A DNA stretch of 64,000 bases from Emticicia sp. C21 (GTDB lineage: Bacteria; Bacteroidota; Bacteroidia; Cytophagales; Spirosomataceae): contig NZ_QVMT01000004.1 in the NCBI RefSeq assembly GCF_003418935.1, positions 248,282 through 312,281 of the forward strand. The letters run 5' to 3'. How positions within the stretch are numbered: position 1 is the first letter of the stretch; the number at the start of each line of letters is the position of its first letter. This document shows, in pieces, positions 1-64,000 of the stretch. The notes below the pieces were generated by a model, which ran no database searches, was not told where the DNA came from, and was given only the letters and a program-made list of their open reading frames with translations. The translations under genes and the position numbers were made by a program.

Positions 1-458
1 CCGTCTCTCTTTTGGAATGGGCGTTCCGGGCGATTGCTAAAGAATGATTTCTTGTCTCCATAAGGACGCTTTTTGTCAAAGCCGCCCTCCTCTTTTTTAC
101 CATACGGACGTGCTGGACGGTCGCTTGAAAACGATTTCTTTTCGCCGTAAGGACGTTTACTATCTGAGCCTTTATCTGCTCTCTTTTCGAATGGGCGTTC
201 TGATGGTTCGTTAGTAAATGGTTTTTTATCTCCAAACGGGCGTCTTTCACCGAAACGAGGTTCGCTGAAGCTTCTTTCAAAACCATCTTTTTTAGGAAAA
301 TTACCTTTCGGTCTGGCTACTGAAGAGGATTTTTTTTCGCCGTAAGGACGTTTATCGTCCGAAAAACTTTTTTTGTCTGAGCGCTTGTCGGCTCCTGAAG
401 TGAAAGATTTATCTTTCGTGTCTTTCCTCGGTCTTTGAGGTCTGTCTGTATTTTTCAT
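1..458 (-). CDS. N-terminal repeat tail of a probable 23S rRNA pseudouridine synthase (RluB-like), cut by the window edge
   Basis: An open frame starts at ATG 458-456 and runs off the left edge after about 152 codons with no stop. The peptide is low-complexity and strongly basic, with degenerate units such as RPYGEKKSF, RPYGKKEE, RPYGDKKSF and RPERPF. In Bacteroidota, tails of this kind precede the S4 and catalytic domains of RluB/RsuA-type pseudouridine synthases and probably contact RNA. DEAD-box helicases carry similar tails but at the C-terminus, so the N-terminal position favours the pseudouridine synthase. The catalytic domain is outside the window, so the family is inference. The ATG at 473 just upstream is out of frame and closes at once. 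Confidence 0.6.
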   Translation of the reverse strand, partial: MKNTDRPQRPRKDTKDKSFTSGADKRSDKKSFSDDKRPYGEKKSSSVARPKGNFPKKDGFERSFSEPRFGERRPFGDKKPFTNEPSERPFEKRADKGSDSKRPYGEKKSFSSDRPARPYGKKEEGGFDKKRPYGDKKSFFSNRPERPFQKRD

Positions 459-501
459 TGAGTTTGCAGCATCACTGCTGTAATTAATTGATAATCAAGG
501 C

Positions 502-510
502 GCAAAAGTA
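502..510 (-). promoter_or_regulatory. Probable Bacteroidota -7 box of the pseudouridine synthase gene
   Basis: The minus strand reads TACTTTTGC (plus strand GCAAAAGTA), matching TAnnTTTG about 45 bases before the start codon. No clear TTTG -33 element lies at the usual distance, so the call rests on one box. Confidence 0.4.
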
Positions 511-600
511 CGATAATAAAATGATATTTCTATCACTTACCTGCTAATTGCACGAATAAGATAACATAAGATAATACTTTTATCGTTCCATCTATATACA

Positions 601-636
601 AAAAGAGGCATAACTCTTTTAAAGTTATACCTCTTC
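601..636 (-). terminator. Rho-independent terminator of ppa
   Basis: Arms AAGAGGCATAACT (603-615) and AGTTATACCTCTT (623-635) pair at 12 of 13 positions around a 7-nt loop. On the minus strand the stem is followed by a short T run. It lies about 20 bases after the ppa stop codon. Confidence 0.75.
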
Positions 637-656
637 GGTTTGATAAATTCTAATAC

Positions 657-1274
657 TTATATCGGTTTAAAAATCAAATCGCGGTAATCCATCATTGATT
701 TTCTGATTACTTCGTGTGCACCTTCTCTGCCATATACATTCGAGATTTCGATGGCATTCTTCTCATCCGGCAAACTCTTATAAGTCAGGAAATAGTGTTT
801 TAATCTCGCCAGAATAGCCTCAGGCAATTCGCTGATATCATGATATTTCTGATAAATCGGGTCAGCTACTAATACGGCAATGATTTTGTCATCGGCCTCA
901 CCTTTATCTAATAAACATAAACCACCAATCGGAATAGCCTGTAAAAGAATATCACCATGTGGAATATGGTGGCTTGATAGTACACAAATATCCAATGGGT
1001 CACCATCGCCTTCTGTTACTTTTTCTGAGCCACGTTCGCGGGCCAGTTTGGCTACTTCTTCGCCACAATACGTTTGTGGAATAAAACCATACAAAGAAGG
1101 AATAATATTAGAATACTTTTGTGGACGATCTATCTTCAAATAACCAGATTCTTTGTCTATTTCATATTTAATAGTATCCGATGGTACAATTTCAATAAAT
1201 GTTGTGACTGTTTCAGGGGCTTTTTCTCCAATCGGAATACCATGCCAAGGGTGTGCTTTGTAAACTGGCTTCAT
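657..1274 (-). CDS. ppa: Inorganic pyrophosphatase (family I)
   Basis: Soluble cytoplasmic enzyme that hydrolyses pyrophosphate to phosphate and so pulls nucleic-acid and amino-acyl-tRNA synthesis forward. The 205-residue product carries the family I metal-binding signature EGDGDPLDICVL, with aspartates for the Mg ions, as well as the conserved region around PSLYGFIPQTYCG. I chose the ATG at 1274 because the protein then begins MKPVYKAHPWHGI as in relatives; the frame is open 21 codons further upstream but that extension is cysteine-rich and unlike the family. A strong terminator follows it. Confidence 0.93.
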   Translation of the reverse strand: MKPVYKAHPWHGIPIGEKAPETVTTFIEIVPSDTIKYEIDKESGYLKIDRPQKYSNIIPSLYGFIPQTYCGEEVAKLARERGSEKVTEGDGDPLDICVLSSHHIPHGDILLQAIPIGGLCLLDKGEADDKIIAVLVADPIYQKYHDISELPEAILARLKHYFLTYKSLPDEKNAIEISNVYGREGAHEVIRKSMMDYRDLIFKPI

Positions 1275-1301
1275 AAAAATGTTTTTTTGGCAAAATAAAC
1301 A

Positions 1302-1318
1302 CAATTCTGGCAGAATTG
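1302..1318. repeat. Small palindrome between the sugar dehydrogenase and ppa
   Basis: CAATTCTG and CAGAATTG face each other around a single G. It lies in the 65-bp gap between two minus-strand genes and could be a weak terminator of the upstream gene or an operator for ppa; the sequence does not decide. Confidence 0.35.
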
Positions 1319-1339
1319 CACATTGATTTTTACACAATC

Positions 1340-2848
1340 CTAATTTACCATAGGCTTTATTTCAACAAGCTGGTCGTTATTTCCACCATTGCTGGTGCAT
1401 ATATATACCTTACCATCAGGCGATATAGCAATGTCTCGCAAACGCCCGAACTGACCATTATAATACAAGGTTGGTTGTCCGACAATACTGTTTCCATCAT
1501 TGCTTAATTGAAAACTATAAAAGGTCTGGTTTTTCAGAGAGACCATCAGCAGATTATTTTGCCATGCCGGATAAGCACTATGATTATAGTAATCTAAGCC
1601 GCAGAAAGCCCATGTTACCCCACCAGAAGAGAAAATTGGAAGAATGACATTATTATTATTACAGAATGTTATTTCCGCAGGAGTATCACAAGGACCCTCT
1701 ACATTAACCCAGCCATAATTACCTCTTTTCTGAATCAGATTTATCTCATCTTCTCTTGATGCTCCATGCGAGCTTACATACAATTTACTATTTGCATATA
1801 CCATTCCTTGTGGATTACGGTGCCCGATACTCCACACCGGACTACCCGCATAAGGATTATCCGCCGGAATAGTCCCGTCAAGGTTTATTCTTAGAATTTT
1901 CCCGTTTATGGAAGTAGTATCCTGTGGCAGGCTTGTATTTTCAGCATCCCCAGTAGTAATAAATAATTTCAAATCAGGCGTAATGACGAGGCGGCTGCCA
2001 TTATGATTACGGCTTCCGAGTATATTGTCTAATATAATCAGCGGGCTTATTAATGTGGCACCATTATAAGTATATCTGACCACTTTCTCTTCTGGTGCTG
2101 AGGTCGTACCGTAGTTATATACTATATATACATAAGGATTGTTGCTGAAATCAGGGTGAAGTACCATGCCTAATAAGCCACCCTCACCATAAACCAGCAC
2201 ATCCGGAATTGTGAGCAAAGAGGTTATCTGTCCGGTTTGTGGATTAACGCGACTAACTTTCCCTCCTCTTTCTGTCATCCAGATAAAGTTATCAGGCCCC
2301 CATAAAATCTCCCAGGGGAAATTAAGTTTATTAGCTACCCGACGGGTAGCTAAATATGAAGTATCATTACAAGGTTCAATCGTTGCCTTAAAAATACTAC
2401 CCGGTTTTGCTTCAAAACCTGTGTTCAAGGCTACCCCTTTGCCTGCCTTAAAATGTACATTTGTATTGGCATTAATAAAGCTGGTTCCTGTTACACTATT
2501 CTTAGCTTCGAAAACGTGTGTACCTCCTGAAAGCCCACTGTTTACCGTAATATTCTCCGGAGTGCTTCCCGAACAATACCTTACTTCTACAATTACTTCA
2601 TTATTTGACTGACCTACACCACTTGTGCTACAGTTAGCCGAAATCTTGGTTGTAACCGTTGGAAAAACTGTAATGCTTGTACCTATCTGGCCTGTTGACC
2701 AGCTAACACTACCAGCGCATCCGGTAGCTGCCAGGTTAACACTTTGCCCGGGATTAATAACAGGATTGGACGGAGATAAGTAAAAAGTGTTGTACTGACC
2801 AAACGCAAAAGTCGTACTTAAAAAAAGTAGAATGGAGAGGTTTTTCAT
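1340..2848 (-). CDS. Secreted PQQ-dependent sugar dehydrogenase-like protein with N-terminal beta domain
   Basis: About 502 residues with a signal peptide (MKNLSILLFLSTTFAFGQ). Residues roughly 20-190 are beta-rich; the part around FEAKNSVTG and NTGFEAKPGSIFKATIEPC resembles the 3-coathanger stack module of Cytophagales exoproteins. From about residue 200 comes a six-bladed propeller of the glucose/sorbosone dehydrogenase (YliI/PQQ-GDH B) family, with GLLGMVLHPDF, RNHNGSRLVITPD and SIGHRNPQGM. Such enzymes oxidise aldoses in the periplasm with PQQ as cofactor; the substrate here is unknown. I chose the ATG at 2848 because it starts the signal peptide; the open frame upstream runs into uvrB. 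A perfect 23-bp palindrome lies inside the gene at the junction of the two domains. Confidence 0.82.
   Translation of the reverse strand: MKNLSILLFLSTTFAFGQYNTFYLSPSNPVINPGQSVNLAATGCAGSVSWSTGQIGTSITVFPTVTTKISANCSTSGVGQSNNEVIVEVRYCSGSTPENITVNSGLSGGTHVFEAKNSVTGTSFINANTNVHFKAGKGVALNTGFEAKPGSIFKATIEPCNDTSYLATRRVANKLNFPWEILWGPDNFIWMTERGGKVSRVNPQTGQITSLLTIPDVLVYGEGGLLGMVLHPDFSNNPYVYIVYNYGTTSAPEEKVVRYTYNGATLISPLIILDNILGSRNHNGSRLVITPDLKLFITTGDAENTSLPQDTTSINGKILRINLDGTIPADNPYAGSPVWSIGHRNPQGMVYANSKLYVSSHGASREDEINLIQKRGNYGWVNVEGPCDTPAEITFCNNNNVILPIFSSGGVTWAFCGLDYYNHSAYPAWQNNLLMVSLKNQTFYSFQLSNDGNSIVGQPTLYYNGQFGRLRDIAISPDGKVYICTSNGGNNDQLVEIKPMVN
2331..2353. repeat. Perfect 11-bp-arm palindrome inside the sugar dehydrogenase gene
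   Basis: TTAGCTACCCG, one A, then CGGGTAGCTAA. It encodes LATRRVA in the gene and, because of the symmetry, the same peptide on the opposite strand. It falls between the N-terminal domain and the propeller. Confidence 0.85.
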
Positions 2849-2932
2849 GGTCGTTTTTGTTAGAAAATACGAAACTATAACTACTAAACTTTTGTTTTTG
2901 TTTGATAGGCTTATTACAAAGACTCTTACCAT
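2849..2932. other. Divergent intergenic region, sugar dehydrogenase / uvrB
   Basis: An 84-bp A/T-rich gap must hold both divergent promoters. I see no exact TAnnTTTG box for either gene and no LexA-like palindrome before uvrB. Confidence 0.4.
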
Positions 2933-4954
2933 ATGCAATACAAACTCACTTCGAATTATAAACCTACTGGCGACCAACCGCAAGCTATTGAAAAACTGGT
3001 ACAGGGAATTAAAAATGGAGATGAAACCCAGGTTTTACTGGGTGTTACAGGTTCGGGTAAAACCTTTACGGTTGCCAATGTAATTGCTCAATTGGATCGG
3101 CCCGTTCTGATACTAAGCCACAACAAAACTTTAGCTGCCCAATTATATGGAGAATTCAAGCAGTTCTTTCCTGAAAATGCGGTGGAATATTTTATCAGTT
3201 ATTACGATTACTATCAGCCGGAAGCATACATCGCTACCACTAATACTTATATTGAAAAAGACCTTTTGATTAATGAGGAGATTGATAAGCTTAGACTTTC
3301 AACCGTTTCTTCTTTGTTATCAGGTCGTCGGGATGTAATTGTGGTGGCTTCGGTTTCCTGTATTTATGGTGCGGGAAATCCGCATGAAATGCAGCAAAGC
3401 ATTATTCAGGTGAAAGTGGGGCAGAATTTTAGCCGAAATCAGTTCCTTTATAAACTGGTTGAGATTTTATATTCACGTACCGAAGCTGAATTTACCCGTG
3501 GTAATTTCAGAGTGAAAGGCGATACGGTTGATTTATATCCAAGCTATGCCGACTTTGCCTATCGCTTTATCTTCTTCGGTGATGAAATAGAAGAGATTCA
3601 ACGGATTGACCCGAACAACGGAAAGAAATTATCGTCTGAAAAGCAGATTGCTATTTTCCCCGCCAACTTATTTGTAACGGGTCGGGATGTAATGCATAAT
3701 GCCATTCATGAAATACAGGACGAACTGGTGAAACAGATTAAATATTTTGAGTCTGATGGCCGCGTGATGGAAGCGCAACGTATACAGGAACGTACGGAGT
3801 TTGATCTGGAAATGATGCGCGAGTTAGGCTATTGCTCAGGCATTGAGAACTATTCAAGATATTTTGACAGACGATTACCCGGCCAACGTCCATTCTGTTT
3901 ATTAGATTATTTTCCACAGGATTTTCTGTTGGTGGTTGATGAAAGCCATGCTTCTATGCCTCAGATTCGGGCCATGTGGGGCGGTGACCGATCTCGTAAA
4001 GAATCATTAGTGGAGTATGGTTTCCGATTACCATCAGCGATGGATAACCGCCCATTGAAATTTCAGGAGTTTGAAGAATTGGTGGGCCAAACTATTTTTG
4101 TAAGTGCCACCCCTGCCGACTACGAAATCAGAAGAACAGAAGGTGTAGTAGTGGAACAGATTATCCGCCCGACGGGATTACTTGACCCTGAAATTGAGGT
4201 AAGACCAAGTATCAATCAGATTGATGATTTATTGGAGGAAATTCATATTCGGGTAGAGCGTAAGGAACGTGTACTGGTCACAACCCTTACGAAGAGAATG
4301 GCGGAGGAACTTAGCAAATTTTTAGATAAAGTCGGTATCAAAGGTCGTTATATACATTCAGAAGTAAAAACCTTTGAACGTGTCGAAATTCTGCGGGAGT
4401 TAAGGCTTGGGGTATTTGATGTATTAGTAGGTGTTAACTTATTAAGAGAGGGGCTCGACTTGCCTGAGGTATCATTAGTGGCCATTATGGATGCCGATAA
4501 AGAAGGTTTCTTGCGTGATATTCGTTCTTTGATTCAAACCATTGGTCGTGCGGCTCGGAATGAAAATGGTAAGGTTTTGATGTATGCGGATACGATTACG
4601 GGCTCGATGGTTAAAGCAATTGAAGAAACGAATCGCCGTCGTGGAATACAAATGGCTTATAACGAAGCCAACGGAATTACACCTAAGACTGTATTCAAAA
4701 GCAAAGAGGCTATTATGGAACAAACTTCTATTGCGGATAGTAAGCCAAGTACTAAAACCTATTATCTGGAACCACAGGAAGTTAATATTGCTGCAGATCC
4801 GGTAGTTGGTTATATGAACAAAGGGCAATTGGAAAAACTAATGGAAGAAACTCAGAGAAAAATGGAACGCGCCGCCAAAGAGCTTGATTTCTTAGAGGCT
4901 GCCAGATTCAGAGACGAGATGATGCAATTGAAAGAGAAGATTGAGCGGGTATAA
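2933..4954 (+). CDS. uvrB: Excinuclease ABC subunit B
   Basis: DNA-damage-recognition helicase-like subunit of nucleotide excision repair; it receives DNA from UvrA and recruits UvrC. The product is 673 residues, the usual length. Walker A GVTGSGKT is at residues 37-44; the DNA-clamping beta-hairpin region is visible as YDYYQPEAYIATTNTYIEKD; the DESH helicase motif and SATP follow, then helicase motifs V-VI (GVNLLREGLDLPEV, QTIGRAARN). The C-terminal UVR domain that contacts UvrC spans about 630-670 (EKLMEETQRKMERAAKELDF). uvrA and uvrC are not in the window. It converges on ssb across a shared terminator. Confidence 0.97.
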   Translation: MQYKLTSNYKPTGDQPQAIEKLVQGIKNGDETQVLLGVTGSGKTFTVANVIAQLDRPVLILSHNKTLAAQLYGEFKQFFPENAVEYFISYYDYYQPEAYIATTNTYIEKDLLINEEIDKLRLSTVSSLLSGRRDVIVVASVSCIYGAGNPHEMQQSIIQVKVGQNFSRNQFLYKLVEILYSRTEAEFTRGNFRVKGDTVDLYPSYADFAYRFIFFGDEIEEIQRIDPNNGKKLSSEKQIAIFPANLFVTGRDVMHNAIHEIQDELVKQIKYFESDGRVMEAQRIQERTEFDLEMMRELGYCSGIENYSRYFDRRLPGQRPFCLLDYFPQDFLLVVDESHASMPQIRAMWGGDRSRKESLVEYGFRLPSAMDNRPLKFQEFEELVGQTIFVSATPADYEIRRTEGVVVEQIIRPTGLLDPEIEVRPSINQIDDLLEEIHIRVERKERVLVTTLTKRMAEELSKFLDKVGIKGRYIHSEVKTFERVEILRELRLGVFDVLVGVNLLREGLDLPEVSLVAIMDADKEGFLRDIRSLIQTIGRAARNENGKVLMYADTITGSMVKAIEETNRRRGIQMAYNEANGITPKTVFKSKEAIMEQTSIADSKPSTKTYYLEPQEVNIAADPVVGYMNKGQLEKLMEETQRKMERAAKELDFLEAARFRDEMMQLKEKIERV

Positions 4955-4963
4955 ATGTTGTAT

Positions 4964-5005
4964 AAAAAGTGTAGGGGTTCAGAATTCTGAACCCCTACAC
5001 TTTTT
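4964..5005. terminator. Bidirectional terminator between uvrB and ssb
   Basis: A perfect 42-bp inverted repeat: 21-bp arms starting AAAAAGTGTAGGGGTTC and meeting at GAATTC, with A/T runs at the outer ends so that each strand ends in T residues. It serves two convergent genes. Confidence 0.9.
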
Positions 5006-5020
5006 AATATATCAAATCTA

Positions 5021-5494
5021 TCAAAAAGGCAAATCATCGCCACTGTTTCCGGCCATTTCAATGGGCGGAGGGGTTGGAACCGGTGCTGATTTTGGTGCGT
5101 AGCCACCCCCGCTGCTATTGTTACCATAAGATGAAACCGATTCGTTTTCTTCTACTGCATTACTTCTACCTCCTACTAATTGCAAAGCAGTACCTCTGAT
5201 TTTTTGCGTATATCGCTCCTGACCGTTCTGGTCTGTCCATTTTTCTGTACGAATTCTGCCCTCAACATAAGCCATGTCACCTTTTTTCAAATATTGCTCA
5301 GCAACATTTGCCAGGGTTTCCCATAACTCAATGCGATGCCATTCTGTTTGCTCTACTTTCTCTCCGTTTCTGTTTGTATAGTTTTCTGAAGTAGCAATGC
5401 TAAAGTTTACCACTTTACCACCGCTCGGAAGTGTGCGGACTTCAGGGTCTGACCCTAATCTTCCTAATATAATCGCTTTGTTTACACCAGCCAT
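5021..5494 (-). CDS. ssb: Single-stranded DNA-binding protein
   Basis: Coats single-stranded DNA in replication, recombination and repair. The 157-residue product has the OB fold over about residues 1-110 (MAGVNKAIILGRLGSDPEVR, WHRIELWETLANVAEQYLKKG, YVEGRIRTEKWTD), then a flexible Gly/Pro-rich linker and the acidic tip DDLPF that binds partner proteins. The start is ATG 5494; the open frame reaches 17 codons upstream, but family members begin MAGVNK. A -7 box lies about 40 bases upstream. Confidence 0.95.
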   Translation of the reverse strand: MAGVNKAIILGRLGSDPEVRTLPSGGKVVNFSIATSENYTNRNGEKVEQTEWHRIELWETLANVAEQYLKKGDMAYVEGRIRTEKWTDQNGQERYTQKIRGTALQLVGGRSNAVEENESVSSYGNNSSGGGYAPKSAPVPTPPPIEMAGNSGDDLPF

Positions 5495-5534
5495 TTTTAT
5501 AAAATGTTTGAAATATTGACGTTTTGATAATAAA

Positions 5535-5542
5535 CAAATATA
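5535..5542 (-). promoter_or_regulatory. Probable -7 box of ssb
   Basis: The minus strand reads TATATTTG, matching TAnnTTTG, about 41 bases before the ssb start codon. No convincing -33 TTTG is present. Confidence 0.45.
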
Positions 5543-5632
5543 CAAAGAATTTATTGGATTTTTATTAAAACTTTTAAATTTTTCGCGGATTTCTGGGGCT
5601 TTTTATCGTGCTTTTTTCAGGTGTCCTGATGG

Positions 5633-5660
5633 TTTCTCTATTTTTAATAAAATAGAGAAA
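5633..5660 (-). terminator. A/T-rich hairpin after the MocR-type regulator gene
   Basis: TTTCTCTATTTT (5633-5644) and AAAATAGAGAAA (5649-5660) pair perfectly around TAAT. It lies about 65 bases after the stop of the minus-strand regulator. There is no long T run downstream, so termination is likely but not certain. Confidence 0.5.
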
Positions 5661-5725
5661 AAGGCTACTTCTTAATAGGCTACAATTAATGACTTTTATA
5701 AAATTTTATCTATCGCTCTTACTAA

Positions 5726-7168
5726 TTATCTTATTAATCCTTTGGCAATTTGTCCAAGTATTTTTAATGAATGAGCAGTCTGGTCGTTCCAGTTAAGCCC
5801 AAAATTCAGTCTTATACAATTATTGAACTGATTTCGTAAAGTAAACATCTTACCCGGAGCGATACTTATTTTCTGTTTAATAGCTTGCTCATAGAGTATA
5901 ACAGTATCAATGCTTTTATCCAGTTCCAACCAAAGCACAAACCCACCCCTTGGGCGGCTTGCCTTAGTGCCCTCGGGGAAAAATTCATTAACGGCCTTAA
6001 TGTATTGCAGGTAATTCAAATAAGTAGTGTTTCTCAGTTTTCGTAAATGTGTTTCGTATCTGCCATTTTCTAAAAATATGGCAATAGCTTCTTCTGTTAT
6101 GCTTGTTGAGGTAATAGCATGACAGAGTTTTTTCTTTAGTACCTGCGCTTTAAACCGACCCGGTTCAACCCAACCTACCCGATAGCCCGGAGCAAGGCTC
6201 TTTGAAACTGAACCACACCAGAGTACCAATCCTGTTTTATCAAATGTTTTACATGATTTCGGACGTTGATTCCCGAAATATACATCCGCATTGATATCGT
6301 TTTCAATCAAGGGCACATTGTATCTTTCAAGCAGTTCTACCAGGGACTTCTTATTTTCATCAGGCATGCAACTTCCCAGAGGATTACTAAAATTTGTAAT
6401 CATTAAGATGAGTTTAATGGGTGTTTTACGTAAGTTATCCTCCAGAACATTCAGGTCAATTCCAGTTTCGGCATGGCATGGGAGTTCTACTATATTCAAC
6501 CTTAAACTTTGTGCTACCTGTATCATACCGAAAGAGATAGGGCTTTCAAGTATTATTGTATCTCCCGGTTCTGTAAGCGCCATCATACAATAAGAAATAG
6601 CATTCAGGCAGCCGCTTGTAATAATAATATTATCAGGATTCAGATTTGCTTCCATAGCAAAAGCCCACCGCGCAATTTGCTTGCGTAGTTTTTCACTACC
6701 CTGTGGATGCGCCAAAGGTATACCACTCCCTTCCATCTGCCTCATGGCTTGCATAAGGCTTTTGTTTAATTTAGCAATGGGTAACCATTCATTAGCAGGT
6801 AATCCCAGCGAAAGTGGGATATGCTTTTCATTATCCCCTAAATTATCATAAACCCTTGATACGAGGCTATCAATTGTTCCCTCAAGGAGATGTTCCGATG
6901 GATTGCTCACAACAGGAACACCCAATATTTTTCCGGGAGATTTACATACAAAATATCCTGATTGTGGTCTGGCTTCAATAAGAGCTTTACTTTCCAAGAA
7001 ATAATAGGCCTGCAAAGCAGTACTCTGACTGACACCATATTCCCGACAAATAGTGCGCAAAGAAGGTATCTTCTCCCCGACTTTAAGGATACCTTTTAAA
7101 ATCTGCTGCTCAATTACAATGGCAATCCGCTCATACAAAAACTCTTCGCTACTCCTTTTATTTGTCAT
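5726..7168 (-). CDS. MocR-type transcriptional regulator (GntR wHTH fused to a class I aminotransferase domain)
   Basis: A 480-residue fusion. Residues about 5-75 form a GntR winged helix (SLRTICREYGVSQSTALQAYYFLESKALI), and about 110-470 a fold-type I PLP domain with the probable Schiff-base lysine K323 in SVSKSLAPGYRVGW, plus ITNFSNPLG and ENDINADVYF. MocR regulators sense PLP or an amino compound and usually control a neighbouring gene. This one is divergent from panE and an amino-acid permease, its likely targets (inference). A TTG start is possible 8 codons upstream, but ATG 7168 begins cleanly at MTNKRSSEEF. An inverted repeat in the divergent gap is a candidate operator. Confidence 0.85.
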   Translation of the reverse strand: MTNKRSSEEFLYERIAIVIEQQILKGILKVGEKIPSLRTICREYGVSQSTALQAYYFLESKALIEARPQSGYFVCKSPGKILGVPVVSNPSEHLLEGTIDSLVSRVYDNLGDNEKHIPLSLGLPANEWLPIAKLNKSLMQAMRQMEGSGIPLAHPQGSEKLRKQIARWAFAMEANLNPDNIIITSGCLNAISYCMMALTEPGDTIILESPISFGMIQVAQSLRLNIVELPCHAETGIDLNVLEDNLRKTPIKLILMITNFSNPLGSCMPDENKKSLVELLERYNVPLIENDINADVYFGNQRPKSCKTFDKTGLVLWCGSVSKSLAPGYRVGWVEPGRFKAQVLKKKLCHAITSTSITEEAIAIFLENGRYETHLRKLRNTTYLNYLQYIKAVNEFFPEGTKASRPRGGFVLWLELDKSIDTVILYEQAIKQKISIAPGKMFTLRNQFNNCIRLNFGLNWNDQTAHSLKILGQIAKGLIR

Positions 7169-7194
7169 AACTGCTATGGTCGAAAATAACAAAA

Positions 7195-7225
7195 CTGCAT
7201 CTGTTATGATAAAGTTCTAATGCAG
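7195..7225. promoter_or_regulatory. Candidate operator between the MocR-type regulator and panE
   Basis: CTGCAT (7195-7200) and ATGCAG (7220-7225) are inverted around 19 bases, and A/T stretches outside them extend the similarity (AAAACTGCAT against ATGCAGAATTTT). It sits just upstream of the regulator start in the shared gap. A binding role is inferred from position only. Confidence 0.3.
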
Positions 7226-7269
7226 AATTTTGCCCAGCCAATAAAATTATAAGATGGCATCATAGGTAA

Positions 7270-8211
7270 ATGGAGAATCAAGCGAATATTTATATAGTAG
7301 GTGCAGGTGCTATTGGGAAAGCATTGGCTATTACGCTAAAATCTGCTAATAGGCATGTAGTACTATTGAGAGCTACAGTACAGAAATCGGAAGAACATGA
7401 AGAAAATCTAAGTCTCCTATTAAATAATGCTGACGAAGTTTCAGCAACAATAAAAATTTCTTCTCTCAATCATTTCGAAAAACTGGATGGGCTTATTATT
7501 CTGACGAATAAATCTTACGGTAATAAGCAGATATCGGACTTATTGAAAGGGAAGACAGGAAACTCTCCGATAGTCATCTTACAAAATGGGTTGGGTGTAG
7601 AAGATATTTTTATTGAAAACCAATTTCCCAAAATTTATAGATGTGTACTCTTTATCACCAGTCAGGTATTTGATGAAAATAAGGTTAGTTTCAAACCTGT
7701 TTCACCCTCCGCTGTAGGAGCCATTAAAGGTGATAAAAGCGAATTACTTAATATCGTAAAATGCCTGAATACTGACCTTTTCCCATTCAAAGCAGATGAA
7801 AATATTCAAAAAATCATCTGGAAAAAAGCTATTATTAATTGTGTCTTTAACTCTGTTTGTCCATTAATTGAAGTAGACAATGGTGTATTTCACCGGGATT
7901 CTGATGTACTCGCCATTGCTAAAAGAATTATCGAAGAATGCATTCAGATAGCTAATGGTTATAGCATTGAATTGTCTTCGCAGGAAGTATTAGAAAATCT
8001 TCTCATAATCAGCAAGTTTTCTGATGGACAACTTATCTCTTCTTATCAGGACATTCTTAACAAAAGGGCCACTGAGATAGAGACACTCAATTTTGCTGTG
8101 GTAAAAATGGCAGAAGCCATTGGCAAAGCGCATCTCGTAAAAGAAACCCGATTGCTTGGTGAGTTAACCAAACTAAAATCTGATATATGCAGAAATAAAT
8201 TGCATGAGTAA
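7270..8211 (+). CDS. panE: 2-dehydropantoate 2-reductase family protein
   Basis: NADPH-dependent reductase family that converts ketopantoate to pantoate in coenzyme A synthesis; paralogues reduce other 2-keto acids. The 313-residue product opens with the Rossmann motif IVGAGAIGKALA (about residues 9-20). The ApbA C-terminal domain has the conserved lysine region IIWKKAIIN and the SSYQDILNKRATEIE segment equivalent to the family's S-x-x-QD...R-TEI motif. It is divergent from the MocR regulator and 46 bp before the permease. That context could mean a keto-acid substrate other than ketopantoate, so the symbol is given with caution. Confidence 0.78.
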   Translation: MENQANIYIVGAGAIGKALAITLKSANRHVVLLRATVQKSEEHEENLSLLLNNADEVSATIKISSLNHFEKLDGLIILTNKSYGNKQISDLLKGKTGNSPIVILQNGLGVEDIFIENQFPKIYRCVLFITSQVFDENKVSFKPVSPSAVGAIKGDKSELLNIVKCLNTDLFPFKADENIQKIIWKKAIINCVFNSVCPLIEVDNGVFHRDSDVLAIAKRIIEECIQIANGYSIELSSQEVLENLLIISKFSDGQLISSYQDILNKRATEIETLNFAVVKMAEAIGKAHLVKETRLLGELTKLKSDICRNKLHE

Positions 8212-8257
8212 ATATTTCCTAAGCTTCAAACCATAATCCTAACAATACTTCTATTTT

Positions 8258-9727
8258 ATGTCTTTCGAAAAATATTTCAGAAAAAAGCCATTAAGTGCTT
8301 ATAAAAATGACCTGAACAATAGCGAATTAAAACGAGTACTTGGGAAATGGGAATTGACCGCCATTGGTGTAGGTGCTGTTATTGGCGGAGGTATTTTTGT
8401 ACTGACAGGCGTAGCGGCCAATTTGTACGCAGGCCCTGCCTTAACCATCTCATTCATACTGGCAGGTATTGGCTGTCTGTTTGCCGGTTTATGTTATGCC
8501 GAATTTGCCAGTATATTACCTGTTTCGGGTTCTGCCTATGCTTATTCTTATGGTACTATCGGAGAGTTTTTTGCCTGGTTTATTGGCTGGAATCTTATAT
8601 TGGAATACCTGATGGGTGCTACAACTGTGGCGGTTAGCTGGTCTAAATATTTTGTAAAATTGCTAAACCTATTCAATATTGATGGTATACCCGCCTGGCT
8701 ACTCAACGACCCTATCAGTGCCAGAGAAGAAGCTATCTTAAATGGCATAGCAGCTCCAGCTTTTTCAATCAATCTTCCGGCTATGCTGATAACCTGGGTG
8801 GTAACTTACATCTTAGTGAAAGGTATTAAAGAGTCGGCCAAGACCAATAATCTGATTGTTACTATCAAAGTTCTTGCAGTTTTGTTTGTCATTGTTGTGG
8901 GTGCTTTTTATATAAAAGAAACGAATTGGCAGCCATATATTCCTGAAAAAGTAGTTGATGCGAATGGTGAATCTCACTATGGCATTTCGGGAGTATTAAC
9001 TGCCGCAGGTATTGTCTTTTTTGCCTTTATAGGCTTTGATGCCGTATCCACTCAATCGCAGGAAGCTATCAATCCCACCAAAGATATTCCTTTTGCTATT
9101 ATTGTTTCTTTAATCTGTTGCACACTCTTATATGTGCTTGTTTCGCTGGTTTTAACGGGTATGGTCAACTATAAAAATCTTGATTTGGGTGCTCCTGTGG
9201 CTTCTGCTTTTAGTGAAGTAGGGCTTCATTGGGCATCGGGTCTGATTATCATTGCGGCAGTAATCGGATTAATATCAGTGATGTTAGTGATGTTACTCTC
9301 ACAAACCAGAATCTTTCTGAATATGGCTAAAGATGGGCTATTACCACCCAAATACTTTGCTGCCATTCATCCAATCTATAAAACGCCCTGGAAAAGTACG
9401 ATACTGGTTGGCGGAGTTGCTTCTGTGGTAGCGGCGCTTACACCTATCGAAAAAGCTTCCAAAATGACAAGCATCGGTACATTATTTGCCTTTGCCATGA
9501 TTTGTGCTGCGGTCTTGGTTCTAAGAAAAAGGCAGCCTGATTTGCATAGGCCATTTAAGCTAAAGTATTTAACATTAATAGCCTCTTTTGGGATTATTTT
9601 CAATGTAATGCTGATGTTTAGTCTGGATAAAGCTACCTGGCTAAGGTTATTGGTGTGGAGCGTAATTGGTATAATTATTTATTTGGCTTATAGCGCTAAG
9701 CATAGTCATTTGAATCGAGGTAAGTAA
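8258..9727 (+). CDS. APC-family amino acid permease
   Basis: A 489-residue inner-membrane transporter with about 12 hydrophobic helices. The N-terminus has the APC signature (GVGAVIGGGIFVLTGVAA, then YAEFASILPVSGSAYAYSYGTIGEFFAWFIGWNLILEY), close to cationic amino acid transporter/YfnA-like members. Helix 6 and the following loop (FFAFIGFDAVSTQSQEAINPTKDIPFAI) are also typical. The substrate cannot be told from sequence. It probably shares a transcript with panE, and both may answer to the divergent MocR regulator. Confidence 0.88.
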   Translation: MSFEKYFRKKPLSAYKNDLNNSELKRVLGKWELTAIGVGAVIGGGIFVLTGVAANLYAGPALTISFILAGIGCLFAGLCYAEFASILPVSGSAYAYSYGTIGEFFAWFIGWNLILEYLMGATTVAVSWSKYFVKLLNLFNIDGIPAWLLNDPISAREEAILNGIAAPAFSINLPAMLITWVVTYILVKGIKESAKTNNLIVTIKVLAVLFVIVVGAFYIKETNWQPYIPEKVVDANGESHYGISGVLTAAGIVFFAFIGFDAVSTQSQEAINPTKDIPFAIIVSLICCTLLYVLVSLVLTGMVNYKNLDLGAPVASAFSEVGLHWASGLIIIAAVIGLISVMLVMLLSQTRIFLNMAKDGLLPPKYFAAIHPIYKTPWKSTILVGGVASVVAALTPIEKASKMTSIGTLFAFAMICAAVLVLRKRQPDLHRPFKLKYLTLIASFGIIFNVMLMFSLDKATWLRLLVWSVIGIIIYLAYSAKHSHLNRGK

Positions 9728-9747
9728 ACGAGCATTTTCGAAAAAGG

Positions 9748-9833
9748 TTTTACCACGGAGTTGCCCTGAGCGACCGGAAATCGGTTTTGCACAGATTTTC
9801 ATAGAGGTAGTTATATTTACCTTGGGCAACTCC
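9748..9833. repeat. ACCACGGAG-type inverted repeat (copy 1)
   Basis: TTTTACCACGGAGTTGCCC begins at 9748, and GGGCAACTCC at 9824-9833 pairs with GGAGTTGCCC at 9757-9766. The 14-mer TTTTACCACGGAGT recurs in inverse orientation at 49944-49957. It lies between the convergent permease and mutY genes and could also stop transcription. Confidence 0.65.
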
Positions 9834-9859
9834 CTGATAAAAAGATATTTACTCTGAGG

Positions 9860-10930
9860 CTAAGACTGAAACTCGATATAATGCTTCTTAAGATATTTCT
9901 CAATCAGAATAGGTTTGGGTAAATCTTCCACTTCTGTCCATGTATAAAAGTCGTAATCTAATGGTATTTGTATGCCTTTATCTTCATTGATTACTATATG
10001 CCAGAATCTTACTTCTATGGTTTGATGCGTCAATACGTGCTTGTAAATTTCTGATGTATTTTTAATGGTAGAGACAGGCAAAATATCCAGCAGAAAATCA
10101 TTATCTGTTGCTTCTATCTCTAGTAAACTGTCTTGACTTTCTACCAGATAAAAGTCATAGAGACCCTCCCATATATCCTTAGCTCCTCGCTTAGCCATCA
10201 TCAGTTTTCCTGATTGCTCAATCACGAAATAATCGAAATAGCGTTTCCTCACCTTTACTTTTTTCGATTTTACAGGCAAAACGGCTTGTTTACCTTTAGC
10301 ATTTGCTTCGCAATCGTAATGAAAGATACAGAACATACAGCCGGGATTAGCCGGAGTACAATAAGTTGCGCCAAATTCCATCATGGCCTGGTTATGTGTA
10401 CCCGGAGTCTTATATGAAATTAATTCATTGGCTAAATCATTGAATACTTTTTTGGCTTCGTGGCTTGATATATCTGTTTCTATGTCGAATAATCTTGCTA
10501 ATACTCTGTATACATTCCCATCCACTACGGCTACTTTTTCATCAAAGGCGAAAGAAGCAATTGCTGCAGCTGTATAAGGGCCTATTCCTTTCAGTTTTAC
10601 TAATCCGACATAAGTATTTGGAAACGTTCCATGTAGCTCATTGGCAATGATTTTAGCGGTCTGGTGCATATTTCTTGCCCTCGAATAGTAGCCCAAGCCC
10701 TGCCATAGGCGCAATACATCGTTATCGTCAGCATTAGCTAAATCTATGATTGTGGGGTATTTTTCAACAAATTTATTGTAGTAAGGCATACCCTGCACCA
10801 CACGGGTTTGTTGTAGGATTACTTCCGATAACCAAATCTTATAAGGGTCTTTGGTATTTCTCCAGGGTAAATCTCTTTTGTTCCGATGATACCAGTTTTG
10901 AAGTACTTCGGAAAACGTTTGTCTTTCCAA
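9860..10930 (-). CDS. mutY: A/G-specific adenine DNA glycosylase
   Basis: Removes adenine mispaired with 8-oxoguanine. The 356-residue product has the catalytic glutamate in SEVILQQTRV (E36), the helix-hairpin-helix LKGIGPYTAAAIASFAF, the catalytic aspartate D137 in VVDGNVYRVLARL, and four Fe-S cysteines at 191, 198, 201 and 207 (C-x6-C-x2-C-x5-C). The C-terminal third is the NUDIX-like 8-oxoG recognition domain. The only start that fits the conserved N-terminus is TTG at 10930-10928; an in-frame stop lies two codons upstream and the next ATG is far inside the catalytic domain. Confidence 0.94.
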   Translation of the reverse strand: MERQTFSEVLQNWYHRNKRDLPWRNTKDPYKIWLSEVILQQTRVVQGMPYYNKFVEKYPTIIDLANADDNDVLRLWQGLGYYSRARNMHQTAKIIANELHGTFPNTYVGLVKLKGIGPYTAAAIASFAFDEKVAVVDGNVYRVLARLFDIETDISSHEAKKVFNDLANELISYKTPGTHNQAMMEFGATYCTPANPGCMFCIFHYDCEANAKGKQAVLPVKSKKVKVRKRYFDYFVIEQSGKLMMAKRGAKDIWEGLYDFYLVESQDSLLEIEATDNDFLLDILPVSTIKNTSEIYKHVLTHQTIEVRFWHIVINEDKGIQIPLDYDFYTWTEVEDLPKPILIEKYLKKHYIEFQS

Positions 10931-11227
10931 TTTTTATCGAAGTTTTCTTAATAATCTCTTATTTTTTCTTCTCTCAAAACATTAAATTGCCATTAAAAAA
11001 TACATAACTCATTAATTATTAAGTGATTATGCAAAAAAATATTAAAATCTTTTTGGCAATGTATTCTTAAAACTCATATCTTTGCAAACCCAAAATAAAA
11101 CCAAAGAGTTTGGGTATGTTGAATTAATAAAACTTGAGAGCTTCTAAATTAGTTTTTTACGTCCTTTCAATTCAATAGTAGTTTTGGTAAAAAATCATAT
11201 TATCACTCTTAAAAAAACGTTACGATC
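10931..11227. other. Intergenic region between mutY and the HU gene, with a long HU leader
   Basis: 297 bp with no gene. It holds a strong Bacteroidota promoter (listed separately) followed by about 140 bases of untranslated HU leader. In the leader CCCAAA and TTTGGG could pair weakly. I see no RNA gene and no clear promoter for mutY. Confidence 0.5.
11052..11084 (+). promoter_or_regulatory. Promoter of the HU gene
   Basis: TTTG at 11052-11055 and TATCTTTG at 11077-11084 are spaced by 21 bases, a close match to the Bacteroidota sigma-A consensus. Transcription should start near 11091, leaving a leader of about 135 bases. Confidence 0.75.
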
Positions 11228-11512
11228 GTGACTAAAGCAGAAGTAATTTCAGCTATTGCCGACAAGACTGGCGTGGACAAAGCAAGTGTATCATCTACAC
11301 TTGAGGCATTTTTTGACACAGTAAAAGACACATTAGCACAAGGCGATGCTGTCTATGTTAGAGGTTTCGGAAGTTTTGTAAACAAAAGAAGAGCTGCTAA
11401 AAAAGCTCGTAACATTTCTGCTAAAACTACGGTTACCGTTCCTGCTCACTCTGTTCCGGGCTTTAAACCAGCCAAAGAATTTACGGAACAAGTAAAAACG
11501 AACGTGAAATAA
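11228..11512 (+). CDS. HU/IHF-family DNA-binding protein
   Basis: A 94-residue nucleoid protein that bends and compacts DNA. It shows the family layout: MTKAEVISAIADKTGVDKASV, AFFDTVKDTLAQGDAVYVRGFGSF, the DNA-intercalating arm region and PGFKPAKEF. The start is GTG at 11228. A good promoter and a long leader precede it, and a hairpin terminator follows directly. HU against IHF subunit cannot be settled from sequence alone. Confidence 0.93.
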   Translation: MTKAEVISAIADKTGVDKASVSSTLEAFFDTVKDTLAQGDAVYVRGFGSFVNKRRAAKKARNISAKTTVTVPAHSVPGFKPAKEFTEQVKTNVK

Positions 11513-11524
11513 TCTCATTGCCCG

Positions 11525-11553
11525 ATCATGGATAGCCCAGTGCTATCCATGAT
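11525..11553 (+). terminator. Hairpin terminator after the HU gene
   Basis: ATCATGGATAGC (11525-11536) and GCTATCCATGAT (11542-11553) form perfect 12-bp arms with a 5-nt loop, 12 bases after the HU stop. It is followed by TAAAAATC rather than a T run, so it could be partly permissive for the TPR gene. Confidence 0.65.
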
Positions 11554-11566
11554 TAAAAATCTCACT

Positions 11567-12394
11567 ATGAAACGACACTCATTGATATTAATTATAGTAG
11601 CGATAGCCCTGACGGGCTTTCTTTATTATCGACCAAAAGTAGTTGTAAAAAATGAATCTAAGGCCAATCGTGACCAAGTGGCTGACACTAAGGCTGCTGC
11701 ATCAAATAACGCTAAAGGAGATATCACTACACAGGCACCGAAACTTTCACCTGAGGAAGAGAAACAAATTGGTGCACTAAAGCAAAAATTAGCGACTGCC
11801 TCTGATAAAATACCTGTTTATAACGAAATAGCAGAAGCATTTGCTAAAGCAAATCGTTTTGACAGCGCAGCCGTGTACGTAGAAAAAATTGCTTTAGCAC
11901 AACCTACTACTGAGCACTGGCTAAGAGCCGGAGATGCTTATTACCAGGCTTTTACTTTGGCTTTAAAACCTGAAAATGTTGAACATCTGGCAGGAAAAAC
12001 CCGTGCAGCCTATAATAAAGTATTGGAGAAGAGCCCAAGACAATTGCAGGCTAAGACAAATTTAGCCATGACTTATGTACAGACTGACTCCCCGATGCAG
12101 GCCATTGCAATGTTGAGAGAGGTATTGGCAGAAGAACCAAATTTTGAACCTGCTTTGATGAATATGGGGGTATTGTCGATGCAATCGAACCAATATACCA
12201 AGGCGGCAGACCGTTTCAGACAAGTGCTGAGAATCAACCCGAACAATGTCAATGCACAGTTTGGATTAGGCTATAGTTTGCTGGAATTAGGCGAAAAAGA
12301 GCAGGCAAAAAAAATATTGCTTGATTTGAAACAAAAAGTAAAAGAACCGACTTTATTAGAAGAACTCAACAAGACTTTGGAGAGTATAAAATAA
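11567..12394 (+). CDS. Membrane-anchored TPR protein
   Basis: A 275-residue product with an N-terminal hydrophobic anchor (LILIIVAIALTGFLYY), then a charged linker and about four tetratricopeptide repeats from residue 80 on (for example ANRFDSAAVYVEKIALAQP, DSPMQAIAMLREVLAEEPNFEPALMNMGVL, NQYTKAADRFRQVLRINPNNVNAQFGLGYSLLELGE). TPRs mediate protein contacts; no partner is evident. I chose ATG 11567 because the ATG at 11528 lies inside the HU terminator hairpin. The next promoter (for the small basic protein and rng) begins inside its 3' end. Confidence 0.8.
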   Translation: MKRHSLILIIVAIALTGFLYYRPKVVVKNESKANRDQVADTKAAASNNAKGDITTQAPKLSPEEEKQIGALKQKLATASDKIPVYNEIAEAFAKANRFDSAAVYVEKIALAQPTTEHWLRAGDAYYQAFTLALKPENVEHLAGKTRAAYNKVLEKSPRQLQAKTNLAMTYVQTDSPMQAIAMLREVLAEEPNFEPALMNMGVLSMQSNQYTKAADRFRQVLRINPNNVNAQFGLGYSLLELGEKEQAKKILLDLKQKVKEPTLLEELNKTLESIK

Positions 12395-12407
12395 TTCATT
12401 AACTTTG
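12376..12407 (+). promoter_or_regulatory. Promoter for the COX24-like peptide and rng
   Basis: TTTG at 12376-12379 and TAACTTTG at 12400-12407 are 20 bases apart, a near-perfect Bacteroidota promoter. The -33 part lies inside the end of the TPR gene. Confidence 0.75.
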
Positions 12408-12425
12408 CGGTTCGATAAAAAGACC

Positions 12426-12440
12426 GGGCGACGGTCGCCC
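12426..12440. repeat. Short GC-rich palindrome in the leader of the COX24-like gene
   Basis: GGGCGAC, one G, GTCGCCC. It lies about 18 bases after the -7 box and so in the 5' part of the mRNA. It resembles the other loop-less palindromes in this window. Confidence 0.7.
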
Positions 12441-12525
12441 AATCTGTAAAGGATAGGGAAAATATACGGAAATAATTTTTATTAAATGCCTCTTATGGAT
12501 TAGGGGTTTATAATCAATTACAATT

Positions 12526-12615
12526 ATGCCTTGCGGAAAGAAAAGAAAAAGACACAAGATGTCGACTCACAAAAGAAAGAAACGTCTTAGAAAAAATCGT
12601 CATAAGAAAAAATAA
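12526..12615 (+). CDS. Tiny basic protein of the COX24/AURKAIP1 (mS38-like) type, probably ribosome-associated
   Basis: A 29-codon ORF beginning MPCGKKRKRHKMSTHKRKK, with almost two thirds of residues Lys, Arg or His. The K-R-K-x-x-K-M-x-x-H-K-x-R-K-x-x-R pattern is that of the COX24/AURKAIP1 domain, found in mitochondrial ribosomal protein mS38 and in similarly short bacterial ribosome-associated peptides. It has its own good promoter and a hairpin after its stop, and is followed by rng. A direct ribosomal role is inferred from family and composition. It is easily missed because of its length. Confidence 0.78.
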   Translation: MPCGKKRKRHKMSTHKRKKRLRKNRHKKK

Positions 12616-12630
12616 TCTTTCTTACATATG

Positions 12631-12667
12631 ATAGCCATAAGTTCTAATCTGTTGCACTTATGGCTAT
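12631..12667 (+). terminator. Hairpin between the COX24-like gene and rng
   Basis: ATAGCCATAAG (12631-12641) and CTTATGGCTAT (12657-12667) pair perfectly across a 15-nt loop. It could be a terminator for the small gene or a structured leader of rng; there is no strong T run. Confidence 0.55.
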
Positions 12668-12726
12668 TAATATACCATCAATTTAGCCAAAACAATATCT
12701 AACAACCTCTTGATTCTACCTCAATT

Positions 12727-14280
12727 TTGAGCAACGAATTATATATCAGTACCACACAGAAAGGTGATAGAATAGCCCTCGTACAAGACAAAAGGCTGCT
12801 TGAGTATCACTTTGATGAGACGGAGCACCAGTTTTCCGTCGGAGATATCTATTTGGGTGTAGTTAAGAAAGTCGTACAGGGCAACAACGCTGCCTTTGTA
12901 GACGTTGGCTACGACAAAGACGGATTTCTGCACTACAACGAAATCATTTCTTACAATTCTCTTAGCAAGTTTGTTAAAGACGTTATTGCTAAACGTCCGG
13001 TCAATCTTCGTTTAAAAGGTTTTCAGTTAGAAAAAGATATAGACAAATTAGGTAAGATAAACGATGTTGTTACTAAGAATACCCCTATTCTTGTACAAGT
13101 TGTTAAGGAGCCTATCTCTACCAAAGGTCCGCGTTTGTCTTGCGATATATCTATTGCAGGGCGTAATATCGTATTGGTACCTTTCGGCACCTCTGTGAAT
13201 ATCTCTAAGAAAATTACCAATAAACAAGAGCGTCAGCGTTTACACAAGTTAGTGTCTTCTATCAAACCTGAAAACTTTGGGGTGATTGTAAGGACTGTGG
13301 CAGAAGGGAAAGATTTAGATGAGTTGAAAAGAGATATTGATTTTTGTGTAGATAAATGGGAGTCGGGTATGAAAACCCTGCGTGATGCTAAGCCCCGCGA
13401 CCGCATCATCAGCGAAATGGACAGAGCTTCTTCGATTCTAAGAGATATGTTGAATGATGATTTCGACAATATTTATGTAGATTCTAAAGAAAATTTTGAT
13501 GGAGTCAAGAGCTTTTTACATACCATTGCCCCTGATAAAGAAAAGATTCTCAAGCTTCATACTGGCAAAAACAAGCTTTTTGAACAGTATGGTATAGAAA
13601 AACAAATCAAATCGCTATTTGGCCGTTCGGTTAGTTTGTCTGGTGGCGGTTACCTGATTATTGAGCATACCGAAGCACTCCACGTGATTGATGTCAATAG
13701 TGGTAATAAATCTACGCAGGAGAGTGATCAAGAATCGACAGCGCTGACAGTTAACCTAGAAGCAGCTAAAGAGATTGCCCGTCAGTTGCGCATGCGTGAT
13801 ATGGGCGGTATCATAGTAATCGATTTCATTGATATGAAGAAAAACGAGAATCGTCGTTTGATTCAGGAAGCAATGAAAGAAGAAATGAAGGGCGACCGGT
13901 CGAAATACACCATTCTGCCTATTTCTAAATTTGGATTACTACAGATTACCCGCCAGCGTGTTCGCCCAGAAATGAATATTGTCACCCGTGAAACCTGCCC
14001 TACCTGTGGTGGTACCGGAACGATTCAGGCAAGTATCGTCATTACCGATTTGATTGAAAATAACCTTGACTATATCCTCTCAAAACAGAATGAGAGTGGT
14101 ATCAGTATTATTCTTCACCCATTTGTATATGCTTATTATCGCGAAGGGCTTATCTCTAAACAAATGAGGTGGTTCTTTAAGTACCGTACCTGGGTAACAC
14201 TTACTAAAGACTCTTCTATTGGTATTACTGAATTCCATTTCCTGAATAAACATGGAGATGAAATTGAGATAACCTCATAG
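12727..14280 (+). CDS. rng: Ribonuclease E/G family endoribonuclease
   Basis: Endoribonuclease of rRNA maturation and mRNA turnover. The 517-residue product has an S1 RNA-binding domain at about 37-120 (VGDIYLGVVKKVVQGNNAAFVDVGYDKDGFLHYNEI), the two catalytic aspartate regions LHVIDVNSG (D322) and IIVIDFIDM (about D366), and the CPTCGG zinc-link (C424, C427) that holds the dimer. It lacks the long C-terminal scaffold of E. coli RNase E, so it is RNase G-like. The start is TTG at 12727, giving MSNELYIST as in Bacteroidota relatives. The rare start codon and the upstream hairpin suggest translational restraint (inference). Confidence 0.95.
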   Translation: MSNELYISTTQKGDRIALVQDKRLLEYHFDETEHQFSVGDIYLGVVKKVVQGNNAAFVDVGYDKDGFLHYNEIISYNSLSKFVKDVIAKRPVNLRLKGFQLEKDIDKLGKINDVVTKNTPILVQVVKEPISTKGPRLSCDISIAGRNIVLVPFGTSVNISKKITNKQERQRLHKLVSSIKPENFGVIVRTVAEGKDLDELKRDIDFCVDKWESGMKTLRDAKPRDRIISEMDRASSILRDMLNDDFDNIYVDSKENFDGVKSFLHTIAPDKEKILKLHTGKNKLFEQYGIEKQIKSLFGRSVSLSGGGYLIIEHTEALHVIDVNSGNKSTQESDQESTALTVNLEAAKEIARQLRMRDMGGIIVIDFIDMKKNENRRLIQEAMKEEMKGDRSKYTILPISKFGLLQITRQRVRPEMNIVTRETCPTCGGTGTIQASIVITDLIENNLDYILSKQNESGISIILHPFVYAYYREGLISKQMRWFFKYRTWVTLTKDSSIGITEFHFLNKHGDEIEITS

Positions 14281-14291
14281 TTTCTTTCACC

Positions 14292-14359
14292 TAATTTCCC
14301 GGTTTTTATGTAACATGATTGCTCGCAAGTAGTTTTAGACCTAAATTCACGGGAAATTA
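14292..14359. repeat. Widely spaced inverted repeat between rng and the DUF2264 gene
   Basis: TAATTTCCCG (14292-14301) and CGGGAAATTA (14350-14359) are exact complements with 48 bases between them. It could fold as a long-loop terminator of rng or act on the next gene; no function is shown. Confidence 0.4.
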
Positions 14360-14369
14360 TGTCTTAACC

Positions 14370-15638
14370 ATGAACCGAAGAGATTTTATTCAGAAAAATA
14401 CATTGGCAGGGCTTGCTGTTATTACAGCACCTGCGAATGTTAATGCCACCACAACCCCTGCACCAGACGATACCCGGCTCTATTGGGCAAAACTCCTCTA
14501 CAAAATTGCAGAGCCTGTCTTAAAAAATCTAAGCGAAAGTACCTTACAAAAGAACTGGCCGGTAGAATACAGTCCTATTTGGGATAATAGAAATGCCAAA
14601 GTAGCCTATCTGGAAGGATTCGCCCGCACAATGGTGGGTGTTGCTCCTTGGTTGGCTTTACCTGATGATGAGTCAGAGGAAGGCAAGCTACGCAAACAGT
14701 TAAGGAACTATGCGCTCAAAAGTATTCAGAATAGCGTTGACCCTGCTAATCCGGATTATATGTTGTGGAGAAAAGAGGGACAAACTTTGGTTGATGCAGC
14801 CTTTTTAGCCCAAAGTTTCCTAAAAGCGCCTGATATGCTTTGGAAACCTTTGGATGAAACTACTAAAAAGCGGGTAATAGAAGAATTCAGGTTATTGAGA
14901 AGGGTTGTGCCACCTAACAATAACTGGCTGTTATTTGCGGCAATTGTAGAGGCATTTTTATTATCTATCGGAGAAGATGCCGACCGTTTCAGGATTGAAT
15001 TTGGGTTAAGAAAAATTGAGGATTGGTATATAGGTGACGGCTGGTTTAAAGACGGAGAGGTTTTTCATATGGATTATTATAATTCATTTGTTATTCACCC
15101 TATGATTGTAGATGTTTTGGATACGATGCTGAAAGTACATCAAAAACAATCCCCAGACAAGAAAAATCAGAATCTGGAAGACCAGTATATAAAAGCCGTG
15201 AAAAGAATGCAGCGACAGGCTGATTTTCTGGAGCGATTGATTTCTCCGGAGGGCAGTTTCCCTCCTTTTGGACGAAGTATTACTTATCGTTTAGGCGCTT
15301 TTCAGGCATTGACTCATACGGCACTATTGCATCAATTGCCAAAGGGTGTCATGCCTGCACAGGTAAGAAGTGCCTTAACAGCTGTTATGAAACGAATGTT
15401 TGGGCAGGAGGGCGTTTTTGATAAAGCAGGTTGGTTAAGCTTAGGTTTTGCAGGGCATCAACCGGGTATTGCTGACTCTTATTCTAATGCGGGGAGCATG
15501 TATCTGACAACACTTGGATTTTTGCCTTTAGGTTTACCTGCAACAGACCCATTCTGGGCAGATGCTGATGCCGAATGGACACAACAAAAAGCCTGGTCAG
15601 GCAAGCCATTTAAGAAAGATAAAGCGGTGGGTTATTAA
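14370..15638 (+). CDS. DUF2264 family protein with Tat-like leader
   Basis: A 422-residue protein beginning MNRRDFIQKNTLAGLAVITAPA, an RRxF leader as on Tat substrates of Bacteroidota. The rest matches DUF2264 proteins: helix-rich, with WPVEYSPIWDN, LEGFARTMVGVAPWL, the long NNWLLFAAIVEAFLL segment, WYIGDGWFKDGEVFHMDYYNSFVIHPM and GSFPPFGRSITYRLGAFQAL. This looks like an alpha/alpha barrel of the polysaccharide-lyase/hydrolase kind, but no reaction is established. ATG 14370 was preferred because the leader starts there; the ATG-less extension upstream overlaps an inverted repeat. It converges on the phosphotriesterase-like gene with 8 bp between. Confidence 0.8.
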   Translation: MNRRDFIQKNTLAGLAVITAPANVNATTTPAPDDTRLYWAKLLYKIAEPVLKNLSESTLQKNWPVEYSPIWDNRNAKVAYLEGFARTMVGVAPWLALPDDESEEGKLRKQLRNYALKSIQNSVDPANPDYMLWRKEGQTLVDAAFLAQSFLKAPDMLWKPLDETTKKRVIEEFRLLRRVVPPNNNWLLFAAIVEAFLLSIGEDADRFRIEFGLRKIEDWYIGDGWFKDGEVFHMDYYNSFVIHPMIVDVLDTMLKVHQKQSPDKKNQNLEDQYIKAVKRMQRQADFLERLISPEGSFPPFGRSITYRLGAFQALTHTALLHQLPKGVMPAQVRSALTAVMKRMFGQEGVFDKAGWLSLGFAGHQPGIADSYSNAGSMYLTTLGFLPLGLPATDPFWADADAEWTQQKAWSGKPFKKDKAVGY

Positions 15639-15646
15639 GAAGATAA

Positions 15647-16651
15647 TTAGTTTTTTCGAACCCTAATGGCAAATGCATCAGCCGGATTATGTACTAAAAT
15701 CTGTTCAAAATCGGCGTCCGTAAATCCTTTTTGTTTGAGCAATGGCATCAGCTCTTTGAAGATATTAGTATAGCCTTTAAAATCACCTCCATTTGGTTCA
15801 TCAGGTTTATACCATCCGGCATCATGCGAAATCAGTAGACGATTCAAAACCCCGTTTGATTTCATTAAATCAATCGAATCGGTATAGGTTTGAAAATCTC
15901 CCCAGCCTATTCCATCTAAACTTACCCATGTACCCATTCGGGCAGCTTTGGTATGTTCCGCTTTGTTATTTTCTGATTGTGCATGTACCCATACAAAAGC
16001 AGAAGGGCTTACGCCTATATTTTTTAATATTTCTATTTCTTCAAAGGCGATATGGGCAGGTCCTGTATGAGAACAAATGGTGAGTCCTGTCGCTAAATGC
16101 GTAAGTCCGGCGGCTTTTACTAACTTTTGGTGTATTTCACTCAGGGTTGAACCACTATCTATCCCTATTTTGATGAATCCCGGCTTTACATTAGTTCCTT
16201 CAATTCCATCTTTGAATTCTTTAATCCATCGCTCAGCTAATTGTTCAGCCGTTTCTGTAAACGCCCATTTTGGTAGGTATTTATTGTTGACAGCTCCGTA
16301 ATAGCCTGTATTGGTCAATATCTGTAAACCGCTTCTTTTGGCTAATAATTTTAATAGCTCAACGTCTCTACCCAGAAAATCAGGGGTACAATCAAAAATA
16401 GTTTTTATACCTAGTGCTTTTACTTCTAACAAATAAGGCAATACTTTGGTAATCACTTTCTCCTTATCCCAACGATTTACGCTTGTTTTATCTGCCCCTA
16501 TAAAATCGACCAGAAAATGTTCATGTATCAGGGTTTTGCCCATTTGGGAGGCATCTATCCAACCGTTGATGGTCATTACCTCCGGCTTTTTCATTGTGAA
16601 AGCCAATGAGCCAATGCCAGTGAGTAGGAATGAACGTCTGGAGATTTGCAT
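15647..16651 (-). CDS. Exported phosphotriesterase-like metal-dependent hydrolase
   Basis: A 334-residue amidohydrolase-superfamily protein. The metal ligands of the phosphotriesterase family are all visible: H43 and H45 (LIHEHFLVDF), the lysine that becomes carboxylated K161 (PGFIKIGID), H195 (CSHTG), H223 (WVHAQ) and D277 (SHDAGW). Family members hydrolyse lactones or phosphotriesters; the substrate here is unknown. The N-terminus MQISRRSFLLTGIGSLAFT is a Tat-like leader, so it probably works in the periplasm. ATG 16651 was chosen for that reason. Two copies of a palindromic repeat lie immediately upstream. Confidence 0.87.
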   Translation of the reverse strand: MQISRRSFLLTGIGSLAFTMKKPEVMTINGWIDASQMGKTLIHEHFLVDFIGADKTSVNRWDKEKVITKVLPYLLEVKALGIKTIFDCTPDFLGRDVELLKLLAKRSGLQILTNTGYYGAVNNKYLPKWAFTETAEQLAERWIKEFKDGIEGTNVKPGFIKIGIDSGSTLSEIHQKLVKAAGLTHLATGLTICSHTGPAHIAFEEIEILKNIGVSPSAFVWVHAQSENNKAEHTKAARMGTWVSLDGIGWGDFQTYTDSIDLMKSNGVLNRLLISHDAGWYKPDEPNGGDFKGYTNIFKELMPLLKQKGFTDADFEQILVHNPADAFAIRVRKN

Positions 16652-16672
16652 GGGAATTGAGGAGTTTAAGTA

Positions 16673-16694
16673 GAGACGTATTGCAATACGTCTC
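16673..16694. repeat. Dispersed 22-bp palindrome, copy 1
   Basis: Two perfect 11-bp arms, GAGACGTATTG and CAATACGTCTC, with no loop. GTA on the left makes the extended form GTAGAGACG, so this copy is in inverse orientation to the second. Confidence 0.9.
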
Positions 16695-16777
16695 AAGGGT
16701 CTATCCTATCTAATAAACATATTCTTGCACAAAGTCTAATTATAATGGTTAATTATTTCTGCGTTCACAAGCCAATG

Positions 16778-16799
16778 GAGACGTATTGCAATACGTCTC
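16778..16799. repeat. Dispersed 22-bp palindrome, copy 2
   Basis: The same 11-bp arms as at 16673-16694, here extended on the right to CGTCTCTAC. The two copies flank 83 bp of otherwise unremarkable sequence between the phosphotriesterase-like gene and the cytochrome gene. Confidence 0.9.
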
Positions 16800-16822
16800 T
16801 ACAAAAATTCACAATCACTCAT

Positions 16823-18967
16823 TTAATTAAAAAGTATCTCATCAACAAAGAACCAACCCGGTTTGCCTTTGTCTGAATGCCATTTTGGTAGTTTTGGTAG
16901 AGGCTTTACTATTACTTTCAAGACTTTATATGAATCAGCTTTAATAGGTATATTAATTCCCAGATTAGCTTTATCTTCCATTTTTGCAGGTTGTACCGGA
17001 ATTACTCTCTGCAATTTTTTCAGATCTGCTTCAGTATTGCCACCCCATACTTCAACTGAGGCAGGTGGCATAATGTGGGAGCCTATTCTTTGTAGGTAGG
17101 CAATGGTTACAGTAGTAATTGGCGTAGGTTTCTTAAATGCAATTAAGCTAACAAAATCTTTTTCCTGATAACCTAACCAGGCGGCATCACCGTGATTATC
17201 ATTTGGTCCCTTCTTTAAATCTATCAAGCTTTTGGCTCCTTTACCTCTGTATTGAGGTTTTGGCTCGGACAATAGAATAGCTGTATCTGCCACAAAGCCT
17301 GATTTGAAGAAGGTATAATCTACTTTACCGCTTGCTCGCCAACCATCTTTGGTTACCATTGCTTTGATGCGGGTATAATTATCGACTGTTAAAGGCTTGG
17401 TATAAATGGTTTGTGTAGTTGAATCAGGGTCTTTGCCATCTAAAGTATAATGAATCTGCACGTTTTTGAGGGTATGCTTCAATTCAATAGGGGCATTCTT
17501 TTTCAGAATAAATTCTTCGTTTACCAGAATCGGCGGATTCAGTTTCAGAATTTCATTTGGGTTGGATTTGTATCCTGCATCAATTACTACTTTTGGATAT
17601 TTTTTAGAAAGTTCCTGTATAGCTATTGAATCTAAGGCAGTGTTCCATACAAAAACCTCTGATAAAGCAGGATGTGCCATCAGTTTCTGCAATTTCTCTT
17701 TGTTTATTTTAGTGCCTGATAGTGCCACTGAGCTTAAATGCTTGCATTGAGCCAGTTGGTCTAAGGTAGCGCCAGTAATATCAGTCTGATTCAGATTCAG
17801 TTTTTCAAGATTCGGGAATTTGGCAATTAAAGCTATGTCAGCATCCTGCACAGGCATTTTTGCCAGGCTCAATTCTACCAATTGGTCTTTTACCTTTGCC
17901 AGATTCTCTAATGATTTACGGTCGAATTTCTTACTCACAAAAAATTCTGCTTCCAAAGCCGGTGAGCCATTAGCCAGAGGATTTACGACACAAAAAGGCG
18001 TGTTTACTTCCGCCAAAACACTTTCAGATGCTTCCGGGAACTCATACACTCTTTCTGTTCCCTGGCTTCCCGATACTTTAAATGCCAATGCTTTCGCTTT
18101 GGAAAGAGGTACATAATTTTTAACCGCTTTCTTCATATCTGCCCCCTCTTTAATCCAGGCTGTTAGTAAAGCAATTTCTTCAATGGTCAATTGCTCTTTG
18201 CCTTTTGGTGGCATATGTTCCTTTTTCTCTTCTGGTAAATAGACACGTTGTAATAGAAGACTTGTGGTGTCACCTGCTTTCCATAAAGCCCCATGCTTGC
18301 CGCCTTTCAGAATTTTGGCAATACTACTCATATTGAGCTCTCCTTTTACCTTCTGGTCATTGTGGCAACTCATACATTTCTTCTCCAGTATAGGCATGAT
18401 AGCTGCCTGATATAGACTGCTATCCTGTGAAAAGCTTGCTACTTTTTCTTTTGTTTCCAGGGCTTCAAAAACATAGTTTTCGCCGTGGGTGATGGCAGCT
18501 CCAAAATGTCCGGCTAAAATAAAGAGTATTAATCCTCCGGCAGAAAGCAACTGCATGGTTCTGGCTTTCTGCGATAGTTCTTCATAAAACCAGGTAAGCG
18601 CATAAGTAAATATGCTGACACCTACCCCAGTCCATTTATGCCATTGTAACAATCTGGCATCGTATCCGCCTTCTTTTGATAAAAAGAAACCCATCAGAGC
18701 CGTGAGGCATGAGGTGAGAGCGGTAATAATCAGAAGCAATTTTACAAAGAAGGTGTAGCTTTTAGGCTCAAATTCTTTTTTAAAGAATAAGAATATAACC
18801 AGAATGACTGAAAATCCAATTGGAAGATGTAAAAGGGCAGGATGCAATCGACCGAACGGACTAATCCAGACAGGTATTCTGACCCGCTCTTCAAACAAGA
18901 GTAAAAATAATAAGAGAATATTGCCCACCAGTAAAAGATACGAGCAAACTTTGAAAAAACGATTCAT
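16823..18967 (-). CDS. Membrane c-type cytochrome with leucine-rich, Fn3-like and discoidin-like regions (PSCyt1 type)
   Basis: A 714-residue multidomain protein. Residues about 8-165 hold five hydrophobic helices, including HPALLHLPIGF as in DUF2231-type membrane domains. A single c-heme site CMSCH (198-202) sits in a Planctomycete-type cytochrome region (ILEKKCMSCHNDQKVKGELNMSS, then HMPPKGKEQLT). Leucine-rich segments follow (about 370-480), then a chitobiase/Fn3-like domain (IHYTLDGKDPDSTTQTIYTKPL) and a C-terminal discoidin-like domain. It probably passes electrons at the inner membrane with the large domains in the periplasm. It is last of three co-directional genes with the DUF1501 and PSD1 proteins, and its substrate is unknown. 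Confidence 0.82.
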   Translation of the reverse strand: MNRFFKVCSYLLLVGNILLLFLLLFEERVRIPVWISPFGRLHPALLHLPIGFSVILVIFLFFKKEFEPKSYTFFVKLLLIITALTSCLTALMGFFLSKEGGYDARLLQWHKWTGVGVSIFTYALTWFYEELSQKARTMQLLSAGGLILFILAGHFGAAITHGENYVFEALETKEKVASFSQDSSLYQAAIMPILEKKCMSCHNDQKVKGELNMSSIAKILKGGKHGALWKAGDTTSLLLQRVYLPEEKKEHMPPKGKEQLTIEEIALLTAWIKEGADMKKAVKNYVPLSKAKALAFKVSGSQGTERVYEFPEASESVLAEVNTPFCVVNPLANGSPALEAEFFVSKKFDRKSLENLAKVKDQLVELSLAKMPVQDADIALIAKFPNLEKLNLNQTDITGATLDQLAQCKHLSSVALSGTKINKEKLQKLMAHPALSEVFVWNTALDSIAIQELSKKYPKVVIDAGYKSNPNEILKLNPPILVNEEFILKKNAPIELKHTLKNVQIHYTLDGKDPDSTTQTIYTKPLTVDNYTRIKAMVTKDGWRASGKVDYTFFKSGFVADTAILLSEPKPQYRGKGAKSLIDLKKGPNDNHGDAAWLGYQEKDFVSLIAFKKPTPITTVTIAYLQRIGSHIMPPASVEVWGGNTEADLKKLQRVIPVQPAKMEDKANLGINIPIKADSYKVLKVIVKPLPKLPKWHSDKGKPGWFFVDEILFN

Positions 18968-19020
18968 TGATGTGTTTAGGGTGCAATAGGTGGTTTGAGA
19001 CTGCGTTCAAGGCTAAGCCG

Positions 19021-20475
19021 CTACGCTATAATGCCGGGTACTAATTTACCTGCTACGTCAGTCAGTCTGTATCTTCTACCTAAGTGTTTATAAGTTAGTT
19101 GCTCATGATTTAAGCCCATCAGGTGCATGACAGTCGCATGAAAGTCATTGATATGCACAGGATCTTTGATTACGTTATAGCCAAATTCATCGGTTTCTCC
19201 ATATACAATCCCTGGTTTTACACCGCCACCGGCCATCCAGATGGTATAGGCTCTTGGGTGATGGTCTCTTCCGTAATTATCTTTGGTAAAAGTACCCTGA
19301 CAATAGTTAGTTCTGCCAAATTCTCCACCCCATATTACTAAGGTTTCGTCTAATAAACCTCTTTGTTTCAAATCTATAATCAAAGCGGCAGATGAGCGGT
19401 CTACGTCTTCGGCCTGCAATGGCATTTCGTTAGGGAGATTGCCGTGCTGATCCCATCCCTGGTGATATAGTTGTACAAAACGCACGCCTGACTCAGATAG
19501 TTTTCTTGCCAACAATACATTGGCTTGATAAGTACCCGGCACCAGACATTCAGGGCCATACATTTTTACGATATGGTCAGGTTCTTTCGAAAGATCTGTC
19601 AGTTCGGGTACAGCCGTTTGCATGCGGTATGCCATTTCATATTGTTGAACTTTGGCCTGCACTTCTGGGTCGCCACTTGTTTCAAAACCTAAATGGTTGA
19701 GTTCTGATAGCTTATCTAACATTCTGCGGCGCGAATCTTTATCAATGCCATCAATATCTTTCAGGTAGAGAATCGGGTCTTCTCCACTACTGAACACTAC
19801 ACCCTGATGCGTTGAGTCTAAGAAGCCGTTAGTCCAGAGTTTAGAATAAACTCCCTGACCATTCCCACGACCACGGGAGAGCAATACACAGAAAGCAGGT
19901 AGGTTTTTGTTTTCGCTTCCTAATCCATAACTCATCCATGCACCCATACTTGGACGATTACCAATCTGTGCTCCGGTTTGAATAAAGGTTAGTGCAGGGT
20001 CATGGTTGATGGCTTCTGTATTCATGGTTTTAATGATACAAAGGTCATCAACAATCTTGGCCATATTTGGTAGCATATCACTTACCCATGCACCTGATTG
20101 ACCATATTGCTTAAAACCAAAGTAAGAGCCTATCAAAGGAAATTTAGTCTGATTGGCAGTCATACCCGTCAATCTTTGTGTCCCTCTGATTGATTCCGGC
20201 AGGTCTTCTCCTGCCATTTTATTCAATAACGGTTTATAGTCGAAAGTCTCTAATTGAGAAGGAGCTCCATTCTGAAACAGATAAATAATGCGTTTGGCTT
20301 TAGGTGCAAAATGTGGCAAACCCAAAGGCAATTGCGCCAGGTTTTCTTCTCCACCTGAAAATAAATTGGGCATCAATAATGATCCTAATGCCATACTACC
20401 TAAACCTACCGCCGACTTGCTTAGAAAGTGTCTGCGGGTGATATTTAATCTGTTTTTGAAAAACTCGTTTTCCAT
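19021..20475 (-). CDS. DUF1501 family (sulfatase-like) exported protein
   Basis: A 484-residue protein with a Tat-like leader (NITRRHFLSKSAVGLGSMALGSLL). DUF1501 proteins have an alkaline-phosphatase/sulfatase-like fold; visible family segments are RIIYLFQNGAPSQLETFDYKP, FPLIGSYFGFKQYGQSGAWVSDMLP, NHDPALTFIQTG, VRFVQLYHQGWDQHGNLP and VIWGGEFGRTNYCQG, then GRDHHPRAYTIWMAGGGVKPG with metal-ligand-like histidines. The reaction is not established. It lies 37 bp after the PSD1 cytochrome gene and 53 bp before the membrane cytochrome gene, so the three are probably one transcript. Confidence 0.88.
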   Translation of the reverse strand: MENEFFKNRLNITRRHFLSKSAVGLGSMALGSLLMPNLFSGGEENLAQLPLGLPHFAPKAKRIIYLFQNGAPSQLETFDYKPLLNKMAGEDLPESIRGTQRLTGMTANQTKFPLIGSYFGFKQYGQSGAWVSDMLPNMAKIVDDLCIIKTMNTEAINHDPALTFIQTGAQIGNRPSMGAWMSYGLGSENKNLPAFCVLLSRGRGNGQGVYSKLWTNGFLDSTHQGVVFSSGEDPILYLKDIDGIDKDSRRRMLDKLSELNHLGFETSGDPEVQAKVQQYEMAYRMQTAVPELTDLSKEPDHIVKMYGPECLVPGTYQANVLLARKLSESGVRFVQLYHQGWDQHGNLPNEMPLQAEDVDRSSAALIIDLKQRGLLDETLVIWGGEFGRTNYCQGTFTKDNYGRDHHPRAYTIWMAGGGVKPGIVYGETDEFGYNVIKDPVHINDFHATVMHLMGLNHEQLTYKHLGRRYRLTDVAGKLVPGIIA

Positions 20476-20512
20476 CGGAAAAAATTATGATAAAGGAAGA
20501 GACTTCGGAGCG

Positions 20513-22858
20513 TTAGACTCTCATAATGGCTTCTTCCATGTTATACAATAGCTGAATTGTTTGCATTAATGCTGCCGCCGAAGCTTTATCTTTCACGGTT
20601 TCGTGTTTATATTCGCCTAAATTCAAAAGCCTTTCAGCTCTTTTAGGATCCTTTTTCAATAGGTTGGCTTCATTTTCAAAATACTGCTTAATAACAGCCA
20701 TTTCTTTATCTTTAGGCATACGACAAAGCACCTTTCTGAAAGCCTTTTCCAGTTTCTCTTCTATAGAGCCTTTTTCGAGCGTCAGATTCTCGGCCAATAC
20801 CCGTGAGCCTTCAATCATTTGCGGGTCATTCATCATGACCAATGCCTGCAAAGGCGTATTGGTGCGCACACGCTGTACCTCGCATTGGTCGCGGTTACTG
20901 GCATCAAAAATAAGCATGGTTGGTGGTGGTACGGTACGCTTAATAAACACATACATTCCCCGACGATATAAGTCAGACTCATGGTCTTGTACATATCTGG
21001 ATAAGCTTCCTCTACCGGAAGTAGCTACTTCCCACAAACCTTTAGGTTGATAAGGCTTGATACTTGGCCCACCTATTTCATCATTCAGAATACCGCTGCT
21101 TGATAGCACATAATCACGAACATTTTCCGCAGGAAGACGAATACGGGATGCACGAGCCAGGAAGATATTATCAGGGTCGGTTTTCAGATGTCTATCGGTA
21201 ATGACAGACGATTGTCTGTAAGTAGCTGACATCACTATCTGTTTGACCAATCGTTTTACATTCCAGCCTTTTTCTCTGAAATCTACTGCTAACCAGTCCA
21301 GTAATTCAGGGTGAGACGGTAGTTCTCCCTGCATACCAAAATCACCTAAAGTTTTTACAATACCTCTGCCAAAGAACTGTGTCCAAAGACGATTGACATA
21401 CACTCTTGACGTAAGCGGATTTTTATTATCTAATAACCATTTCACCAAACCTAAACGACCTTTGCCATATCTGGTAGTGTCAAACTTCAATATACTTTTA
21501 GGCAGCCCATAAGTTACAGAATCGCCATGTGCATCGTAATTGCCTCTGTTTAATACATATGTAGTACGGACTTTTGAGGTATCTTTCATCACCATTACCA
21601 TTACTTTTGCTGTGTCTTTCTTATTGATAAACTTCAATAAAGATTTCACGTCGGCATCAGTAATTGCCATATTCGGCGGATCGGCATAAGAAGCATCAAT
21701 GGTTCCGAATAGTCCTTTTTCGGGTACCTGATTGAAGAAAGCGAAAGTGCTATAATAATCTTTTTGGGAAATCGGGTCATACTTATGGTCGTGGCATTTG
21801 GCGCATTCGAATGTCAGCGACAGGAAAGATTTTCCAAAGGTATTGGTGCGGTCAGTTACATATTCCACCCGATATTCTTCATCGATTACCCCGCCCTCTT
21901 GCGTGATTTTATGGTTCCGGTTAAAACCAGTAGCCAATAGCATTTCCTTCGATGGTTTCCCACTTCCATCAGGATTAGGCAATAAATCTCCAGCCAATTG
22001 CCAGCTTAAAAACTTGCTGTAAGGATAGTTATCATTATAAGCATGAATTACCCAATCTCGCCAAGGCCACATAGTGCGTAAACCATCATCCTGATAGCCA
22101 TGTGAATCGGCATAGCGGGCAACGTCAAGCCAATAAGTAGCCATCTTTTCTCCATAATGCTTATTTTTCAACAACTCATCTACTACCTTTTCGTAAGCGT
22201 TAGGAGAAGTATCTTTCAGGAAGCGCTCCTGCATTTCCAATGTTGGTGGCAATCCGGTCAGGTCAAGGCTTACTCTTTTTAATAATTGTTCTTTATCTGC
22301 CTCGTCGTTTGGTTTTAATCCTTTATCACGCATTTTGGCATACACAAAATTATCTATTTCGTTTACTACCCAATCTTCATCTGCTTTCGGAACATTCGTC
22401 TTTTTTGGTTCAATAAATGCCCAGTGCGCTTTGTATTTGGCGCCTTGTTTTATCCACTTTTCAATCAGGTCTATCTCATGTTGGGTCAGCTTTAAGTTAG
22501 ACTCAACCGGAGGCATAAGTTGTGTAGAGTCTTTAGACGTAATTCTTAAAAACACCTCAGACATATCAGGGTTACCAGCCACAATGGCGTGGGCCTTCGG
22601 ATTATCTTTCAGTGCGGCAAAAGCACCTTCGGGCGTATCCAGGCGTAGATTGGCTTCTCTCTTGTTGGCATCAGGACCGTGACATTTGAAACAACGGTCG
22701 GATAGAATAGGTCGGATATGAAAATTATAGTCTACTTCGTCAGGCATGGCCGAGGTTTCGGCAGAAGCACTCGTACAGTTCCAGACAATAGAAGCGATGC
22801 CTACCGTAATGAGGCAAAGGAGAAAAAAGTATTTAATTTTTACGGTTAAAGTTTTCAT
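20513..22858 (-). CDS. PSCyt1-DUF1549-DUF1553 (PSD1) exported cytochrome-c protein
   Basis: A 781-residue protein with an N-terminal signal segment and one c-heme site CFKCH (56-60) in a Planctomycete-type cytochrome domain (HIRPILSDRCFKCHGPDANKR, then MPPVESNLKLTQHEIDLIEKWI). The DUF1549 region follows (YWLDVARYADSHGYQDDG, EYVTDRTNTFGKSFLSLTFECAKCHDHKYDPI) with a second CxxCH motif, CAKCH, and the C-terminal DUF1553 region (LTSRVYVNRLWTQFFGRGIV, RTNTPLQALVMMNDP). It is the first gene of the three-gene cluster. Such proteins are nearly always paired with DUF1501 partners, but their substrate is unknown. Confidence 0.88.
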   Translation of the reverse strand: MKTLTVKIKYFFLLCLITVGIASIVWNCTSASAETSAMPDEVDYNFHIRPILSDRCFKCHGPDANKREANLRLDTPEGAFAALKDNPKAHAIVAGNPDMSEVFLRITSKDSTQLMPPVESNLKLTQHEIDLIEKWIKQGAKYKAHWAFIEPKKTNVPKADEDWVVNEIDNFVYAKMRDKGLKPNDEADKEQLLKRVSLDLTGLPPTLEMQERFLKDTSPNAYEKVVDELLKNKHYGEKMATYWLDVARYADSHGYQDDGLRTMWPWRDWVIHAYNDNYPYSKFLSWQLAGDLLPNPDGSGKPSKEMLLATGFNRNHKITQEGGVIDEEYRVEYVTDRTNTFGKSFLSLTFECAKCHDHKYDPISQKDYYSTFAFFNQVPEKGLFGTIDASYADPPNMAITDADVKSLLKFINKKDTAKVMVMVMKDTSKVRTTYVLNRGNYDAHGDSVTYGLPKSILKFDTTRYGKGRLGLVKWLLDNKNPLTSRVYVNRLWTQFFGRGIVKTLGDFGMQGELPSHPELLDWLAVDFREKGWNVKRLVKQIVMSATYRQSSVITDRHLKTDPDNIFLARASRIRLPAENVRDYVLSSSGILNDEIGGPSIKPYQPKGLWEVATSGRGSLSRYVQDHESDLYRRGMYVFIKRTVPPPTMLIFDASNRDQCEVQRVRTNTPLQALVMMNDPQMIEGSRVLAENLTLEKGSIEEKLEKAFRKVLCRMPKDKEMAVIKQYFENEANLLKKDPKRAERLLNLGEYKHETVKDKASAAALMQTIQLLYNMEEAIMRV

Positions 22859-23192
22859 TCAGGGTGTTAAATAGAGATTATCCAGAAAACAAAAGTAGTA
22901 CTTTTTTTAGAAAAAATAAAACTTTTTCTTATATTATTAAAATTTTTTAATAATTAATTTTCTAGGCACTTGTCTAGACGAGTTTCTGACAAATTTATAT
23001 AAAATTTTCAGATTTTGCTTAAAGCCTAAAAGGTTTATATTAAACGATTAATTGTACAAAATATTAGACTTCTCTTAAATACGATCCCTTGTTAATTAGT
23101 ACTATCTGATTTTCAGAATAATTCATAATGTTACTTCTAAACCTTAAAATTTCTATTTAATTTTAATAATTCTCTCATTAACAGACAAACCT
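22859..23192. other. Gene-free A/T-rich divergent region, PSD1 cluster / threonine-aldolase-like gene
   Basis: 334 bp with no ORF. The PSD1 side holds a -7 box (22890-22897). Nothing matching TAnnTTTG is visible for the plus-strand gene. An A/T inverted stretch around 22930-22955 and an imperfect palindrome around TGTCTAGAC (22974-22982) are the only structure I see. Confidence 0.5.
22890..22897 (-). promoter_or_regulatory. Probable -7 box of the PSD1/DUF1501/cytochrome cluster
   Basis: The minus strand reads TACTTTTG, 32 bases before the PSD1 gene start. The -33 position is only weakly T-rich. Confidence 0.5.
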
Positions 23193-24347
23193 ATGAACCA
23201 CCTACAACGCAGGAATTTTCTGAAGCTGTCATCTGCGCTTTCGTTAGCTCCTGCCTTATCAGCTCAGGCTTTTTCGTCTAAAGAAAAACCTAAAGATTCG
23301 GCTGAAAGCCTTGTCAATTTCACTTCTGATGGACTGAACCTTTCTCCGTTGGCTTATAGTCAGTTATTAACTGAACTCACCAAAAGAGATGATTTTGGAG
23401 TAGATAATTACTCGTTGAATGGTTGTGTAGAAGAGTTAGAGACTCAAATGGCAAAGATACTGGGTAAGGAAGCGGCTGTCTTCATGCCCACAGGTACGTT
23501 GGCCAATCATTTAGCCATCAGAACCCTAGCAGGCAAAAACAATCGGGTGATTCTGCAACATGAAAGCCATGTATATAATGATACAGGAGATTGTGCACAG
23601 ACATTAAGCAATCTCAATCTTATTCCGTTGGGATTTGATAAAGCTACTTTTACGGTTGATGAAGTAAATGAAGTATTAAAACGCACGGCCGGAGGTAGAG
23701 TGGCTTCTAAAGTAGGCGTTATCTCTATCGAATCGCCAGTGCGTAGAAAAACAGGAGAGCTATTTGATTATGAGCAAATGAAGCAGATTTCAGCTTTGGC
23801 CAAATCTAATGATATTAAAATGCACCTGGATGGAGCAAGGCTTTTTCTGGCCTCCGGCTATACAGGTATTAGTCCGGCTACCTATGCTTCTTTGTTTGAT
23901 ACGGTTTATATCTCGCTCTACAAATATTTCAATGCCGCTTCGGGTGCGATACTGGCAGGGCCTAAAGAATTGATTGCCTCCATGTATCATGCCCGACGAA
24001 TGTTCGGTGGGGGTCTCCATCAGGTATGGCCGTACGCAGCAGTAGCTCTGCATTATTTAGAAGATTTTTCTGACAGATACAGTAAAGCAGTAAGTATGGG
24101 AGAAGAATTGATAAAGAAATTAGATAATCACGATAGTTTTGAGATACAACGTATCACTAAAGGAACGAATATTTTTAAAATGACAGTACAGGGTATTGCA
24201 CCGAAAGCATTTGCTGAAAACCTGAACAAAAAAGGCATTATTGCCCGCCCAAATGAAACTAATGGATTTAATTTATTAGTGAATGAATCATTGTTGAAAA
24301 GTAGTGTTCCGACACTAGTTAATGGGTTTGTAAATAGTCTGAAATAG
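23193..24347 (+). CDS. Exported threonine aldolase-like (beta-eliminating lyase) protein
   Basis: A 384-residue fold-type I PLP enzyme. The lysine that should bind PLP is K244 in SLYKYFNAASGA, and the cofactor-binding HLDGARLF region is at 211-218 (D213, R216). PTGTLANHLAIRTL and GGGLHQVWPYAAVAL also fit the threonine aldolase/beta-eliminating lyase family. What is odd is an N-terminal RRxF leader (LQRRNFLKLSSALSLAPALSAQA), which would export a PLP enzyme, folded with its cofactor, by Tat. It is followed 84 bp later by the creatininase-like gene. The substrate is unknown; a beta-hydroxy-amino acid is the family expectation. Confidence 0.82.
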   Translation: MNHLQRRNFLKLSSALSLAPALSAQAFSSKEKPKDSAESLVNFTSDGLNLSPLAYSQLLTELTKRDDFGVDNYSLNGCVEELETQMAKILGKEAAVFMPTGTLANHLAIRTLAGKNNRVILQHESHVYNDTGDCAQTLSNLNLIPLGFDKATFTVDEVNEVLKRTAGGRVASKVGVISIESPVRRKTGELFDYEQMKQISALAKSNDIKMHLDGARLFLASGYTGISPATYASLFDTVYISLYKYFNAASGAILAGPKELIASMYHARRMFGGGLHQVWPYAAVALHYLEDFSDRYSKAVSMGEELIKKLDNHDSFEIQRITKGTNIFKMTVQGIAPKAFAENLNKKGIIARPNETNGFNLLVNESLLKSSVPTLVNGFVNSLK

Positions 24348-24431
24348 GTTTCCAAAAGGTTACCTTTATGGTGGGAACCTTTAACCATCGACACAACTCT
24401 TATTAACCTATTCATTGAATTATTAAACTGT

Positions 24432-25520
24432 ATGAATAAAATCATCATCCTCCTTATGCTGTGCCTTTCTTTTGGTGGTACGGCACAACAAAGAAATCCA
24501 GCCAATAAAGCCATTTATTTAGAAGATATTAGCTGGACAGAAGCGCAAAAGATCTTGCACAGTGAAACAGTAGTAGTAATACCATTAGGAGCTGCTGCCA
24601 AAGAACATGGCCCTCATCTACCCCTTGCAACAGATTTTCTCCAGGCAGAGGGTTTGGCAAAAAGAGTGGCCTTAGAGAAAAAGGTAGTTATTACGCCAGT
24701 TGTTAGCTATGGTTTTTATCCTGCTTTTTTAAAATATCCTGGCTCTACCAGTACTACTTTTGCTACGGCTACCAATATGGTGGTTGAAATTGTGAGAAGT
24801 CTGGCTGGTTATGGTCCCAGAAGATTTTATATCATCAATGTGGGTGTCAGCACTACTCCTACCCTTGAAACGGCTGCAAAGACATTGGCAGAAGAAGGAA
24901 TTTTATTGTACTACAGTCGCTATGACCGCCCTGCATTTGATAAAGCTGAGGCACGTATCAGAACCAAAGCTTATAGCGGCCATGCTGACGAATTGGAGAC
25001 CTCGAATGTACTAAGCCTTCGTCCTGATCTGGTAGATATGCGCAAGGCTGTGAATGACTCAAGCATGAAAGGGAAAAGCGGAAATATGACTCCGGTAATG
25101 ATTGAGACAGGGAATCTGAATACCAGTGGTATTAATGGATATGCGGCATTGGGCACTAAAGAAAAAGGGCAGAAAAATATGGATTCATTTGCGCATGAGT
25201 TGATGAAAGAGATAGATAGTGTGGCAACTTGTGCCTTACCACTCATGAAAGACCGAAGCGCAGAATATGCCTCCTATGAAGGCACTTATGAAGATGCTAC
25301 AGGTAAGAAACTAGAAATAAGTCAGAAAGATAATACGTTGCACTTTATCTGGAATGGCCGTGACACCCGAAATTTCTTTCATTTGTACCAAGATGCCCCA
25401 GACTATTTCTCATCGATGAATATGAATATTCTCTTCGTGAAAAACGAGTCAGGGGCAGTAAATAAGGCCTGGTGTCAGTTCAGAGGAGAACGTTTTTGGG
25501 TTACAAAAGCTCAGAAATGA
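24432..25520 (+). CDS. Secreted creatininase-family protein with an altered metal site
   Basis: A 362-residue protein with a signal peptide (MNKIIILLMLCLSFGGTAQ). Creatininase-family amidohydrolases bind two metals through E-H-G...D, N-G-H-G-G-N and an H-x(3)-ETS region. The first (EHGPHLPLATD, E58, H59, D68) and last (SGHADELETS, near 180) are present, but the middle motif reads NVGVSTTP at 136-143 with no histidine. The C-terminal 80 residues look like a lipocalin-like beta domain. It may be a divergent enzyme or have lost activity. It probably shares a transcript with the threonine-aldolase-like gene. Confidence 0.78.
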   Translation: MNKIIILLMLCLSFGGTAQQRNPANKAIYLEDISWTEAQKILHSETVVVIPLGAAAKEHGPHLPLATDFLQAEGLAKRVALEKKVVITPVVSYGFYPAFLKYPGSTSTTFATATNMVVEIVRSLAGYGPRRFYIINVGVSTTPTLETAAKTLAEEGILLYYSRYDRPAFDKAEARIRTKAYSGHADELETSNVLSLRPDLVDMRKAVNDSSMKGKSGNMTPVMIETGNLNTSGINGYAALGTKEKGQKNMDSFAHELMKEIDSVATCALPLMKDRSAEYASYEGTYEDATGKKLEISQKDNTLHFIWNGRDTRNFFHLYQDAPDYFSSMNMNILFVKNESGAVNKAWCQFRGERFWVTKAQK

Positions 25521-25534
25521 TTTCTGTTGTTCTC

Positions 25535-26182
25535 CTATTTAGCGAACGCCTGAACAATCTTTGAGACCAGATTTATTTTCTTGATAGTACGGGTAGTTTC
25601 TGAGTGATTGTCGTCAAGAACTACTTTTCCGTTTTCATCGGTCAGGTATTCATACGCTGTACCTTCATGCGCATGTACTTTAAATCTGCTTAAAAATATC
25701 AGACAGCCCAACCCTATTAAAAACAAAAGACCCGGGAAGATAAGAATATAGTTAAAGTCATGTAATGAGCGATCAAAGGTTGTTTTTAGCTGAACTGTTC
25801 CTTTTGCCGCATCGTATACAATAAGTACTTTTTGCCCAATGGGAACAGCTGCATATTCTTCTTTTGAGGTCATTTCACGAGCCTCAGCATTTATAGTTTC
25901 ACCTTTATTGTCAGTAAAATTAAGTACAACCACATTATCAGGCACACTGCTCTCTTTAGTGTGTTCTACATATTTTTTAGTTACCAAACCTTCTATAAAA
26001 ACGCCATTTTTCTTTAGGCTCTCCAACTCCTGATAGTCTTGATACCACCAATAAACTACAGCAATAGCTACAAAACTAAATAATGAAAACATACGGAACC
26101 CCAAGGAATTGTATTTTCTGAGAACGAAATAGTAATAGGCAAGCAAGCCTATAAATAGGATGATTTCTACTGTCAATGTCAT
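25535..26182 (-). CDS. Membrane protein with a DUF3592-like core
   Basis: A 215-residue protein with two N-terminal hydrophobic helices (LTVEIILFIGLLAYYYFVL; MFSLFSFVAIAVVYWWY), a beta-rich soluble region (GVFIEGLVTKKYVEH to VPIGQKVLIVYDAAKGTVQLK) and one more helix (YILIFPGLLFLIGLGCLIFL). The order resembles DUF3592 proteins, whose role is unknown. Its start overlaps the stop of the upstream gene by 4 bp (ATGA), so the two are translationally coupled. Last gene of a six-gene unit of unknown function. Confidence 0.65.
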   Translation of the reverse strand: MTLTVEIILFIGLLAYYYFVLRKYNSLGFRMFSLFSFVAIAVVYWWYQDYQELESLKKNGVFIEGLVTKKYVEHTKESSVPDNVVVLNFTDNKGETINAEAREMTSKEEYAAVPIGQKVLIVYDAAKGTVQLKTTFDRSLHDFNYILIFPGLLFLIGLGCLIFLSRFKVHAHEGTAYEYLTDENGKVVLDDNHSETTRTIKKINLVSKIVQAFAK

Positions 26183-26598
26183 GGCTTTGAAGCATAAGGT
26201 TGAATATTGACCAAGAATTTTTTACTTAACCATATATCGCTATCATCCGCTTTTATATGCAAAAACAAACCATCCGTTGAAACAATTTTAATAGCGCTCC
26301 AAGGAATGAGCATCGGCGGGTGACCAATTCTGAAAAATGGATTGTTGGCAAAAAAAATACCTGATTTGGAGAATCCGACTGTCAAAGTAAACTTATACCT
26401 TGATACCCCGAACTTGCCGTATTCACTTGTAAACTTCTGGTCTACAACTGTATCTTTGGGCGTTTCGTATTTGCTGGCTAAATTCTGCCAGCCACCTAAG
26501 GCACCAATCAGGTAGCAGACGCCACTCCAAATCCCTCCAAAAAAGATAGGGAAGACTACTATAATAGCAAGGGTTAATAAAATCTGTGAGCGATTCAT
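26179..26598 (-). CDS. Unknown small membrane protein
   Basis: 139 residues with one N-terminal hydrophobic segment (ILLTLAIIVVFPIFFGGIWSGVCYLIGALGG), then a soluble part (YKFTLTVGFSKSGIFFANNPFFRIGHPPMLIPWSAIKIVS). I do not recognise the family; the phrase around PPMLIPWSAIKI recalls bacterial PH-like domains, without enough support to claim one. It overlaps the next gene by 4 bp and follows the lipoprotein gene by 12 bp. Confidence 0.6.
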   Translation of the reverse strand: MNRSQILLTLAIIVVFPIFFGGIWSGVCYLIGALGGWQNLASKYETPKDTVVDQKFTSEYGKFGVSRYKFTLTVGFSKSGIFFANNPFFRIGHPPMLIPWSAIKIVSTDGLFLHIKADDSDIWLSKKFLVNIQPYASKP

Positions 26599-26610
26599 AA
26601 TATTGATATT

Positions 26611-27735
26611 TTACTTAACAAGGCTAAATTTATAGATTAGACTATTAGCTACTATATAGGCATTTCCGCTTGCCGATTCCAGAAAATAGTCGTTAGAGAC
26701 CATTATAGGTAAATCCCTTTTAAAGGATGTTTTTTCTTTTCCTATCATCAAGTCATAATAAAACAGATACTTATTCGGTCCTTTCAATTTATATTCATTG
26801 TATTCAGTTGTAATCCTTTCTGTGATTTGGATACTACTTTTTTTATCAGTGATATTCTTATTGGGATAATTGTAAAAAATAGTAAATAAGTCACTTTTCT
26901 TACGATGCTCATTGATATTTAAATGTGCAAAAGCGTATTTGCTTTTATCAATACTGCTATCTAATAAAAATGCCACTACCTTTCCTCTGGCAATCTTTGT
27001 GAATAAATACTCTGCCTCGCCATCAGGGTCTTTATACCCTAAAAACCACGTTCCTGTTTTGATTTCTTTATTAGCATATTGCTGATAATATTTTAATCTG
27101 AGCTTATTCTCTAAACTATCTGATTCATTTTTCGCTGCCCTGAATTCCGTCCAATAAGCATCCGCATTCTTTTTATCACCCTCAACGATTTCGAGACTTA
27201 CCGAATCAATTTTCTGGATATTATACTTTTCCGCTATTTTCACCCGCTTGGCTTCAAACTGCTTTTCAACCTGTTCCTTAATCAATTTCTCATCTTCCTT
27301 TACTTGTGGGTAATCATATTGATAATAAGTCTTTATTACATCTATTACTTTAAAATTCGGTAGATTGATGATGTAAAATACATTCGAATAATCCCATATA
27401 AGGGTATTGGCATCTAGCATAGATAATGTGGTTGGTGTTCTTCCAATATCTCCGATAAATAGGTCCCGAAGTTTTTTACCTTCCTCATCAAATTCGACTA
27501 AAAAATAGTTGTAAGTTCCTCCGGTAGATGCTTCTGCTACAATAGCATACAGTTTTGTTTTATCGGCCGAGAAAATGAATCTATCCACCCCTTCAATAGA
27601 AAAAGAGTCAACTTTTATATGAGCATTGCTTGACCCAGGCAGGAAAGGCATATCAGGATGGCGGTCTTTGTCTGCAAAGCAACTTGCTAAAAAAGAAAAT
27701 AGGCTCATTAACAAAAGGTAATTTATTAGTTTCAT
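26611..27735 (-). CDS. Unknown lipoprotein
   Basis: A 374-residue protein starting MKLINYLLLMSLFSFLASCFADKD, a signal peptide with the lipobox LASC, so it should be lipid-anchored in the envelope. The first half (IEGVDRFIFSADKTKLYAIV, LSMLDANTLIWDYSNVFYIINLPNFKVIDVIKTYYQYD) reads like beta-propeller blades, then comes a charged helical stretch (EDEKLIKEQVEKQFEAKRVK) and a beta-rich C-terminus. I do not recognise the family. Third of the six packed genes in transcription order from the right. Confidence 0.62.
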   Translation of the reverse strand: MKLINYLLLMSLFSFLASCFADKDRHPDMPFLPGSSNAHIKVDSFSIEGVDRFIFSADKTKLYAIVAEASTGGTYNYFLVEFDEEGKKLRDLFIGDIGRTPTTLSMLDANTLIWDYSNVFYIINLPNFKVIDVIKTYYQYDYPQVKEDEKLIKEQVEKQFEAKRVKIAEKYNIQKIDSVSLEIVEGDKKNADAYWTEFRAAKNESDSLENKLRLKYYQQYANKEIKTGTWFLGYKDPDGEAEYLFTKIARGKVVAFLLDSSIDKSKYAFAHLNINEHRKKSDLFTIFYNYPNKNITDKKSSIQITERITTEYNEYKLKGPNKYLFYYDLMIGKEKTSFKRDLPIMVSNDYFLESASGNAYIVANSLIYKFSLVK

Positions 27736-27759
27736 GGTTTATATTTTGAAAAGCAGGAA

Positions 27760-28686
27760 CTATTGGTTCAAGCCCCCTTTCGATGAACGCATCTGGCTAT
27801 ATTTATAATCGTCTACTTCATAAATTGAATATTTGTTATTAGCATAGTCTTCAAGGTCATGAAACAGATAAAATGTTTCTGTCAGACTCGCGGCAGAAGC
27901 AGTCGCATAATAATTTTCAGGTCTCACATGAATCAAAGGTGGAAAAGGAGAATCAGGATTTTTAGCCATATATGTCACCAAAAAGCTTTTCTCCAAATCT
28001 CCAAAATAAGTTGAATACCATACCCTGAAAGTAATTTTATTCGGATAACCATCATTGTATTTCAAAATCTGCCTGACTATTTCTTTAGAAAGCCAACGAT
28101 TATTATCATCCATTACCCCGGTATTTTTGGTTCTGATAATTCCATGCCTTACCGAAACCTGTAATCTTGTAGGCAATGCCCCCAGGTCAACAATTTTGGT
28201 ATAATAATCACCATATCTGTCAGTACTGACAATCGGATTATCATAGCGTTTCTGAATCAGCTTTTCAAGTCTCTCTAATCCCTGTTGTTCTTTTATTTTA
28301 GTACTATACCTATACATCACCTGTCTGGCAATCTCTTCTACACCTCCTGAATTTTTAGGGAGTTTACCATCATTGTCTGAGATGAGTACTTCTTCGATAA
28401 TCGGGTCTACAAAATCGTCATCCTTTATCATGTATTCTGCCTGATTGGCAAACCAGAGATATTTGTAGGCATAGAGCCATTCTTTGATAGCTTTCAGTGG
28501 GTATTCAACCGGAGTTCCGTTGTCTGATACCATTCTAAGCGGGAAAACATATGCTGCTGTATCTGCTTTAAAACCATACATCGGGCTATCAGTATTATTT
28601 GTTTGGGTTTCAGGTGAATTACGAAGTATCTGAATGATGAATAAGCCAACAAAACCTAGGATAGCATACAACGTAGTCTTTTTCAT
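27760..28686 (-). CDS. Unknown single-pass envelope protein
   Basis: 308 residues with an N-terminal anchor (LYAILGFVGLFIIQIL) and an otherwise soluble sequence. Segments such as SKEIVRQILKYNDGYPNKITFRVWYSTYFGDLEKSFLVTYMAKN show no motif I recognise. It starts 3 bp from the stop of the leucine-rich gene upstream and ends 24 bp before the lipoprotein gene, which strongly supports one transcript. Confidence 0.58.
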   Translation of the reverse strand: MKKTTLYAILGFVGLFIIQILRNSPETQTNNTDSPMYGFKADTAAYVFPLRMVSDNGTPVEYPLKAIKEWLYAYKYLWFANQAEYMIKDDDFVDPIIEEVLISDNDGKLPKNSGGVEEIARQVMYRYSTKIKEQQGLERLEKLIQKRYDNPIVSTDRYGDYYTKIVDLGALPTRLQVSVRHGIIRTKNTGVMDDNNRWLSKEIVRQILKYNDGYPNKITFRVWYSTYFGDLEKSFLVTYMAKNPDSPFPPLIHVRPENYYATASAASLTETFYLFHDLEDYANNKYSIYEVDDYKYSQMRSSKGGLNQ

Positions 28687-28689
28687 AGC

Positions 28690-29448
28690 TTAATTGTCTT
28701 TCAAATCAGGATTCCCGCTAAAACTCTTTTCCTTTAGTTTTGGCATTTGTTCAATACCCTCTAATGTTTTCAGCTGGTTGTTATCAATAAAAAGCCATTC
28801 TACATTAGGTAGACCCGAAAAACTCGTGAGATCAGTAAAATCATTCTGTTGTAATTCTAGTCTATTTAACTTTGGTGATTGTAAATCGCTTAAGTCTTTC
28901 AGATGTGTGCCTTTTAAATATAATCCACTTAATTCTGGCAAGGCTGATAAAACCGATACATCGGTTATAGCTTTGTCATTTACATTTACCCCTATTACAT
29001 GTCCTTTCTGAATACATATTGCCATTGGGAATTCTCTTAATTTCCAGTATTCAGTTGCATGGATTTCATTCTCTGGTACGCCTATCTGTTTAGCCAACGA
29101 ACGGACAGCAGCTTGCTCCTTTGCAGGAATTTTGGATAAATCATAATCAAACTGTCCTTTATATGGCTTCCCTTTGCCTAACTGCATAGAGATAACTACC
29201 GCATAACATGCTAACCCAAAACCACTCATGCCTAACGACATCAGGCTTAAAAGTTTATGTTGGGGAAAACCTCTTAAGCCCCACCAGAAAGCTAATATAT
29301 AGAGCATTCCCCCTCCTATCAGGATTGTAAAACCTCCCCAGTCAGGAATCTTCTGTAAAAAAGAGTCTTTTGTAGTAAGCCCTATTGTAAAAGAATAGCC
29401 GAAAAAAATAGTCAGTATCAGACTTATGAAGAAGCTCTTGATTGCCAT
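28690..29448 (-). CDS. Membrane protein with a short leucine-rich repeat domain
   Basis: 252 residues. Three hydrophobic helices lie at about 5-100 (FFISLILTIFFGYSFTIGL; FTILIGGGMLYILAFWWG; LMSLGMSGFGLACYAVVISM). From about 165 on there are four or five leucine-rich repeats (LPELSGLYLKGTHLKDLSDL, LNRLELQQNDFTDLTSFSG, VEWLFIDNNQLKTLEGIEQM). Such repeats bind proteins or ligands; the partner is unknown. It overlaps the upstream gene by 25 bp and is 3 bp from the downstream one. Confidence 0.68.
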   Translation of the reverse strand: MAIKSFFISLILTIFFGYSFTIGLTTKDSFLQKIPDWGGFTILIGGGMLYILAFWWGLRGFPQHKLLSLMSLGMSGFGLACYAVVISMQLGKGKPYKGQFDYDLSKIPAKEQAAVRSLAKQIGVPENEIHATEYWKLREFPMAICIQKGHVIGVNVNDKAITDVSVLSALPELSGLYLKGTHLKDLSDLQSPKLNRLELQQNDFTDLTSFSGLPNVEWLFIDNNQLKTLEGIEQMPKLKEKSFSGNPDLKDN

Positions 29449-30182
29449 GATGGTATATAGGTTGCTGTACGTTGATTATTTTTGGGGGCAGTTTCAATAT
29501 TAGCTTTCATCCACGCCAGATTTTTGGCATATACTTTTGCGTCTCTGAAAGTATCAAAGGCTATAATAAAAGCGCCGTCCTCTGCGGTTTGCACTAAGAA
29601 AGGCTTTTCGGTATCAAGGGTAAAAAAGTACTTCCACTTTTCTTTAAAAGTGTAGTGAGACTTTTCCATCAAGGCTTCGGCCTTTTTCTTGAAATTCTCG
29701 CTTACTGTATTGGGCTCAAAGATAAAAGCCAGATAATATCTATAATTGGTTGTAGAGTGCTTTCCATTGTAAATACTTGAAGTAGTGTGCCCTTGCCAGA
29801 ATAAATAATTAACATATTCGTTAGAACGGATAAATAGCTTGCTTTCAGCCAATAACCATTTTCTGTCGCCTAGGACATCCAAGACCGCCTTTGGCATTTT
29901 TTCTGACTTATAGATTTTGTTTTCGTTGAAGAATATCTGCAGGCTATTATCAGGCGGTGGTTTAAGCATAAATAGTAAAAAAAGCACAGTAAGAAGAGCG
30001 AAACAACTCATGGCTGCTCCGCTTACAAAATAAGTAGCAACAGTAAAAAATAACCATAAGCCAGCACATAATACCGGAGCTAATAAAGGAGAACCTTTTC
30101 TGCCATAGAAATACATACCTATAAAACAAACGGCATAAAATGCAGAAAAGAAACCCATTCTAAATAATATATTTTCGCTCAT
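29424..30182 (-). CDS. Unknown membrane protein, first gene of the six-gene unit
   Basis: 252 residues with three hydrophobic helices at about 8-85 (MGFFSAFYAVCFIGMYFYG; PVLCAGLWLFFTVATYFV; MSCFALLTVLFLLFML), then a soluble domain (NKIYKSEKMPKAVLDVLGDRKW, RYYLAFIFEPNTVSENFKKKAEALMEKSHYTFKEKW). No family is recognised. A TTG start nine codons earlier is possible; ATG 30182 is preferred. The 25-bp overlap with the next gene indicates coupling. Confidence 0.58.
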   Translation of the reverse strand: MSENILFRMGFFSAFYAVCFIGMYFYGRKGSPLLAPVLCAGLWLFFTVATYFVSGAAMSCFALLTVLFLLFMLKPPPDNSLQIFFNENKIYKSEKMPKAVLDVLGDRKWLLAESKLFIRSNEYVNYLFWQGHTTSSIYNGKHSTTNYRYYLAFIFEPNTVSENFKKKAEALMEKSHYTFKEKWKYFFTLDTEKPFLVQTAEDGAFIIAFDTFRDAKVYAKNLAWMKANIETAPKNNQRTATYIPSWQSRASS

Positions 30183-30366
30183 GGCCAGTTGAATTAATTG
30201 GTGAAACAAATATCAGATACCTAGCCTTTTGATAGAAGTAAGAATTTGTAGACGGACAGCGAAACTTTGTAATTGGTAGCTTTTTGTATTTTATTGGATA
30301 TTAACTGATTGTGTATCCATGCAATACTATTTTATCAGATTTTACGTGTTTTTATTGTAATATTTA

Positions 30367-30374
30367 TATATTTG
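30367..30374 (+). promoter_or_regulatory. Probable -7 box of ftsK
   Basis: TATATTTG matches TAnnTTTG, 36 bases before the ftsK ATG. The upstream region is T-rich but has no clean TTTG at the right distance. Confidence 0.5.
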
Positions 30375-30409
30375 TTTTAAAATTCATTGCTTTCCTATAA
30401 AATTATAAG

Positions 30410-32980
30410 ATGTCCAGTAATACATTTCGCAAAAAGCAGCCGCCGAAGAATACGCCCCGTACTCCTTCGAAAGGCCCGAGTAGCAGCGGAACTCAGGTAC
30501 CTATTGAGTTCAATGTGAGTACAGACAGCTACCTGTTAGCGTTTGGTATCTTTCTCCTGATTCTGTCAGTCATTCTTCTTGTTTCTTTTGTTTCGCATCT
30601 GCTGGTGGGAGATGCAGACCAGGATATTGTTCAACGTACGTTTAGCTCAGCTTTAGAGCAAGTAGACCGTAAGCCACGCAATATGATGGGCTTAATGGGA
30701 GCCTATATCTCACATTATTTCATTTTTCAATGGTTTGGTATAGCTGCCTTCGGTTGGTTGCCTGTTGTTTTCTGGGCAGGTTATAGATTGGTTTTTAAAA
30801 GAGATTTATTACCTCAGAGTCTGAACCGTTTTACGCTCGCAAGTATTTTCTATATTTTCTGGACCAGTATCTGTGTAGGTTATTTTGTTTTACTATTTGA
30901 GCTTCCGGCAGGTACTTTCTGTGGCGGGCTTGGGTATTCGGTTAATAAATTCTTGTATCATGCCATTGGTTCAGGGGGTATCCTGGTTATCTTATTGGCA
31001 TTGGCGGCATGGGTTATTTTCTTTCATGGATATACCGATATCGACGACTGGTTTCTGGCCAAATATTTCAATCGCCCACCGAAAGAAGATCTATCTACTG
31101 AGCGTATCCGCAATGCCGTGCAATATGATGTAGCTGATAACGAATCTCCGTTCAGAGAGCCTGTAAAACGTCCGGAACCAGTGCCTATACCTGTAACCGT
31201 GAATGATATGTACAAGGCGCCACGATACGAAGAAGAGATTGAAATACCGAAACCTTTCGAAGAAAAGCCATTTTTTGAGAAACCGATTCCAACTCCGGTG
31301 CCTGATAAAGAAGTTAGCTTCGAGAAACCAGTTCCCATTAAGAATGAGCCTATTAAGGCGGAACCGACTTTTATTATAGAAGACACTAGAGGAACTGATA
31401 CATCAGACGATGATTTAGATGGTGACCTGGATGACGATGATGTAAACGAAAAAGTGCTGAAAGACTTTGGTTTATATGACCCCACGCTCGAATTAGACAA
31501 TTATCAGTATCCACCGATTACTTTATTAAGTGAATACAGCAATGCCGGAGGTAAAGTAACAGAAGAAGAGCTGGAAGCTAATAAAAACAAGATTGTAGAA
31601 ACAATGCGCAACTTCCAGATTGGTATTGCAAGCATTAAAGCTACGATTGGACCTACAGTAACGCTTTATGAGATTGTACCTGATGCAGGTATCAGAATCT
31701 CGAAAATCAAAAATCTGGAAGATGATATTGCGCTGAATCTAGCGGCTTTGGGTATCCGTATCATTGCACCAATGCCGGGTAAAGGTACGGTAGGTATTGA
31801 GGTGCCGAATAAAAACCGAGAAATGGTAACCATGAAATCGGTGATTGCCAATGAGAAGTTTCAGAAGAGTAACTTTGAATTACCAATCATTTTAGGGAAG
31901 ACTATCTCTAACGAAGCCTTTATTACAGACCTGGCAAAAATGCCTCACTTACTGATGGCAGGTGCTACCGGACAAGGTAAATCAGTTGGATTAAATGTAA
32001 TTTTGACCTCCTTATTATATAAAAAACACCCTTCACAAATAAAATTTGTACTGGTTGACCCTAAGAAAGTGGAGTTAACGCTCTATAATAAAATTGAGCG
32101 ACACTTCCTTGCCATGTTGCCTAATTCAGAAGAAGCCATTATTACTGATACGAAGAAAGTAATTTATACCCTGAATTCACTTTGTATCGAAATGGATAGC
32201 CGCTATAACTTGTTGAAAGATGCAGGTGTAAGAAATATTAAAGAGTACAATGCTAAGTTCATTCAGCGCCGTCTGAATCCTGAAAAAGGACATAAATATT
32301 TACCGTATATCGTATTGGTAATTGATGAGTTGGCAGACTTAATGATGACCGCAGGGAAAGAGGTTGAACAGCCGATTGCCCGTCTGGCGCAGCTGGCCCG
32401 TGCTATTGGTATCCACTTGATTGTTGCTACCCAACGTCCTTCGGTGAACGTAATCACGGGTCTTATCAAGGCTAACTTCCCGGCTCGTTTATCTTTCAAA
32501 GTGACTTCTAAAATTGACTCACGCACTATCTTAGACACGGGTGGCTCGGAGCAATTGGTTGGTAATGGGGATATGCTGCTCTCGATGGGTTCTGATATGG
32601 TTCGTTTGCAATGTCCGTTTGTGGATACGCCTGAGGTGGAAGAAATCTGTGAGTTTATCGGCAGCCAGAGAGCCTACGATTCTGCTTATATGTTGCCTGA
32701 ATTCTATGGAGAAGATGAGGGTGAAACTTTAGATTTTGACCCGTCTGAATTAGACCCTATGTTTGAAGAAGCCGCCCGTTTATTGGTAACACACCAGCAA
32801 GGGAGTACGTCTCTGATACAAAGAAAAATGAAGCTAGGCTATAATAGAGCAGGAAGAATCATAGATCAATTAGAAGGCGCGGGCATTGTGGGACCATTTG
32901 AAGGCAGCAAAGCCCGAGAGGTTTTAGTGAAAGATATTACCCATTTAGAAGAAATTTTACGAAATTTGCGAAAGAATTAA
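30410..32980 (+). CDS. ftsK: DNA translocase FtsK
   Basis: Membrane-anchored ATPase that pumps chromosome ends through the septum and activates XerCD. The 856-residue product has four N-terminal hydrophobic helices (about 40-210), an acidic proline-rich linker (about 230-360), the motor with Walker A GATGQGKS (518-525) and Walker B YIVLVIDELADLM, and the gamma DNA-reading winged helix at the C-terminus (HQQGSTSLIQRKMKLGYNRAGRIIDQLEGAGIVGP). Helix number, linker and motor order are all typical. It is followed 64 bp later by a lolA-like gene, a common Bacteroidota pairing. Confidence 0.96.
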   Translation: MSSNTFRKKQPPKNTPRTPSKGPSSSGTQVPIEFNVSTDSYLLAFGIFLLILSVILLVSFVSHLLVGDADQDIVQRTFSSALEQVDRKPRNMMGLMGAYISHYFIFQWFGIAAFGWLPVVFWAGYRLVFKRDLLPQSLNRFTLASIFYIFWTSICVGYFVLLFELPAGTFCGGLGYSVNKFLYHAIGSGGILVILLALAAWVIFFHGYTDIDDWFLAKYFNRPPKEDLSTERIRNAVQYDVADNESPFREPVKRPEPVPIPVTVNDMYKAPRYEEEIEIPKPFEEKPFFEKPIPTPVPDKEVSFEKPVPIKNEPIKAEPTFIIEDTRGTDTSDDDLDGDLDDDDVNEKVLKDFGLYDPTLELDNYQYPPITLLSEYSNAGGKVTEEELEANKNKIVETMRNFQIGIASIKATIGPTVTLYEIVPDAGIRISKIKNLEDDIALNLAALGIRIIAPMPGKGTVGIEVPNKNREMVTMKSVIANEKFQKSNFELPIILGKTISNEAFITDLAKMPHLLMAGATGQGKSVGLNVILTSLLYKKHPSQIKFVLVDPKKVELTLYNKIERHFLAMLPNSEEAIITDTKKVIYTLNSLCIEMDSRYNLLKDAGVRNIKEYNAKFIQRRLNPEKGHKYLPYIVLVIDELADLMMTAGKEVEQPIARLAQLARAIGIHLIVATQRPSVNVITGLIKANFPARLSFKVTSKIDSRTILDTGGSEQLVGNGDMLLSMGSDMVRLQCPFVDTPEVEEICEFIGSQRAYDSAYMLPEFYGEDEGETLDFDPSELDPMFEEAARLLVTHQQGSTSLIQRKMKLGYNRAGRIIDQLEGAGIVGPFEGSKAREVLVKDITHLEEILRNLRKN

Positions 32981-33044
32981 TCCTTGGAACATTTTTTTAG
33001 TCTAAGAATTAACAAGTATCCCAAATTAACCCCTTTCTAAATAG

Positions 33045-33692
33045 ATGAAGAAATTACTTTTAATAGTTACTAATCTGTTGATAATTAGCAGTTTAGTATA
33101 CGCCCAGAAAGACCAGAAGGCTACAGCCATCTTAGACGAGATGAGTAAGAAGTATCAGAATATGAAATCTTTCAATGCTTCATTTACTTACGGCACAGAG
33201 GGTAATAATGCTAAAATGACCGAAAGTTATAAAGGCGATGTAACGGTAAAAGGCGCGAAATTCCGTTTGAAAATGGCGGGTCAGGAAGTATTTGCCAATG
33301 GTAAAGACCTGTATATTTATGTAAAAGAAACGAATGAAGTAAACATTACTGAGTTTGACCCAGCTATGCAGGAAGAACTCTCTCCTACCAAGATTTATAC
33401 TATTTACAAAAAAGGCTATAAATATGTATTTCTGGAAGAAGTAAAAGAGGGCAGCCAGTTTTATGAAGTAGTAGAGCTTTCGCCGGAAAATAAATCGAGC
33501 AAAATTGCGAAAGTACAAATCAAAGTAAATAAGAATGATAAGTCTGTAAAATCCTGGAAAGTATGGGATAAAAATGGCAAACGTACGGTTTTCCGTGTCG
33601 ACAAATTTATGCCAAATGCCCCTGCAGACGATAAAATCTTCACATTCGATAAAAAACTATATCCGGGTGTAGAAGTGGTTGATTTAAGGTAA
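33045..33692 (+). CDS. LolA-like outer-membrane lipoprotein carrier
   Basis: A 215-residue periplasmic protein with a signal peptide (MKKLLLIVTNLLIISSLVYAQ). The mature part fits LolA: an initial helix with YQNMKSFNASFTYG, then an open beta-barrel (GDVTVKGAKFRLKMAGQEVFANGKDLYIYVKETNEVNITEFDP, KYVFLEEVKEGSQFYEVVELSPE). LolA ferries lipoproteins from the inner to the outer membrane. Bacteroidota have several paralogues, so the exact cargo is uncertain. It ends in a strong bidirectional terminator. Confidence 0.83.
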   Translation: MKKLLLIVTNLLIISSLVYAQKDQKATAILDEMSKKYQNMKSFNASFTYGTEGNNAKMTESYKGDVTVKGAKFRLKMAGQEVFANGKDLYIYVKETNEVNITEFDPAMQEELSPTKIYTIYKKGYKYVFLEEVKEGSQFYEVVELSPENKSSKIAKVQIKVNKNDKSVKSWKVWDKNGKRTVFRVDKFMPNAPADDKIFTFDKKLYPGVEVVDLR

Positions 33693-33712
33693 TCTTATCA
33701 TTACAATATATT

Positions 33713-33747
33713 AAAAATCCCTGATGCTTAAAGTATCAGGGATTTTT
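33713..33747. terminator. Bidirectional terminator between lolA-like and thiolase genes
   Basis: AAAAATCCCTGAT (33713-33725) and ATCAGGGATTTTT (33735-33747) form 13-bp arms, with A/T runs on both outer ends. The two genes converge here. Confidence 0.88.
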
Positions 33748-33782
33748 GTTTTATCACTCCTGTATTAAAACTTCATTTCTCT

Positions 33783-34982
33783 TTACACTCTCTCAAAAAT
33801 AGTAGCAATACCCATGCCTCCACCTATACAAAGGCTCACCAAACCAACGCCTTTACCTGTACGTTCCATCTCATCAATTAGGGCAGACGATAAAATAGCA
33901 CCGGTAGCACCTAGTGGATGACCTAAGGCAATAGCTCCTCCATTTACATTTACTTTGCTATGATCAGCACCTAGTTGATCCATAAATAGCATTGGTATGG
34001 CCGCAAAGGCTTCGTTGATTTCAAAAATATCTATATCGCTCATGGTCATTCCGGCTTTCTTCAAAACTTTCTGCGTAGCAGGTACAGGGCCCGTGAGCAT
34101 AATAGTAGAGTCTGAACCTATTATAGCAAAAGATTTGATTTTAGCTCGAGCCTTTAGACCTAATTTCTGCCCTATCTCTTTATTTCCTATCAGCAAGGCC
34201 CCTGCCCCATCACTGATTTGAGAAGAATTTCCGGCATGGTGCACGTGGTTAATACTAGTCAGGTTGTTATATTTCAATAAGGCTAAGGCATCAAGTCCCA
34301 TACCTCCCAACATTTCAAAAGCAGGTTTGAGTTTGCTTAAAGACTCAACAGTTGTCTCAGGTCTGATGCCCTCATCTCTATCCAGAACGGTTATCCCTAG
34401 TTCGTCTTTCACAGAGACCATTGACTTGTAGTAACCATTCTTTTGTGCTTCTACTGCTCTACGCACTGATTCGGCAGCAAAGGTATCTACATTAGTTCTT
34501 GAATAACCATATTTGGTTGCTATTAGGTCGGCTGAAATACCTTGAGGCACAATTTTATGCTGTGCTATCAGTTGCGGATTCATCATCAATGCTCCTCCAT
34601 CAGAGCCCATTGGTACACGAGACATAGATTCTACGCCACCTGCCACCAGTAAATCTACCTGACCGGACATCACATAGGCTGACGCCATATTGATAGCCTC
34701 TAAACCTGATGAACAGAAACGATTGACTTGTACCCCTGCCACAGTTTGCGCATAACCTGCATCTAATACAGCCGCACGGGCAATATCACCACCCTGCTCG
34801 CCAATCGGAGATACACAACCAACAATTACATCATCTATAAAACTGGTATCTAAATCGTTGCGATCTTTTAGGGATTTTAAAACAGTAGAGAGTAATTGAA
34901 TTGGCTGAACATCGTAAAGAGAACCATCTGCTTTGCCACGACCCCGGGGAGTACGGATGGCATCGTATATATATGCTTCCAT
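33783..34982 (-). CDS. Acetyl-CoA acyltransferase (thiolase), separate from the beta-oxidation operon
   Basis: A 399-residue thiolase. The nucleophile is C90 (NRFCSSGLEA), with the active-site histidine in GGAIALGHPLGATGA and the second cysteine in SLCIGGGMG. It cleaves 3-ketoacyl-CoA, or condenses acetyl-CoA in reverse. The sequence is FadA/FadI-like rather than obviously biosynthetic. ATG 34982 was chosen because MEAYIYDAIRTPRG is the family N-terminus; the open frame upstream crosses the promoter. Its promoter carries the palindrome also found before the 49-kb operon, which ties it to fatty-acid degradation. Confidence 0.92.
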   Translation of the reverse strand: MEAYIYDAIRTPRGRGKADGSLYDVQPIQLLSTVLKSLKDRNDLDTSFIDDVIVGCVSPIGEQGGDIARAAVLDAGYAQTVAGVQVNRFCSSGLEAINMASAYVMSGQVDLLVAGGVESMSRVPMGSDGGALMMNPQLIAQHKIVPQGISADLIATKYGYSRTNVDTFAAESVRRAVEAQKNGYYKSMVSVKDELGITVLDRDEGIRPETTVESLSKLKPAFEMLGGMGLDALALLKYNNLTSINHVHHAGNSSQISDGAGALLIGNKEIGQKLGLKARAKIKSFAIIGSDSTIMLTGPVPATQKVLKKAGMTMSDIDIFEINEAFAAIPMLFMDQLGADHSKVNVNGGAIALGHPLGATGAILSSALIDEMERTGKGVGLVSLCIGGGMGIATIFERV

Positions 34983-35012
34983 GAGTTGAATAGTATTTTT
35001 TAGAGATGAATT

Positions 35013-35028
35013 GGTATGCTTGCATACC
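35013..35028. promoter_or_regulatory. Candidate operator, palindrome GGTATGC-TT-GCATACC
   Basis: Perfect 7-bp arms around TT. The core TATGCTTGCATA is identical to two sites before the DUF4442-fadN-thiolase operon. It begins about 9 bases after the thiolase -7 box, so it covers the transcription start, a place where a repressor would block initiation. Confidence 0.65.
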
Positions 35029-35036
35029 TCCTTTGA

Positions 35037-35067
35037 CAAAACTAGTAAATACTTTCGTTTGATGCAA
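35037..35067 (-). promoter_or_regulatory. Promoter of the thiolase gene
   Basis: On the minus strand TTG (35067-35065) is followed after 20 bases by TAGTTTTG (35044-35037), a good Bacteroidota promoter. Its -33 part overlaps the divergent MFS promoter. Confidence 0.65.
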
Positions 35068-35088
35068 GTAGAGAAAATACTACCTTTG
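35058..35088 (+). promoter_or_regulatory. Promoter of the MFS transporter gene
   Basis: TTTG at 35058-35061 and TACCTTTG at 35081-35088 are 19 bases apart, an exact match to the consensus. It is back to back with the thiolase promoter. Confidence 0.75.
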
Positions 35089-35119
35089 TCAGAGTCCTAT
35101 TATCTTCTTTTATCCTCAC

Positions 35120-36307
35120 ATGGTTTCCTTATTTCGTAATGCTTTCGGTGGACTTTCCCGGCAAGTGTGGTTATTGGCAATTGTGATGTTCGTCAACCGG
35201 AGTGGTACGATGGTCATTGCCTTTCTGACGGTTTATCTGACTCAAAAACTGCATTTCAGTGTGCAAGAAGCAGGTATAGTTATGACTATGTTTGGTGTTG
35301 GTTCTATTTTTGGAACCTGGATGGGCGGAAAGCTGACTGATAAAATAGGTTATTACCCCGTGCAATTCTGGAGCTTATTTCTCGGCGGAATCATGTTTAT
35401 CGTGATGGTACATACCCAGCATTTTTATCTCCTTTGTATTTATGCTTTTTTGTTAAGTACCTTTGGTGAAGCCTATCGCCCGGCCAACTCTGCTTCCATT
35501 GCCGATTTTAGTACGCCTGAAACCTTTACGCGCTCGGTTTCATTGATACGCTTAGCCATTAATTTAGGCTGGTCTATCGGTCCTGCTATTGGCGGTTTTC
35601 TGGCAGCAAGAGACTATGATTTACTTTTCTGGGCAGATGGTTTGACGAACATTGGTGCAGGAATATTCGTTTGGGCCTTTTTGAGAAGTACCCGAAAGAA
35701 AAAAGAAGCGGAAGCCACCGAAACAGTGATTGACAAAAAAGATTCAGCGCTAAGAGACCGTACCTACATGATATTTATCGTACTGGCTTCCTTATACGCT
35801 ATTGCTTTCTCACAACTATTTACGATTGGACCGCTTTTTTATAAACAAGCCTGTAATCTGACAGAAGTCCAGATTGGTTATTTGCTAGGGCTGAATGGCC
35901 TGATAGTAGCTCTATTTGAAATGATTTTTATCTATAAAATTGAGGGGAGATTTGAGCGCCTGGCACTAATAAGTTTCGGAGCATTTCTGGTAATACCCAA
36001 CTATATTATTTTCCTGCTCACGCACAATTATATCTGGCTGATTATCGGGATTATTTTTGCCACATTCTCTGAGATGTTTGCGATGCCTTTTATGAATGCA
36101 TTCAGTATAGAGCGGGCAAAGCCTCATAACAGAGGTCAATACTCAGCATTATATGCCATGAGTTGGTCTATTGCCCAGATTTCTGCGCCTTTGATAGGTA
36201 CACAAACGATAGCTTTGTTCGGATTTGATGCCCTGTGGTATATTCTGGGCTCTCTGGGGTTGGTGTCTACTTTAGGATTTGGAGCTTTACGCAAAAGGTT
36301 AGCGTAA
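35120..36307 (+). CDS. MFS transporter
   Basis: A 395-residue inner-membrane protein with about 12 hydrophobic helices in two halves. The loop between helices 2 and 3 has GTWMGGKLTDKIG, equivalent to the MFS signature G-x-x-x-D-R-x-G. The central loop (RSTRKKKEAEATETVIDKKDSALRD) is cytoplasmic. It resembles YdeE/MdtH-type efflux members, but the substrate cannot be read from sequence. It is divergent from the thiolase and shares a very short double promoter with it; joint regulation is possible. Confidence 0.85.
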   Translation: MVSLFRNAFGGLSRQVWLLAIVMFVNRSGTMVIAFLTVYLTQKLHFSVQEAGIVMTMFGVGSIFGTWMGGKLTDKIGYYPVQFWSLFLGGIMFIVMVHTQHFYLLCIYAFLLSTFGEAYRPANSASIADFSTPETFTRSVSLIRLAINLGWSIGPAIGGFLAARDYDLLFWADGLTNIGAGIFVWAFLRSTRKKKEAEATETVIDKKDSALRDRTYMIFIVLASLYAIAFSQLFTIGPLFYKQACNLTEVQIGYLLGLNGLIVALFEMIFIYKIEGRFERLALISFGAFLVIPNYIIFLLTHNYIWLIIGIIFATFSEMFAMPFMNAFSIERAKPHNRGQYSALYAMSWSIAQISAPLIGTQTIALFGFDALWYILGSLGLVSTLGFGALRKRLA

Positions 36308-36325
36308 AGCCCCGCCTCTTTAAGA

Positions 36326-37147
36326 CTAGTATAGTATAGGGTTTAGCTTTCCATCTGCAATACTTCCTACCGGCTTGCTATCAAGCCATGTCTGCCAGTC
36401 TGCCATACGATACTCATTGGTAGGTTCAATTACTTTAATATCTTTATCCATGTAAATCATAGTCATTACTTTACGAGGCTTTCCTGACAAATTAGCGCCC
36501 GCTCTGTGGTAAGTCCAACCCGCATGATAACTCACTTCGCCTAACGCAAAAGGCGTATCATTCATGCTGAATTGTTTCAAAGTTTCTGCCAGTAATGCTT
36601 CTGATTCGTCTGATATTTCCATATCCCGGCCAATTTCTACAGTCTGACTTTTTTCGGCAAATGCCAGAGGTCCCATCTCCATCGGCGTATCCTGCAAAGG
36701 TATCCATACCGTAATAGTATTTGGATTTGACAAGGGCCAGTAGAACTGGTCGGCATGCCAGGGCGTAATACCTCCAGTTGGTTCTTTGTAAAGGGCTTGG
36801 TCATGATAGAGTCTCACACCGGAGACTCCCATCAATTCCGTAGCAATTTGCGCCAGACGTTTTGAAAAAACAAACTCTTTCACCTCTTCGTTTTCCCGCC
36901 ACATATTCATGATTTGCAGGAAAGCCTTTTCGTAAGTCGTCCGCTCTTCCATCGGTTTTGTGAGCTTATTCAGTTTGAAAACCCAATCGGTAATGATTTC
37001 GCCGTAGTATGCTAATACTTCTGCTGAAAGAACATTTTTGAGTTTTACATAACCGTTTTCCCGATAAAATGCGATAGCTTCGTCTGACAATTGAAAAGGT
37101 TCGTTAAGTTGATGCAAAAGTATTGTTTTCTCTGAATGAGCAGTCAT
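36326..37147 (-). CDS. Phytanoyl-CoA dioxygenase (PhyH) family protein
   Basis: A 273-residue Fe(II)/2-oxoglutarate oxygenase of the PhyH family. The iron site is visible as H-x-D in PWHADQFYW, with the distal histidine in YHRAGANLSGKPRKVMTMIYM, where the arginine is placed to bind 2-oxoglutarate. Bacterial members hydroxylate small molecules or natural products; the substrate here is unknown. It is divergent from the AraC-type regulator, which probably controls it (inference from layout). Confidence 0.85.
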   Translation of the reverse strand: MTAHSEKTILLHQLNEPFQLSDEAIAFYRENGYVKLKNVLSAEVLAYYGEIITDWVFKLNKLTKPMEERTTYEKAFLQIMNMWRENEEVKEFVFSKRLAQIATELMGVSGVRLYHDQALYKEPTGGITPWHADQFYWPLSNPNTITVWIPLQDTPMEMGPLAFAEKSQTVEIGRDMEISDESEALLAETLKQFSMNDTPFALGEVSYHAGWTYHRAGANLSGKPRKVMTMIYMDKDIKVIEPTNEYRMADWQTWLDSKPVGSIADGKLNPILY

Positions 37148-37286
37148 TGCTTAATCATGTTATGGTTGAATAGAGTACCACAAATTTCGATAGAATTTTT
37201 CTAAGAAAAATCTTTATTATTTTCATTTTTATATAGTATTTTAACATAAATTTGTTCGCCTAAATAATTCTTATGTTAATTAATGT

Positions 37287-37303
37287 ATTACAATGATTGT
37301 AAT
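37287..37303. promoter_or_regulatory. Candidate operator before the AraC-type regulator
   Basis: ATTACAA and TTGTAAT flank TGA, a perfect 17-bp palindrome 22 bases before the regulator's ATG, in the divergent gap shared with the PhyH gene. A role in autoregulation is inferred. Confidence 0.4.
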
Positions 37304-37324
37304 ATCCTTGCTATTTTACCCTGA

Positions 37325-38170
37325 ATGAAAGCCCTGTTTGAAAAAATATTAGCCGATGAAGGTTCATCATTTCTGACCCGATATGTGGCTTTGCCTCAAT
37401 TTGATGCGCCGCTTCATTATCATCCTGAATATGAATTAACATTCATCGTTAAAGGACAAGGCAAAAGGTTTGTAGGAGACCATGTAGCCAATTTTGAAGC
37501 AGGTGATTTAGTTTTGTTAGGCTCAAACCTCCCCCATTTCTGGCGAAGCGATATAAATCCTAAAAAAGATGGAGAATTACATGAAGCCGTAGTTATTCAG
37601 TTTTCTACTGCTTTTGTCAATCATATATTAAATAACCTTCCGGAGTGTAAGTCTATTATTACGCTTTTGAATACAGCTAAATCAGGTATTCAATTTCCTC
37701 AAACATTAGCGCCATTTATCTGGAAAGTATTTGAAACCGAGGGTGTAACCAGGCTATTAGCCTTAATTAGCGCTTTAGAACAATTATCTATCTGCGAAGA
37801 CTACGAGCTTTTAGCAAGCGAGGGCTTTAGTATCAAGCCTGATGAGACTGAGAATGAGCGTATGCGAAAGATATTAGAGTTTACCTTAGAAAATTACAAA
37901 GAAGATATTTCACTTGACACTATTGCAGAAATTGCCAACCTGACTGTCCCTTCATTCTGTAGATATTTTAAATCACGTACCCGAAAAACCTATGTATATT
38001 TTCTGAACGAAATACGATTGAGTAATGCCCGCAAAATGCTAATGGACAATCAGTTAGATATAAGCCAGATTAGTATCGAATGTGGTTTTCAGAACCTATC
38101 GCATTTTCACAGGATTTTTAAGACCCAGACAGGTGTAACGCCTTTGGTTTATCGGAGGAGATTTGGATGA
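37325..38170 (+). CDS. AraC-family transcriptional regulator with N-terminal cupin
   Basis: A 281-residue regulator. Residues about 20-100 form a cupin sensor (PLHYHPEYELTFIVKGQGKRFVGDHVANFEAGDLVLLGSNLPHFW). Residues about 180-281 form the double helix-turn-helix (ISLDTIAEIANLTVPSFCRYFKSRTRKTYVYFLNEIRLSNARKML, then DISQISIECGFQNLSHFHRIFKTQTGVTPLVYRRRF). AraC members with cupins usually sense sugars or similar small molecules. It is divergent from PhyH; its stop abuts the stop of the TPR gene on the other strand with no spacer. Confidence 0.9.
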   Translation: MKALFEKILADEGSSFLTRYVALPQFDAPLHYHPEYELTFIVKGQGKRFVGDHVANFEAGDLVLLGSNLPHFWRSDINPKKDGELHEAVVIQFSTAFVNHILNNLPECKSIITLLNTAKSGIQFPQTLAPFIWKVFETEGVTRLLALISALEQLSICEDYELLASEGFSIKPDETENERMRKILEFTLENYKEDISLDTIAEIANLTVPSFCRYFKSRTRKTYVYFLNEIRLSNARKMLMDNQLDISQISIECGFQNLSHFHRIFKTQTGVTPLVYRRRFG

Positions 38171-38980
38171 TTATTTCTTGAATACCCCCTTAGGGTCTTC
38201 TTTCTTTTCTAACAATGCCAGCAGAATTTCAGGATTGGCATTTTGTGGGTCTAGCTCATAACCTTTATGGAAACTCTCCCATGCATCGTCAATCTGATTA
38301 TTGGTCAATCGTGCCAACGATAATTGCATATACGCATTGGCACATTCAGGAGATTTTCTTAGTGCACTGGCTAACAAATCAAATGTTTTATCCATGTGCT
38401 CGGTCTTTTTATCAACCATAAACCATTTCAGGTATACTGTTGATAAATCAACCATCAGGGTTACATTGTCTTCATCGTCTAGTTCAAGACCATGCTCCAT
38501 CAGATTGACAGCATCTTCATACTTCTCATTCTGATAGTTAATAACACCTAAACCCCAATAAACATCTACATTTTCATCATCGAGCAGATACGCCAGATTG
38601 AAACGGTAAGTAGCAGTATCTTTCTGGCCTTCACTTAAATATTCCCAAGCACGTATAGAGAAGAATTCACTTGCCTCTTTGCGGTTTTTAAAGTTCACAT
38701 CGCACACTTTCAGAAATTCGGCGTCAATAGCTTTCTGGCTGTCGGTTTTATCATATCCGCCAAACAGAGGCATCAGGTGGATATTTATTCCGGCAGGAGC
38801 GAAATGTTTTTTTGCGTTCTTTTTTTCAGTTTCGGGAATAAAAGAATTTGGCTTGGTAGTGTGTGTGGTGTTTGATGAAAAAACACTCACATTTGTACTT
38901 TGTGAACGAAAAACAGGTTGTTGCGCCAGTAACTCGACTGAAACTAGTACAGATACACACGAAAACAAAATCAATCTCAT
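38171..38980 (-). CDS. Secreted TPR protein
   Basis: A 269-residue protein with a signal peptide (MRLILFSCVSVLVSVELLAQQ). The second half has three or four tetratricopeptide repeats (DVYWGLGVINYQNEKYEDAVNLMEHGLELDDED, HMDKTFDLLASALRKSPECANAYMQLSLARL, DDAWESFHKGYELDPQNANPEI). The start was set to ATG 38980; a GTG codon directly before it is also possible. Partner proteins are unknown. Confidence 0.78.
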   Translation of the reverse strand: MRLILFSCVSVLVSVELLAQQPVFRSQSTNVSVFSSNTTHTTKPNSFIPETEKKNAKKHFAPAGINIHLMPLFGGYDKTDSQKAIDAEFLKVCDVNFKNRKEASEFFSIRAWEYLSEGQKDTATYRFNLAYLLDDENVDVYWGLGVINYQNEKYEDAVNLMEHGLELDDEDNVTLMVDLSTVYLKWFMVDKKTEHMDKTFDLLASALRKSPECANAYMQLSLARLTNNQIDDAWESFHKGYELDPQNANPEILLALLEKKEDPKGVFKK

Positions 38981-39146
38981 CACTTATCTTGACATGAACA
39001 TCGATTAAATAACGCAGGGTCTGGCAATATTATTAGAATTTTTGGAAATTTTAATAAATCTGCAAAACCTTTTGTTTTAAAGAGTCTCTGAAGAGCTTAT
39101 ATCTGGCTCATGTAAAGGGAAAGCAACTATAATAGTTGGAGAAGTG

Positions 39147-40457
39147 TTAAGCAACTACTTCACCATATAAGTCAAATTCGGTGGCATCAGTGATTCTGAC
39201 ATTGGCAAAATCTCCTCTGCGCACATATTGAGAAGCGGGCACTAATACTTCATTGTCTACTTCGGGAGAATCAAACTCAGTCCGGCCAATAAAGTATCCG
39301 CCTTCTTTTTTATCAAACAGTACTTTATATGTTTTACCTATTTTCTCCTGATTCATTTCCTGTGAAATTCCTTGCTGCAATTCCATAATCAAATCGTTGC
39401 GCTCCTGTTTTACTTCGGCTGGCACATCGTCAATCATTGAATAAGCATGTGTATTTTCTTCATGTGAATACTGGAAAACGCCTAAACGCTCGAATCTGGT
39501 GTCTTCTACAAAACGGTACATTTCTTCAAAATGCTCTTCTGTTTCGCCCGGGTGTCCGGTAATCAAAGTCGTACGCAAGGCAATATCAGGTACAGTATCA
39601 CGAATAGTTTTAATCAGGTCTTCCGTTTTCTCTCTGGTGATACCTCTGCGCATCATTTTCAACATTTCGGTTGAACCATGTTGCAAAGGCATATCGAGAT
39701 ACTTACAGATATTTGAACGATTCTTCATTACATCAAGAATTTCTAAAGGAAAACCTGATGGGTAGGCATATTGCAGACGAATCCACTCAATTCCTTCTAC
39801 ATCTGACAATTGGTCGAGTAAATTAGCTAATTCGCGTTTCTTATACAAGTCCAATCCATAATAAGTTAAATCCTGTGCTAACAGAATTAACTCTTTTGTG
39901 CCTTTTCTAGCGAGGTTTTTTGCTTCCAGCACCAATTGATCAATCGGTTTTGAAAGGTGTTTGCCTCTCATTAATGGAATAGCACAAAAACTACAAGGAC
40001 GATCACAACCTTCCGAAATTTTCATGTAGGCATAGTGCGCCGGAGTAGTTAACAAACGCTCCCCTACCAGTTCCTGCTTATAATCAGCTTTTAAGGTCTT
40101 TAATATACGTGGTAATTCGTTGGTGCCGAACCAGGCATCAACGGTCGGAATTTCAACTTCTAATTCGTCTTTGTAACGATGTGATAAACAGCCTGTTACA
40201 TATACTTTATCTACTACACCAGCGTCTTTAGCATCGGTATAGCGAAGAATGGTATCTATTGATTCCTGTTTGGCATTATCAATGAAACCACAGGTATTAA
40301 TGATAACTATATTAGCATCATCCTTTTTTGACTCATGTGTTACGTTATACCCATTCCCTTTCAACTGTGTGTAAAGCTCCTCAGAATCGACCAGATTTTT
40401 CGAACAGCCAAGCGTAACTATATTTACTTTATTTTTAACCGAACCTTTTGTTTTCAA
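39147..40457 (-). CDS. rimO: Ribosomal protein S12 methylthiotransferase
   Basis: Radical-SAM enzyme that adds a methylthio group to an aspartate of ribosomal protein S12. The 436-residue product has the N-terminal methylthiotransferase domain with three cluster cysteines (C18 in TLGCSKN, C56, C90), the radical-SAM cluster C151-x3-C155-x2-C158 (EGCDRPCSFCAIP) and a C-terminal TRAM domain (GKTYKVLFDKKEGGYFIGRTEFDSPEVDNEVLV). CSKN after the first strand favours RimO over MiaB. The start codon is TTG at 40457-40455, giving MKTKGSVKNKVNIVTLGC as in relatives. Confidence 0.95.
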   Translation of the reverse strand: MKTKGSVKNKVNIVTLGCSKNLVDSEELYTQLKGNGYNVTHESKKDDANIVIINTCGFIDNAKQESIDTILRYTDAKDAGVVDKVYVTGCLSHRYKDELEVEIPTVDAWFGTNELPRILKTLKADYKQELVGERLLTTPAHYAYMKISEGCDRPCSFCAIPLMRGKHLSKPIDQLVLEAKNLARKGTKELILLAQDLTYYGLDLYKKRELANLLDQLSDVEGIEWIRLQYAYPSGFPLEILDVMKNRSNICKYLDMPLQHGSTEMLKMMRRGITREKTEDLIKTIRDTVPDIALRTTLITGHPGETEEHFEEMYRFVEDTRFERLGVFQYSHEENTHAYSMIDDVPAEVKQERNDLIMELQQGISQEMNQEKIGKTYKVLFDKKEGGYFIGRTEFDSPEVDNEVLVPASQYVRRGDFANVRITDATEFDLYGEVVA

Positions 40458-40609
40458 CTTTTTATTAATTGGTATATGATAGGCATAGAATAGTTAAACG
40501 ACTATTCAGCCTACAAAGTTCGGAAAAGAATGGGATATTAAAAAACTTCGGGAGATTAACAGGCTTAATTACAAGTATTTATAAATAAAGCCACATTTAT
40601 AGAATACAA

Positions 40610-40700
40610 AATTTTGCCACGATGTACACAATAAAACACAATGTTACACTATAAAAAAATTGTGTCACATCGTGCATTTAGTGTACATTGTGGCAAAATT
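40610..40700. repeat. Large imperfect inverted repeat between rimO and the DeoR-type gene
   Basis: Outer arms AATTTTGCCACGATGTACAC (40610-40629) and GTGTACATTGTGGCAAAATT (40681-40700) match at 19 of 20 positions. Inside, CACGATGT, ACACAAT and their complements recur, so several folds compete. It lies after the DeoR gene and may double as its terminator. Confidence 0.75.
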
Positions 40701-40715
40701 CATATACCACATTAT

Positions 40716-41486
40716 TCATAATAATTTTATCCCTGCCTGATGATAGCTTGCCAACTCTGGAGCATGATTATCTAATTCAGTAATCAGATAATCTATTTCA
40801 TTGGGTTTACAGATACCCCCTCTACAAACGGTATTGAGTTTTTCAGAGATAGATAATACCACTATTTTTTTAGAAGCCCTGATCATAGCCTTTTTTACCT
40901 GCACTACTTCAAGATCAGAGTCTGTCACCCCAAACTTGGCATCAATACCATTAGTACCTACCATGCATAAGTCGAATGACATCTCGCTTAGTTTCAGAAT
41001 AGAGTCTCCACCCACAGATATCTTGGCATCTTTTGATAATTTACCACCTATAAAAATTACCTCAATATTCGGGTGTTTCAATAGTTCCTCTGCTGTCATT
41101 AGACTTACCGTGCAAAAGGTAGCGTTCAGGTCTTTAGGCAATAGCTTGATTACCTCTCTCAAAGTAGTTCCTCCACTGGTTAGAATCAGCATCCCATCCT
41201 GAATAAGGCTGACTGCTTTTTTCGCAATAATCAATTTTTGCTCCCTGGCATAAACCACATCCTCGCTACTATTGCCCGAATAAGAAACCGATAAAGCCCC
41301 GCCGTGCACCTTAACCAATTTACCGCTTTCTGCCAGTTCGTTCAGGTCTCGTCTGATGGTGTCTTCTGAAACATTGAGCTGGCTGCAAAGGTCTGACGAC
41401 AGAACTTTATTATGTAAATTAAGTTCTTTAATAATGAAATCCTGACGTTCTTTTTTTAATAGCAGAGGCGTTGCGACTTTGTGCAT
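40716..41486 (-). CDS. DeoR-family transcriptional regulator
   Basis: A 256-residue sugar-type repressor. Residues about 15-70 are the DeoR helix-turn-helix (LNLHNKVLSSDLCSQLNVSEDTIRRDLNELAESGKLVKVHGGAL). The rest is the DeoRC sensor with the conserved TSGGTTLREVI, VIFIGGKLSKDAKISVGG and CMVGTNGIDAKFGVTDSD. Members usually respond to a phosphorylated sugar. It is divergent from susC, and a 13-bp repeat occurs on both sides of the gap, so it probably controls the SusC/SusD pair. Confidence 0.9.
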   Translation of the reverse strand: MHKVATPLLLKKERQDFIIKELNLHNKVLSSDLCSQLNVSEDTIRRDLNELAESGKLVKVHGGALSVSYSGNSSEDVVYAREQKLIIAKKAVSLIQDGMLILTSGGTTLREVIKLLPKDLNATFCTVSLMTAEELLKHPNIEVIFIGGKLSKDAKISVGGDSILKLSEMSFDLCMVGTNGIDAKFGVTDSDLEVVQVKKAMIRASKKIVVLSISEKLNTVCRGGICKPNEIDYLITELDNHAPELASYHQAGIKLL

Positions 41487-41494
41487 TATTGATT

Positions 41495-41507
41495 TGCGGT
41501 TTTATGC
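41495..41507 (+). promoter_or_regulatory. Candidate DeoR operator, repeat 1
   Basis: TGCGGTTTTATGC, just upstream of the DeoR start codon. It recurs identically 139 bp away before susC. DeoR proteins often bind widely spaced repeats and loop the DNA. Confidence 0.5.
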
Positions 41508-41633
41508 AATTTTATATAAGCTAAATTATATAATTTTTCTCAAAGGTAAAGTAAATCGAATAAATATTTCAAATAAGTATTTTACAATCAATTTTTTAGT
41601 AGTAAATATGCAAATCAATCTGCTATTCAGAAA

Positions 41634-41646
41634 TGCGGTTTTATGC
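41634..41646 (+). promoter_or_regulatory. Candidate DeoR operator, repeat 2
   Basis: TGCGGTTTTATGC, 46 bases before the susC start, in the same orientation as repeat 1. I see no clear TAnnTTTG box in the gap. Confidence 0.5.
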
Positions 41647-41692
41647 GTTTTTCAAACAGCTATTTACTTAATCATATTAAACTCTTATTCTT

Positions 41693-44600
41693 ATGATGAA
41701 AAATTACCAGGTAAAATTAAGGACTTTTACTTATGTAGCTGTGATGCTGCTATGCTCGCTGAGCGTATGGGCACAAAGAACAGCTTACGTAATTAAAGGT
41801 AAAGTTTCAGATGCTTCAGGAGGTGTGCCCGGAGCAACTGTTAAAATTGACGGAACAGCCTTTGGAACGATGACCGACTTAGAAGGGTCATACACATTGA
41901 ATGTCAATCTTAACCCGGGAAGATACAAAATTTCGGTGAGCTCGGTAGGATATGCTACGAAAGTACAAGAAGTAAATCTCGATAATCAGACAGTAATTAC
42001 CTTAGATGCAACCCTGACAGATGATGTAATGAACCTTGATGAGGTGGTGGTAACGGGTTCTACTATCCGTACGTCCCGTCGTGAGTTAGGAAATGCCATC
42101 AGTGCGGTGAATGCCGACCAATTGAAAGAGACAGGATCATCAAACCTGGTAAGTGCCTTACAAGGTAAAGTACCCGGTGCACAAATTACCCAGAATTCAG
42201 GAGACCCTGCCGGTGGAATTACCGTTCGTTTGCGTGGGGTAAAATCAATTCAGGGCAGTTCAGACCCTTTATATGTAATTGACGGGGTTATTGTGAGTAA
42301 CTCATCTGCCAACGTTTCGCAAACAGCTTTGGGTAATCAGGTAGGTGCGGCAACCATCGGTACCAACCGTTTGGCTGATATCAATCCGTCAGATATTGAA
42401 AGCATCAATGTGATTAATGGTGCGGCAGCTGCAGCGCAATATGGTTCGCGGGCAGCGAATGGAGTGGTTTTGATTACCACCAAACGTGGTAAAACAGGTA
42501 CTCCCCGCGTTACTTTTACAACCAGTGTTAATGCTAATGAGCTACGCAAAAAGGTATTTATCTCTACGTATGGCAAGCAGTTTGGTTTTGCAGGACTTCG
42601 TTTGCATACGATTGGCGTTGTTTCACCCGCCCAGATTGCAGCTAATCCGGGAACAACTGTTGTAAATATTCAACGTGACGGAACCAATAACAATCTGGCT
42701 AGTAACCTCGTTGATGTAAAACGCTACGATTATCAGGACCAGATATTCCAGACAGGTCTGGGAACAGATAATAATGTATCCATCAGTGGTGGCAATGATA
42801 GAACCCAATATTTTGCTTCGTTGTCGTACATGAAAAATGAGGGTATCATTAAAGGTACAGATTTCAACCGTTATGGGGTAAGAGCCAGAGTTGACCAACG
42901 TCTGGCCAACTGGGCAAAAATGTCGGTAGGTCTAAGTTATACCAATAGTTTTTCAAATGAAAAAGCCAATGGTAACGTATTCTACAGCCCTATCAACTCG
43001 GTTAATATCACCAATAATATTTACGATATTACCGTACGCGATGCAGCAGGAAATTTACAAGCAGTTGAGCCAACCCGTGTAAATCCATTGACTACTATTG
43101 AAGCCATGAAGTTTACGCAAGCTGTTAATCGTACAGTAAATGACTTCCAGTTAAACCTAACGCCTTTTAAAGGTTTTGCTATTGACTGGATTGTTGGGGT
43201 TGATGCTTATGCAGCTTTAGGTAAAAACTATATTCCGGCTTACCCTTATCAGGCAGTTGCAGGTCTTCCTGCTGAGCGCTATCCGAATGGTTATGCAGCT
43301 AATGCCAACAATAACTCTTTGCTTTTCAATACTGACTTAAACATTTCATATCAGCGAGAATTAAGCAAAGATTTCACCATGAACCTGATTGCAGGGGGTA
43401 ACTACCAATCGAGCAAAGTAGAATTTGCCAGGGCAAGTGGTGAAAACCTTGCTCCTTTCATTGAAACGGTAAGTGGAGCGGCAAGTACAACCGTAACAGC
43501 AGGTTTTGGTGTAGACCAATACAATCTAAGTGGATTTTTCGGACAGGCTACTTTTGGGTATAAAAACCTGGCTTTCATAACAGGAGCTATCCGTCAGGAT
43601 CGTTCGTCTAAATTCTCTCCAAGCGAAACCAAACAATTATATCCTAAGTTAAGCGGTAGCTTCGTACCATCTGATCTGGATTTCTGGAAAAACAGTAAAA
43701 TTAACAATATCATAAGTGGTTTAAAACTACGTGCTTCGTGGGGAGAGGCCGGAAACCTGACAGGTATTGGCTCTTACGACCGTTTCTGGCAATTCCTGCC
43801 TGTACCGCTTTTAGGAAGAAACACGATTGTTCCGAGTTCAACTTTAGCTAACCCAAGTGTGCGTCCTGAACGTATGACCGAGACAGAAGGTGGTGCAGAC
43901 CTTTCGTTCTGGAAAAACAAAATCAACTTAGGTGTAACAATTTACAAACAAACTATCTCAGACCTTGTGGTAAACCGTGTATTAGCAGCTACAACAGGTG
44001 GAACAAGTATCGTTAATAACGTGGGTACCATGGAGAACAAAGGACTTGAAATCGCTTTGAATGTAACACCTGTTAAAACAAAAGATTTCAACTGGGATTT
44101 CACCATTATTTACAACCGCAATCGCAACAAAGTTATCAGCTTGGGTAGTCCAACTGTAGCTATTGCCAATGCAGCCGGTGCTCCTGTTTTCTTGATTCAG
44201 GGACAACCAGCCTCTGTATTCTATGAGTTCCCTTACGCCAGAAACACAGATGGAACTTTATTGCTTACCTCACAAGGTTTGCCACAACGTGAAAGAGGTA
44301 CACAAGCCAATAATGCTGTTGTATATGAACCAAAACGCGATGCTGCAGGACAACCTTCGTACGAGGCAGGAACTACTTTTGTAAGAACAATTATTGGTAA
44401 CCCTAATCCTGATTGGACAGGCTCATTCGTTAACTCACTTGGCTGGAAAAACTTCAGTTTCAGATTCTTGTTAGATGCCGTGCAAGGGGTTAGCGTATTC
44501 AATGCTGATAAACGTACAAGAAACAACGTAGGAATAGGTGATATTGCAGAAAAAGAAATGACCGGAGAATTACCTCGTGGGTATGTATTCTCATTGGCGA

Positions 44601-44863
44601 ACATCAGCGAATATCGTGTGGATAATGGTTCATTTGTGAAGCTACGTGAATTGTCGTTTGGCTACCAATTGCCTAATATCATTAAGGGTATCAGCAATAT
44701 CAATCTTACTTTGGTTGGTCGTAACCTGATGTCGTGGGATAAATACAATGGCTATGACCCTGAAACCAATGCTGGTGGTAACAACGATTTATTGCGTAAC
44801 GTAGACTTCGGTAACGTACCGATTCCGAAAACTTATCAGGTTCAGTTAACAGCTACATTCTGA
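41693..44863 (+). CDS. SusC/RagA-family TonB-linked outer-membrane transporter
   Basis: A 1056-residue outer-membrane protein that takes up large nutrients with a SusD-type lid. A signal peptide ends near AQ at residue 27-28; a carboxypeptidase-regulatory-like domain follows (about 30-120, VIKGKVSDASGGVPGATVKIDGTA), then the SusC signature around DEVVVTG, the plug (SALQGKVPGAQI, GGITVRLRGVKSI, PLYVIDGV) and a 22-strand-type barrel to the C-terminal aromatic residue. No glycan specificity can be read from it. It is followed 95 bp later by the SusD partner and controlled, probably, by the divergent DeoR regulator. Confidence 0.95.
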   Translation: MMKNYQVKLRTFTYVAVMLLCSLSVWAQRTAYVIKGKVSDASGGVPGATVKIDGTAFGTMTDLEGSYTLNVNLNPGRYKISVSSVGYATKVQEVNLDNQTVITLDATLTDDVMNLDEVVVTGSTIRTSRRELGNAISAVNADQLKETGSSNLVSALQGKVPGAQITQNSGDPAGGITVRLRGVKSIQGSSDPLYVIDGVIVSNSSANVSQTALGNQVGAATIGTNRLADINPSDIESINVINGAAAAAQYGSRAANGVVLITTKRGKTGTPRVTFTTSVNANELRKKVFISTYGKQFGFAGLRLHTIGVVSPAQIAANPGTTVVNIQRDGTNNNLASNLVDVKRYDYQDQIFQTGLGTDNNVSISGGNDRTQYFASLSYMKNEGIIKGTDFNRYGVRARVDQRLANWAKMSVGLSYTNSFSNEKANGNVFYSPINSVNITNNIYDITVRDAAGNLQAVEPTRVNPLTTIEAMKFTQAVNRTVNDFQLNLTPFKGFAIDWIVGVDAYAALGKNYIPAYPYQAVAGLPAERYPNGYAANANNNSLLFNTDLNISYQRELSKDFTMNLIAGGNYQSSKVEFARASGENLAPFIETVSGAASTTVTAGFGVDQYNLSGFFGQATFGYKNLAFITGAIRQDRSSKFSPSETKQLYPKLSGSFVPSDLDFWKNSKINNIISGLKLRASWGEAGNLTGIGSYDRFWQFLPVPLLGRNTIVPSSTLANPSVRPERMTETEGGADLSFWKNKINLGVTIYKQTISDLVVNRVLAATTGGTSIVNNVGTMENKGLEIALNVTPVKTKDFNWDFTIIYNRNRNKVISLGSPTVAIANAAGAPVFLIQGQPASVFYEFPYARNTDGTLLLTSQGLPQRERGTQANNAVVYEPKRDAAGQPSYEAGTTFVRTIIGNPNPDWTGSFVNSLGWKNFSFRFLLDAVQGVSVFNADKRTRNNVGIGDIAEKEMTGELPRGYVFSLANISEYRVDNGSFVKLRELSFGYQLPNIIKGISNINLTLVGRNLMSWDKYNGYDPETNAGGNNDLLRNVDFGNVPIPKTYQVQLTATF

Positions 44864-44958
44864 TAATCAGTTCATTTGGTTCTTTTCAAAAAACAGATTT
44901 CATGCATATAATTTACCCCGAAGCATGAGAAGCATTTGACAGGGGATTTAAAAAAAAG

Positions 44959-46251
44959 ATGAAAAAAACATTCATATATTCAGTTCTGACGGCTACTACT
45001 CTGTTGGCAACTTCTTGTAATCAGGAGTTCCTAAACCCGAGTGCTGCCAGTGAACAACAGGTAGTCAACGACGTGAACGGTCTGATTGCCTTAGCCAATG
45101 GTTTACAATATCGCTTAACTATCGGGCGTGCAAGCCCGGGTTATGCACTACCGACAGCCATTGGTTTAACAACCAAAGAACTAAAAGTACTCAACGCAGG
45201 TAATGGCGATGAGGCATTCCTTGAAACTGGAGCAGGCAGCGTACAAAACCCTAACTCGGTTATCTCGAACCTTTGGAATCAAAGCCACTTAGTGAAAGCA
45301 AATGCTGACAATATCTTAAATAATGTCAATATTGTGCAGGATGCAGGTACCAAGAGCGGTCTGATAGCTTATGCCTCTATTTTCAAAGCATTGGCTTTGG
45401 GAAATCTGGCAACAGGTTGGGAACAAGCGCCATTGGTAGTAGGTACGAACGCCGCCTTTGTTCCGCGTGCAGATGTATTAAAAGCTGCCATAACAACACT
45501 TGAAAGTGCTGCTACAGCCTTGGCTACTCCAGTTTCTGCTAGCTTCACCAGCCGTATTGTGCCGGGCATTGACTTGGCCAACACCATTCAGGCGCTTATC
45601 GCTCGCTATAGTATTATGCTTGGTGATTATGACAAAGCTTTAGCAGCTGCTGCAAAGGTAGATTTAACCAAAAAATCGGCCTTTAATTTTGATGATACTT
45701 CCCGTAACCCGATGTTCGACGTTGTATTCAGCAACCGTAACGTAACTGAACCTACTAATACTGACTTCGGCCTTCCCGCTAGCTTGAAACCAGAAGCGGC
45801 TGATAAAAGAATTCCTTTCTTTTTCCAGACTTCAAGCGCCACTAACAACTTAGGCAGAGCAAGTTTTTATACAGCCAATAACTCTGCCCTTCCGGTGTAT
45901 TTACCGGGAGAAATTATCCTGATTAAAGCAGAAGCCCAGGCTCGCAAAGGTAACCTTGATGCCGCAGTAACAGAATTAAATAATGTTTTAACCAAAACTA
46001 CTGATGCCTGGGGGATTGGCGCAGGCTTACCTGCTTATGCCGGAGAAAAAACTGCAACGGCTATTCTGACAGAGATTTACAGACAGCGCAGTATTGAATT
46101 ATTCCTGCAAGGCTTCCGCTTAGAAGATAGCCGTCGCTTTGGTCGCCCAGGCCCAGGTACCGCAGGTGCAGAACGCACCCGTAACTGGTATCCTTACCCA
46201 ACGACCGAGAAAGATAACAATACCAATACGCCAAATGACCCGGCAATCTGA
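44959..46251 (+). CDS. SusD/RagB-family outer-membrane nutrient-binding lipoprotein
   Basis: A 430-residue surface lipoprotein, lid of the SusC transporter. The signal peptide ends at a lipobox-like TSC (MKKTFIYSVLTATTLLATSCNQEFL). SusD features include the N-terminal NQEFLNPSAAS segment, the TPR-like helices (LANTIQALIARYSIMLGDYDKALAAAAKV) and the C-terminal ILTEIYRQRSIELFLQGFRLEDSRRFGRP motif. At 430 residues it is shorter than many SusD proteins. No enzyme gene follows; transcription ends at a strong hairpin. Confidence 0.93.
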   Translation: MKKTFIYSVLTATTLLATSCNQEFLNPSAASEQQVVNDVNGLIALANGLQYRLTIGRASPGYALPTAIGLTTKELKVLNAGNGDEAFLETGAGSVQNPNSVISNLWNQSHLVKANADNILNNVNIVQDAGTKSGLIAYASIFKALALGNLATGWEQAPLVVGTNAAFVPRADVLKAAITTLESAATALATPVSASFTSRIVPGIDLANTIQALIARYSIMLGDYDKALAAAAKVDLTKKSAFNFDDTSRNPMFDVVFSNRNVTEPTNTDFGLPASLKPEAADKRIPFFFQTSSATNNLGRASFYTANNSALPVYLPGEIILIKAEAQARKGNLDAAVTELNNVLTKTTDAWGIGAGLPAYAGEKTATAILTEIYRQRSIELFLQGFRLEDSRRFGRPGPGTAGAERTRNWYPYPTTEKDNNTNTPNDPAI

Positions 46252-46259
46252 TATTTTAC

Positions 46260-46288
46260 AAAATAGCCTATTAACCATAGGCTATTTT
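46260..46288 (+). terminator. Terminator of the susCD unit
   Basis: AAAATAGCCTAT (46260-46271) and ATAGGCTATTTT (46277-46288) pair perfectly around TAACC, ending in T residues, 8 bases after the SusD stop. Confidence 0.88.
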
Positions 46289-46328
46289 GTATCGCTAAAT
46301 TAGTCGCAAACACTTCATCTTCAAACAA

Positions 46329-46354
46329 AAAAGGGTCTCTATTGAGACCCTTTT
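46329..46354 (-). terminator. Terminator of asd (bidirectional shape)
   Basis: AAAAGGGTCTC (46329-46339) and GAGACCCTTTT (46344-46354) pair around TATT, with A and T runs on the outer ends, 22 bases after the asd stop. Confidence 0.85.
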
Positions 46355-46375
46355 ACTTTTCTTATATGCTTGCTA

Positions 46376-47374
46376 TTAAGCCAGTAAGTTTTTACCTAAT
46401 AGATATTCTGCAATTTGTACAGCGTTGGTAGCAGCACCTTTGCGAAGGTTATCTGCTACAATCCAAAGATTCAAAGTTTTTGCCTGAGACTCATCACGAC
46501 GGATACGTCCTACAAAAACTTCGTCTTTACCATGCGCATTGATTGGCATCGGGTATACAAAATTCTTAGGGTCATCCTGAACAATTACACCCTCTGTTTC
46601 GCTCAACAATTTTGAAACTTCTGCCAAATCGAAATCATTTTCAAACTCTATATTTACCGCCTCTGAGTGACCACCGATAGTTGGGATACGAACAGTAGTA
46701 GCTGTAACAGCTATACTATCATCACCCATGATTTTCTTGGTTTCGTTGGTCATTTTCATTTCCTCTTTGGTATAACCATTGTCAAGGAAAACATCGATAT
46801 GAGGCAATACATTCAAATCTATTTTGTGTGGGTATACTTTCTTAGTTGCATCGTCATCGCCACCTCTTTCTGCAAAAAGCTGGTCAACTGCTGCCTTACC
46901 TGTACCTGTAACCGATTGGTAAGTTGAAACAACCACACGTTTAATCTTGTATTTATCGTGCAATGGTTTCATTACAACTACCATCTGAATAGTTGAGCAA
47001 TTCGGGTTAGCAATAATTTTGTCTTCTGCTGTTAAGGTATCAGCATTTACTTCCGGCACTACCAGTTTTTTGGTAGGATCCATTCTCCAGGCTGATGAAT
47101 TATCAATAACCGGGATGCCTGCTTCTGCAAATTTCGGAGCCAACGCCAACGAAGTACTTCCACCAGCCGAAAATATTGCCACCGCAGGCTTCATCTTGAT
47201 TGCGTCTTCGTAGCCTACTACCGTAAACTGCTTACCCTTAAATTCAACCTGCTTACCAATAGATTTTTCAGAAGCAACAGGAATAATTTCGGTAACGGGG
47301 AAATTGCGTTCCGCCAAGACTTTCAAGATTTCAGTGCCTACCAGTCCGGTAGCACCTACAACTGCGATTTTCAT
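46376..47374 (-). CDS. asd: Aspartate-semialdehyde dehydrogenase
   Basis: NADPH-dependent enzyme making aspartate semialdehyde, the branch point to lysine/diaminopimelate, threonine and methionine. The 332-residue product has the Rossmann motif VVGATGLVGTEILKVL, the active-site cysteine C126 in ANPNCSTIQM, and the catalytic-histidine region RIPTIGGHSEAVNIEF. Length and motifs fit the bacterial enzyme. A hairpin lies in the 5' leader near a likely -7 box. Confidence 0.96.
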   Translation of the reverse strand: MKIAVVGATGLVGTEILKVLAERNFPVTEIIPVASEKSIGKQVEFKGKQFTVVGYEDAIKMKPAVAIFSAGGSTSLALAPKFAEAGIPVIDNSSAWRMDPTKKLVVPEVNADTLTAEDKIIANPNCSTIQMVVVMKPLHDKYKIKRVVVSTYQSVTGTGKAAVDQLFAERGGDDDATKKVYPHKIDLNVLPHIDVFLDNGYTKEEMKMTNETKKIMGDDSIAVTATTVRIPTIGGHSEAVNIEFENDFDLAEVSKLLSETEGVIVQDDPKNFVYPMPINAHGKDEVFVGRIRRDESQAKTLNLWIVADNLRKGAATNAVQIAEYLLGKNLLA

Positions 47375-47431
47375 GATTGAAACCCCACGGTTTACATGGG
47401 AAAATTTTAGTTAGACATATATTTACAAGAA

Positions 47432-47453
47432 AGCCCCAATTTGCAAAGGGGCT
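47432..47453 (-). promoter_or_regulatory. Hairpin in the asd leader (or terminator of the upstream gene)
   Basis: AGCCCC (47432-47437) and GGGGCT (47448-47453) flank AATTTGCAAA, and on the minus strand TTTCTTG follows. It lies about 7 bases after the -7 box at 47461, so it would form the very 5' end of the asd mRNA; alternatively it ends the cyclo-ligase transcript. Confidence 0.45.
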
Positions 47454-47460
47454 GGGAGTG

Positions 47461-47468
47461 CAAAAATA
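47461..47468 (-). promoter_or_regulatory. Probable -7 box of asd
   Basis: The minus strand reads TATTTTTG (TAnnTTTG), about 87 bases before the asd ATG. No convincing -33 element is seen. Confidence 0.4.
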
Positions 47469-47557
47469 ATAGAAATTTTTGTTTGTTTTTCTTGGAATAA
47501 TACAAAATATTTTAAAAGTCTGTTTAAAAATTATAATCCGACCTGCAGAGGCAATAT

Positions 47558-48139
47558 TTAAACAGATTCGAAATTCCAGATTCCGTTAGGTGTAACGCAA
47601 TAATTAAGCTTTACATCTTCACCATTTATATCTTCAATAACATCAACAGGTTCAAAAAAAGAAACACCAATTTTCACTACATCCGGTCGGCATTCGGCTA
47701 AAAAGCGGTCATAATACCCCTTTCCATACCCTACTCGATACCCTTGTTTATCGAAAGCCAATAGAGGGAGTATTACTAAATCAACTTCTTTAGGATCTAC
47801 TTTCAGTGGCGAACCATTGAGAGGCTCGGGTACTCCGAATTTATTTTCCAATAAGATAGTATCATCTTTAAGCGGATAATGGGTCATGCTTCCATCATCA
47901 TGGCTTTTAGGTATCACAATATCAGCCTTAAAATCTTTTCTTAAAGTATCAATTACCAGATGCGTATCAACCTCGTTCTTTCTTCTGATAGGCAAAAATG
48001 TATGAATCACAGCATAGTTATGCATAGGAAAACTCTTGAAAATCCAATCATGGATTTTCTTCGAATACCCTTTAATATCAGTATTCGGCAGGTCGTTCCT
48101 TTTTTGAAGATATTCTTTCCTTAATGCTGCTTTCATCAT
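47558..48139 (-). CDS. 5-formyltetrahydrofolate cyclo-ligase
   Basis: ATP-dependent enzyme returning 5-formyl-THF to 5,10-methenyl-THF. The 193-residue product begins with the basic helix KAALRKEYLQKRNDL, has VIHTFLPIRRKNEVDTHLVID and the C-terminal signature LVILPLLAFDKQGYRVGYGKGYYDRFL that holds the phosphate-binding loop. The gene lies 3 bp after the JmjC-like gene, so both are probably on one transcript. The next gene on this strand, asd, has its own likely promoter. Confidence 0.93.
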   Translation of the reverse strand: MMKAALRKEYLQKRNDLPNTDIKGYSKKIHDWIFKSFPMHNYAVIHTFLPIRRKNEVDTHLVIDTLRKDFKADIVIPKSHDDGSMTHYPLKDDTILLENKFGVPEPLNGSPLKVDPKEVDLVILPLLAFDKQGYRVGYGKGYYDRFLAECRPDVVKIGVSFFEPVDVIEDINGEDVKLNYCVTPNGIWNFESV

Positions 48140-48142
48140 AAA

Positions 48143-48994
48143 TCATGCTTCCTGTAACGATTGATTTGCTTTTTCCTGGGCTTTATTTTCTTTCCATTCT
48201 TTCCACTGCGGGCCTAACATCTTGGCCATTCCTTTATCTACAAAAGTATGACGCACCAGATTCCAGCCACCTCTTACAGTTGTAAAGATAGAGTCATTCG
48301 CTCTTAGTGCCAGACTAAAACCACCATCTACATACTTGATATAGTGCCACCATAACGATGGAATGAAAGCTGTTTCGCCGTGACCAAAAGTAGCTTCATA
48401 ACCTACCGATTTTTCGAAAGCAGGGAATTTCTTGAAGTCTGGTTTTAATGGGTGTACGTGACTTTGTACCGTAAATGGGTGATGGTACAGATTAACGCTT
48501 TCTTCCTGTGGAAAAAGGACGATTTTCTTACGAGTCTGGAATTGCGTCAGGAACACGTGCGAGCAATCCATATCATAATGAAGGTTTACTTCAGCATCCT
48601 GACCACCAAAAAACATAAATTTATAGCTTTTCAAAAAGCCATCCATAATCGTCGGGAAACGAATGTCGTTAGCCAGTTCGGGTACTTTCTTAAAGATATC
48701 AAATAAGAAAATACGTAATTCGGTAGGCCCTTGCTCTATTAGACTCAGATAATCGCCAAAAGGCATGGTTTTAGCAGCCTTATAGTAATTTTTGGCATCA
48801 TGAACTTTATTATCAAATAATGGTACTTCAATGTGCCCGTAATTTGTTCGAAGCCAATCAAATGTCCATTTATCCAAAGCAGGCCAATCTTTCACAAGGT
48901 CAGTAAAAATAACTGGTTTCTTGGGCTTTAGATAATTCTCGATGAACTCTTCTCGACTTAAGTTGCTGCGTCTTTCGATAGGTATCAGTTTCAT
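48143..48994 (-). CDS. Cupin-like JmjC-domain oxygenase
   Basis: A 283-residue protein of the cupin_8/JmjC type. The Fe(II) site appears as H-x-D in NLHYDMDCSHVF, with the distal histidine in ALWWHY-like FIPSLWWHYIKYV; KPVIFTDLVKDWPALDKWTFDWLR is the usual N-terminal segment. Relatives hydroxylate protein side chains or small molecules with 2-oxoglutarate; the target here is unknown. It is separated from the cyclo-ligase by 3 bp. Confidence 0.85.
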   Translation of the reverse strand: MKLIPIERRSNLSREEFIENYLKPKKPVIFTDLVKDWPALDKWTFDWLRTNYGHIEVPLFDNKVHDAKNYYKAAKTMPFGDYLSLIEQGPTELRIFLFDIFKKVPELANDIRFPTIMDGFLKSYKFMFFGGQDAEVNLHYDMDCSHVFLTQFQTRKKIVLFPQEESVNLYHHPFTVQSHVHPLKPDFKKFPAFEKSVGYEATFGHGETAFIPSLWWHYIKYVDGGFSLALRANDSIFTTVRGGWNLVRHTFVDKGMAKMLGPQWKEWKENKAQEKANQSLQEA

Positions 48995-49189
48995 AAAAAC
49001 AATAGTGATTTTTAATTTTTATCGAATAATATCAAATCAATAAAAAATAATAATAATGTAGCGAATTATATCTGAGTGTTATTAATAAAAACCAATGCCA
49101 CAAAAAAATGGTTTCATAAAAACACTTGCCAATCAAAATTTTTATTGTCTGATTTATCCGGGATTTATTACAAATAAATTTTATATTAG

Positions 49190-49201
49190 TATGCTTGCAT
49201 A
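49190..49201. promoter_or_regulatory. Candidate operator 1 of the beta-oxidation operon
   Basis: TATGC-TT-GCATA. It overlaps the -33 TTG of the promoter, so a bound protein would block polymerase. Identical to the core at 49234 and 35015. Confidence 0.65.
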
Positions 49202-49224
49202 ATATTTTCTTTACTGTATCTTTG
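49195..49224 (+). promoter_or_regulatory. Promoter of the DUF4442-fadN-thiolase operon
   Basis: TTG at 49195-49197 and TATCTTTG at 49217-49224 are 19 bases apart. Transcription should start near 49231, leaving a leader of about 85 bases that begins with operator 2. Confidence 0.7.
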
Positions 49225-49233
49225 TTGTGAAAT

Positions 49234-49245
49234 TATGCTTGCATA
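49234..49245. promoter_or_regulatory. Candidate operator 2 of the beta-oxidation operon
   Basis: TATGC-TT-GCATA, 9 bases after the -7 box, the same position as the single site at the 35-kb thiolase promoter. Centre-to-centre distance to operator 1 is 44 bp, about four helical turns. Confidence 0.65.
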
Positions 49246-49315
49246 CTATTTTTTTAGTCGCAGAATGGTTAGTAAAAAAATCATTTAAAGATACTAAATC
49301 TTTCTCTCAATCCTA

Positions 49316-49804
49316 ATGGAATATAACAACGCCCTTAACCGAAACCTTGCAAAGGTTCAGAAAATGCCAGCTTTTCTGCAAAATTGGTTACGCGATTATT
49401 CCATTGGTAAATTCGTTAAATTCGTTGGCACAGCAGGTATTCATTTCGAAAAAATGACTTGCCACGAGGTCGTAATTATACTTCCCAATAAAACCAGAGT
49501 CCAGAATCATATCGGACAAATTCATGCCGCCGCCACTACCCTTTTAGCTGAAACCGCTACGGGTATGGTTGTGGGTATGAATATCCCCGACAACAAGCTC
49601 CCTTTGATGAAAAATCTCTCAGTGAAATTCATCAAACGAAGCCAAGGGCAACAAAAAGCGGTTGCTACGCTAACGGAGCAGCAAATTAGTCAGATTCGGG
49701 AAACTGATAAAGGCGATGTAAACGTAGCCGTAAAAATCACCGACGAAACGGAAGAAGAAGTTGTTGTGACAGAGATGAATTGGGCGTGGATTTTGAAGAA
49801 GTAG
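49316..49804 (+). CDS. DUF4442 hotdog-fold protein (probable acyl-CoA thioesterase)
   Basis: A 162-residue protein of the DUF4442/YiiD-C type. The hotdog core is visible as VQNHIGQIHAAATTLLAETATGMVVGMNIPDNKLPLMKNLSVKFIKRSQG, where N-H-x-G-x-x-H stands at the place of thioesterase active-site residues. It probably releases CoA from acyl-CoA intermediates. It leads the beta-oxidation operon, behind the regulated promoter; 192 bp with an inverted repeat separate it from fadN. Confidence 0.78.
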   Translation: MEYNNALNRNLAKVQKMPAFLQNWLRDYSIGKFVKFVGTAGIHFEKMTCHEVVIILPNKTRVQNHIGQIHAAATTLLAETATGMVVGMNIPDNKLPLMKNLSVKFIKRSQGQQKAVATLTEQQISQIRETDKGDVNVAVKITDETEEEVVVTEMNWAWILKK

Positions 49805-49853
49805 TTTTCGTCAACAGAAAATGTAAAAAGTTCTGATATACTTTATTTAAAAA

Positions 49854-49957
49854 TTTTAACCACGGAGTGACACAGAGTTCAAAACATGGAGTTTCACGAA
49901 GTTAAATATTTTTTCGGTGAAACTCCGTGCCTAACTCATTGCTACTCCGTGGTAAAA
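49854..49957. repeat. ACCACGGAG-type inverted repeat (copy 2)
   Basis: ACCACGGAGT (49859-49868) pairs with ACTCCGTGGT (49944-49953), both bordered by T/A runs, and inner segments GGAGTTTCACGA and CGGTGAAACTCCG also pair. Related to the element at 9748-9833. It lies between the DUF4442 gene and fadN inside a probable operon, so it may process or attenuate the transcript. Confidence 0.7.
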
Positions 49958-49996
49958 TAATTTATCTATTTGCTATAAAAATCATATTCAATCAGC

Positions 49997-52405
49997 ATGA
50001 ATCGTAGTATAAAAAAAGTAGTTGTTTTAGGTGCGGGTATTATGGGTAGTCGTATTGCCTTGCACTTTGCTAATATTGGAGTAGAAGTATTGCTACTCGA
50101 CATGGTACCGAAAGAACCCAATGATGCTGAAAAAGCCAAAGGTCTTGATACTACTCATCCGGCGGTACGCAATAGAATCGTTGGTGAATTATTTCAGGCG
50201 GCCGTTAAAGCTAGTCCATCTCCTGTTTTTAGTCAGCAGTCGGTTACTCGTGTGAAATTGGGTAATTTCGATGATGATATGCCTAAAATCAAGGATTACG
50301 ACTGGATTATTGAGGTAGTCGTTGAGCGTCTGGACATCAAGAAGTCGATTTATGAAAAAGTAGAGCAATTCCGTAAACCAGGCACATTAATTACTTCTAA
50401 TACTTCGGGTATTCCTATTCACCTGATGGCAGAGGGACGTTCAGAAGATTTCCAGAAACATTTCTGTGGTACACACTTCTTTAACCCTCCACGTTATCTG
50501 CGTTTGTTGGAAATTATCCCAACTCCACAGACAGACTCGGCCATAGTTGATTTCTTAATGCACTATGGCGATTTGTATCTGGGAAAAACCACTGTATTGT
50601 GTAAAGATACCCCTGCTTTTATTGCTAACCGCTTAGGAATTTATGCGATGGTGCAAACCATAAGAGTAGCTGAAGAAATGGGCTTAACGGTAGAGGAAGT
50701 TGATAAACTGACAGGCCCGGTAGTAGGTCGCCCCAAATCAGGCACCTTCCGATTATCTGATGTAGTTGGTTTGGATACAACTGTGAATGTCTGTAATAAC
50801 CTGATAAAAGTTTTGCAACATGATGAGTCAAAAGATGCTTTCCAGTTGCCTCCGGTAATGGCTAAGCTGATGGAAAACAAATGGCTCGGTGATAAAACCG
50901 GGCAAGGATTCTATAAGAAAACCAAAGACGAAAAAGGTCAGACAGTTATTCTGGCTTTAGACCTGAAAACTTTTGAGTATAAGCCATCTCAAAAAGTAAA
51001 ATTCGCTACACTTGAAACTACTAAGAGCATTGATGATTTGAAGAAACGTTTCTCGGTGCTATTGGCAGGAAAAGATAATGCGGGTGAGTTTTATAGAAAA
51101 ACATTCGCCGATTTCTTCCGCTATGCTACCAATCGCATTCCTGAAATCTCTGATGAACTATATAGAATAGATTCAGCTATATGTGCGGGCTTTGGTTGGG
51201 AATTAGGTCTTTTTGAAACATGGGATACCATTGGTGTAAAATCAATGCTCAAAATCATGGAAGATCTCAATATGAAACCTGCCGCATGGGTATACGAAAT
51301 GTTGGAAGCTGGCAATGAGACTTTCTATAAAATAGAGGGTGGCAAGAAGAAATACTATGATATCCCGAGCAAGGCATACAAAGTAATTCCAGGTACTGAG
51401 TCGTTTATTATCCTTGATAATCTTCGTCAAACTAACGTCATCTGGAAGAATGCAGGCTCTACTATCTTCGATTTAGGGGATGGCATTGCGGGGGTAGAGT
51501 TCCATTCAAAAATGAACACTTTCGGTGCTGAGGTTGTGGAAGGTTTAAACAAGGCCTATGCCATTGCAGAGAAAGATTTCAGAGGATTAGTAGTGGGAAA
51601 TGATTCAAACGAAGCATTCTCAGCTGGTGCAAATTTAGCCATGCTATTCATGTTTGCCATTGAGCAGGAATACGACGAAATCAATATGATGATTGCTCAA
51701 TTCCAGCAAACGATGATGCGTGCCAGATATTCATCAGTGCCTGTAGTATCGGCTGTTCATAGCCTTGCTTTAGGTGGTGGTTGTGAATTGAACCTACACG
51801 CTGACAGAGTTTTGGCCCATGCCGAAACCTATATGGGTCTGGTTGAATTAGGCGTTGGTCTCATTCCTGCGGGTGGTGGCACCAAAGAAATGGCGGTTCG
51901 TTGCTCAGATATGTATCAGACAGGTGACCCTGAACTGAATATTCTGCAAGGGGCTTTTATGAATATTGCCCAGGCAAAAGTGTCAACCTCAGCACAAGAG
52001 GCATTTGATATGAATTACCTGAAACCGGATAAAGATAGAATCGTGCTGAATCGTAGCCGATTGATTGCTGAGGCAAAAGAAGAAGCTATCAAACTGGCAG
52101 AAGATGGTTATACACAACCTAAACAACGCACCGACATAAAAGTACAAGGTAAAACCGGAATCGCCCTTTTCAAAGCCGGAATTACAGGTATGTTAATGGG
52201 TAAATATATCACTGAACACGATGCTAAAATTGCAGATAAATTAGCCTATGTGATTTGTGGTGGCGATTTGAGTTATCCGCAGAAAGTTTCAGAACAATAT
52301 CTTTTGGATCTTGAAAGAGAAGCATTCCTTTCTTTGACAGGTGAAAAGAAAACCCTTGAACGTATGCAGGGATTATTAAGCGGTGGGAAACCTCCAAGAA
52401 ATTAA
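49997..52405 (+). CDS. fadN: 3-hydroxyacyl-CoA dehydrogenase / enoyl-CoA hydratase fusion
   Basis: An 802-residue bifunctional beta-oxidation enzyme. The dehydrogenase comes first, with the Rossmann motif VLGAGIMGSRIALHFANIGVEVLLLD and the substrate region GTHFFNPPRYLRLLEI; a second C-terminal dehydrogenase repeat follows. The hydratase/crotonase part is C-terminal (about 475-700: SAGANLAMLFMFAIEQE, VVSAVHSLALGGGCELNLHADRV, GLVELGVGLIPAGGGTKEM). This dehydrogenase-first order is that of FadN, not FadB. It hydrates enoyl-CoA and oxidises the 3-hydroxy product, feeding the thiolase encoded 76 bp downstream. Confidence 0.93.
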   Translation: MNRSIKKVVVLGAGIMGSRIALHFANIGVEVLLLDMVPKEPNDAEKAKGLDTTHPAVRNRIVGELFQAAVKASPSPVFSQQSVTRVKLGNFDDDMPKIKDYDWIIEVVVERLDIKKSIYEKVEQFRKPGTLITSNTSGIPIHLMAEGRSEDFQKHFCGTHFFNPPRYLRLLEIIPTPQTDSAIVDFLMHYGDLYLGKTTVLCKDTPAFIANRLGIYAMVQTIRVAEEMGLTVEEVDKLTGPVVGRPKSGTFRLSDVVGLDTTVNVCNNLIKVLQHDESKDAFQLPPVMAKLMENKWLGDKTGQGFYKKTKDEKGQTVILALDLKTFEYKPSQKVKFATLETTKSIDDLKKRFSVLLAGKDNAGEFYRKTFADFFRYATNRIPEISDELYRIDSAICAGFGWELGLFETWDTIGVKSMLKIMEDLNMKPAAWVYEMLEAGNETFYKIEGGKKKYYDIPSKAYKVIPGTESFIILDNLRQTNVIWKNAGSTIFDLGDGIAGVEFHSKMNTFGAEVVEGLNKAYAIAEKDFRGLVVGNDSNEAFSAGANLAMLFMFAIEQEYDEINMMIAQFQQTMMRARYSSVPVVSAVHSLALGGGCELNLHADRVLAHAETYMGLVELGVGLIPAGGGTKEMAVRCSDMYQTGDPELNILQGAFMNIAQAKVSTSAQEAFDMNYLKPDKDRIVLNRSRLIAEAKEEAIKLAEDGYTQPKQRTDIKVQGKTGIALFKAGITGMLMGKYITEHDAKIADKLAYVICGGDLSYPQKVSEQYLLDLEREAFLSLTGEKKTLERMQGLLSGGKPPRN

Positions 52406-52481
52406 TATTGTTATATTAGTATAAATCATTTACTCTTGGTTATTTCGAGAATGACTAAGAATTTAGATAAAAGGACAAAAC

Positions 52482-53660
52482 ATGAATGCATATATAGTCG
52501 CTGGCTACCGTAGTGCAGTCGGCAAAGCACCAAAAGGGGTATTCCGTTTCACCCGCCCCGATGATTTAGCAGCTGATGTTATTAAACATCTGATGGCAAG
52601 TGTACCTAACTTAGACCCTGCTCGCGTAGAAGACGTAATTGTAGGGAATGCAGTGCCGGAAGCCGAGCAAGGCATGCAGATGGCGCGTTACATTTCATTA
52701 TTGGCTCTAGGTAAAAGTGTACCTGGTGTAACAGTGAACCGCTATTGTGGTTCGGGCATAGAAACCATTGCCATGGCAGCCGCTAAAATCCACGCCGGGA
52801 TGGCTGATTGTATTGTGGCAGGTGGTACAGAATCGATGTCTTTAGTACCGACCATGGGTTGGAAAACTGCCTTGAACTATAATCTGGCTTCTACTCACCC
52901 TGATTATTATATTGGCATGGGCTTGACTGCTGAGCAGGTAGCACAACAATTCGGTATCAGTCGTGAAGACCAGGACTTATTTTCTTATAACTCTCACCAA
53001 AAAGCCTTAGCTGCGCAAGCTGCCGGTAAATTTGATGAAGAGATTGTGCCGATAAAAGTACAGGAAACTTTCTTCGACGAAAATTCAGGTAAGAAGAAAA
53101 CCAAAGAATATACCGTTACGAAAGACGAAGGCCCACGCGCTGATACAAGTGTAGAAGCGCTAGCCAAGCTAAAACCAGTGTTTACGATGGGTGGAAGTGT
53201 AACTGCCGGAAACTCTTCGCAAACCTCTGACGGTGCAGCTTTTGTGATTGTCATGTCAGAGAAAATGGTGAATGAATTAGGTTTGAAACCAATTGCGCGA
53301 ATGATGGCATATGCTTCGGCAGGAGTTGAGCCTCGTATTATGGGTATTGGTCCTGTGGCGGCTATTCCTGTTGCTTTAAAACAGGCTGGTCTGAAACAGG
53401 ATGATATTGATGTAATAGAACTGAACGAAGCTTTTGCTGCACAGTCGTTGGCGGTTATCAAAGAATTAGGATTAGATGCCAGCAAAATTAATCCGAATGG
53501 TGGAGCTATTGCATTAGGTCACGCTCTAGGCTCTACAGGTGGTAGATTGTCTGTTCAGGTATTGAATGAGCTTCGTCGCCAGAATAAAAAATATGGTATG
53601 GTAACTGCCTGTGTAGGTGGTGGACAAGGTGTAGCAGGTATCTACGAATTCCTAAACTAA
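52482..53660 (+). CDS. fadA: Acetyl-CoA C-acyltransferase (beta-oxidation thiolase)
   Basis: A 392-residue thiolase, the last step of beta-oxidation. Nucleophile C89 (NRYCGSGIETI), histidine in GGAIALGHALGSTGG, second cysteine in TACVGGGQG. It follows fadN and ends in a strong terminator. It differs from the 35-kb thiolase in several motifs, including GHALGSTGG against GHPLGATGA, so the two are paralogues rather than recent copies. Chain-length specificity is unknown. Confidence 0.93.
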   Translation: MNAYIVAGYRSAVGKAPKGVFRFTRPDDLAADVIKHLMASVPNLDPARVEDVIVGNAVPEAEQGMQMARYISLLALGKSVPGVTVNRYCGSGIETIAMAAAKIHAGMADCIVAGGTESMSLVPTMGWKTALNYNLASTHPDYYIGMGLTAEQVAQQFGISREDQDLFSYNSHQKALAAQAAGKFDEEIVPIKVQETFFDENSGKKKTKEYTVTKDEGPRADTSVEALAKLKPVFTMGGSVTAGNSSQTSDGAAFVIVMSEKMVNELGLKPIARMMAYASAGVEPRIMGIGPVAAIPVALKQAGLKQDDIDVIELNEAFAAQSLAVIKELGLDASKINPNGGAIALGHALGSTGGRLSVQVLNELRRQNKKYGMVTACVGGGQGVAGIYEFLN

Positions 53661-53697
53661 GAGACCTTACTGTTTATATAGCAATATAGTTTACTAA

Positions 53698-53738
53698 GGG
53701 GAGATTAAAATTATCAGAGGATAGTTTTTAATCTCCCC
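53698..53738 (+). terminator. Terminator of the beta-oxidation operon
   Basis: GGGGAGATTAAAA (53698-53710) and TTTTAATCTCCCC (53726-53738) form 13-bp arms around a 15-nt loop, followed by TCTTTTGTTT. Confidence 0.9.
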
Positions 53739-53834
53739 TCTTTTGTTTGTTGCTATCAGACAAAATAATACATTTGTTAAATTAATAAGTGTTTTTTTGA
53801 CACTAAATATTTATTCTACCTTAATTATTAAACA

Positions 53835-54604
53835 ATGAAACTACTACTTACGCCTAAGGCATTACTAGTGCTTATATTAGCGCTTTGCTTTTCTGCCTCT
53901 TCTTTTGCCCAAAGAAAACAATTCAGAGTACTTTTATTCAGCAAGACCGATGGCTTCCATCATGAATCAATCAATGAAGGTGTAACGGCTATCAAGGCTA
54001 TGGCTGAAAGACAATTCTTCTCAGTTAACTGGCAGGAAACGCTTCAGTTTTCAATGATAAAGACCTGGCTAATTATGAAGCGGTAATTTTTCTAAACACT
54101 ACCGGAAATATTCTAACCCCTGAGCAACAAACGGCTTTTGAGAAATTCATTCAATCTGGCAAAGGTTATGTAGGTATCCATAGTGCTAGTGATACCGAAT
54201 ATGATTGGGAATGGTATACTAAAATGGTGGGTATGATGTTCAAGATTCACCCGACTATACAAACTGCTTATCTCAAAGTAGAAGACAAGAATTTCCCGGG
54301 TATGGAGCGCCTGCCGGCCAAGTTCTTATGGACAGACGAATGGTATGAGTTCAGTCCTGCCGTTTCGAAAGACTTACATTTTTTGATTTCTATTGATGAG
54401 AAAACCTACAATCCAAATGTAAAGTGGGGTACTAACGAGGGAAAAGGTATGGGCTTCCACCCAATATCATGGTATCATACCTATGATGGTGGCAGAGCCT
54501 TTTATACGGCTATGGGTCACGTACCACAAAATTTCAGCGATCCGCTTTTCCTTGACCATTTGTTTGGTGGCATTTATTGGGCAGCTACCGGGAAGGGGTT
54601 GTAA
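53835..54604 (+). pseudogene. ThuA-domain protein gene broken by a one-base frameshift
   Basis: The first frame (53835 on) encodes a signal peptide and the start of a ThuA-like glutamine-amidotransferase-fold protein (RKQFRVLLFSKTDGFHHESINEGVTAIKAM), then shifts at about 54036-54041 and closes at 54086. From 54041 the +2 frame continues without a stop as ASVFNDKDLANYEAVIFLNTTGNIL, GKGYVGIHSASDTEYDW, then IHPTIQTAYLKVEDKNF to the stop at 54604. One base added in the short A run (GGAAACG) would restore about 256 residues, a normal length. ThuA proteins act on sugars and related compounds, for example trehalose use. A sequencing error in the A run is the alternative. Confidence 0.85.
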
Positions 54605-54615
54605 TACTCAAGTAT

Positions 54616-54638
54616 GACAGCGAATAGAATTCGCCGTC
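54616..54638. repeat. Hairpin cluster, element 1
   Basis: GACAGCGAAT (54616-54625) and ATTCGCCGTC (54629-54638), pairing at 9 of 10 positions around AGA, 12 bases after the ThuA stop. Confidence 0.7.
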
Positions 54639-54669
54639 TAAGATAACAAAAGTATTTTTTGTATACATT

Positions 54670-54687
54670 GCCGGACTCAAGTCCGGC
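54670..54687. repeat. Hairpin cluster, element 2
   Basis: GCCGGACT and AGTCCGGC with only CA between. Perfect 8-bp arms. Confidence 0.8.
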
Positions 54688-54711
54688 TAACATTATAAAA
54701 ACATTTCATGT

Positions 54712-54729
54712 GGCGGCCCAACGGCCGCC
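54712..54729. repeat. Hairpin cluster, element 3
   Basis: GGCGGCC and GGCCGCC around CAAC, the most GC-rich stretch of this gap. Confidence 0.8.
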
Positions 54730-54743
54730 TCTATTATTTTAGT

Positions 54744-54759
54744 ACCGAATTCATTCGGT
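54744..54759. repeat. Hairpin cluster, element 4
   Basis: ACCGAAT and ATTCGGT around TC. It covers the -33 region of the SDR promoter, so it could also be an operator. Confidence 0.75.
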
Positions 54760-54775
54760 GAAATCTGAATTTTAT

Positions 54776-54783
54776 TACTTTTG
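54776..54783 (+). promoter_or_regulatory. Probable -7 box of the SDR gene
   Basis: TACTTTTG, 23 bases before the ATG. The -33 position is occupied by palindrome element 4 rather than a TTTG. Confidence 0.45.
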
Positions 54784-54805
54784 ACTTTCAATATTCTATT
54801 CAACC

Positions 54806-55600
54806 ATGCGATTAAAAAATAAAGTTACACTCATTACAGGTGCCGGACGTGGAATTGGCGAAGCTATAGCATTAGGATTTGCCCGAGAGGGTGCCGATGT
54901 CATTATCAACGAAGTAGCAGGAGCTAATTATGCTGAAGAAGTAGCTGCTAAAATCAGAGCGATGGGCAGACAATCGGAAGTGATGTATGCCGATATTTCA
55001 AAAGTTGCTGAAATCAGAGAGATGTTTGCAAAGATTGCTGAGAAGTATAAAAAATTGGATGTATTAGTCAATAATGCAGGTATTACAGGCTGGAGCGACT
55101 TTTTTGAAACTGATGAAGCTGTTTTTGATACGGTAATGGGAGTTAACCTGAAAGGTACTTTGTTTTGTTCTATTGAAGCCGCCAAAATCATGCGGGTCAA
55201 TGGAGGCGGAAGCATTATTAACATTTCTACTATCTGCGCTGCTTTAAGTGTGAAAAATCTCATTACTTATTCTACCAGCAAAGGCGGTATTCATGCAATG
55301 GCCGAACAAATGGCGGTTGAATTAGCGCCTTATAATATCCGTGTGAATACCTTTGGCCCCGGCCCTATTAATGTTGAGCGTAATCTCAGAGAAGACCCTA
55401 ACTACCGTACTAACTGGGGCGGTGTAGTACCATTGGGCCGCACTGGTGAACCCGAAGAAATGGTTGGTCCAGCCGTCTTTTTGGCATCTGACGACTCGAG
55501 TTATGTTTCAGGACAACTATTCTTTGTAGATGGTGCCTGGAGTGTACAGGGTAAAATTCCCATAAATAGTATGGATAGTCAGTTAGCAAATAGCAAGTAA
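54806..55600 (+). CDS. Short-chain dehydrogenase/reductase
   Basis: A 264-residue classical SDR. The cofactor motif is TGAGRGIG (about 12-19), NNAGITGW is the structural NNAG motif, and the catalytic serine and YxxxK are in NISTICAAL and ITYSTSKGG. The C-terminal PLGRTGEPEEMVGPAVFLASDDSSYVSGQLFFVDG is typical of FabG/glucose-dehydrogenase-like members. The substrate is unknown. It is followed by an MFS transporter 90 bp downstream, which might move its substrate. Confidence 0.9.
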   Translation: MRLKNKVTLITGAGRGIGEAIALGFAREGADVIINEVAGANYAEEVAAKIRAMGRQSEVMYADISKVAEIREMFAKIAEKYKKLDVLVNNAGITGWSDFFETDEAVFDTVMGVNLKGTLFCSIEAAKIMRVNGGGSIINISTICAALSVKNLITYSTSKGGIHAMAEQMAVELAPYNIRVNTFGPGPINVERNLREDPNYRTNWGGVVPLGRTGEPEEMVGPAVFLASDDSSYVSGQLFFVDGAWSVQGKIPINSMDSQLANSK

Positions 55601-55690
55601 GTAGTGAACTACGCCAGGAATATTTTCGTTGGAAATATAGAGTCTGTTTAAATATTCAAATAAGCTCATATACCTCGAAGATATTCTGTG

Positions 55691-56920
55691 ATGAGTTCAA
55701 AAGAAAAACTACTACTTTTCGTACTTGCCTGCATCAACTTTACACATATTGTTGATTTCATGATTATGATGCCCCTTGGGCCTCAACTCATGGAAATTTT
55801 CAAAATCTCTCCCCGACATTTCGGATTCATTGTCTCTGCTTATGGTTTGAGTGCCGGAATTTCGGGGTTTTTAGCCGCTTTTTTTGTAGATAATTACGAC
55901 CGCAAAAAAGTAATCCTATTTGCTTATATAGGCTTCGTTGTAGGCACTTTTGCCTGTGCCTTTGCCCCTACTCATCAGTTTTTGATTGCAGCGCGGGTGA
56001 TAGCTGGTACTTTCGGTGGACTTTTAGGTGCGCAGGTCATGTCAATTGTAGCTGATACTTTTGATTATCAGCGCAGAGCCACTGCCGTAGGTTTTGTCAC
56101 TACCGCCTTTTCTATAGCTTCTGTAGTAGGTATTCCGGCAGGTTTGTTTTTAGCTAATAAATTAGGCTGGCATACCCCTTTTCTGGTTGTGGGCGCTCTT
56201 GGGCTTATTGTAATTTTTCTCATTATCAGGTATGTTCCTGTATTGGATAAACATCTGAAAAACCGTCGGGAAAAGCCGAACCCTCTGGCTGTTATCACTA
56301 ATATTCTCAAAAATCCGAATCAGTTAAGAGCCTTATTATTATCAGTGACTATTATGCTAGGGCATTTTAGTATTATTCCTTATATCGCTCCTACGCTGGT
56401 TGCTAATGTTGGTTTTAGTCAGAACGATATTTATCTGATTTATCTTGTTGGAGGGGCCTTGACTATTTTCTCAGCGCCTATGGTGGGTAAATTAGCCGAT
56501 AAAAAAGGTAAGTATCCTATTTTTGTCATATTCGCGCTCTTATCCCTGATTCCAATTTATCTCATTACCAATATGTTCACTGGTGCATTATGGGCTATTC
56601 TGGGAGTATCAGGTATATTTTTTGTATTCTCCAACGGGCGCATGATTCCGACTCAAGCTATTATTTCTAACGTAGTAACCCCTCAGCAAAGAGGAAGTTT
56701 TATGGCTATCAACTCGTCTTTACAATTGTTTGCACAAGCGATGGCTGCCAATATTGGTGGTATTCTTATTCATAAAACAGCATCTGGATATATTGAGAAC
56801 TATCATTGGGTTGGTTATTTTTGTATAATTATGATAAGCCTGAGCATTTTTATTGCACGGGCAGTGAAACCAATTCCGCAATCAATTGTTACTAATGAAA
56901 GTCCTGTAAAAGTTTCATAG
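55691..56920 (+). CDS. MFS transporter (DHA1-like)
   Basis: A 409-residue inner-membrane carrier with about 12 helices. AAFFVDNYDRKKVILFAY holds the loop 2-3 signature D-x-x-x-R-K, and VARVIAGTFGGLLGAQVMSIVAD fits drug:proton antiporter-1 motif C-like helices 4-5. A GTG one codon earlier is possible; the ATG at 55691 is preferred. Between the SDR and DUF1684 genes, 17 bp before the latter. Confidence 0.86.
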   Translation: MSSKEKLLLFVLACINFTHIVDFMIMMPLGPQLMEIFKISPRHFGFIVSAYGLSAGISGFLAAFFVDNYDRKKVILFAYIGFVVGTFACAFAPTHQFLIAARVIAGTFGGLLGAQVMSIVADTFDYQRRATAVGFVTTAFSIASVVGIPAGLFLANKLGWHTPFLVVGALGLIVIFLIIRYVPVLDKHLKNRREKPNPLAVITNILKNPNQLRALLLSVTIMLGHFSIIPYIAPTLVANVGFSQNDIYLIYLVGGALTIFSAPMVGKLADKKGKYPIFVIFALLSLIPIYLITNMFTGALWAILGVSGIFFVFSNGRMIPTQAIISNVVTPQQRGSFMAINSSLQLFAQAMAANIGGILIHKTASGYIENYHWVGYFCIIMISLSIFIARAVKPIPQSIVTNESPVKVS

Positions 56921-56937
56921 ATAAACCTTTTAAGACC

Positions 56938-57546
56938 ATGCTACGTGTAAACAACTTTCTGACTTATGTATTCATACTGTTATCAATGAGTACATTCGCA
57001 CAAGATTTCAAGACTGAGATAGGACAATTCAGAGAAGAATATAAAGCCGAATTTTTGAAGTCAAAGTTTGCGCCTTTAAAAGAAGACGATTTTAAGTATC
57101 TACGCTTTTATGAGCCCAATGAGAAATTTCGGGTAGAATGCCAGTTTACAGCTACTACAGGTGGTAGACCTTTTCAGATTCCCACTACTACAGGTGAAAC
57201 TAAGACTTATGCCAAATTTGGAGAGTTGAGTTTCCAGATAGATGGTAAAACTTACAAACTATCAGTTTACAGGTCGCCTGATTTACAACGCATACCACAA
57301 TACCGAGACTATCTTTTTATTCCGTTTAAGGATTTAACCAATGGAAAAGAAACTTATGGCGGAGGGCGCTATCTTGATTTACGTATGAAGCAAATCGAGA
57401 ATGAAAAAATCATTCTCGATTTCAACAAAGCTTATAATCCTTATTGTGCATTCGGTGCGGGTTATAGCTGCCCGATACCGCCGAGAGAAAATCATTTACA
57501 AGTAGCTATTGAAGCCGGAGAGCAGAATTATGCCAAAGAGCATTAA
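56938..57546 (+). CDS. DUF1684 family secreted protein
   Basis: A 202-residue protein with a signal peptide (FLTYVFILLSMSTFAQ). The DUF1684 signature is clear at the C-terminus (PYCAFGAGYSCPIPPRENHLQVAIEAGE) with YRDYLFIPFKDLTNGKETYGGGRYLDL before it. The function of the family is unknown; the conserved Cys-x(7)-Cys-P-I-P-P-x-E-N may form a metal or disulfide site. It is 17 bp after the MFS gene and probably co-transcribed. Confidence 0.88.
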   Translation: MLRVNNFLTYVFILLSMSTFAQDFKTEIGQFREEYKAEFLKSKFAPLKEDDFKYLRFYEPNEKFRVECQFTATTGGRPFQIPTTTGETKTYAKFGELSFQIDGKTYKLSVYRSPDLQRIPQYRDYLFIPFKDLTNGKETYGGGRYLDLRMKQIENEKIILDFNKAYNPYCAFGAGYSCPIPPRENHLQVAIEAGEQNYAKEH

Positions 57547-57562
57547 GAGGCTAATATGAAAC

Positions 57563-58195
57563 TTAAACTTTCTTGGCCGGGTTTCCGAAAACAGTGGCGT
57601 TATCAGGTACGTCTTCTATCACTACCGAGCCTGCTCCTACACGTGCATTTTTGCCAACTTTAATACCTGTTACAATAATTGAACCTGAGCCAATAAAGGC
57701 ACCTTCAGCCAGTTCTGCCCCTGCGTTTATCATGGCCCCTGAAGCAATAGTTATATAGTCAGCTACTTTAGCATCGGTATCTACTACTGCCCCAGATTGC
57801 ACAATACAATGGTTACCTATCTTGGCAAATGGGTTAATAGCTGCGTTAGCCATCACTAGGTTCCCATGTCCGATTATAGCAGTTTCCGAAACGATTGCAC
57901 GGTCGTGTATGGCATTTACGGGCATTACCTTGCGACGTTCAGTAAGAATCTCAACTATTTTCTTCTTTACTTTTGCATTGCTGATGGCTACAAAAGCTTC
58001 TGTTTTTTGTCCGATAATTTTAAGGAAACCATCATCGTCTGTATCACCTAATATTACTATCTCTCCTAGCTCGGTATTATGCAGTTTTTTATCATCATCT
58101 AAAAAACCATATACCAATACATTATTACGGTTAAAAATGTCCAGAGCAATTTTACCAAGAGTACCAGCTCCAAAAATCAATACGGGGTTCTGCAT
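57563..58195 (-). CDS. NeuD-like sugar O-acyltransferase
   Basis: A 210-residue acetyltransferase. The N-terminal PglD-like nucleotide-binding domain (VLIFGAGTLGKIALDIFNRN, YGFLDDDKK) precedes a left-handed beta-helix of hexapeptide repeats (AIIGHGNLVMANAAINPFAKIGNHCIVQSGAVVDTDAKVAD, ending VGAGSVVIEDVPDNATVFGNPAKKV). Such enzymes acetylate sialic or bacillosamine-type sugars of surface glycans; no glycan cluster surrounds it here. Confidence 0.85.
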   Translation of the reverse strand: MQNPVLIFGAGTLGKIALDIFNRNNVLVYGFLDDDKKLHNTELGEIVILGDTDDDGFLKIIGQKTEAFVAISNAKVKKKIVEILTERRKVMPVNAIHDRAIVSETAIIGHGNLVMANAAINPFAKIGNHCIVQSGAVVDTDAKVADYITIASGAMINAGAELAEGAFIGSGSIIVTGIKVGKNARVGAGSVVIEDVPDNATVFGNPAKKV

Positions 58196-58264
58196 TTCTT
58201 AATTTCTTTTATTGAATGATTGTGTAGCTTACCATCTGATGAGGTGTCAATCAAACTACTTAGT

Positions 58265-59182
58265 TTATGAATTGAGTGCCATTTCTTCACGGCGTTTCCG
58301 AAATAATTCAACAGCCTTATCTAATAAAACGTTCATTGCTATGGGCATATGTGTAGATAGAATACCCCCATAAATGGCAGTGTCTACATCTCTCAACGAT
58401 TCTTCTAGAGATTCACTTGGGAGTCGATTAATGATTTCTTTACTGGTATAAGAAGTATATGGGCGTTTTTCCAGCCATTCTAGATGCTCTTTCCACATTA
58501 CCAGTGCCTTACCTATATTGTCGCTATCAAGGGTGCCTTTGGTTATCTTTTTATAACTGGTTACAAAGTCTTTATGCTTACGACCAAACATAAATAGTCT
58601 GTACTGTTTCTCAATCCATTTACCAAAAAAGGCGTAGATAATACCTAAAATACCTAATATACCCAGCAGGTAGCCCAGAATCTTAGGATAGTTTACCTGT
58701 TGCTGCAAGGGCATCAGTTTGGTATCTGTCTTAAGTGTCAGAGAATCTACGCTTGTTTTAATCATCTCTTTCAGAAAAACCGAATCTAAGGATGCAAATA
58801 CAGCTGTACAATCCCGTTTGCCTAAAACATATACAGGCAAGTTAAATTTCTGTGTTTTGCTAATATCGAAAGTTACCAGAGTATATACTATACTGTCCAG
58901 GCTTCGGTTGTTATTGGTACTGGTTGTGAAATAGTTTCGACGCACCATTTCGAATGGATAGAAATTATAGGTAGTATCAGGAAAAAATATTTCAGCAGAG
59001 GGGGAATGATAATAGCTTAAGGCATACTCAAAGGGACGGCCGAGTTCGACACTATCTGTTAAAAAACGTCCGATTGGTTTTTGCGCATAGGTTTTATTAA
59101 ACATCAAACATAAAATCATTATCCCACTATATACGATACGAATAGCAGAAAAACCGAATCTATGGGATAGAGAATAAGACAT
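58265..59182 (-). CDS. Membrane protein of the DUF58 (Bat-like) unit
   Basis: A 305-residue protein with a signal segment (IRIVYSGIMILCLMFNKTYAQ), a periplasmic beta-rich part (DSVELGRPFEYALSYYHSP), one central helix (ILGYLLGILGILGIIYAFFG) and a cytoplasmic C-terminal tail (KHKDFVTSYKKITKGTLDSDNIGKALVMWKEHLEWLEKRPYTSYTSKEII). The layout resembles the uncharacterised proteins next to DUF58 in aerotolerance (bat) operons, for example DUF4381-like. It starts 4 bp after the DUF58 stop. The open frame extends 42 codons upstream into that gene; ATG 59182 is preferred. Confidence 0.75.
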   Translation of the reverse strand: MSYSLSHRFGFSAIRIVYSGIMILCLMFNKTYAQKPIGRFLTDSVELGRPFEYALSYYHSPSAEIFFPDTTYNFYPFEMVRRNYFTTSTNNNRSLDSIVYTLVTFDISKTQKFNLPVYVLGKRDCTAVFASLDSVFLKEMIKTSVDSLTLKTDTKLMPLQQQVNYPKILGYLLGILGILGIIYAFFGKWIEKQYRLFMFGRKHKDFVTSYKKITKGTLDSDNIGKALVMWKEHLEWLEKRPYTSYTSKEIINRLPSESLEESLRDVDTAIYGGILSTHMPIAMNVLLDKAVELFRKRREEMALNS

Positions 59183-59186
59183 CACT

Positions 59187-60050
59187 TTACTTTCTGACTC
59201 TAAACAATTGTATAAGTTTTGAAACATAATCTTCTCTTGAATCAATAGCCAGATAGTTCGCATTGTGTTGTTTACAGAGTTTCTCCAAGCGTTCTTGGTT
59301 ATCTTCAAACATCTCTTTCATTTCTTTTTTGAAAGTAGGCGAAGACGTATTTACCCATACAGTCCTCTTAGTTTCTTTATCAAGTACTGGAATAATACCC
59401 AGGCTCGGGAGTTTTATCTCTCTCTGGTCGTAGATATGAATTACAACAAGATCATGTTTACGTGCAAGGGCTTTTAGATTATGCTCGTAGCCTTTATCCA
59501 GAAAATCAGAAATCAAAAATACGACACTTCGGCGTTTCAGGATATTGAGTGCAAAACCTATGGCAGCAGGGATATTGGTTAGCTGCGATAACGGTTTCAT
59601 TTTAAATAAACTCAATATAATTTCATATCCATGCTTTAAACCATTGGCAGGCTTAAAATAGAGTTCTTTCTGGTCTGAGAAGCAATATAACCCTACGTGC
59701 CCGGCTTCCTTAATAGCTGATAATGACAATACACCACAAATCTCTTTGGCCGTATCTAATTTCAATTGTCCGTTATTTCCTACTTCCTGCGAGGCACTCA
59801 CGTCTAACATAAAGAAAACCGTCTGCTCTTTCTCTTCCTTGAAAATCTTTACATAAGCCCCATGACCTTTAGCAGTGGTTATCCAGTCGATAGTCCGAAC
59901 ATCATCGCCATACTGATAGGTACGTAAGTCGCTAAACTCCAAGCCGGAGCCCTTGAAAACCGAACGAAAGTTTCCGTGCATCTGCGAATCTACAGCCTTA
60001 CGGATTTTTATTTCGTACTTATTGAGTTTAGATATTATATCTTCTACCAC
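59187..60050 (-). CDS. DUF58 domain protein (aerotolerance/MoxR-associated)
   Basis: A 287-residue soluble protein. The DUF58 motif FSDLRTYQYGDDVRTIDWITTAKGHGAYVKIFKEEKEQTVFFMLDVSAS is exact, and the rest is a von Willebrand factor A-like fold. Such proteins usually work with MoxR AAA ATPases and VWA membrane proteins in envelope stress; no moxR or batA lies in this window. The start is GTG at 60050. The following membrane protein is 4 bp away. Confidence 0.88.
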   Translation of the reverse strand: MVEDIISKLNKYEIKIRKAVDSQMHGNFRSVFKGSGLEFSDLRTYQYGDDVRTIDWITTAKGHGAYVKIFKEEKEQTVFFMLDVSASQEVGNNGQLKLDTAKEICGVLSLSAIKEAGHVGLYCFSDQKELYFKPANGLKHGYEIILSLFKMKPLSQLTNIPAAIGFALNILKRRSVVFLISDFLDKGYEHNLKALARKHDLVVIHIYDQREIKLPSLGIIPVLDKETKRTVWVNTSSPTFKKEMKEMFEDNQERLEKLCKQHNANYLAIDSREDYVSKLIQLFRVRK

Positions 60051-60163
60051 TGTCTTTTAGCAATTAATATCCCGAATTTTTTTAGCGTGATTAACAAACT
60101 TTAACGTATTCAATCTCTTATTTTTTTCCGTAATTTGTTCTTTAATCTGAAAACGAAGATAAA

Positions 60164-60529
60164 GTGAAAATACTGACAAAAAAAATATTCTTGCATTTAG
60201 CCATTATTTCAACACTTATTTCCTGCATTGGAGACCCTACTCCTCCCAGCGATGTGATTGATATAAAAACTATGGCAAAAATTCTGGCAGATATTCACTT
60301 GACAGAAGCAAAAGTAAACCGGATAAGTTTTCAGGTGTATGATTCGACAAGAGTAGTTTATTTAGAATATGAACGTAGAATTATGGCCAAGTACAAGGTT
60401 GATACTGCTCGCTATAAGACCAGTTATCAATTCTACGTGCAGAATCCCGGGCTGATGGTAAAAGTATATGATGAAACGCTTAATATTCTGGACGAGAAGA
60501 AAAAAAATAAACAAATCAAAACTGACTAA
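60164..60529 (+). CDS. DUF4296 family lipoprotein
   Basis: A 121-residue protein starting at GTG, with a lipoprotein signal (IFLHLAIISTLISCIGDP, lipobox-like LISC). The DUF4296 body is visible in KTMAKILADIHLTEAKVN, VYLEYERRIMAKYKVDTARYKTSYQFYVQNPGLMVKVYDETLNIL. A short Bacteroidota-specific envelope lipoprotein of unknown function. It is 26 bp before the glycosyltransferase gene, a common neighbourhood for this family. Confidence 0.85.
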   Translation: MKILTKKIFLHLAIISTLISCIGDPTPPSDVIDIKTMAKILADIHLTEAKVNRISFQVYDSTRVVYLEYERRIMAKYKVDTARYKTSYQFYVQNPGLMVKVYDETLNILDEKKKNKQIKTD

Positions 60530-60555
60530 TAGAACCCACAAAAGAATCCTGAATA

Positions 60556-61290
60556 ATGCCTAAAGAGAACCTTGTTATTATACCGACCTACAACGAAATT
60601 GAGAATATCGAAGCTATTATCAGAAAAGTGATGCACCTGGATGAAAGATTTGATGTGCTGATTATTGACGATGGCTCACCCGATGGCACTGGCTTTCAAG
60701 TAAAAGAACTACAGTTGGAATACCCGAATGAACTGCATCTGATAGAGCGTAGTGGTAAACTGGGCTTGGGTACGGCTTATATTCACGGTTTCAAGTGGGC
60801 TATAGAACAAGGTTATGAATTTATTTATGAAATGGATGCCGATTTTTCTCACAACCCCGAAGATTTGGTACGTTTATATAAAGCTGCTAAAATAGCTGGT
60901 TTTGATGTGGCGGTAGGTTCAAGGTATATCAAGGGGGTTAATGTAGTAAACTGGCCTATGGGACGTGTATTGATGTCTTATTTTGCCGGAGTATATGTGC
61001 GATTCATCACGGGCATGAAAATCATGGATCCTACTGCTGGATTCATCTGCTATCGACGGGAAGTATTAAAGACTATTCCCCTGGATAAGATTGTCTTTGT
61101 AGGCTATGCTTTCCAGATAGAAATGAAATTCAATGCGTTTCTGTATAAATTCAATATAACTGAAGTACCTATCATCTTTACCGACCGTACCAAAGGTGTC
61201 TCCAAAATGTCGACCAAGATTTTCAGAGAGGCTGTTTTCGGCGTTATTATGATGAAAGTCTGGAGTTGGTTTAAGAGTTTTAAGCGATAA
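60556..61290 (+). CDS. Polyprenol monophosphomannose synthase-like family 2 glycosyltransferase
   Basis: A 244-residue GT2 enzyme. VIIPTYNEIENIEAII and DDGSPDGTG open the GT-A fold; the D-x-D is in YEMDADFSHNPEDL; MDPTAGFICYRREVL and PIIFTDRTKGVSKMSTKI are typical of dolichol-phosphate mannose synthases without membrane helices. It probably transfers mannose from GDP-mannose to a polyprenyl phosphate at the inner membrane face, for later glycosylation. Confidence 0.9.
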   Translation: MPKENLVIIPTYNEIENIEAIIRKVMHLDERFDVLIIDDGSPDGTGFQVKELQLEYPNELHLIERSGKLGLGTAYIHGFKWAIEQGYEFIYEMDADFSHNPEDLVRLYKAAKIAGFDVAVGSRYIKGVNVVNWPMGRVLMSYFAGVYVRFITGMKIMDPTAGFICYRREVLKTIPLDKIVFVGYAFQIEMKFNAFLYKFNITEVPIIFTDRTKGVSKMSTKIFREAVFGVIMMKVWSWFKSFKR

Positions 61291-61292
61291 AG

Positions 61293-63065
61293 CTATACAA
61301 TCCCCATTTGCTTCATCAGAAACAGGGCATTCATATTTTGGGTAACTCCTGCCCGTAGTTTATAATCGAATGTCATTTTGTCTCCATCGATGATAATTTC
61401 AAAACAGATATTCTTGATTTTTTCGGGATATTTAGCAGCCATATTGGTCAAATCTAAATCATGAGTAGCAATCATTCCAAAGGCTGTTTTATATTGAATG
61501 AGTTTCTCTAAAAACAACTCTGAGCCTTGAAGCTTATCTTTTGAGTTTGTGCCCTTTAGTAATTCATCTAATATCACAAATATCTCTTTTCCAGTTTCAA
61601 GCATTTTTACTACGTGCTGTAAACGTAATAATTCGGCATGGAAATATGATTCTCCCTCATCTATCGAATCTGTGATCCGCATACAGGTATATACCTGGAT
61701 TGGCTTGAATACAAACTTTTCTGCATGTACTCTTGCCCCAAGCATAGCTAAAATAAAATTTGATCCCACTGCACGTAGGAAAGTACTTTTCCCGGCCATA
61801 TTAGCCCCCGTGACAATAAATATCTGTTCATTTTTATTAACGCTGAAATCGTTATTTACACTTTTGCCTTTTTTAAGCAAAGGGTGACCTAACTGAGTAA
61901 CATCAAGAATTACGCTATCTGAAACCTCAGGAACAGTATAAGTATTATTGGCATAATCATAGCAAGCGATACTCACTAAAACTTCCATCTCGTGCAATAT
62001 CGTAAAGGCTTGCAATAGAGCTTCACTGGATTGTCTTTTCCATATTTCGAATCTGTGTGCACATTGGTAATCCCATAAGAAAAAGGCATTCAGTATGGGT
62101 GCAAAGAAGCTATTTCTGATGGCAAAATAAGCCGAGATAGTAGCCAGTTTCTGAATAGCAACAGAAATATAAGCCGGTTTGGTCAAAGTGTCTTTCCAGG
62201 CACTTAAGATTGGCGCTTTAAATTCCTCTTTTTCTATTAGTTGAAATAGCTGAATATATCTTTGTAAATTCGATGTATTCTTGCTTATATTCAGATACAT
62301 CGCATTCAGTTTCTTACGATTAACAAATGAAAAGACTGATTGCAGAATTAAAGTCAGCAACCAAACTTTAAAGGAAATTACACCGAAAATCCATAGGCCT
62401 AATATGATGGCGTTAATTGCAGGTACTAGCCACAATAGGATTCTATATTTCCCCATCAAATCAATATCTTCGCTTTTCAGCCAGGTTATCAATTGCTGAT
62501 ATTTGGCTTCGTCTTTTTCTAAGAGATTCCCTGTCGCTAAAAAATCAACTCGCCAATCAATTTTCTGGCCTAGTTCTTCAACGGCAGCCTGTCTTGACTC
62601 AATAGCCTCTCTTGTAAGAAAAGGGAATTTTAGTTGATTAGCCAAAGAATCACTGCCTGATTTGGTGATGCTTCTATTGAGCAATTGAAAAATGGAATGA
62701 TTGCCGAAAATATCTAAATCGTAAGAAAAATAATGTATTTTATCTTCGTATTCTTTTCCATCTGCAAACTGGTCGTAAACACCCTCTGTGGCTAAAATTT
62801 CTTTCTCACAAACCTTGAGTTTTGATTCATAGTATTGAATCTTTTCGAGGATTTTCTGGTGCAAATTAACAAAGAAGAAAAATGCAGCTAAAACCACTAA
62901 GGCACTAATGACTAACCAGGTAGTAGCGCCATCTCTAATAATCATAAACAGGAGATATGCCTCAATAATAGCTAAAACCAGCCTTAAATAAGAAATGACA
63001 TTAGCGGTGGATTTATTCTTTTCTATAAATGCGGTAGCATCGTTGGCGATACGGTTATAGCTCAT
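61293..63065 (-). CDS. Membrane-associated MutS-family ATPase
   Basis: A 590-residue protein. The C-terminal third is the MutS ATPase: Walker A VTGANMAGKSTFLRAVG (about 415-430), DSIDEGESYFHAEL, Walker B FVILDELLKGTNS and the ATHDLDL motif. The N-terminal part lacks the mismatch-binding domain I (no F-x-E) and instead has several hydrophobic segments (LRLVLAIIEAYLLFMII, WLVISALVVLAAFFFFVNL, ILLWLVPAINAIILGLWIFGVI). This is the membrane MutS-like group of Bacteroidota, whose role is unknown; classical mismatch repair is unlikely. ATG 63065 was chosen because the earlier ATG at 63122 lies in a terminator hairpin. Confidence 0.85.
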   Translation of the reverse strand: MSYNRIANDATAFIEKNKSTANVISYLRLVLAIIEAYLLFMIIRDGATTWLVISALVVLAAFFFFVNLHQKILEKIQYYESKLKVCEKEILATEGVYDQFADGKEYEDKIHYFSYDLDIFGNHSIFQLLNRSITKSGSDSLANQLKFPFLTREAIESRQAAVEELGQKIDWRVDFLATGNLLEKDEAKYQQLITWLKSEDIDLMGKYRILLWLVPAINAIILGLWIFGVISFKVWLLTLILQSVFSFVNRKKLNAMYLNISKNTSNLQRYIQLFQLIEKEEFKAPILSAWKDTLTKPAYISVAIQKLATISAYFAIRNSFFAPILNAFFLWDYQCAHRFEIWKRQSSEALLQAFTILHEMEVLVSIACYDYANNTYTVPEVSDSVILDVTQLGHPLLKKGKSVNNDFSVNKNEQIFIVTGANMAGKSTFLRAVGSNFILAMLGARVHAEKFVFKPIQVYTCMRITDSIDEGESYFHAELLRLQHVVKMLETGKEIFVILDELLKGTNSKDKLQGSELFLEKLIQYKTAFGMIATHDLDLTNMAAKYPEKIKNICFEIIIDGDKMTFDYKLRAGVTQNMNALFLMKQMGIV

Positions 63066-63096
63066 AATTTTGTTTTGTGGGTCGATTCTATAAAAA

Positions 63097-63125
63097 AGCA
63101 TGTTTAAACCGGATTTAAACATGCT
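63097..63125 (-). terminator. Terminator of the serine hydrolase gene
   Basis: AGCATGTTTAAA (63097-63108) and TTTAAACATGCT (63114-63125), perfect 12-bp arms around CCGGA. On the minus strand a run of T residues follows (plus-strand A run at 63092-63097). Confidence 0.88.
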
Positions 63126-63158
63126 CTCAATTAATACTCTCTATAAGTTGAAAAAGTT

Positions 63159-64000
63159 CTATTCGTCCAGAATATTTTCTTCTACACTCGATTGTTTGCC
63201 TCCGTGCATAATATCTACAATTTCTTTAATATTATATACAGAGCGGTTATAACGATTACTTAGGAGAATAATCACAAAGTCTTCGCGAGGGTCAAAGAAC
63301 ATGATGGTATTATAACCTTTCCACCAGCCTGTGTGGTAGATATAGTCGGTTTTCTGTTTGGCGTCAACCCACAATCTGAATCCATAACCATAATTACGCA
63401 AGCCAGGGTGTTCGAAACTACGGGGCAATATCATTTCTTTGAAAGACTCTTTTGAGATAAGCGTGTTATCTCTTAAAGCTTTATACCATTTCAACAAGTC
63501 TTCTACCGTCGAATATACCCCCTTATCACCTGTCACATCATCGTAATAATCTTTTGGCAAGCGTTGACCGAACTGGTAGCCATAAGTACGATTGATATTG
63601 ATAGAATCATTTTTTGTGGTACCAATGAAAGAATTTTTCATACCGATTGGTAGAAAAATATTTTCACGCATATATTCATCAAATGATTTCCCTGAGGCCT
63701 TTTCGACTAAGGCCGCCAGAATAGCATAATTGGTATTGTTATAGCTAAAGAAATGGTCAGGTAAATTAAATCTTGGCGGAACAGGTATTGCCTTAGCAAA
63801 CCATCGCATAATATCCTGATTAGTCGGATAAAGCTTCCCCTCCCTTACCAATTTATCGAAAGTGTATTGATAAAATGGCAAACCCGAACGGTGACAAAGC
63901 AAACTGCGAACCGTTACACCATCGTAAGGAAAATCAGGAAAATAGTCTTTTACGGTATTATCCAGTCCTAACTTACCTTGCTCGGTCAGTTTCATCACTG
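63159..64000 (-). CDS. Beta-lactamase-family serine hydrolase, N-terminus outside the window
   Basis: About 280 C-terminal residues of a class C-type serine hydrolase (penicillin-binding-protein/esterase-like). The frame enters from the right edge. The second motif Y-x-N is in FSYNNTNYAILAALVEKASGKSFDEYM, and the third, H-T-G, is in YHTGWWKGYN. The S-x-x-K serine motif should lie a few residues before MMKLTEQGKLGLDN and is just beyond the window. No signal peptide can be judged. It ends in a strong terminator. Confidence 0.88.
   Translation of the reverse strand, partial: VMKLTEQGKLGLDNTVKDYFPDFPYDGVTVRSLLCHRSGLPFYQYTFDKLVREGKLYPTNQDIMRWFAKAIPVPPRFNLPDHFFSYNNTNYAILAALVEKASGKSFDEYMRENIFLPIGMKNSFIGTTKNDSININRTYGYQFGQRLPKDYYDDVTGDKGVYSTVEDLLKWYKALRDNTLISKESFKEMILPRSFEHPGLRNYGYGFRLWVDAKQKTDYIYHTGWWKGYNTIMFFDPREDFVIILLSNRYNRSVYNIKEIVDIMHGGKQSSVEENILDE

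What the first reader, a model, noticed from the sequence alone, without database searches (positions are those of the whole stretch)
35013..49245. One palindromic operator shared by two separate fatty-acid degradation loci
TATGC-TT-GCATA occurs at 35015-35026 (extended to 7-bp arms), 49190-49201 and 49234-49245. All three lie in promoters of beta-oxidation genes: the lone thiolase and the DUF4442-fadN-thiolase operon. At both promoters one copy begins 9-10 bases after the -7 box, and at 49 kb a second overlaps the -33 box, 44 bp away centre to centre. Equal position relative to two independently recognised promoters is hard to explain by chance. The regulator is not in the window; TetR- or MarR-type acyl-CoA sensors are the expected kind (inference).
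Basis: partly seen in the sequence, partly recalled or inferred. Interest (0 to 1): 0.72.

Follow-up and report, generated by a model that had tools for sequence, protein, structure and literature searches.

The report
MarR fatty-acid regulon with promoter-embedded operator
The short DNA palindrome seen before two fat-burning gene clusters is very probably the binding site of a MarR-type repressor that switches the scattered fatty-acid breakdown genes of this bacterium and of many relatives, and in part of these promoters the site also seems to carry one of the promoter's own signals.

Summary
In detail: TATGCTTGCATA occurs exactly at 35015, 49190 and 49234, with the stated geometry. The genome (an Emticicia relative) has 13 copies, the reversed control 0; with a free centre 20 against 3. 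Of those 20, 17 lie at 5' ends of genes, in 15 promoter regions: 8 lead beta-oxidation or ETF genes, 1 the regulator, 2 Fe-S proteins, 1 a fatty-acid hydroxylase domain protein, 3 are unexplained. The regulator, outside the window, is most probably a 155-aa MarR protein: one copy in 61 of 61 family genomes, a perfect site before it in 64 of 80 loci (control 0), followed by a fadN-like gene in 27 of 27 loci read outside the family. Best reading: a repressor relieved by acyl-CoA, its targets scattered from a marR-fadN operon. New detail: where the -7 box starts 26-29 nt after the site start, the centre is TT in 43 of 44 cases, so the operator would supply the -33 TTG. Binding, repression and ligand are untested. 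A new member of a known kind.

The parts
35015..35026 (.). operator TATGC-TT-GCATA of the lone thiolase (7-bp arms 35013-35028), downstream of the -7 box
   Evidence: perfect site in 15 of 16 thiolase loci
35037..35044 (-). -7 promoter box of the thiolase, TAGTTTTG
   Evidence: box start to operator start is 18 nt in all 10 same-genus loci
35065..35067 (-). candidate -33 element TTG of the thiolase promoter, 20 nt before the -7 box
   Evidence: sequence, read by eye
33783..34982 (-). thiolase (acetyl-CoA acyltransferase)
   Evidence: Pfam Thiolase_N 1.1e-52, Thiolase_C 4.7e-45
49190..49201 (+). upstream operator; its central TTG (49195-49197) sits at the -33 position, 19 nt before the -7 box
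49217..49224 (+). -7 promoter box of the DUF4442-fadN-thiolase operon, TATCTTTG
49234..49245 (+). downstream operator, 9 nt after the -7 box
   Evidence: pair present in 8 of 10 DUF4442 loci
49316..49804 (+). DUF4442 protein, possibly a hotdog acyl-CoA thioesterase
   Evidence: PF14539 1.6e-26; TIGR00369 hotdog thioesterase 4.3e-6, below its cut-off
49997..52405 (+). FadN-type 3-hydroxyacyl-CoA dehydrogenase / enoyl-CoA hydratase
52482..53660 (+). second thiolase of the operon

Best explanation
TATGCNNGCATA is the operator of a MarR-family homodimer, encoded outside the window at G000:C30:370025-370489, which represses its own gene and about a dozen scattered promoters of beta-oxidation, ETF and associated electron-transfer genes. 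It works by occlusion. One operator class lies just after the -7 box (start-site region). The other covers the -33 region, where the operator's central TTG can double as the -33 element. Several targets have tandem copies on both sides of the -7 box. A fatty acyl-CoA, or another product of fatty-acid uptake, would release the repressor. In the loci read outside this family the regulator gene is followed by fadN, as an autoregulated operon; in Spirosomataceae that arrangement is often broken up and the pieces carry their own operators. Shown by sequence: motif, enrichment, gene content, conservation, regulator linkage, geometry. Inferred: binding, repression, ligand, use of the embedded TTG by RNA polymerase, direction of evolution.
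For: Own genome 13 exact copies against 0, free centre 20 against 3. Targets. Family: 57 of 61 genomes have the exact 12-mer, 377 copies against 21 controls. MarR ortholog in 61 of 61 family genomes, 147 of 192 order genomes, 54 of 296 phylum genomes. Perfect site before 38 of 46 distinct orthologs, 64 of 80 loci of genome contigs and 26 of 29 phylum loci (best 30 of 54 fetched, one of them seen before); reversed control 0. fadN-like gene directly after marR in 27 of 27 loci outside the family (by N-terminal sequence); among the 80 loci fadN next in 37, the 600-aa acyl-CoA dehydrogenase (ACAD) next in 13. ACAD promoters: site in 30 of 30 fetched loci, pair in 28 of 30. Motif and regulator go together: outside the family, 122 order genomes with the MarR gene hold 209 exact copies against 30 controls; in the phylum sample, free centre, 54 genomes with it 346 against 128, 242 without it 445 against 374. 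Centre: with the -7 box at +26..29 it is TT in 8 of 8 DUF4442 and 14 of 14 ACAD cases and 21 of 22 marR cases. MarR model, mean pLDDT 90.8. 78 of 80 orthologs lack any cysteine, against thiol sensing.
Against: No binding, expression or ligand data. 16 of 80 MarR promoters lack a perfect site: best fit 9 of 10 in seven, 8 of 10 in five (three of these are terminator-like hairpins), 7 of 10 in four. Three of 15 promoter regions of the genome have no evident link to fatty acids; one of them leads a response-regulator-like gene, so MarR is not the only regulator gene with a site. Order genomes without the MarR gene: 26 outside one family hold 10 copies against 4 controls, and 19 of that family (mostly 0.7-1.9 Mb) hold 13 against 0; of 12 of these 13 read, 7 lie in coding sequence and 5 between genes without evident link. 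Own-class genomes without it still show 69 against 39 with a free centre, 19 genomes. A canonical -7 box at +26..29 gave only 14 cases in 30 ACAD loci and 22 in 64 marR sites, and TT also occurs in 15 of the other 42 marR sites. Related genomes are not independent, so the Fisher p-values are only descriptive. In the f17 genome read (G169) the ACAD pair, read by eye, has its -7 box at about +23. [quoted passage not shown] johnsoniae.
Confidence: 0.86

Rival explanations
1. The palindrome is the operator of a different regulator (for example TetR type) that also controls the MarR gene.
For: Correlation alone cannot name the binder; TetR regulators (PsrA, FadP) do this job in Proteobacteria (passages of PMC5343134). 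Other regulator genes were not surveyed here.
Against: The MarR gene carries its own site in most relatives read, is followed by fadN in 27 of 27 loci read outside the family, and motif enrichment is stronger in genomes that hold the gene.
Confidence: 0.07
2. MarR protein and operator are as described, but the signal is not an acyl-CoA: an acyl-ACP, a free fatty acid, or an aromatic CoA thioester.
For: MarR ligands vary widely; FabT answers to acyl-ACP (recalled). In one related genome a site precedes an acyl carrier protein gene (L290).
Against: The targets are fatty-acid oxidation and ETF genes; the MarR protein CouR has been solved with an acyl-CoA (5cyv).
Confidence: 0.25
3. The site is an activator site, not a repressor operator.
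For: Some MarR proteins activate (recalled).
Against: Operators sit on the -33 region or directly after the -7 box, often both, where a bound protein should block polymerase.
Confidence: 0.06
4. The palindrome acts as RNA: a small CUUG-loop hairpin or terminator.
For: TATG-CTTG-CATA could fold; GGATGC-TT-GCATCC followed by a T run occurs before marR in several loci, and the 49234 copy is followed by a short T run.
Against: The centre varies (AT, GT, CT, AC, GC and others), the stem is only four weak pairs, and upstream copies lie before the expected transcript start.
Confidence: 0.01

Closest known systems
FabT (MarR family, fatty acid synthesis, streptococci and enterococci)
   Same: MarR fold, lipid metabolism, and the regulator gene leads the operon it controls (start of the abstract of PMC13046290 in the listing)
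   Different: FabT controls synthesis, not degradation; similarity is only general (NCBIfam FabT model 25.3 bits against a cut-off of 200; PDB 6jbx E 1.3e-5)
FadR (GntR), PsrA and FadP (TetR), fatty-acid degradation regulators of Proteobacteria
   Same: Same job: a regulator of scattered fatty-acid degradation genes (passages of PMC5343134)
   Different: Different protein families; their operators (recalled) differ from TATGCNNGCATA
CouR (MarR family, p-coumaroyl-CoA sensor)
   Same: MarR fold (5cyv E 6.6e-7 by Foldseek; 6c28 E 4.1e-9 by profile); a precedent for an acyl-CoA ligand
   Different: Aromatic ligand; 20% identity over the Foldseek alignment
AbfR and SarZ (MarR family, oxidation sensing)
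   Same: Among the nearest solved sequences (5hlh 7.6e-14, 3hrm 1.1e-12)
   Different: They sense through cysteine (recalled); 78 of 80 orthologs here have none

Membership tests
MarR family of winged-helix regulators | MarR domain | tested here: met
   PF01047 E 5e-12, 46 bits against a cut-off of 24.6
MarR family of winged-helix regulators | winged-helix fold with flanking dimer helices | tested here: met
   AlphaFold2 monomer of the Emticicia sp. BO119 ortholog, mean pLDDT 90.8; the best-ranked Foldseek matches are MarR-family structures such as MepR, PcaV and MarR. Dimer not modelled
MarR family of winged-helix regulators | palindromic operator near its own promoter | tested here: met
   64 of 80 loci, 38 of 46; binding itself not tested
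FabT | match to the curated FabT model above its cut-off | tested here: not met
   25.3 bits against 200
FadR / PsrA / FadP | GntR or TetR DNA-binding domain | tested here: not met
   at E up to 1e-4 only MarR, winged-helix and SarA/Rot models matched
OhrR / SarZ / AbfR redox sensors | conserved sensing cysteine | tested here: not met
   78 of 80 orthologs have no cysteine, 2 have one each at different positions
acyl-CoA-responsive repressor (functional class) | release from DNA by an acyl-CoA | not testable with these tools
   needs purified protein

The most novel reading that the evidence does not exclude
The operator is a dual-use element: in promoters where it starts 26-29 nt before the -7 box, its two central bases, free for the repressor, are fixed as TT so that CTTG serves as the -33 element. 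A widespread MarR regulator of fatty-acid oxidation thus keeps its operator inside the promoter core, and an ancestral autoregulated marR-fadN operon was broken into a regulon by carrying this combined promoter-operator to the pieces.
Probability: 0.48. Interest if true: 0.62.

Novelty: new member of a known kind. Interest (0 to 1): 0.52.

Why it matters
Nine paper searches (open-licence library only, listings seen, swamped by unrelated papers) showed no paper naming a regulator of fatty-acid degradation in Bacteroidota. If right, one protein and one 12-base word predict much of the fatty-acid regulon of many Cytophagales and of some other Bacteroidota genomes, suggest roles for regulon genes that lack one (a DUF4442 protein, two Fe-S proteins that may take electrons from ETF), and give a natural test of the weakly supported -33 element of Bacteroidota promoters.

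Tried and rejected
Degenerate matches: one-mismatch sites are not enriched, so no wider regulon was claimed from them. TATGCNNGCATA copies inside genes (L014, L015, L017) were set aside as background, equal in number to the 3 control matches. Small genomes with the 12-mer but no MarR gene were checked: of 12 of their 13 copies, 7 are in coding sequence, several in members of one repeated gene family, and 5 lie between genes with no evident link; taken as background, though 13 against 0 is not explained. An RNA hairpin role was considered and disfavoured on position and centre variation. A DNA-looping role for tandem copies was not claimed: spacings of 42-52 bp do not keep one helical phase. 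The AlphaFold monomer cannot show a ligand. The 445-aa protein behind the L031 site matched no Pfam or NCBIfam family. In one search loci were wrongly taken as reoriented, so its count (16 of 50) is void and replaced. One search parsed neighbours by short sequence marks, so its 'other' class (30 of 80) holds some fad genes, for example fadN second in line.
Full report
OBSERVATION. The thiolase gene is taken to start at the ATG at 34982; the longer TTG-started ORF would place the operator inside the gene.

GENOME. The window is G000:C28:248282-312281 of a 6.64-Mb genome. The closest named match in a search with the MarR alignment, led by the own protein, is Emticicia sp. BO119 (96%), so the organism is taken as an Emticicia relative in Spirosomataceae (inference). 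The exact 12-mer occurs 13 times against 0 for the reversed pattern, TATGCNNGCATA 20 times against 3, while one-mismatch copies are at background. I looked at all 20: three are inside coding sequence (L014, L015, L017) and 17 lie at 5' ends of genes (the etfBA site also overlaps the called start of an opposite ORF), in 15 promoter regions because two promoters hold two copies. Eight regions lead beta-oxidation or ETF genes: lone thiolase; DUF4442-fadN-thiolase; three acyl-CoA dehydrogenase (ACAD) genes, one behind an SCP2 gene; an enoyl-CoA hydratase; a fadJ-like gene behind a nucleotidyltransferase-like gene; etfBA. One leads the MarR gene, two lead Fe-S proteins (Fer4 domains; CCG domain), one a fatty-acid hydroxylase domain protein. 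Three have no clear link: a TonB receptor facing a DUF3089 gene, a response-regulator-like gene, and a 445-aa protein without any family match.

REGULATOR. The own-genome MarR gene (C30:370025-370489) has TATGCCTGCATA starting 56 nt before its ATG. The ortholog is single in 61 of 61 family genomes at E up to 1e-15 and present in 147 of 192 order genomes at E up to 1e-12. Among 46 distinct orthologs, 38 have a perfect site within 260 nt upstream. Of the other 8, two have one arm mismatch (L066, L068), one had its start miscalled by my script (L106; one search shows a perfect site near its real start), and five have 6 to 8 of 10. Among 80 loci of genome contigs, 64 have a perfect site within 300 nt, reversed control 0, with 11 other copies in 631 kb. 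In the phylum sample 54 of 296 genomes match the profile, all within the own class; of the 29 loci read, 26 have a perfect site and the 3 misses fit at 9 of 10 positions. In all 27 of these that lie outside the family the next gene on the same strand is fadN-like by its N-terminal sequence. In the 80 loci the next gene is fadN in 37, ACAD in 13 and something else in 30, of which some have fadN second. The four family genomes without the exact 12-mer (G009, G040, G056, G060) all keep the MarR gene; only G040 and G056 were looked at upstream, and both have TATGCATGCATA.

CO-OCCURRENCE. Outside the family, 122 order genomes with the MarR gene hold 209 exact copies against 30 controls; 26 without it, one family aside, 10 against 4; and 19 of that family, all without it, 13 against 0. 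With a free centre in 296 phylum genomes: 54 with the gene, 346 against 128; 242 without it, 445 against 374; the 19 own-class genomes without it, 69 against 39. So the enrichment follows the gene, with a smaller excess where I did not find it.

CONSERVATION. Lone thiolase: 16 of 26 genomes searched have a match; 15 of these 16 loci, own included, have a perfect site and the 16th (G006) a 9-of-10 site. DUF4442: 10 of 26 genomes have a match; 9 loci have a site, 8 the pair, none in the one locus outside the family. ACAD: 59 of 61 genomes have a match; the 30 loci fetched all have a site and 28 a pair. In three genomes of other families read (G121, G123, G169) sites again precede ACAD genes, an Fe-S protein gene or marR, and in G169 also a nitronate-monooxygenase-like and an acyl carrier protein gene, by eye; one G169 copy is inside a gene.

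PROMOTER-OPERATOR RELATION. Bacteroidota promoters are described as TTTG at -33 and TAnnTTTG at -7 (passages of PMC7366714, PMC2483708, PMC6847099), with -33 much less evident in F. johnsoniae. In 26 parsed ACAD pairs the upstream copy, read on the coding strand, has centre TT in 23 and AT in 3; the downstream copy is never TT. With a -7 box starting 26-29 nt after the site start the centre is TT in 14 of 14 ACAD and 8 of 8 DUF4442 cases and 21 of 22 marR cases; at +21..24 of the marR loci it is TT in 2 of 8. Copies that follow a -7 box (box start 13-25 nt before them) are mixed: TT 6 of 12 (thiolase), 7 of 9 (DUF4442), 1 of 13 (ACAD, and that one is an upstream copy). The TTG so placed is 18-21 nt before the -7 box. 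My reading: the arms belong to the repressor and the centre, at this spacing, to the promoter. Limits: a canonical box at +26..29 gave 14 cases in 30 ACAD loci and 22 in 64 marR sites; 12 of those 22 are Dyadobacter; so the p-values do not count independent events.

MECHANISM. Repression by occlusion is inferred from position; release by acyl-CoA from the target genes and from CouR as precedent. The model of the ortholog is an ordinary MarR monomer. Absence of cysteine in 78 of 80 orthologs speaks against an oxidation sensor.

EVIDENCE AGAINST AND GAPS. Sixteen of 80 marR promoters lack a perfect site. Genomes of one family of mostly small genomes carry 13 copies with no MarR gene. No fadD or fadL gene was seen directly behind the sites of this genome, although acyl-CoA-ligase-like genes stand before marR in some relatives, by eye. 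TetR and other regulator genes of the own genome were not scanned. Absence from print is limited to the open-licence library and the nine searches named above.

VERDICT. A real regulon with a well-supported MarR regulator: new as far as searched, but of a known kind; the dual-use centre is the most surprising part and needs a reporter test.

Noticed in passing
L200:3923-3952, L207:3922-3951, L197, L204, L214 (also L201, L205, L206, L209): TAGGATGC-TT-GCATCCTA followed by a T run, a terminator-like hairpin with a CTTG loop, stands shortly before marR in several loci and resembles the operator itself.
   Followed up: partly
L290:3046-3057: In one genome of another family (G169) a perfect site lies about 93 nt before an acyl carrier protein gene, which would tie the regulator to fatty acid synthesis.
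   Followed up: no
L022:7606-8934 and L024:8972-9766: Two separate Fe-S protein genes (Fer4 domains; CCG domain) behind sites look like halves of an HdrD-like protein and may be the quinone-side partner of ETF (inference).
   Followed up: partly
L275, L277, L278: In a 1.1-Mb genome the 12-mer recurs inside several copies of what looks like one coding family; probably unrelated to the regulon.
   Followed up: partly
window 34972-34983: A two-mismatch relative of the operator (TATGCTTCCATG) overlaps the thiolase start codon; likely chance.
   Followed up: no
window 35120-36307: An MFS transporter gene is divergent from the thiolase and could share the 35015 operator; the geometry fits the thiolase better.
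   Followed up: no
L031:9512-10934: TATGCATGCATA lies 73 nt before a 445-aa protein without any Pfam or NCBIfam match.
   Followed up: partly
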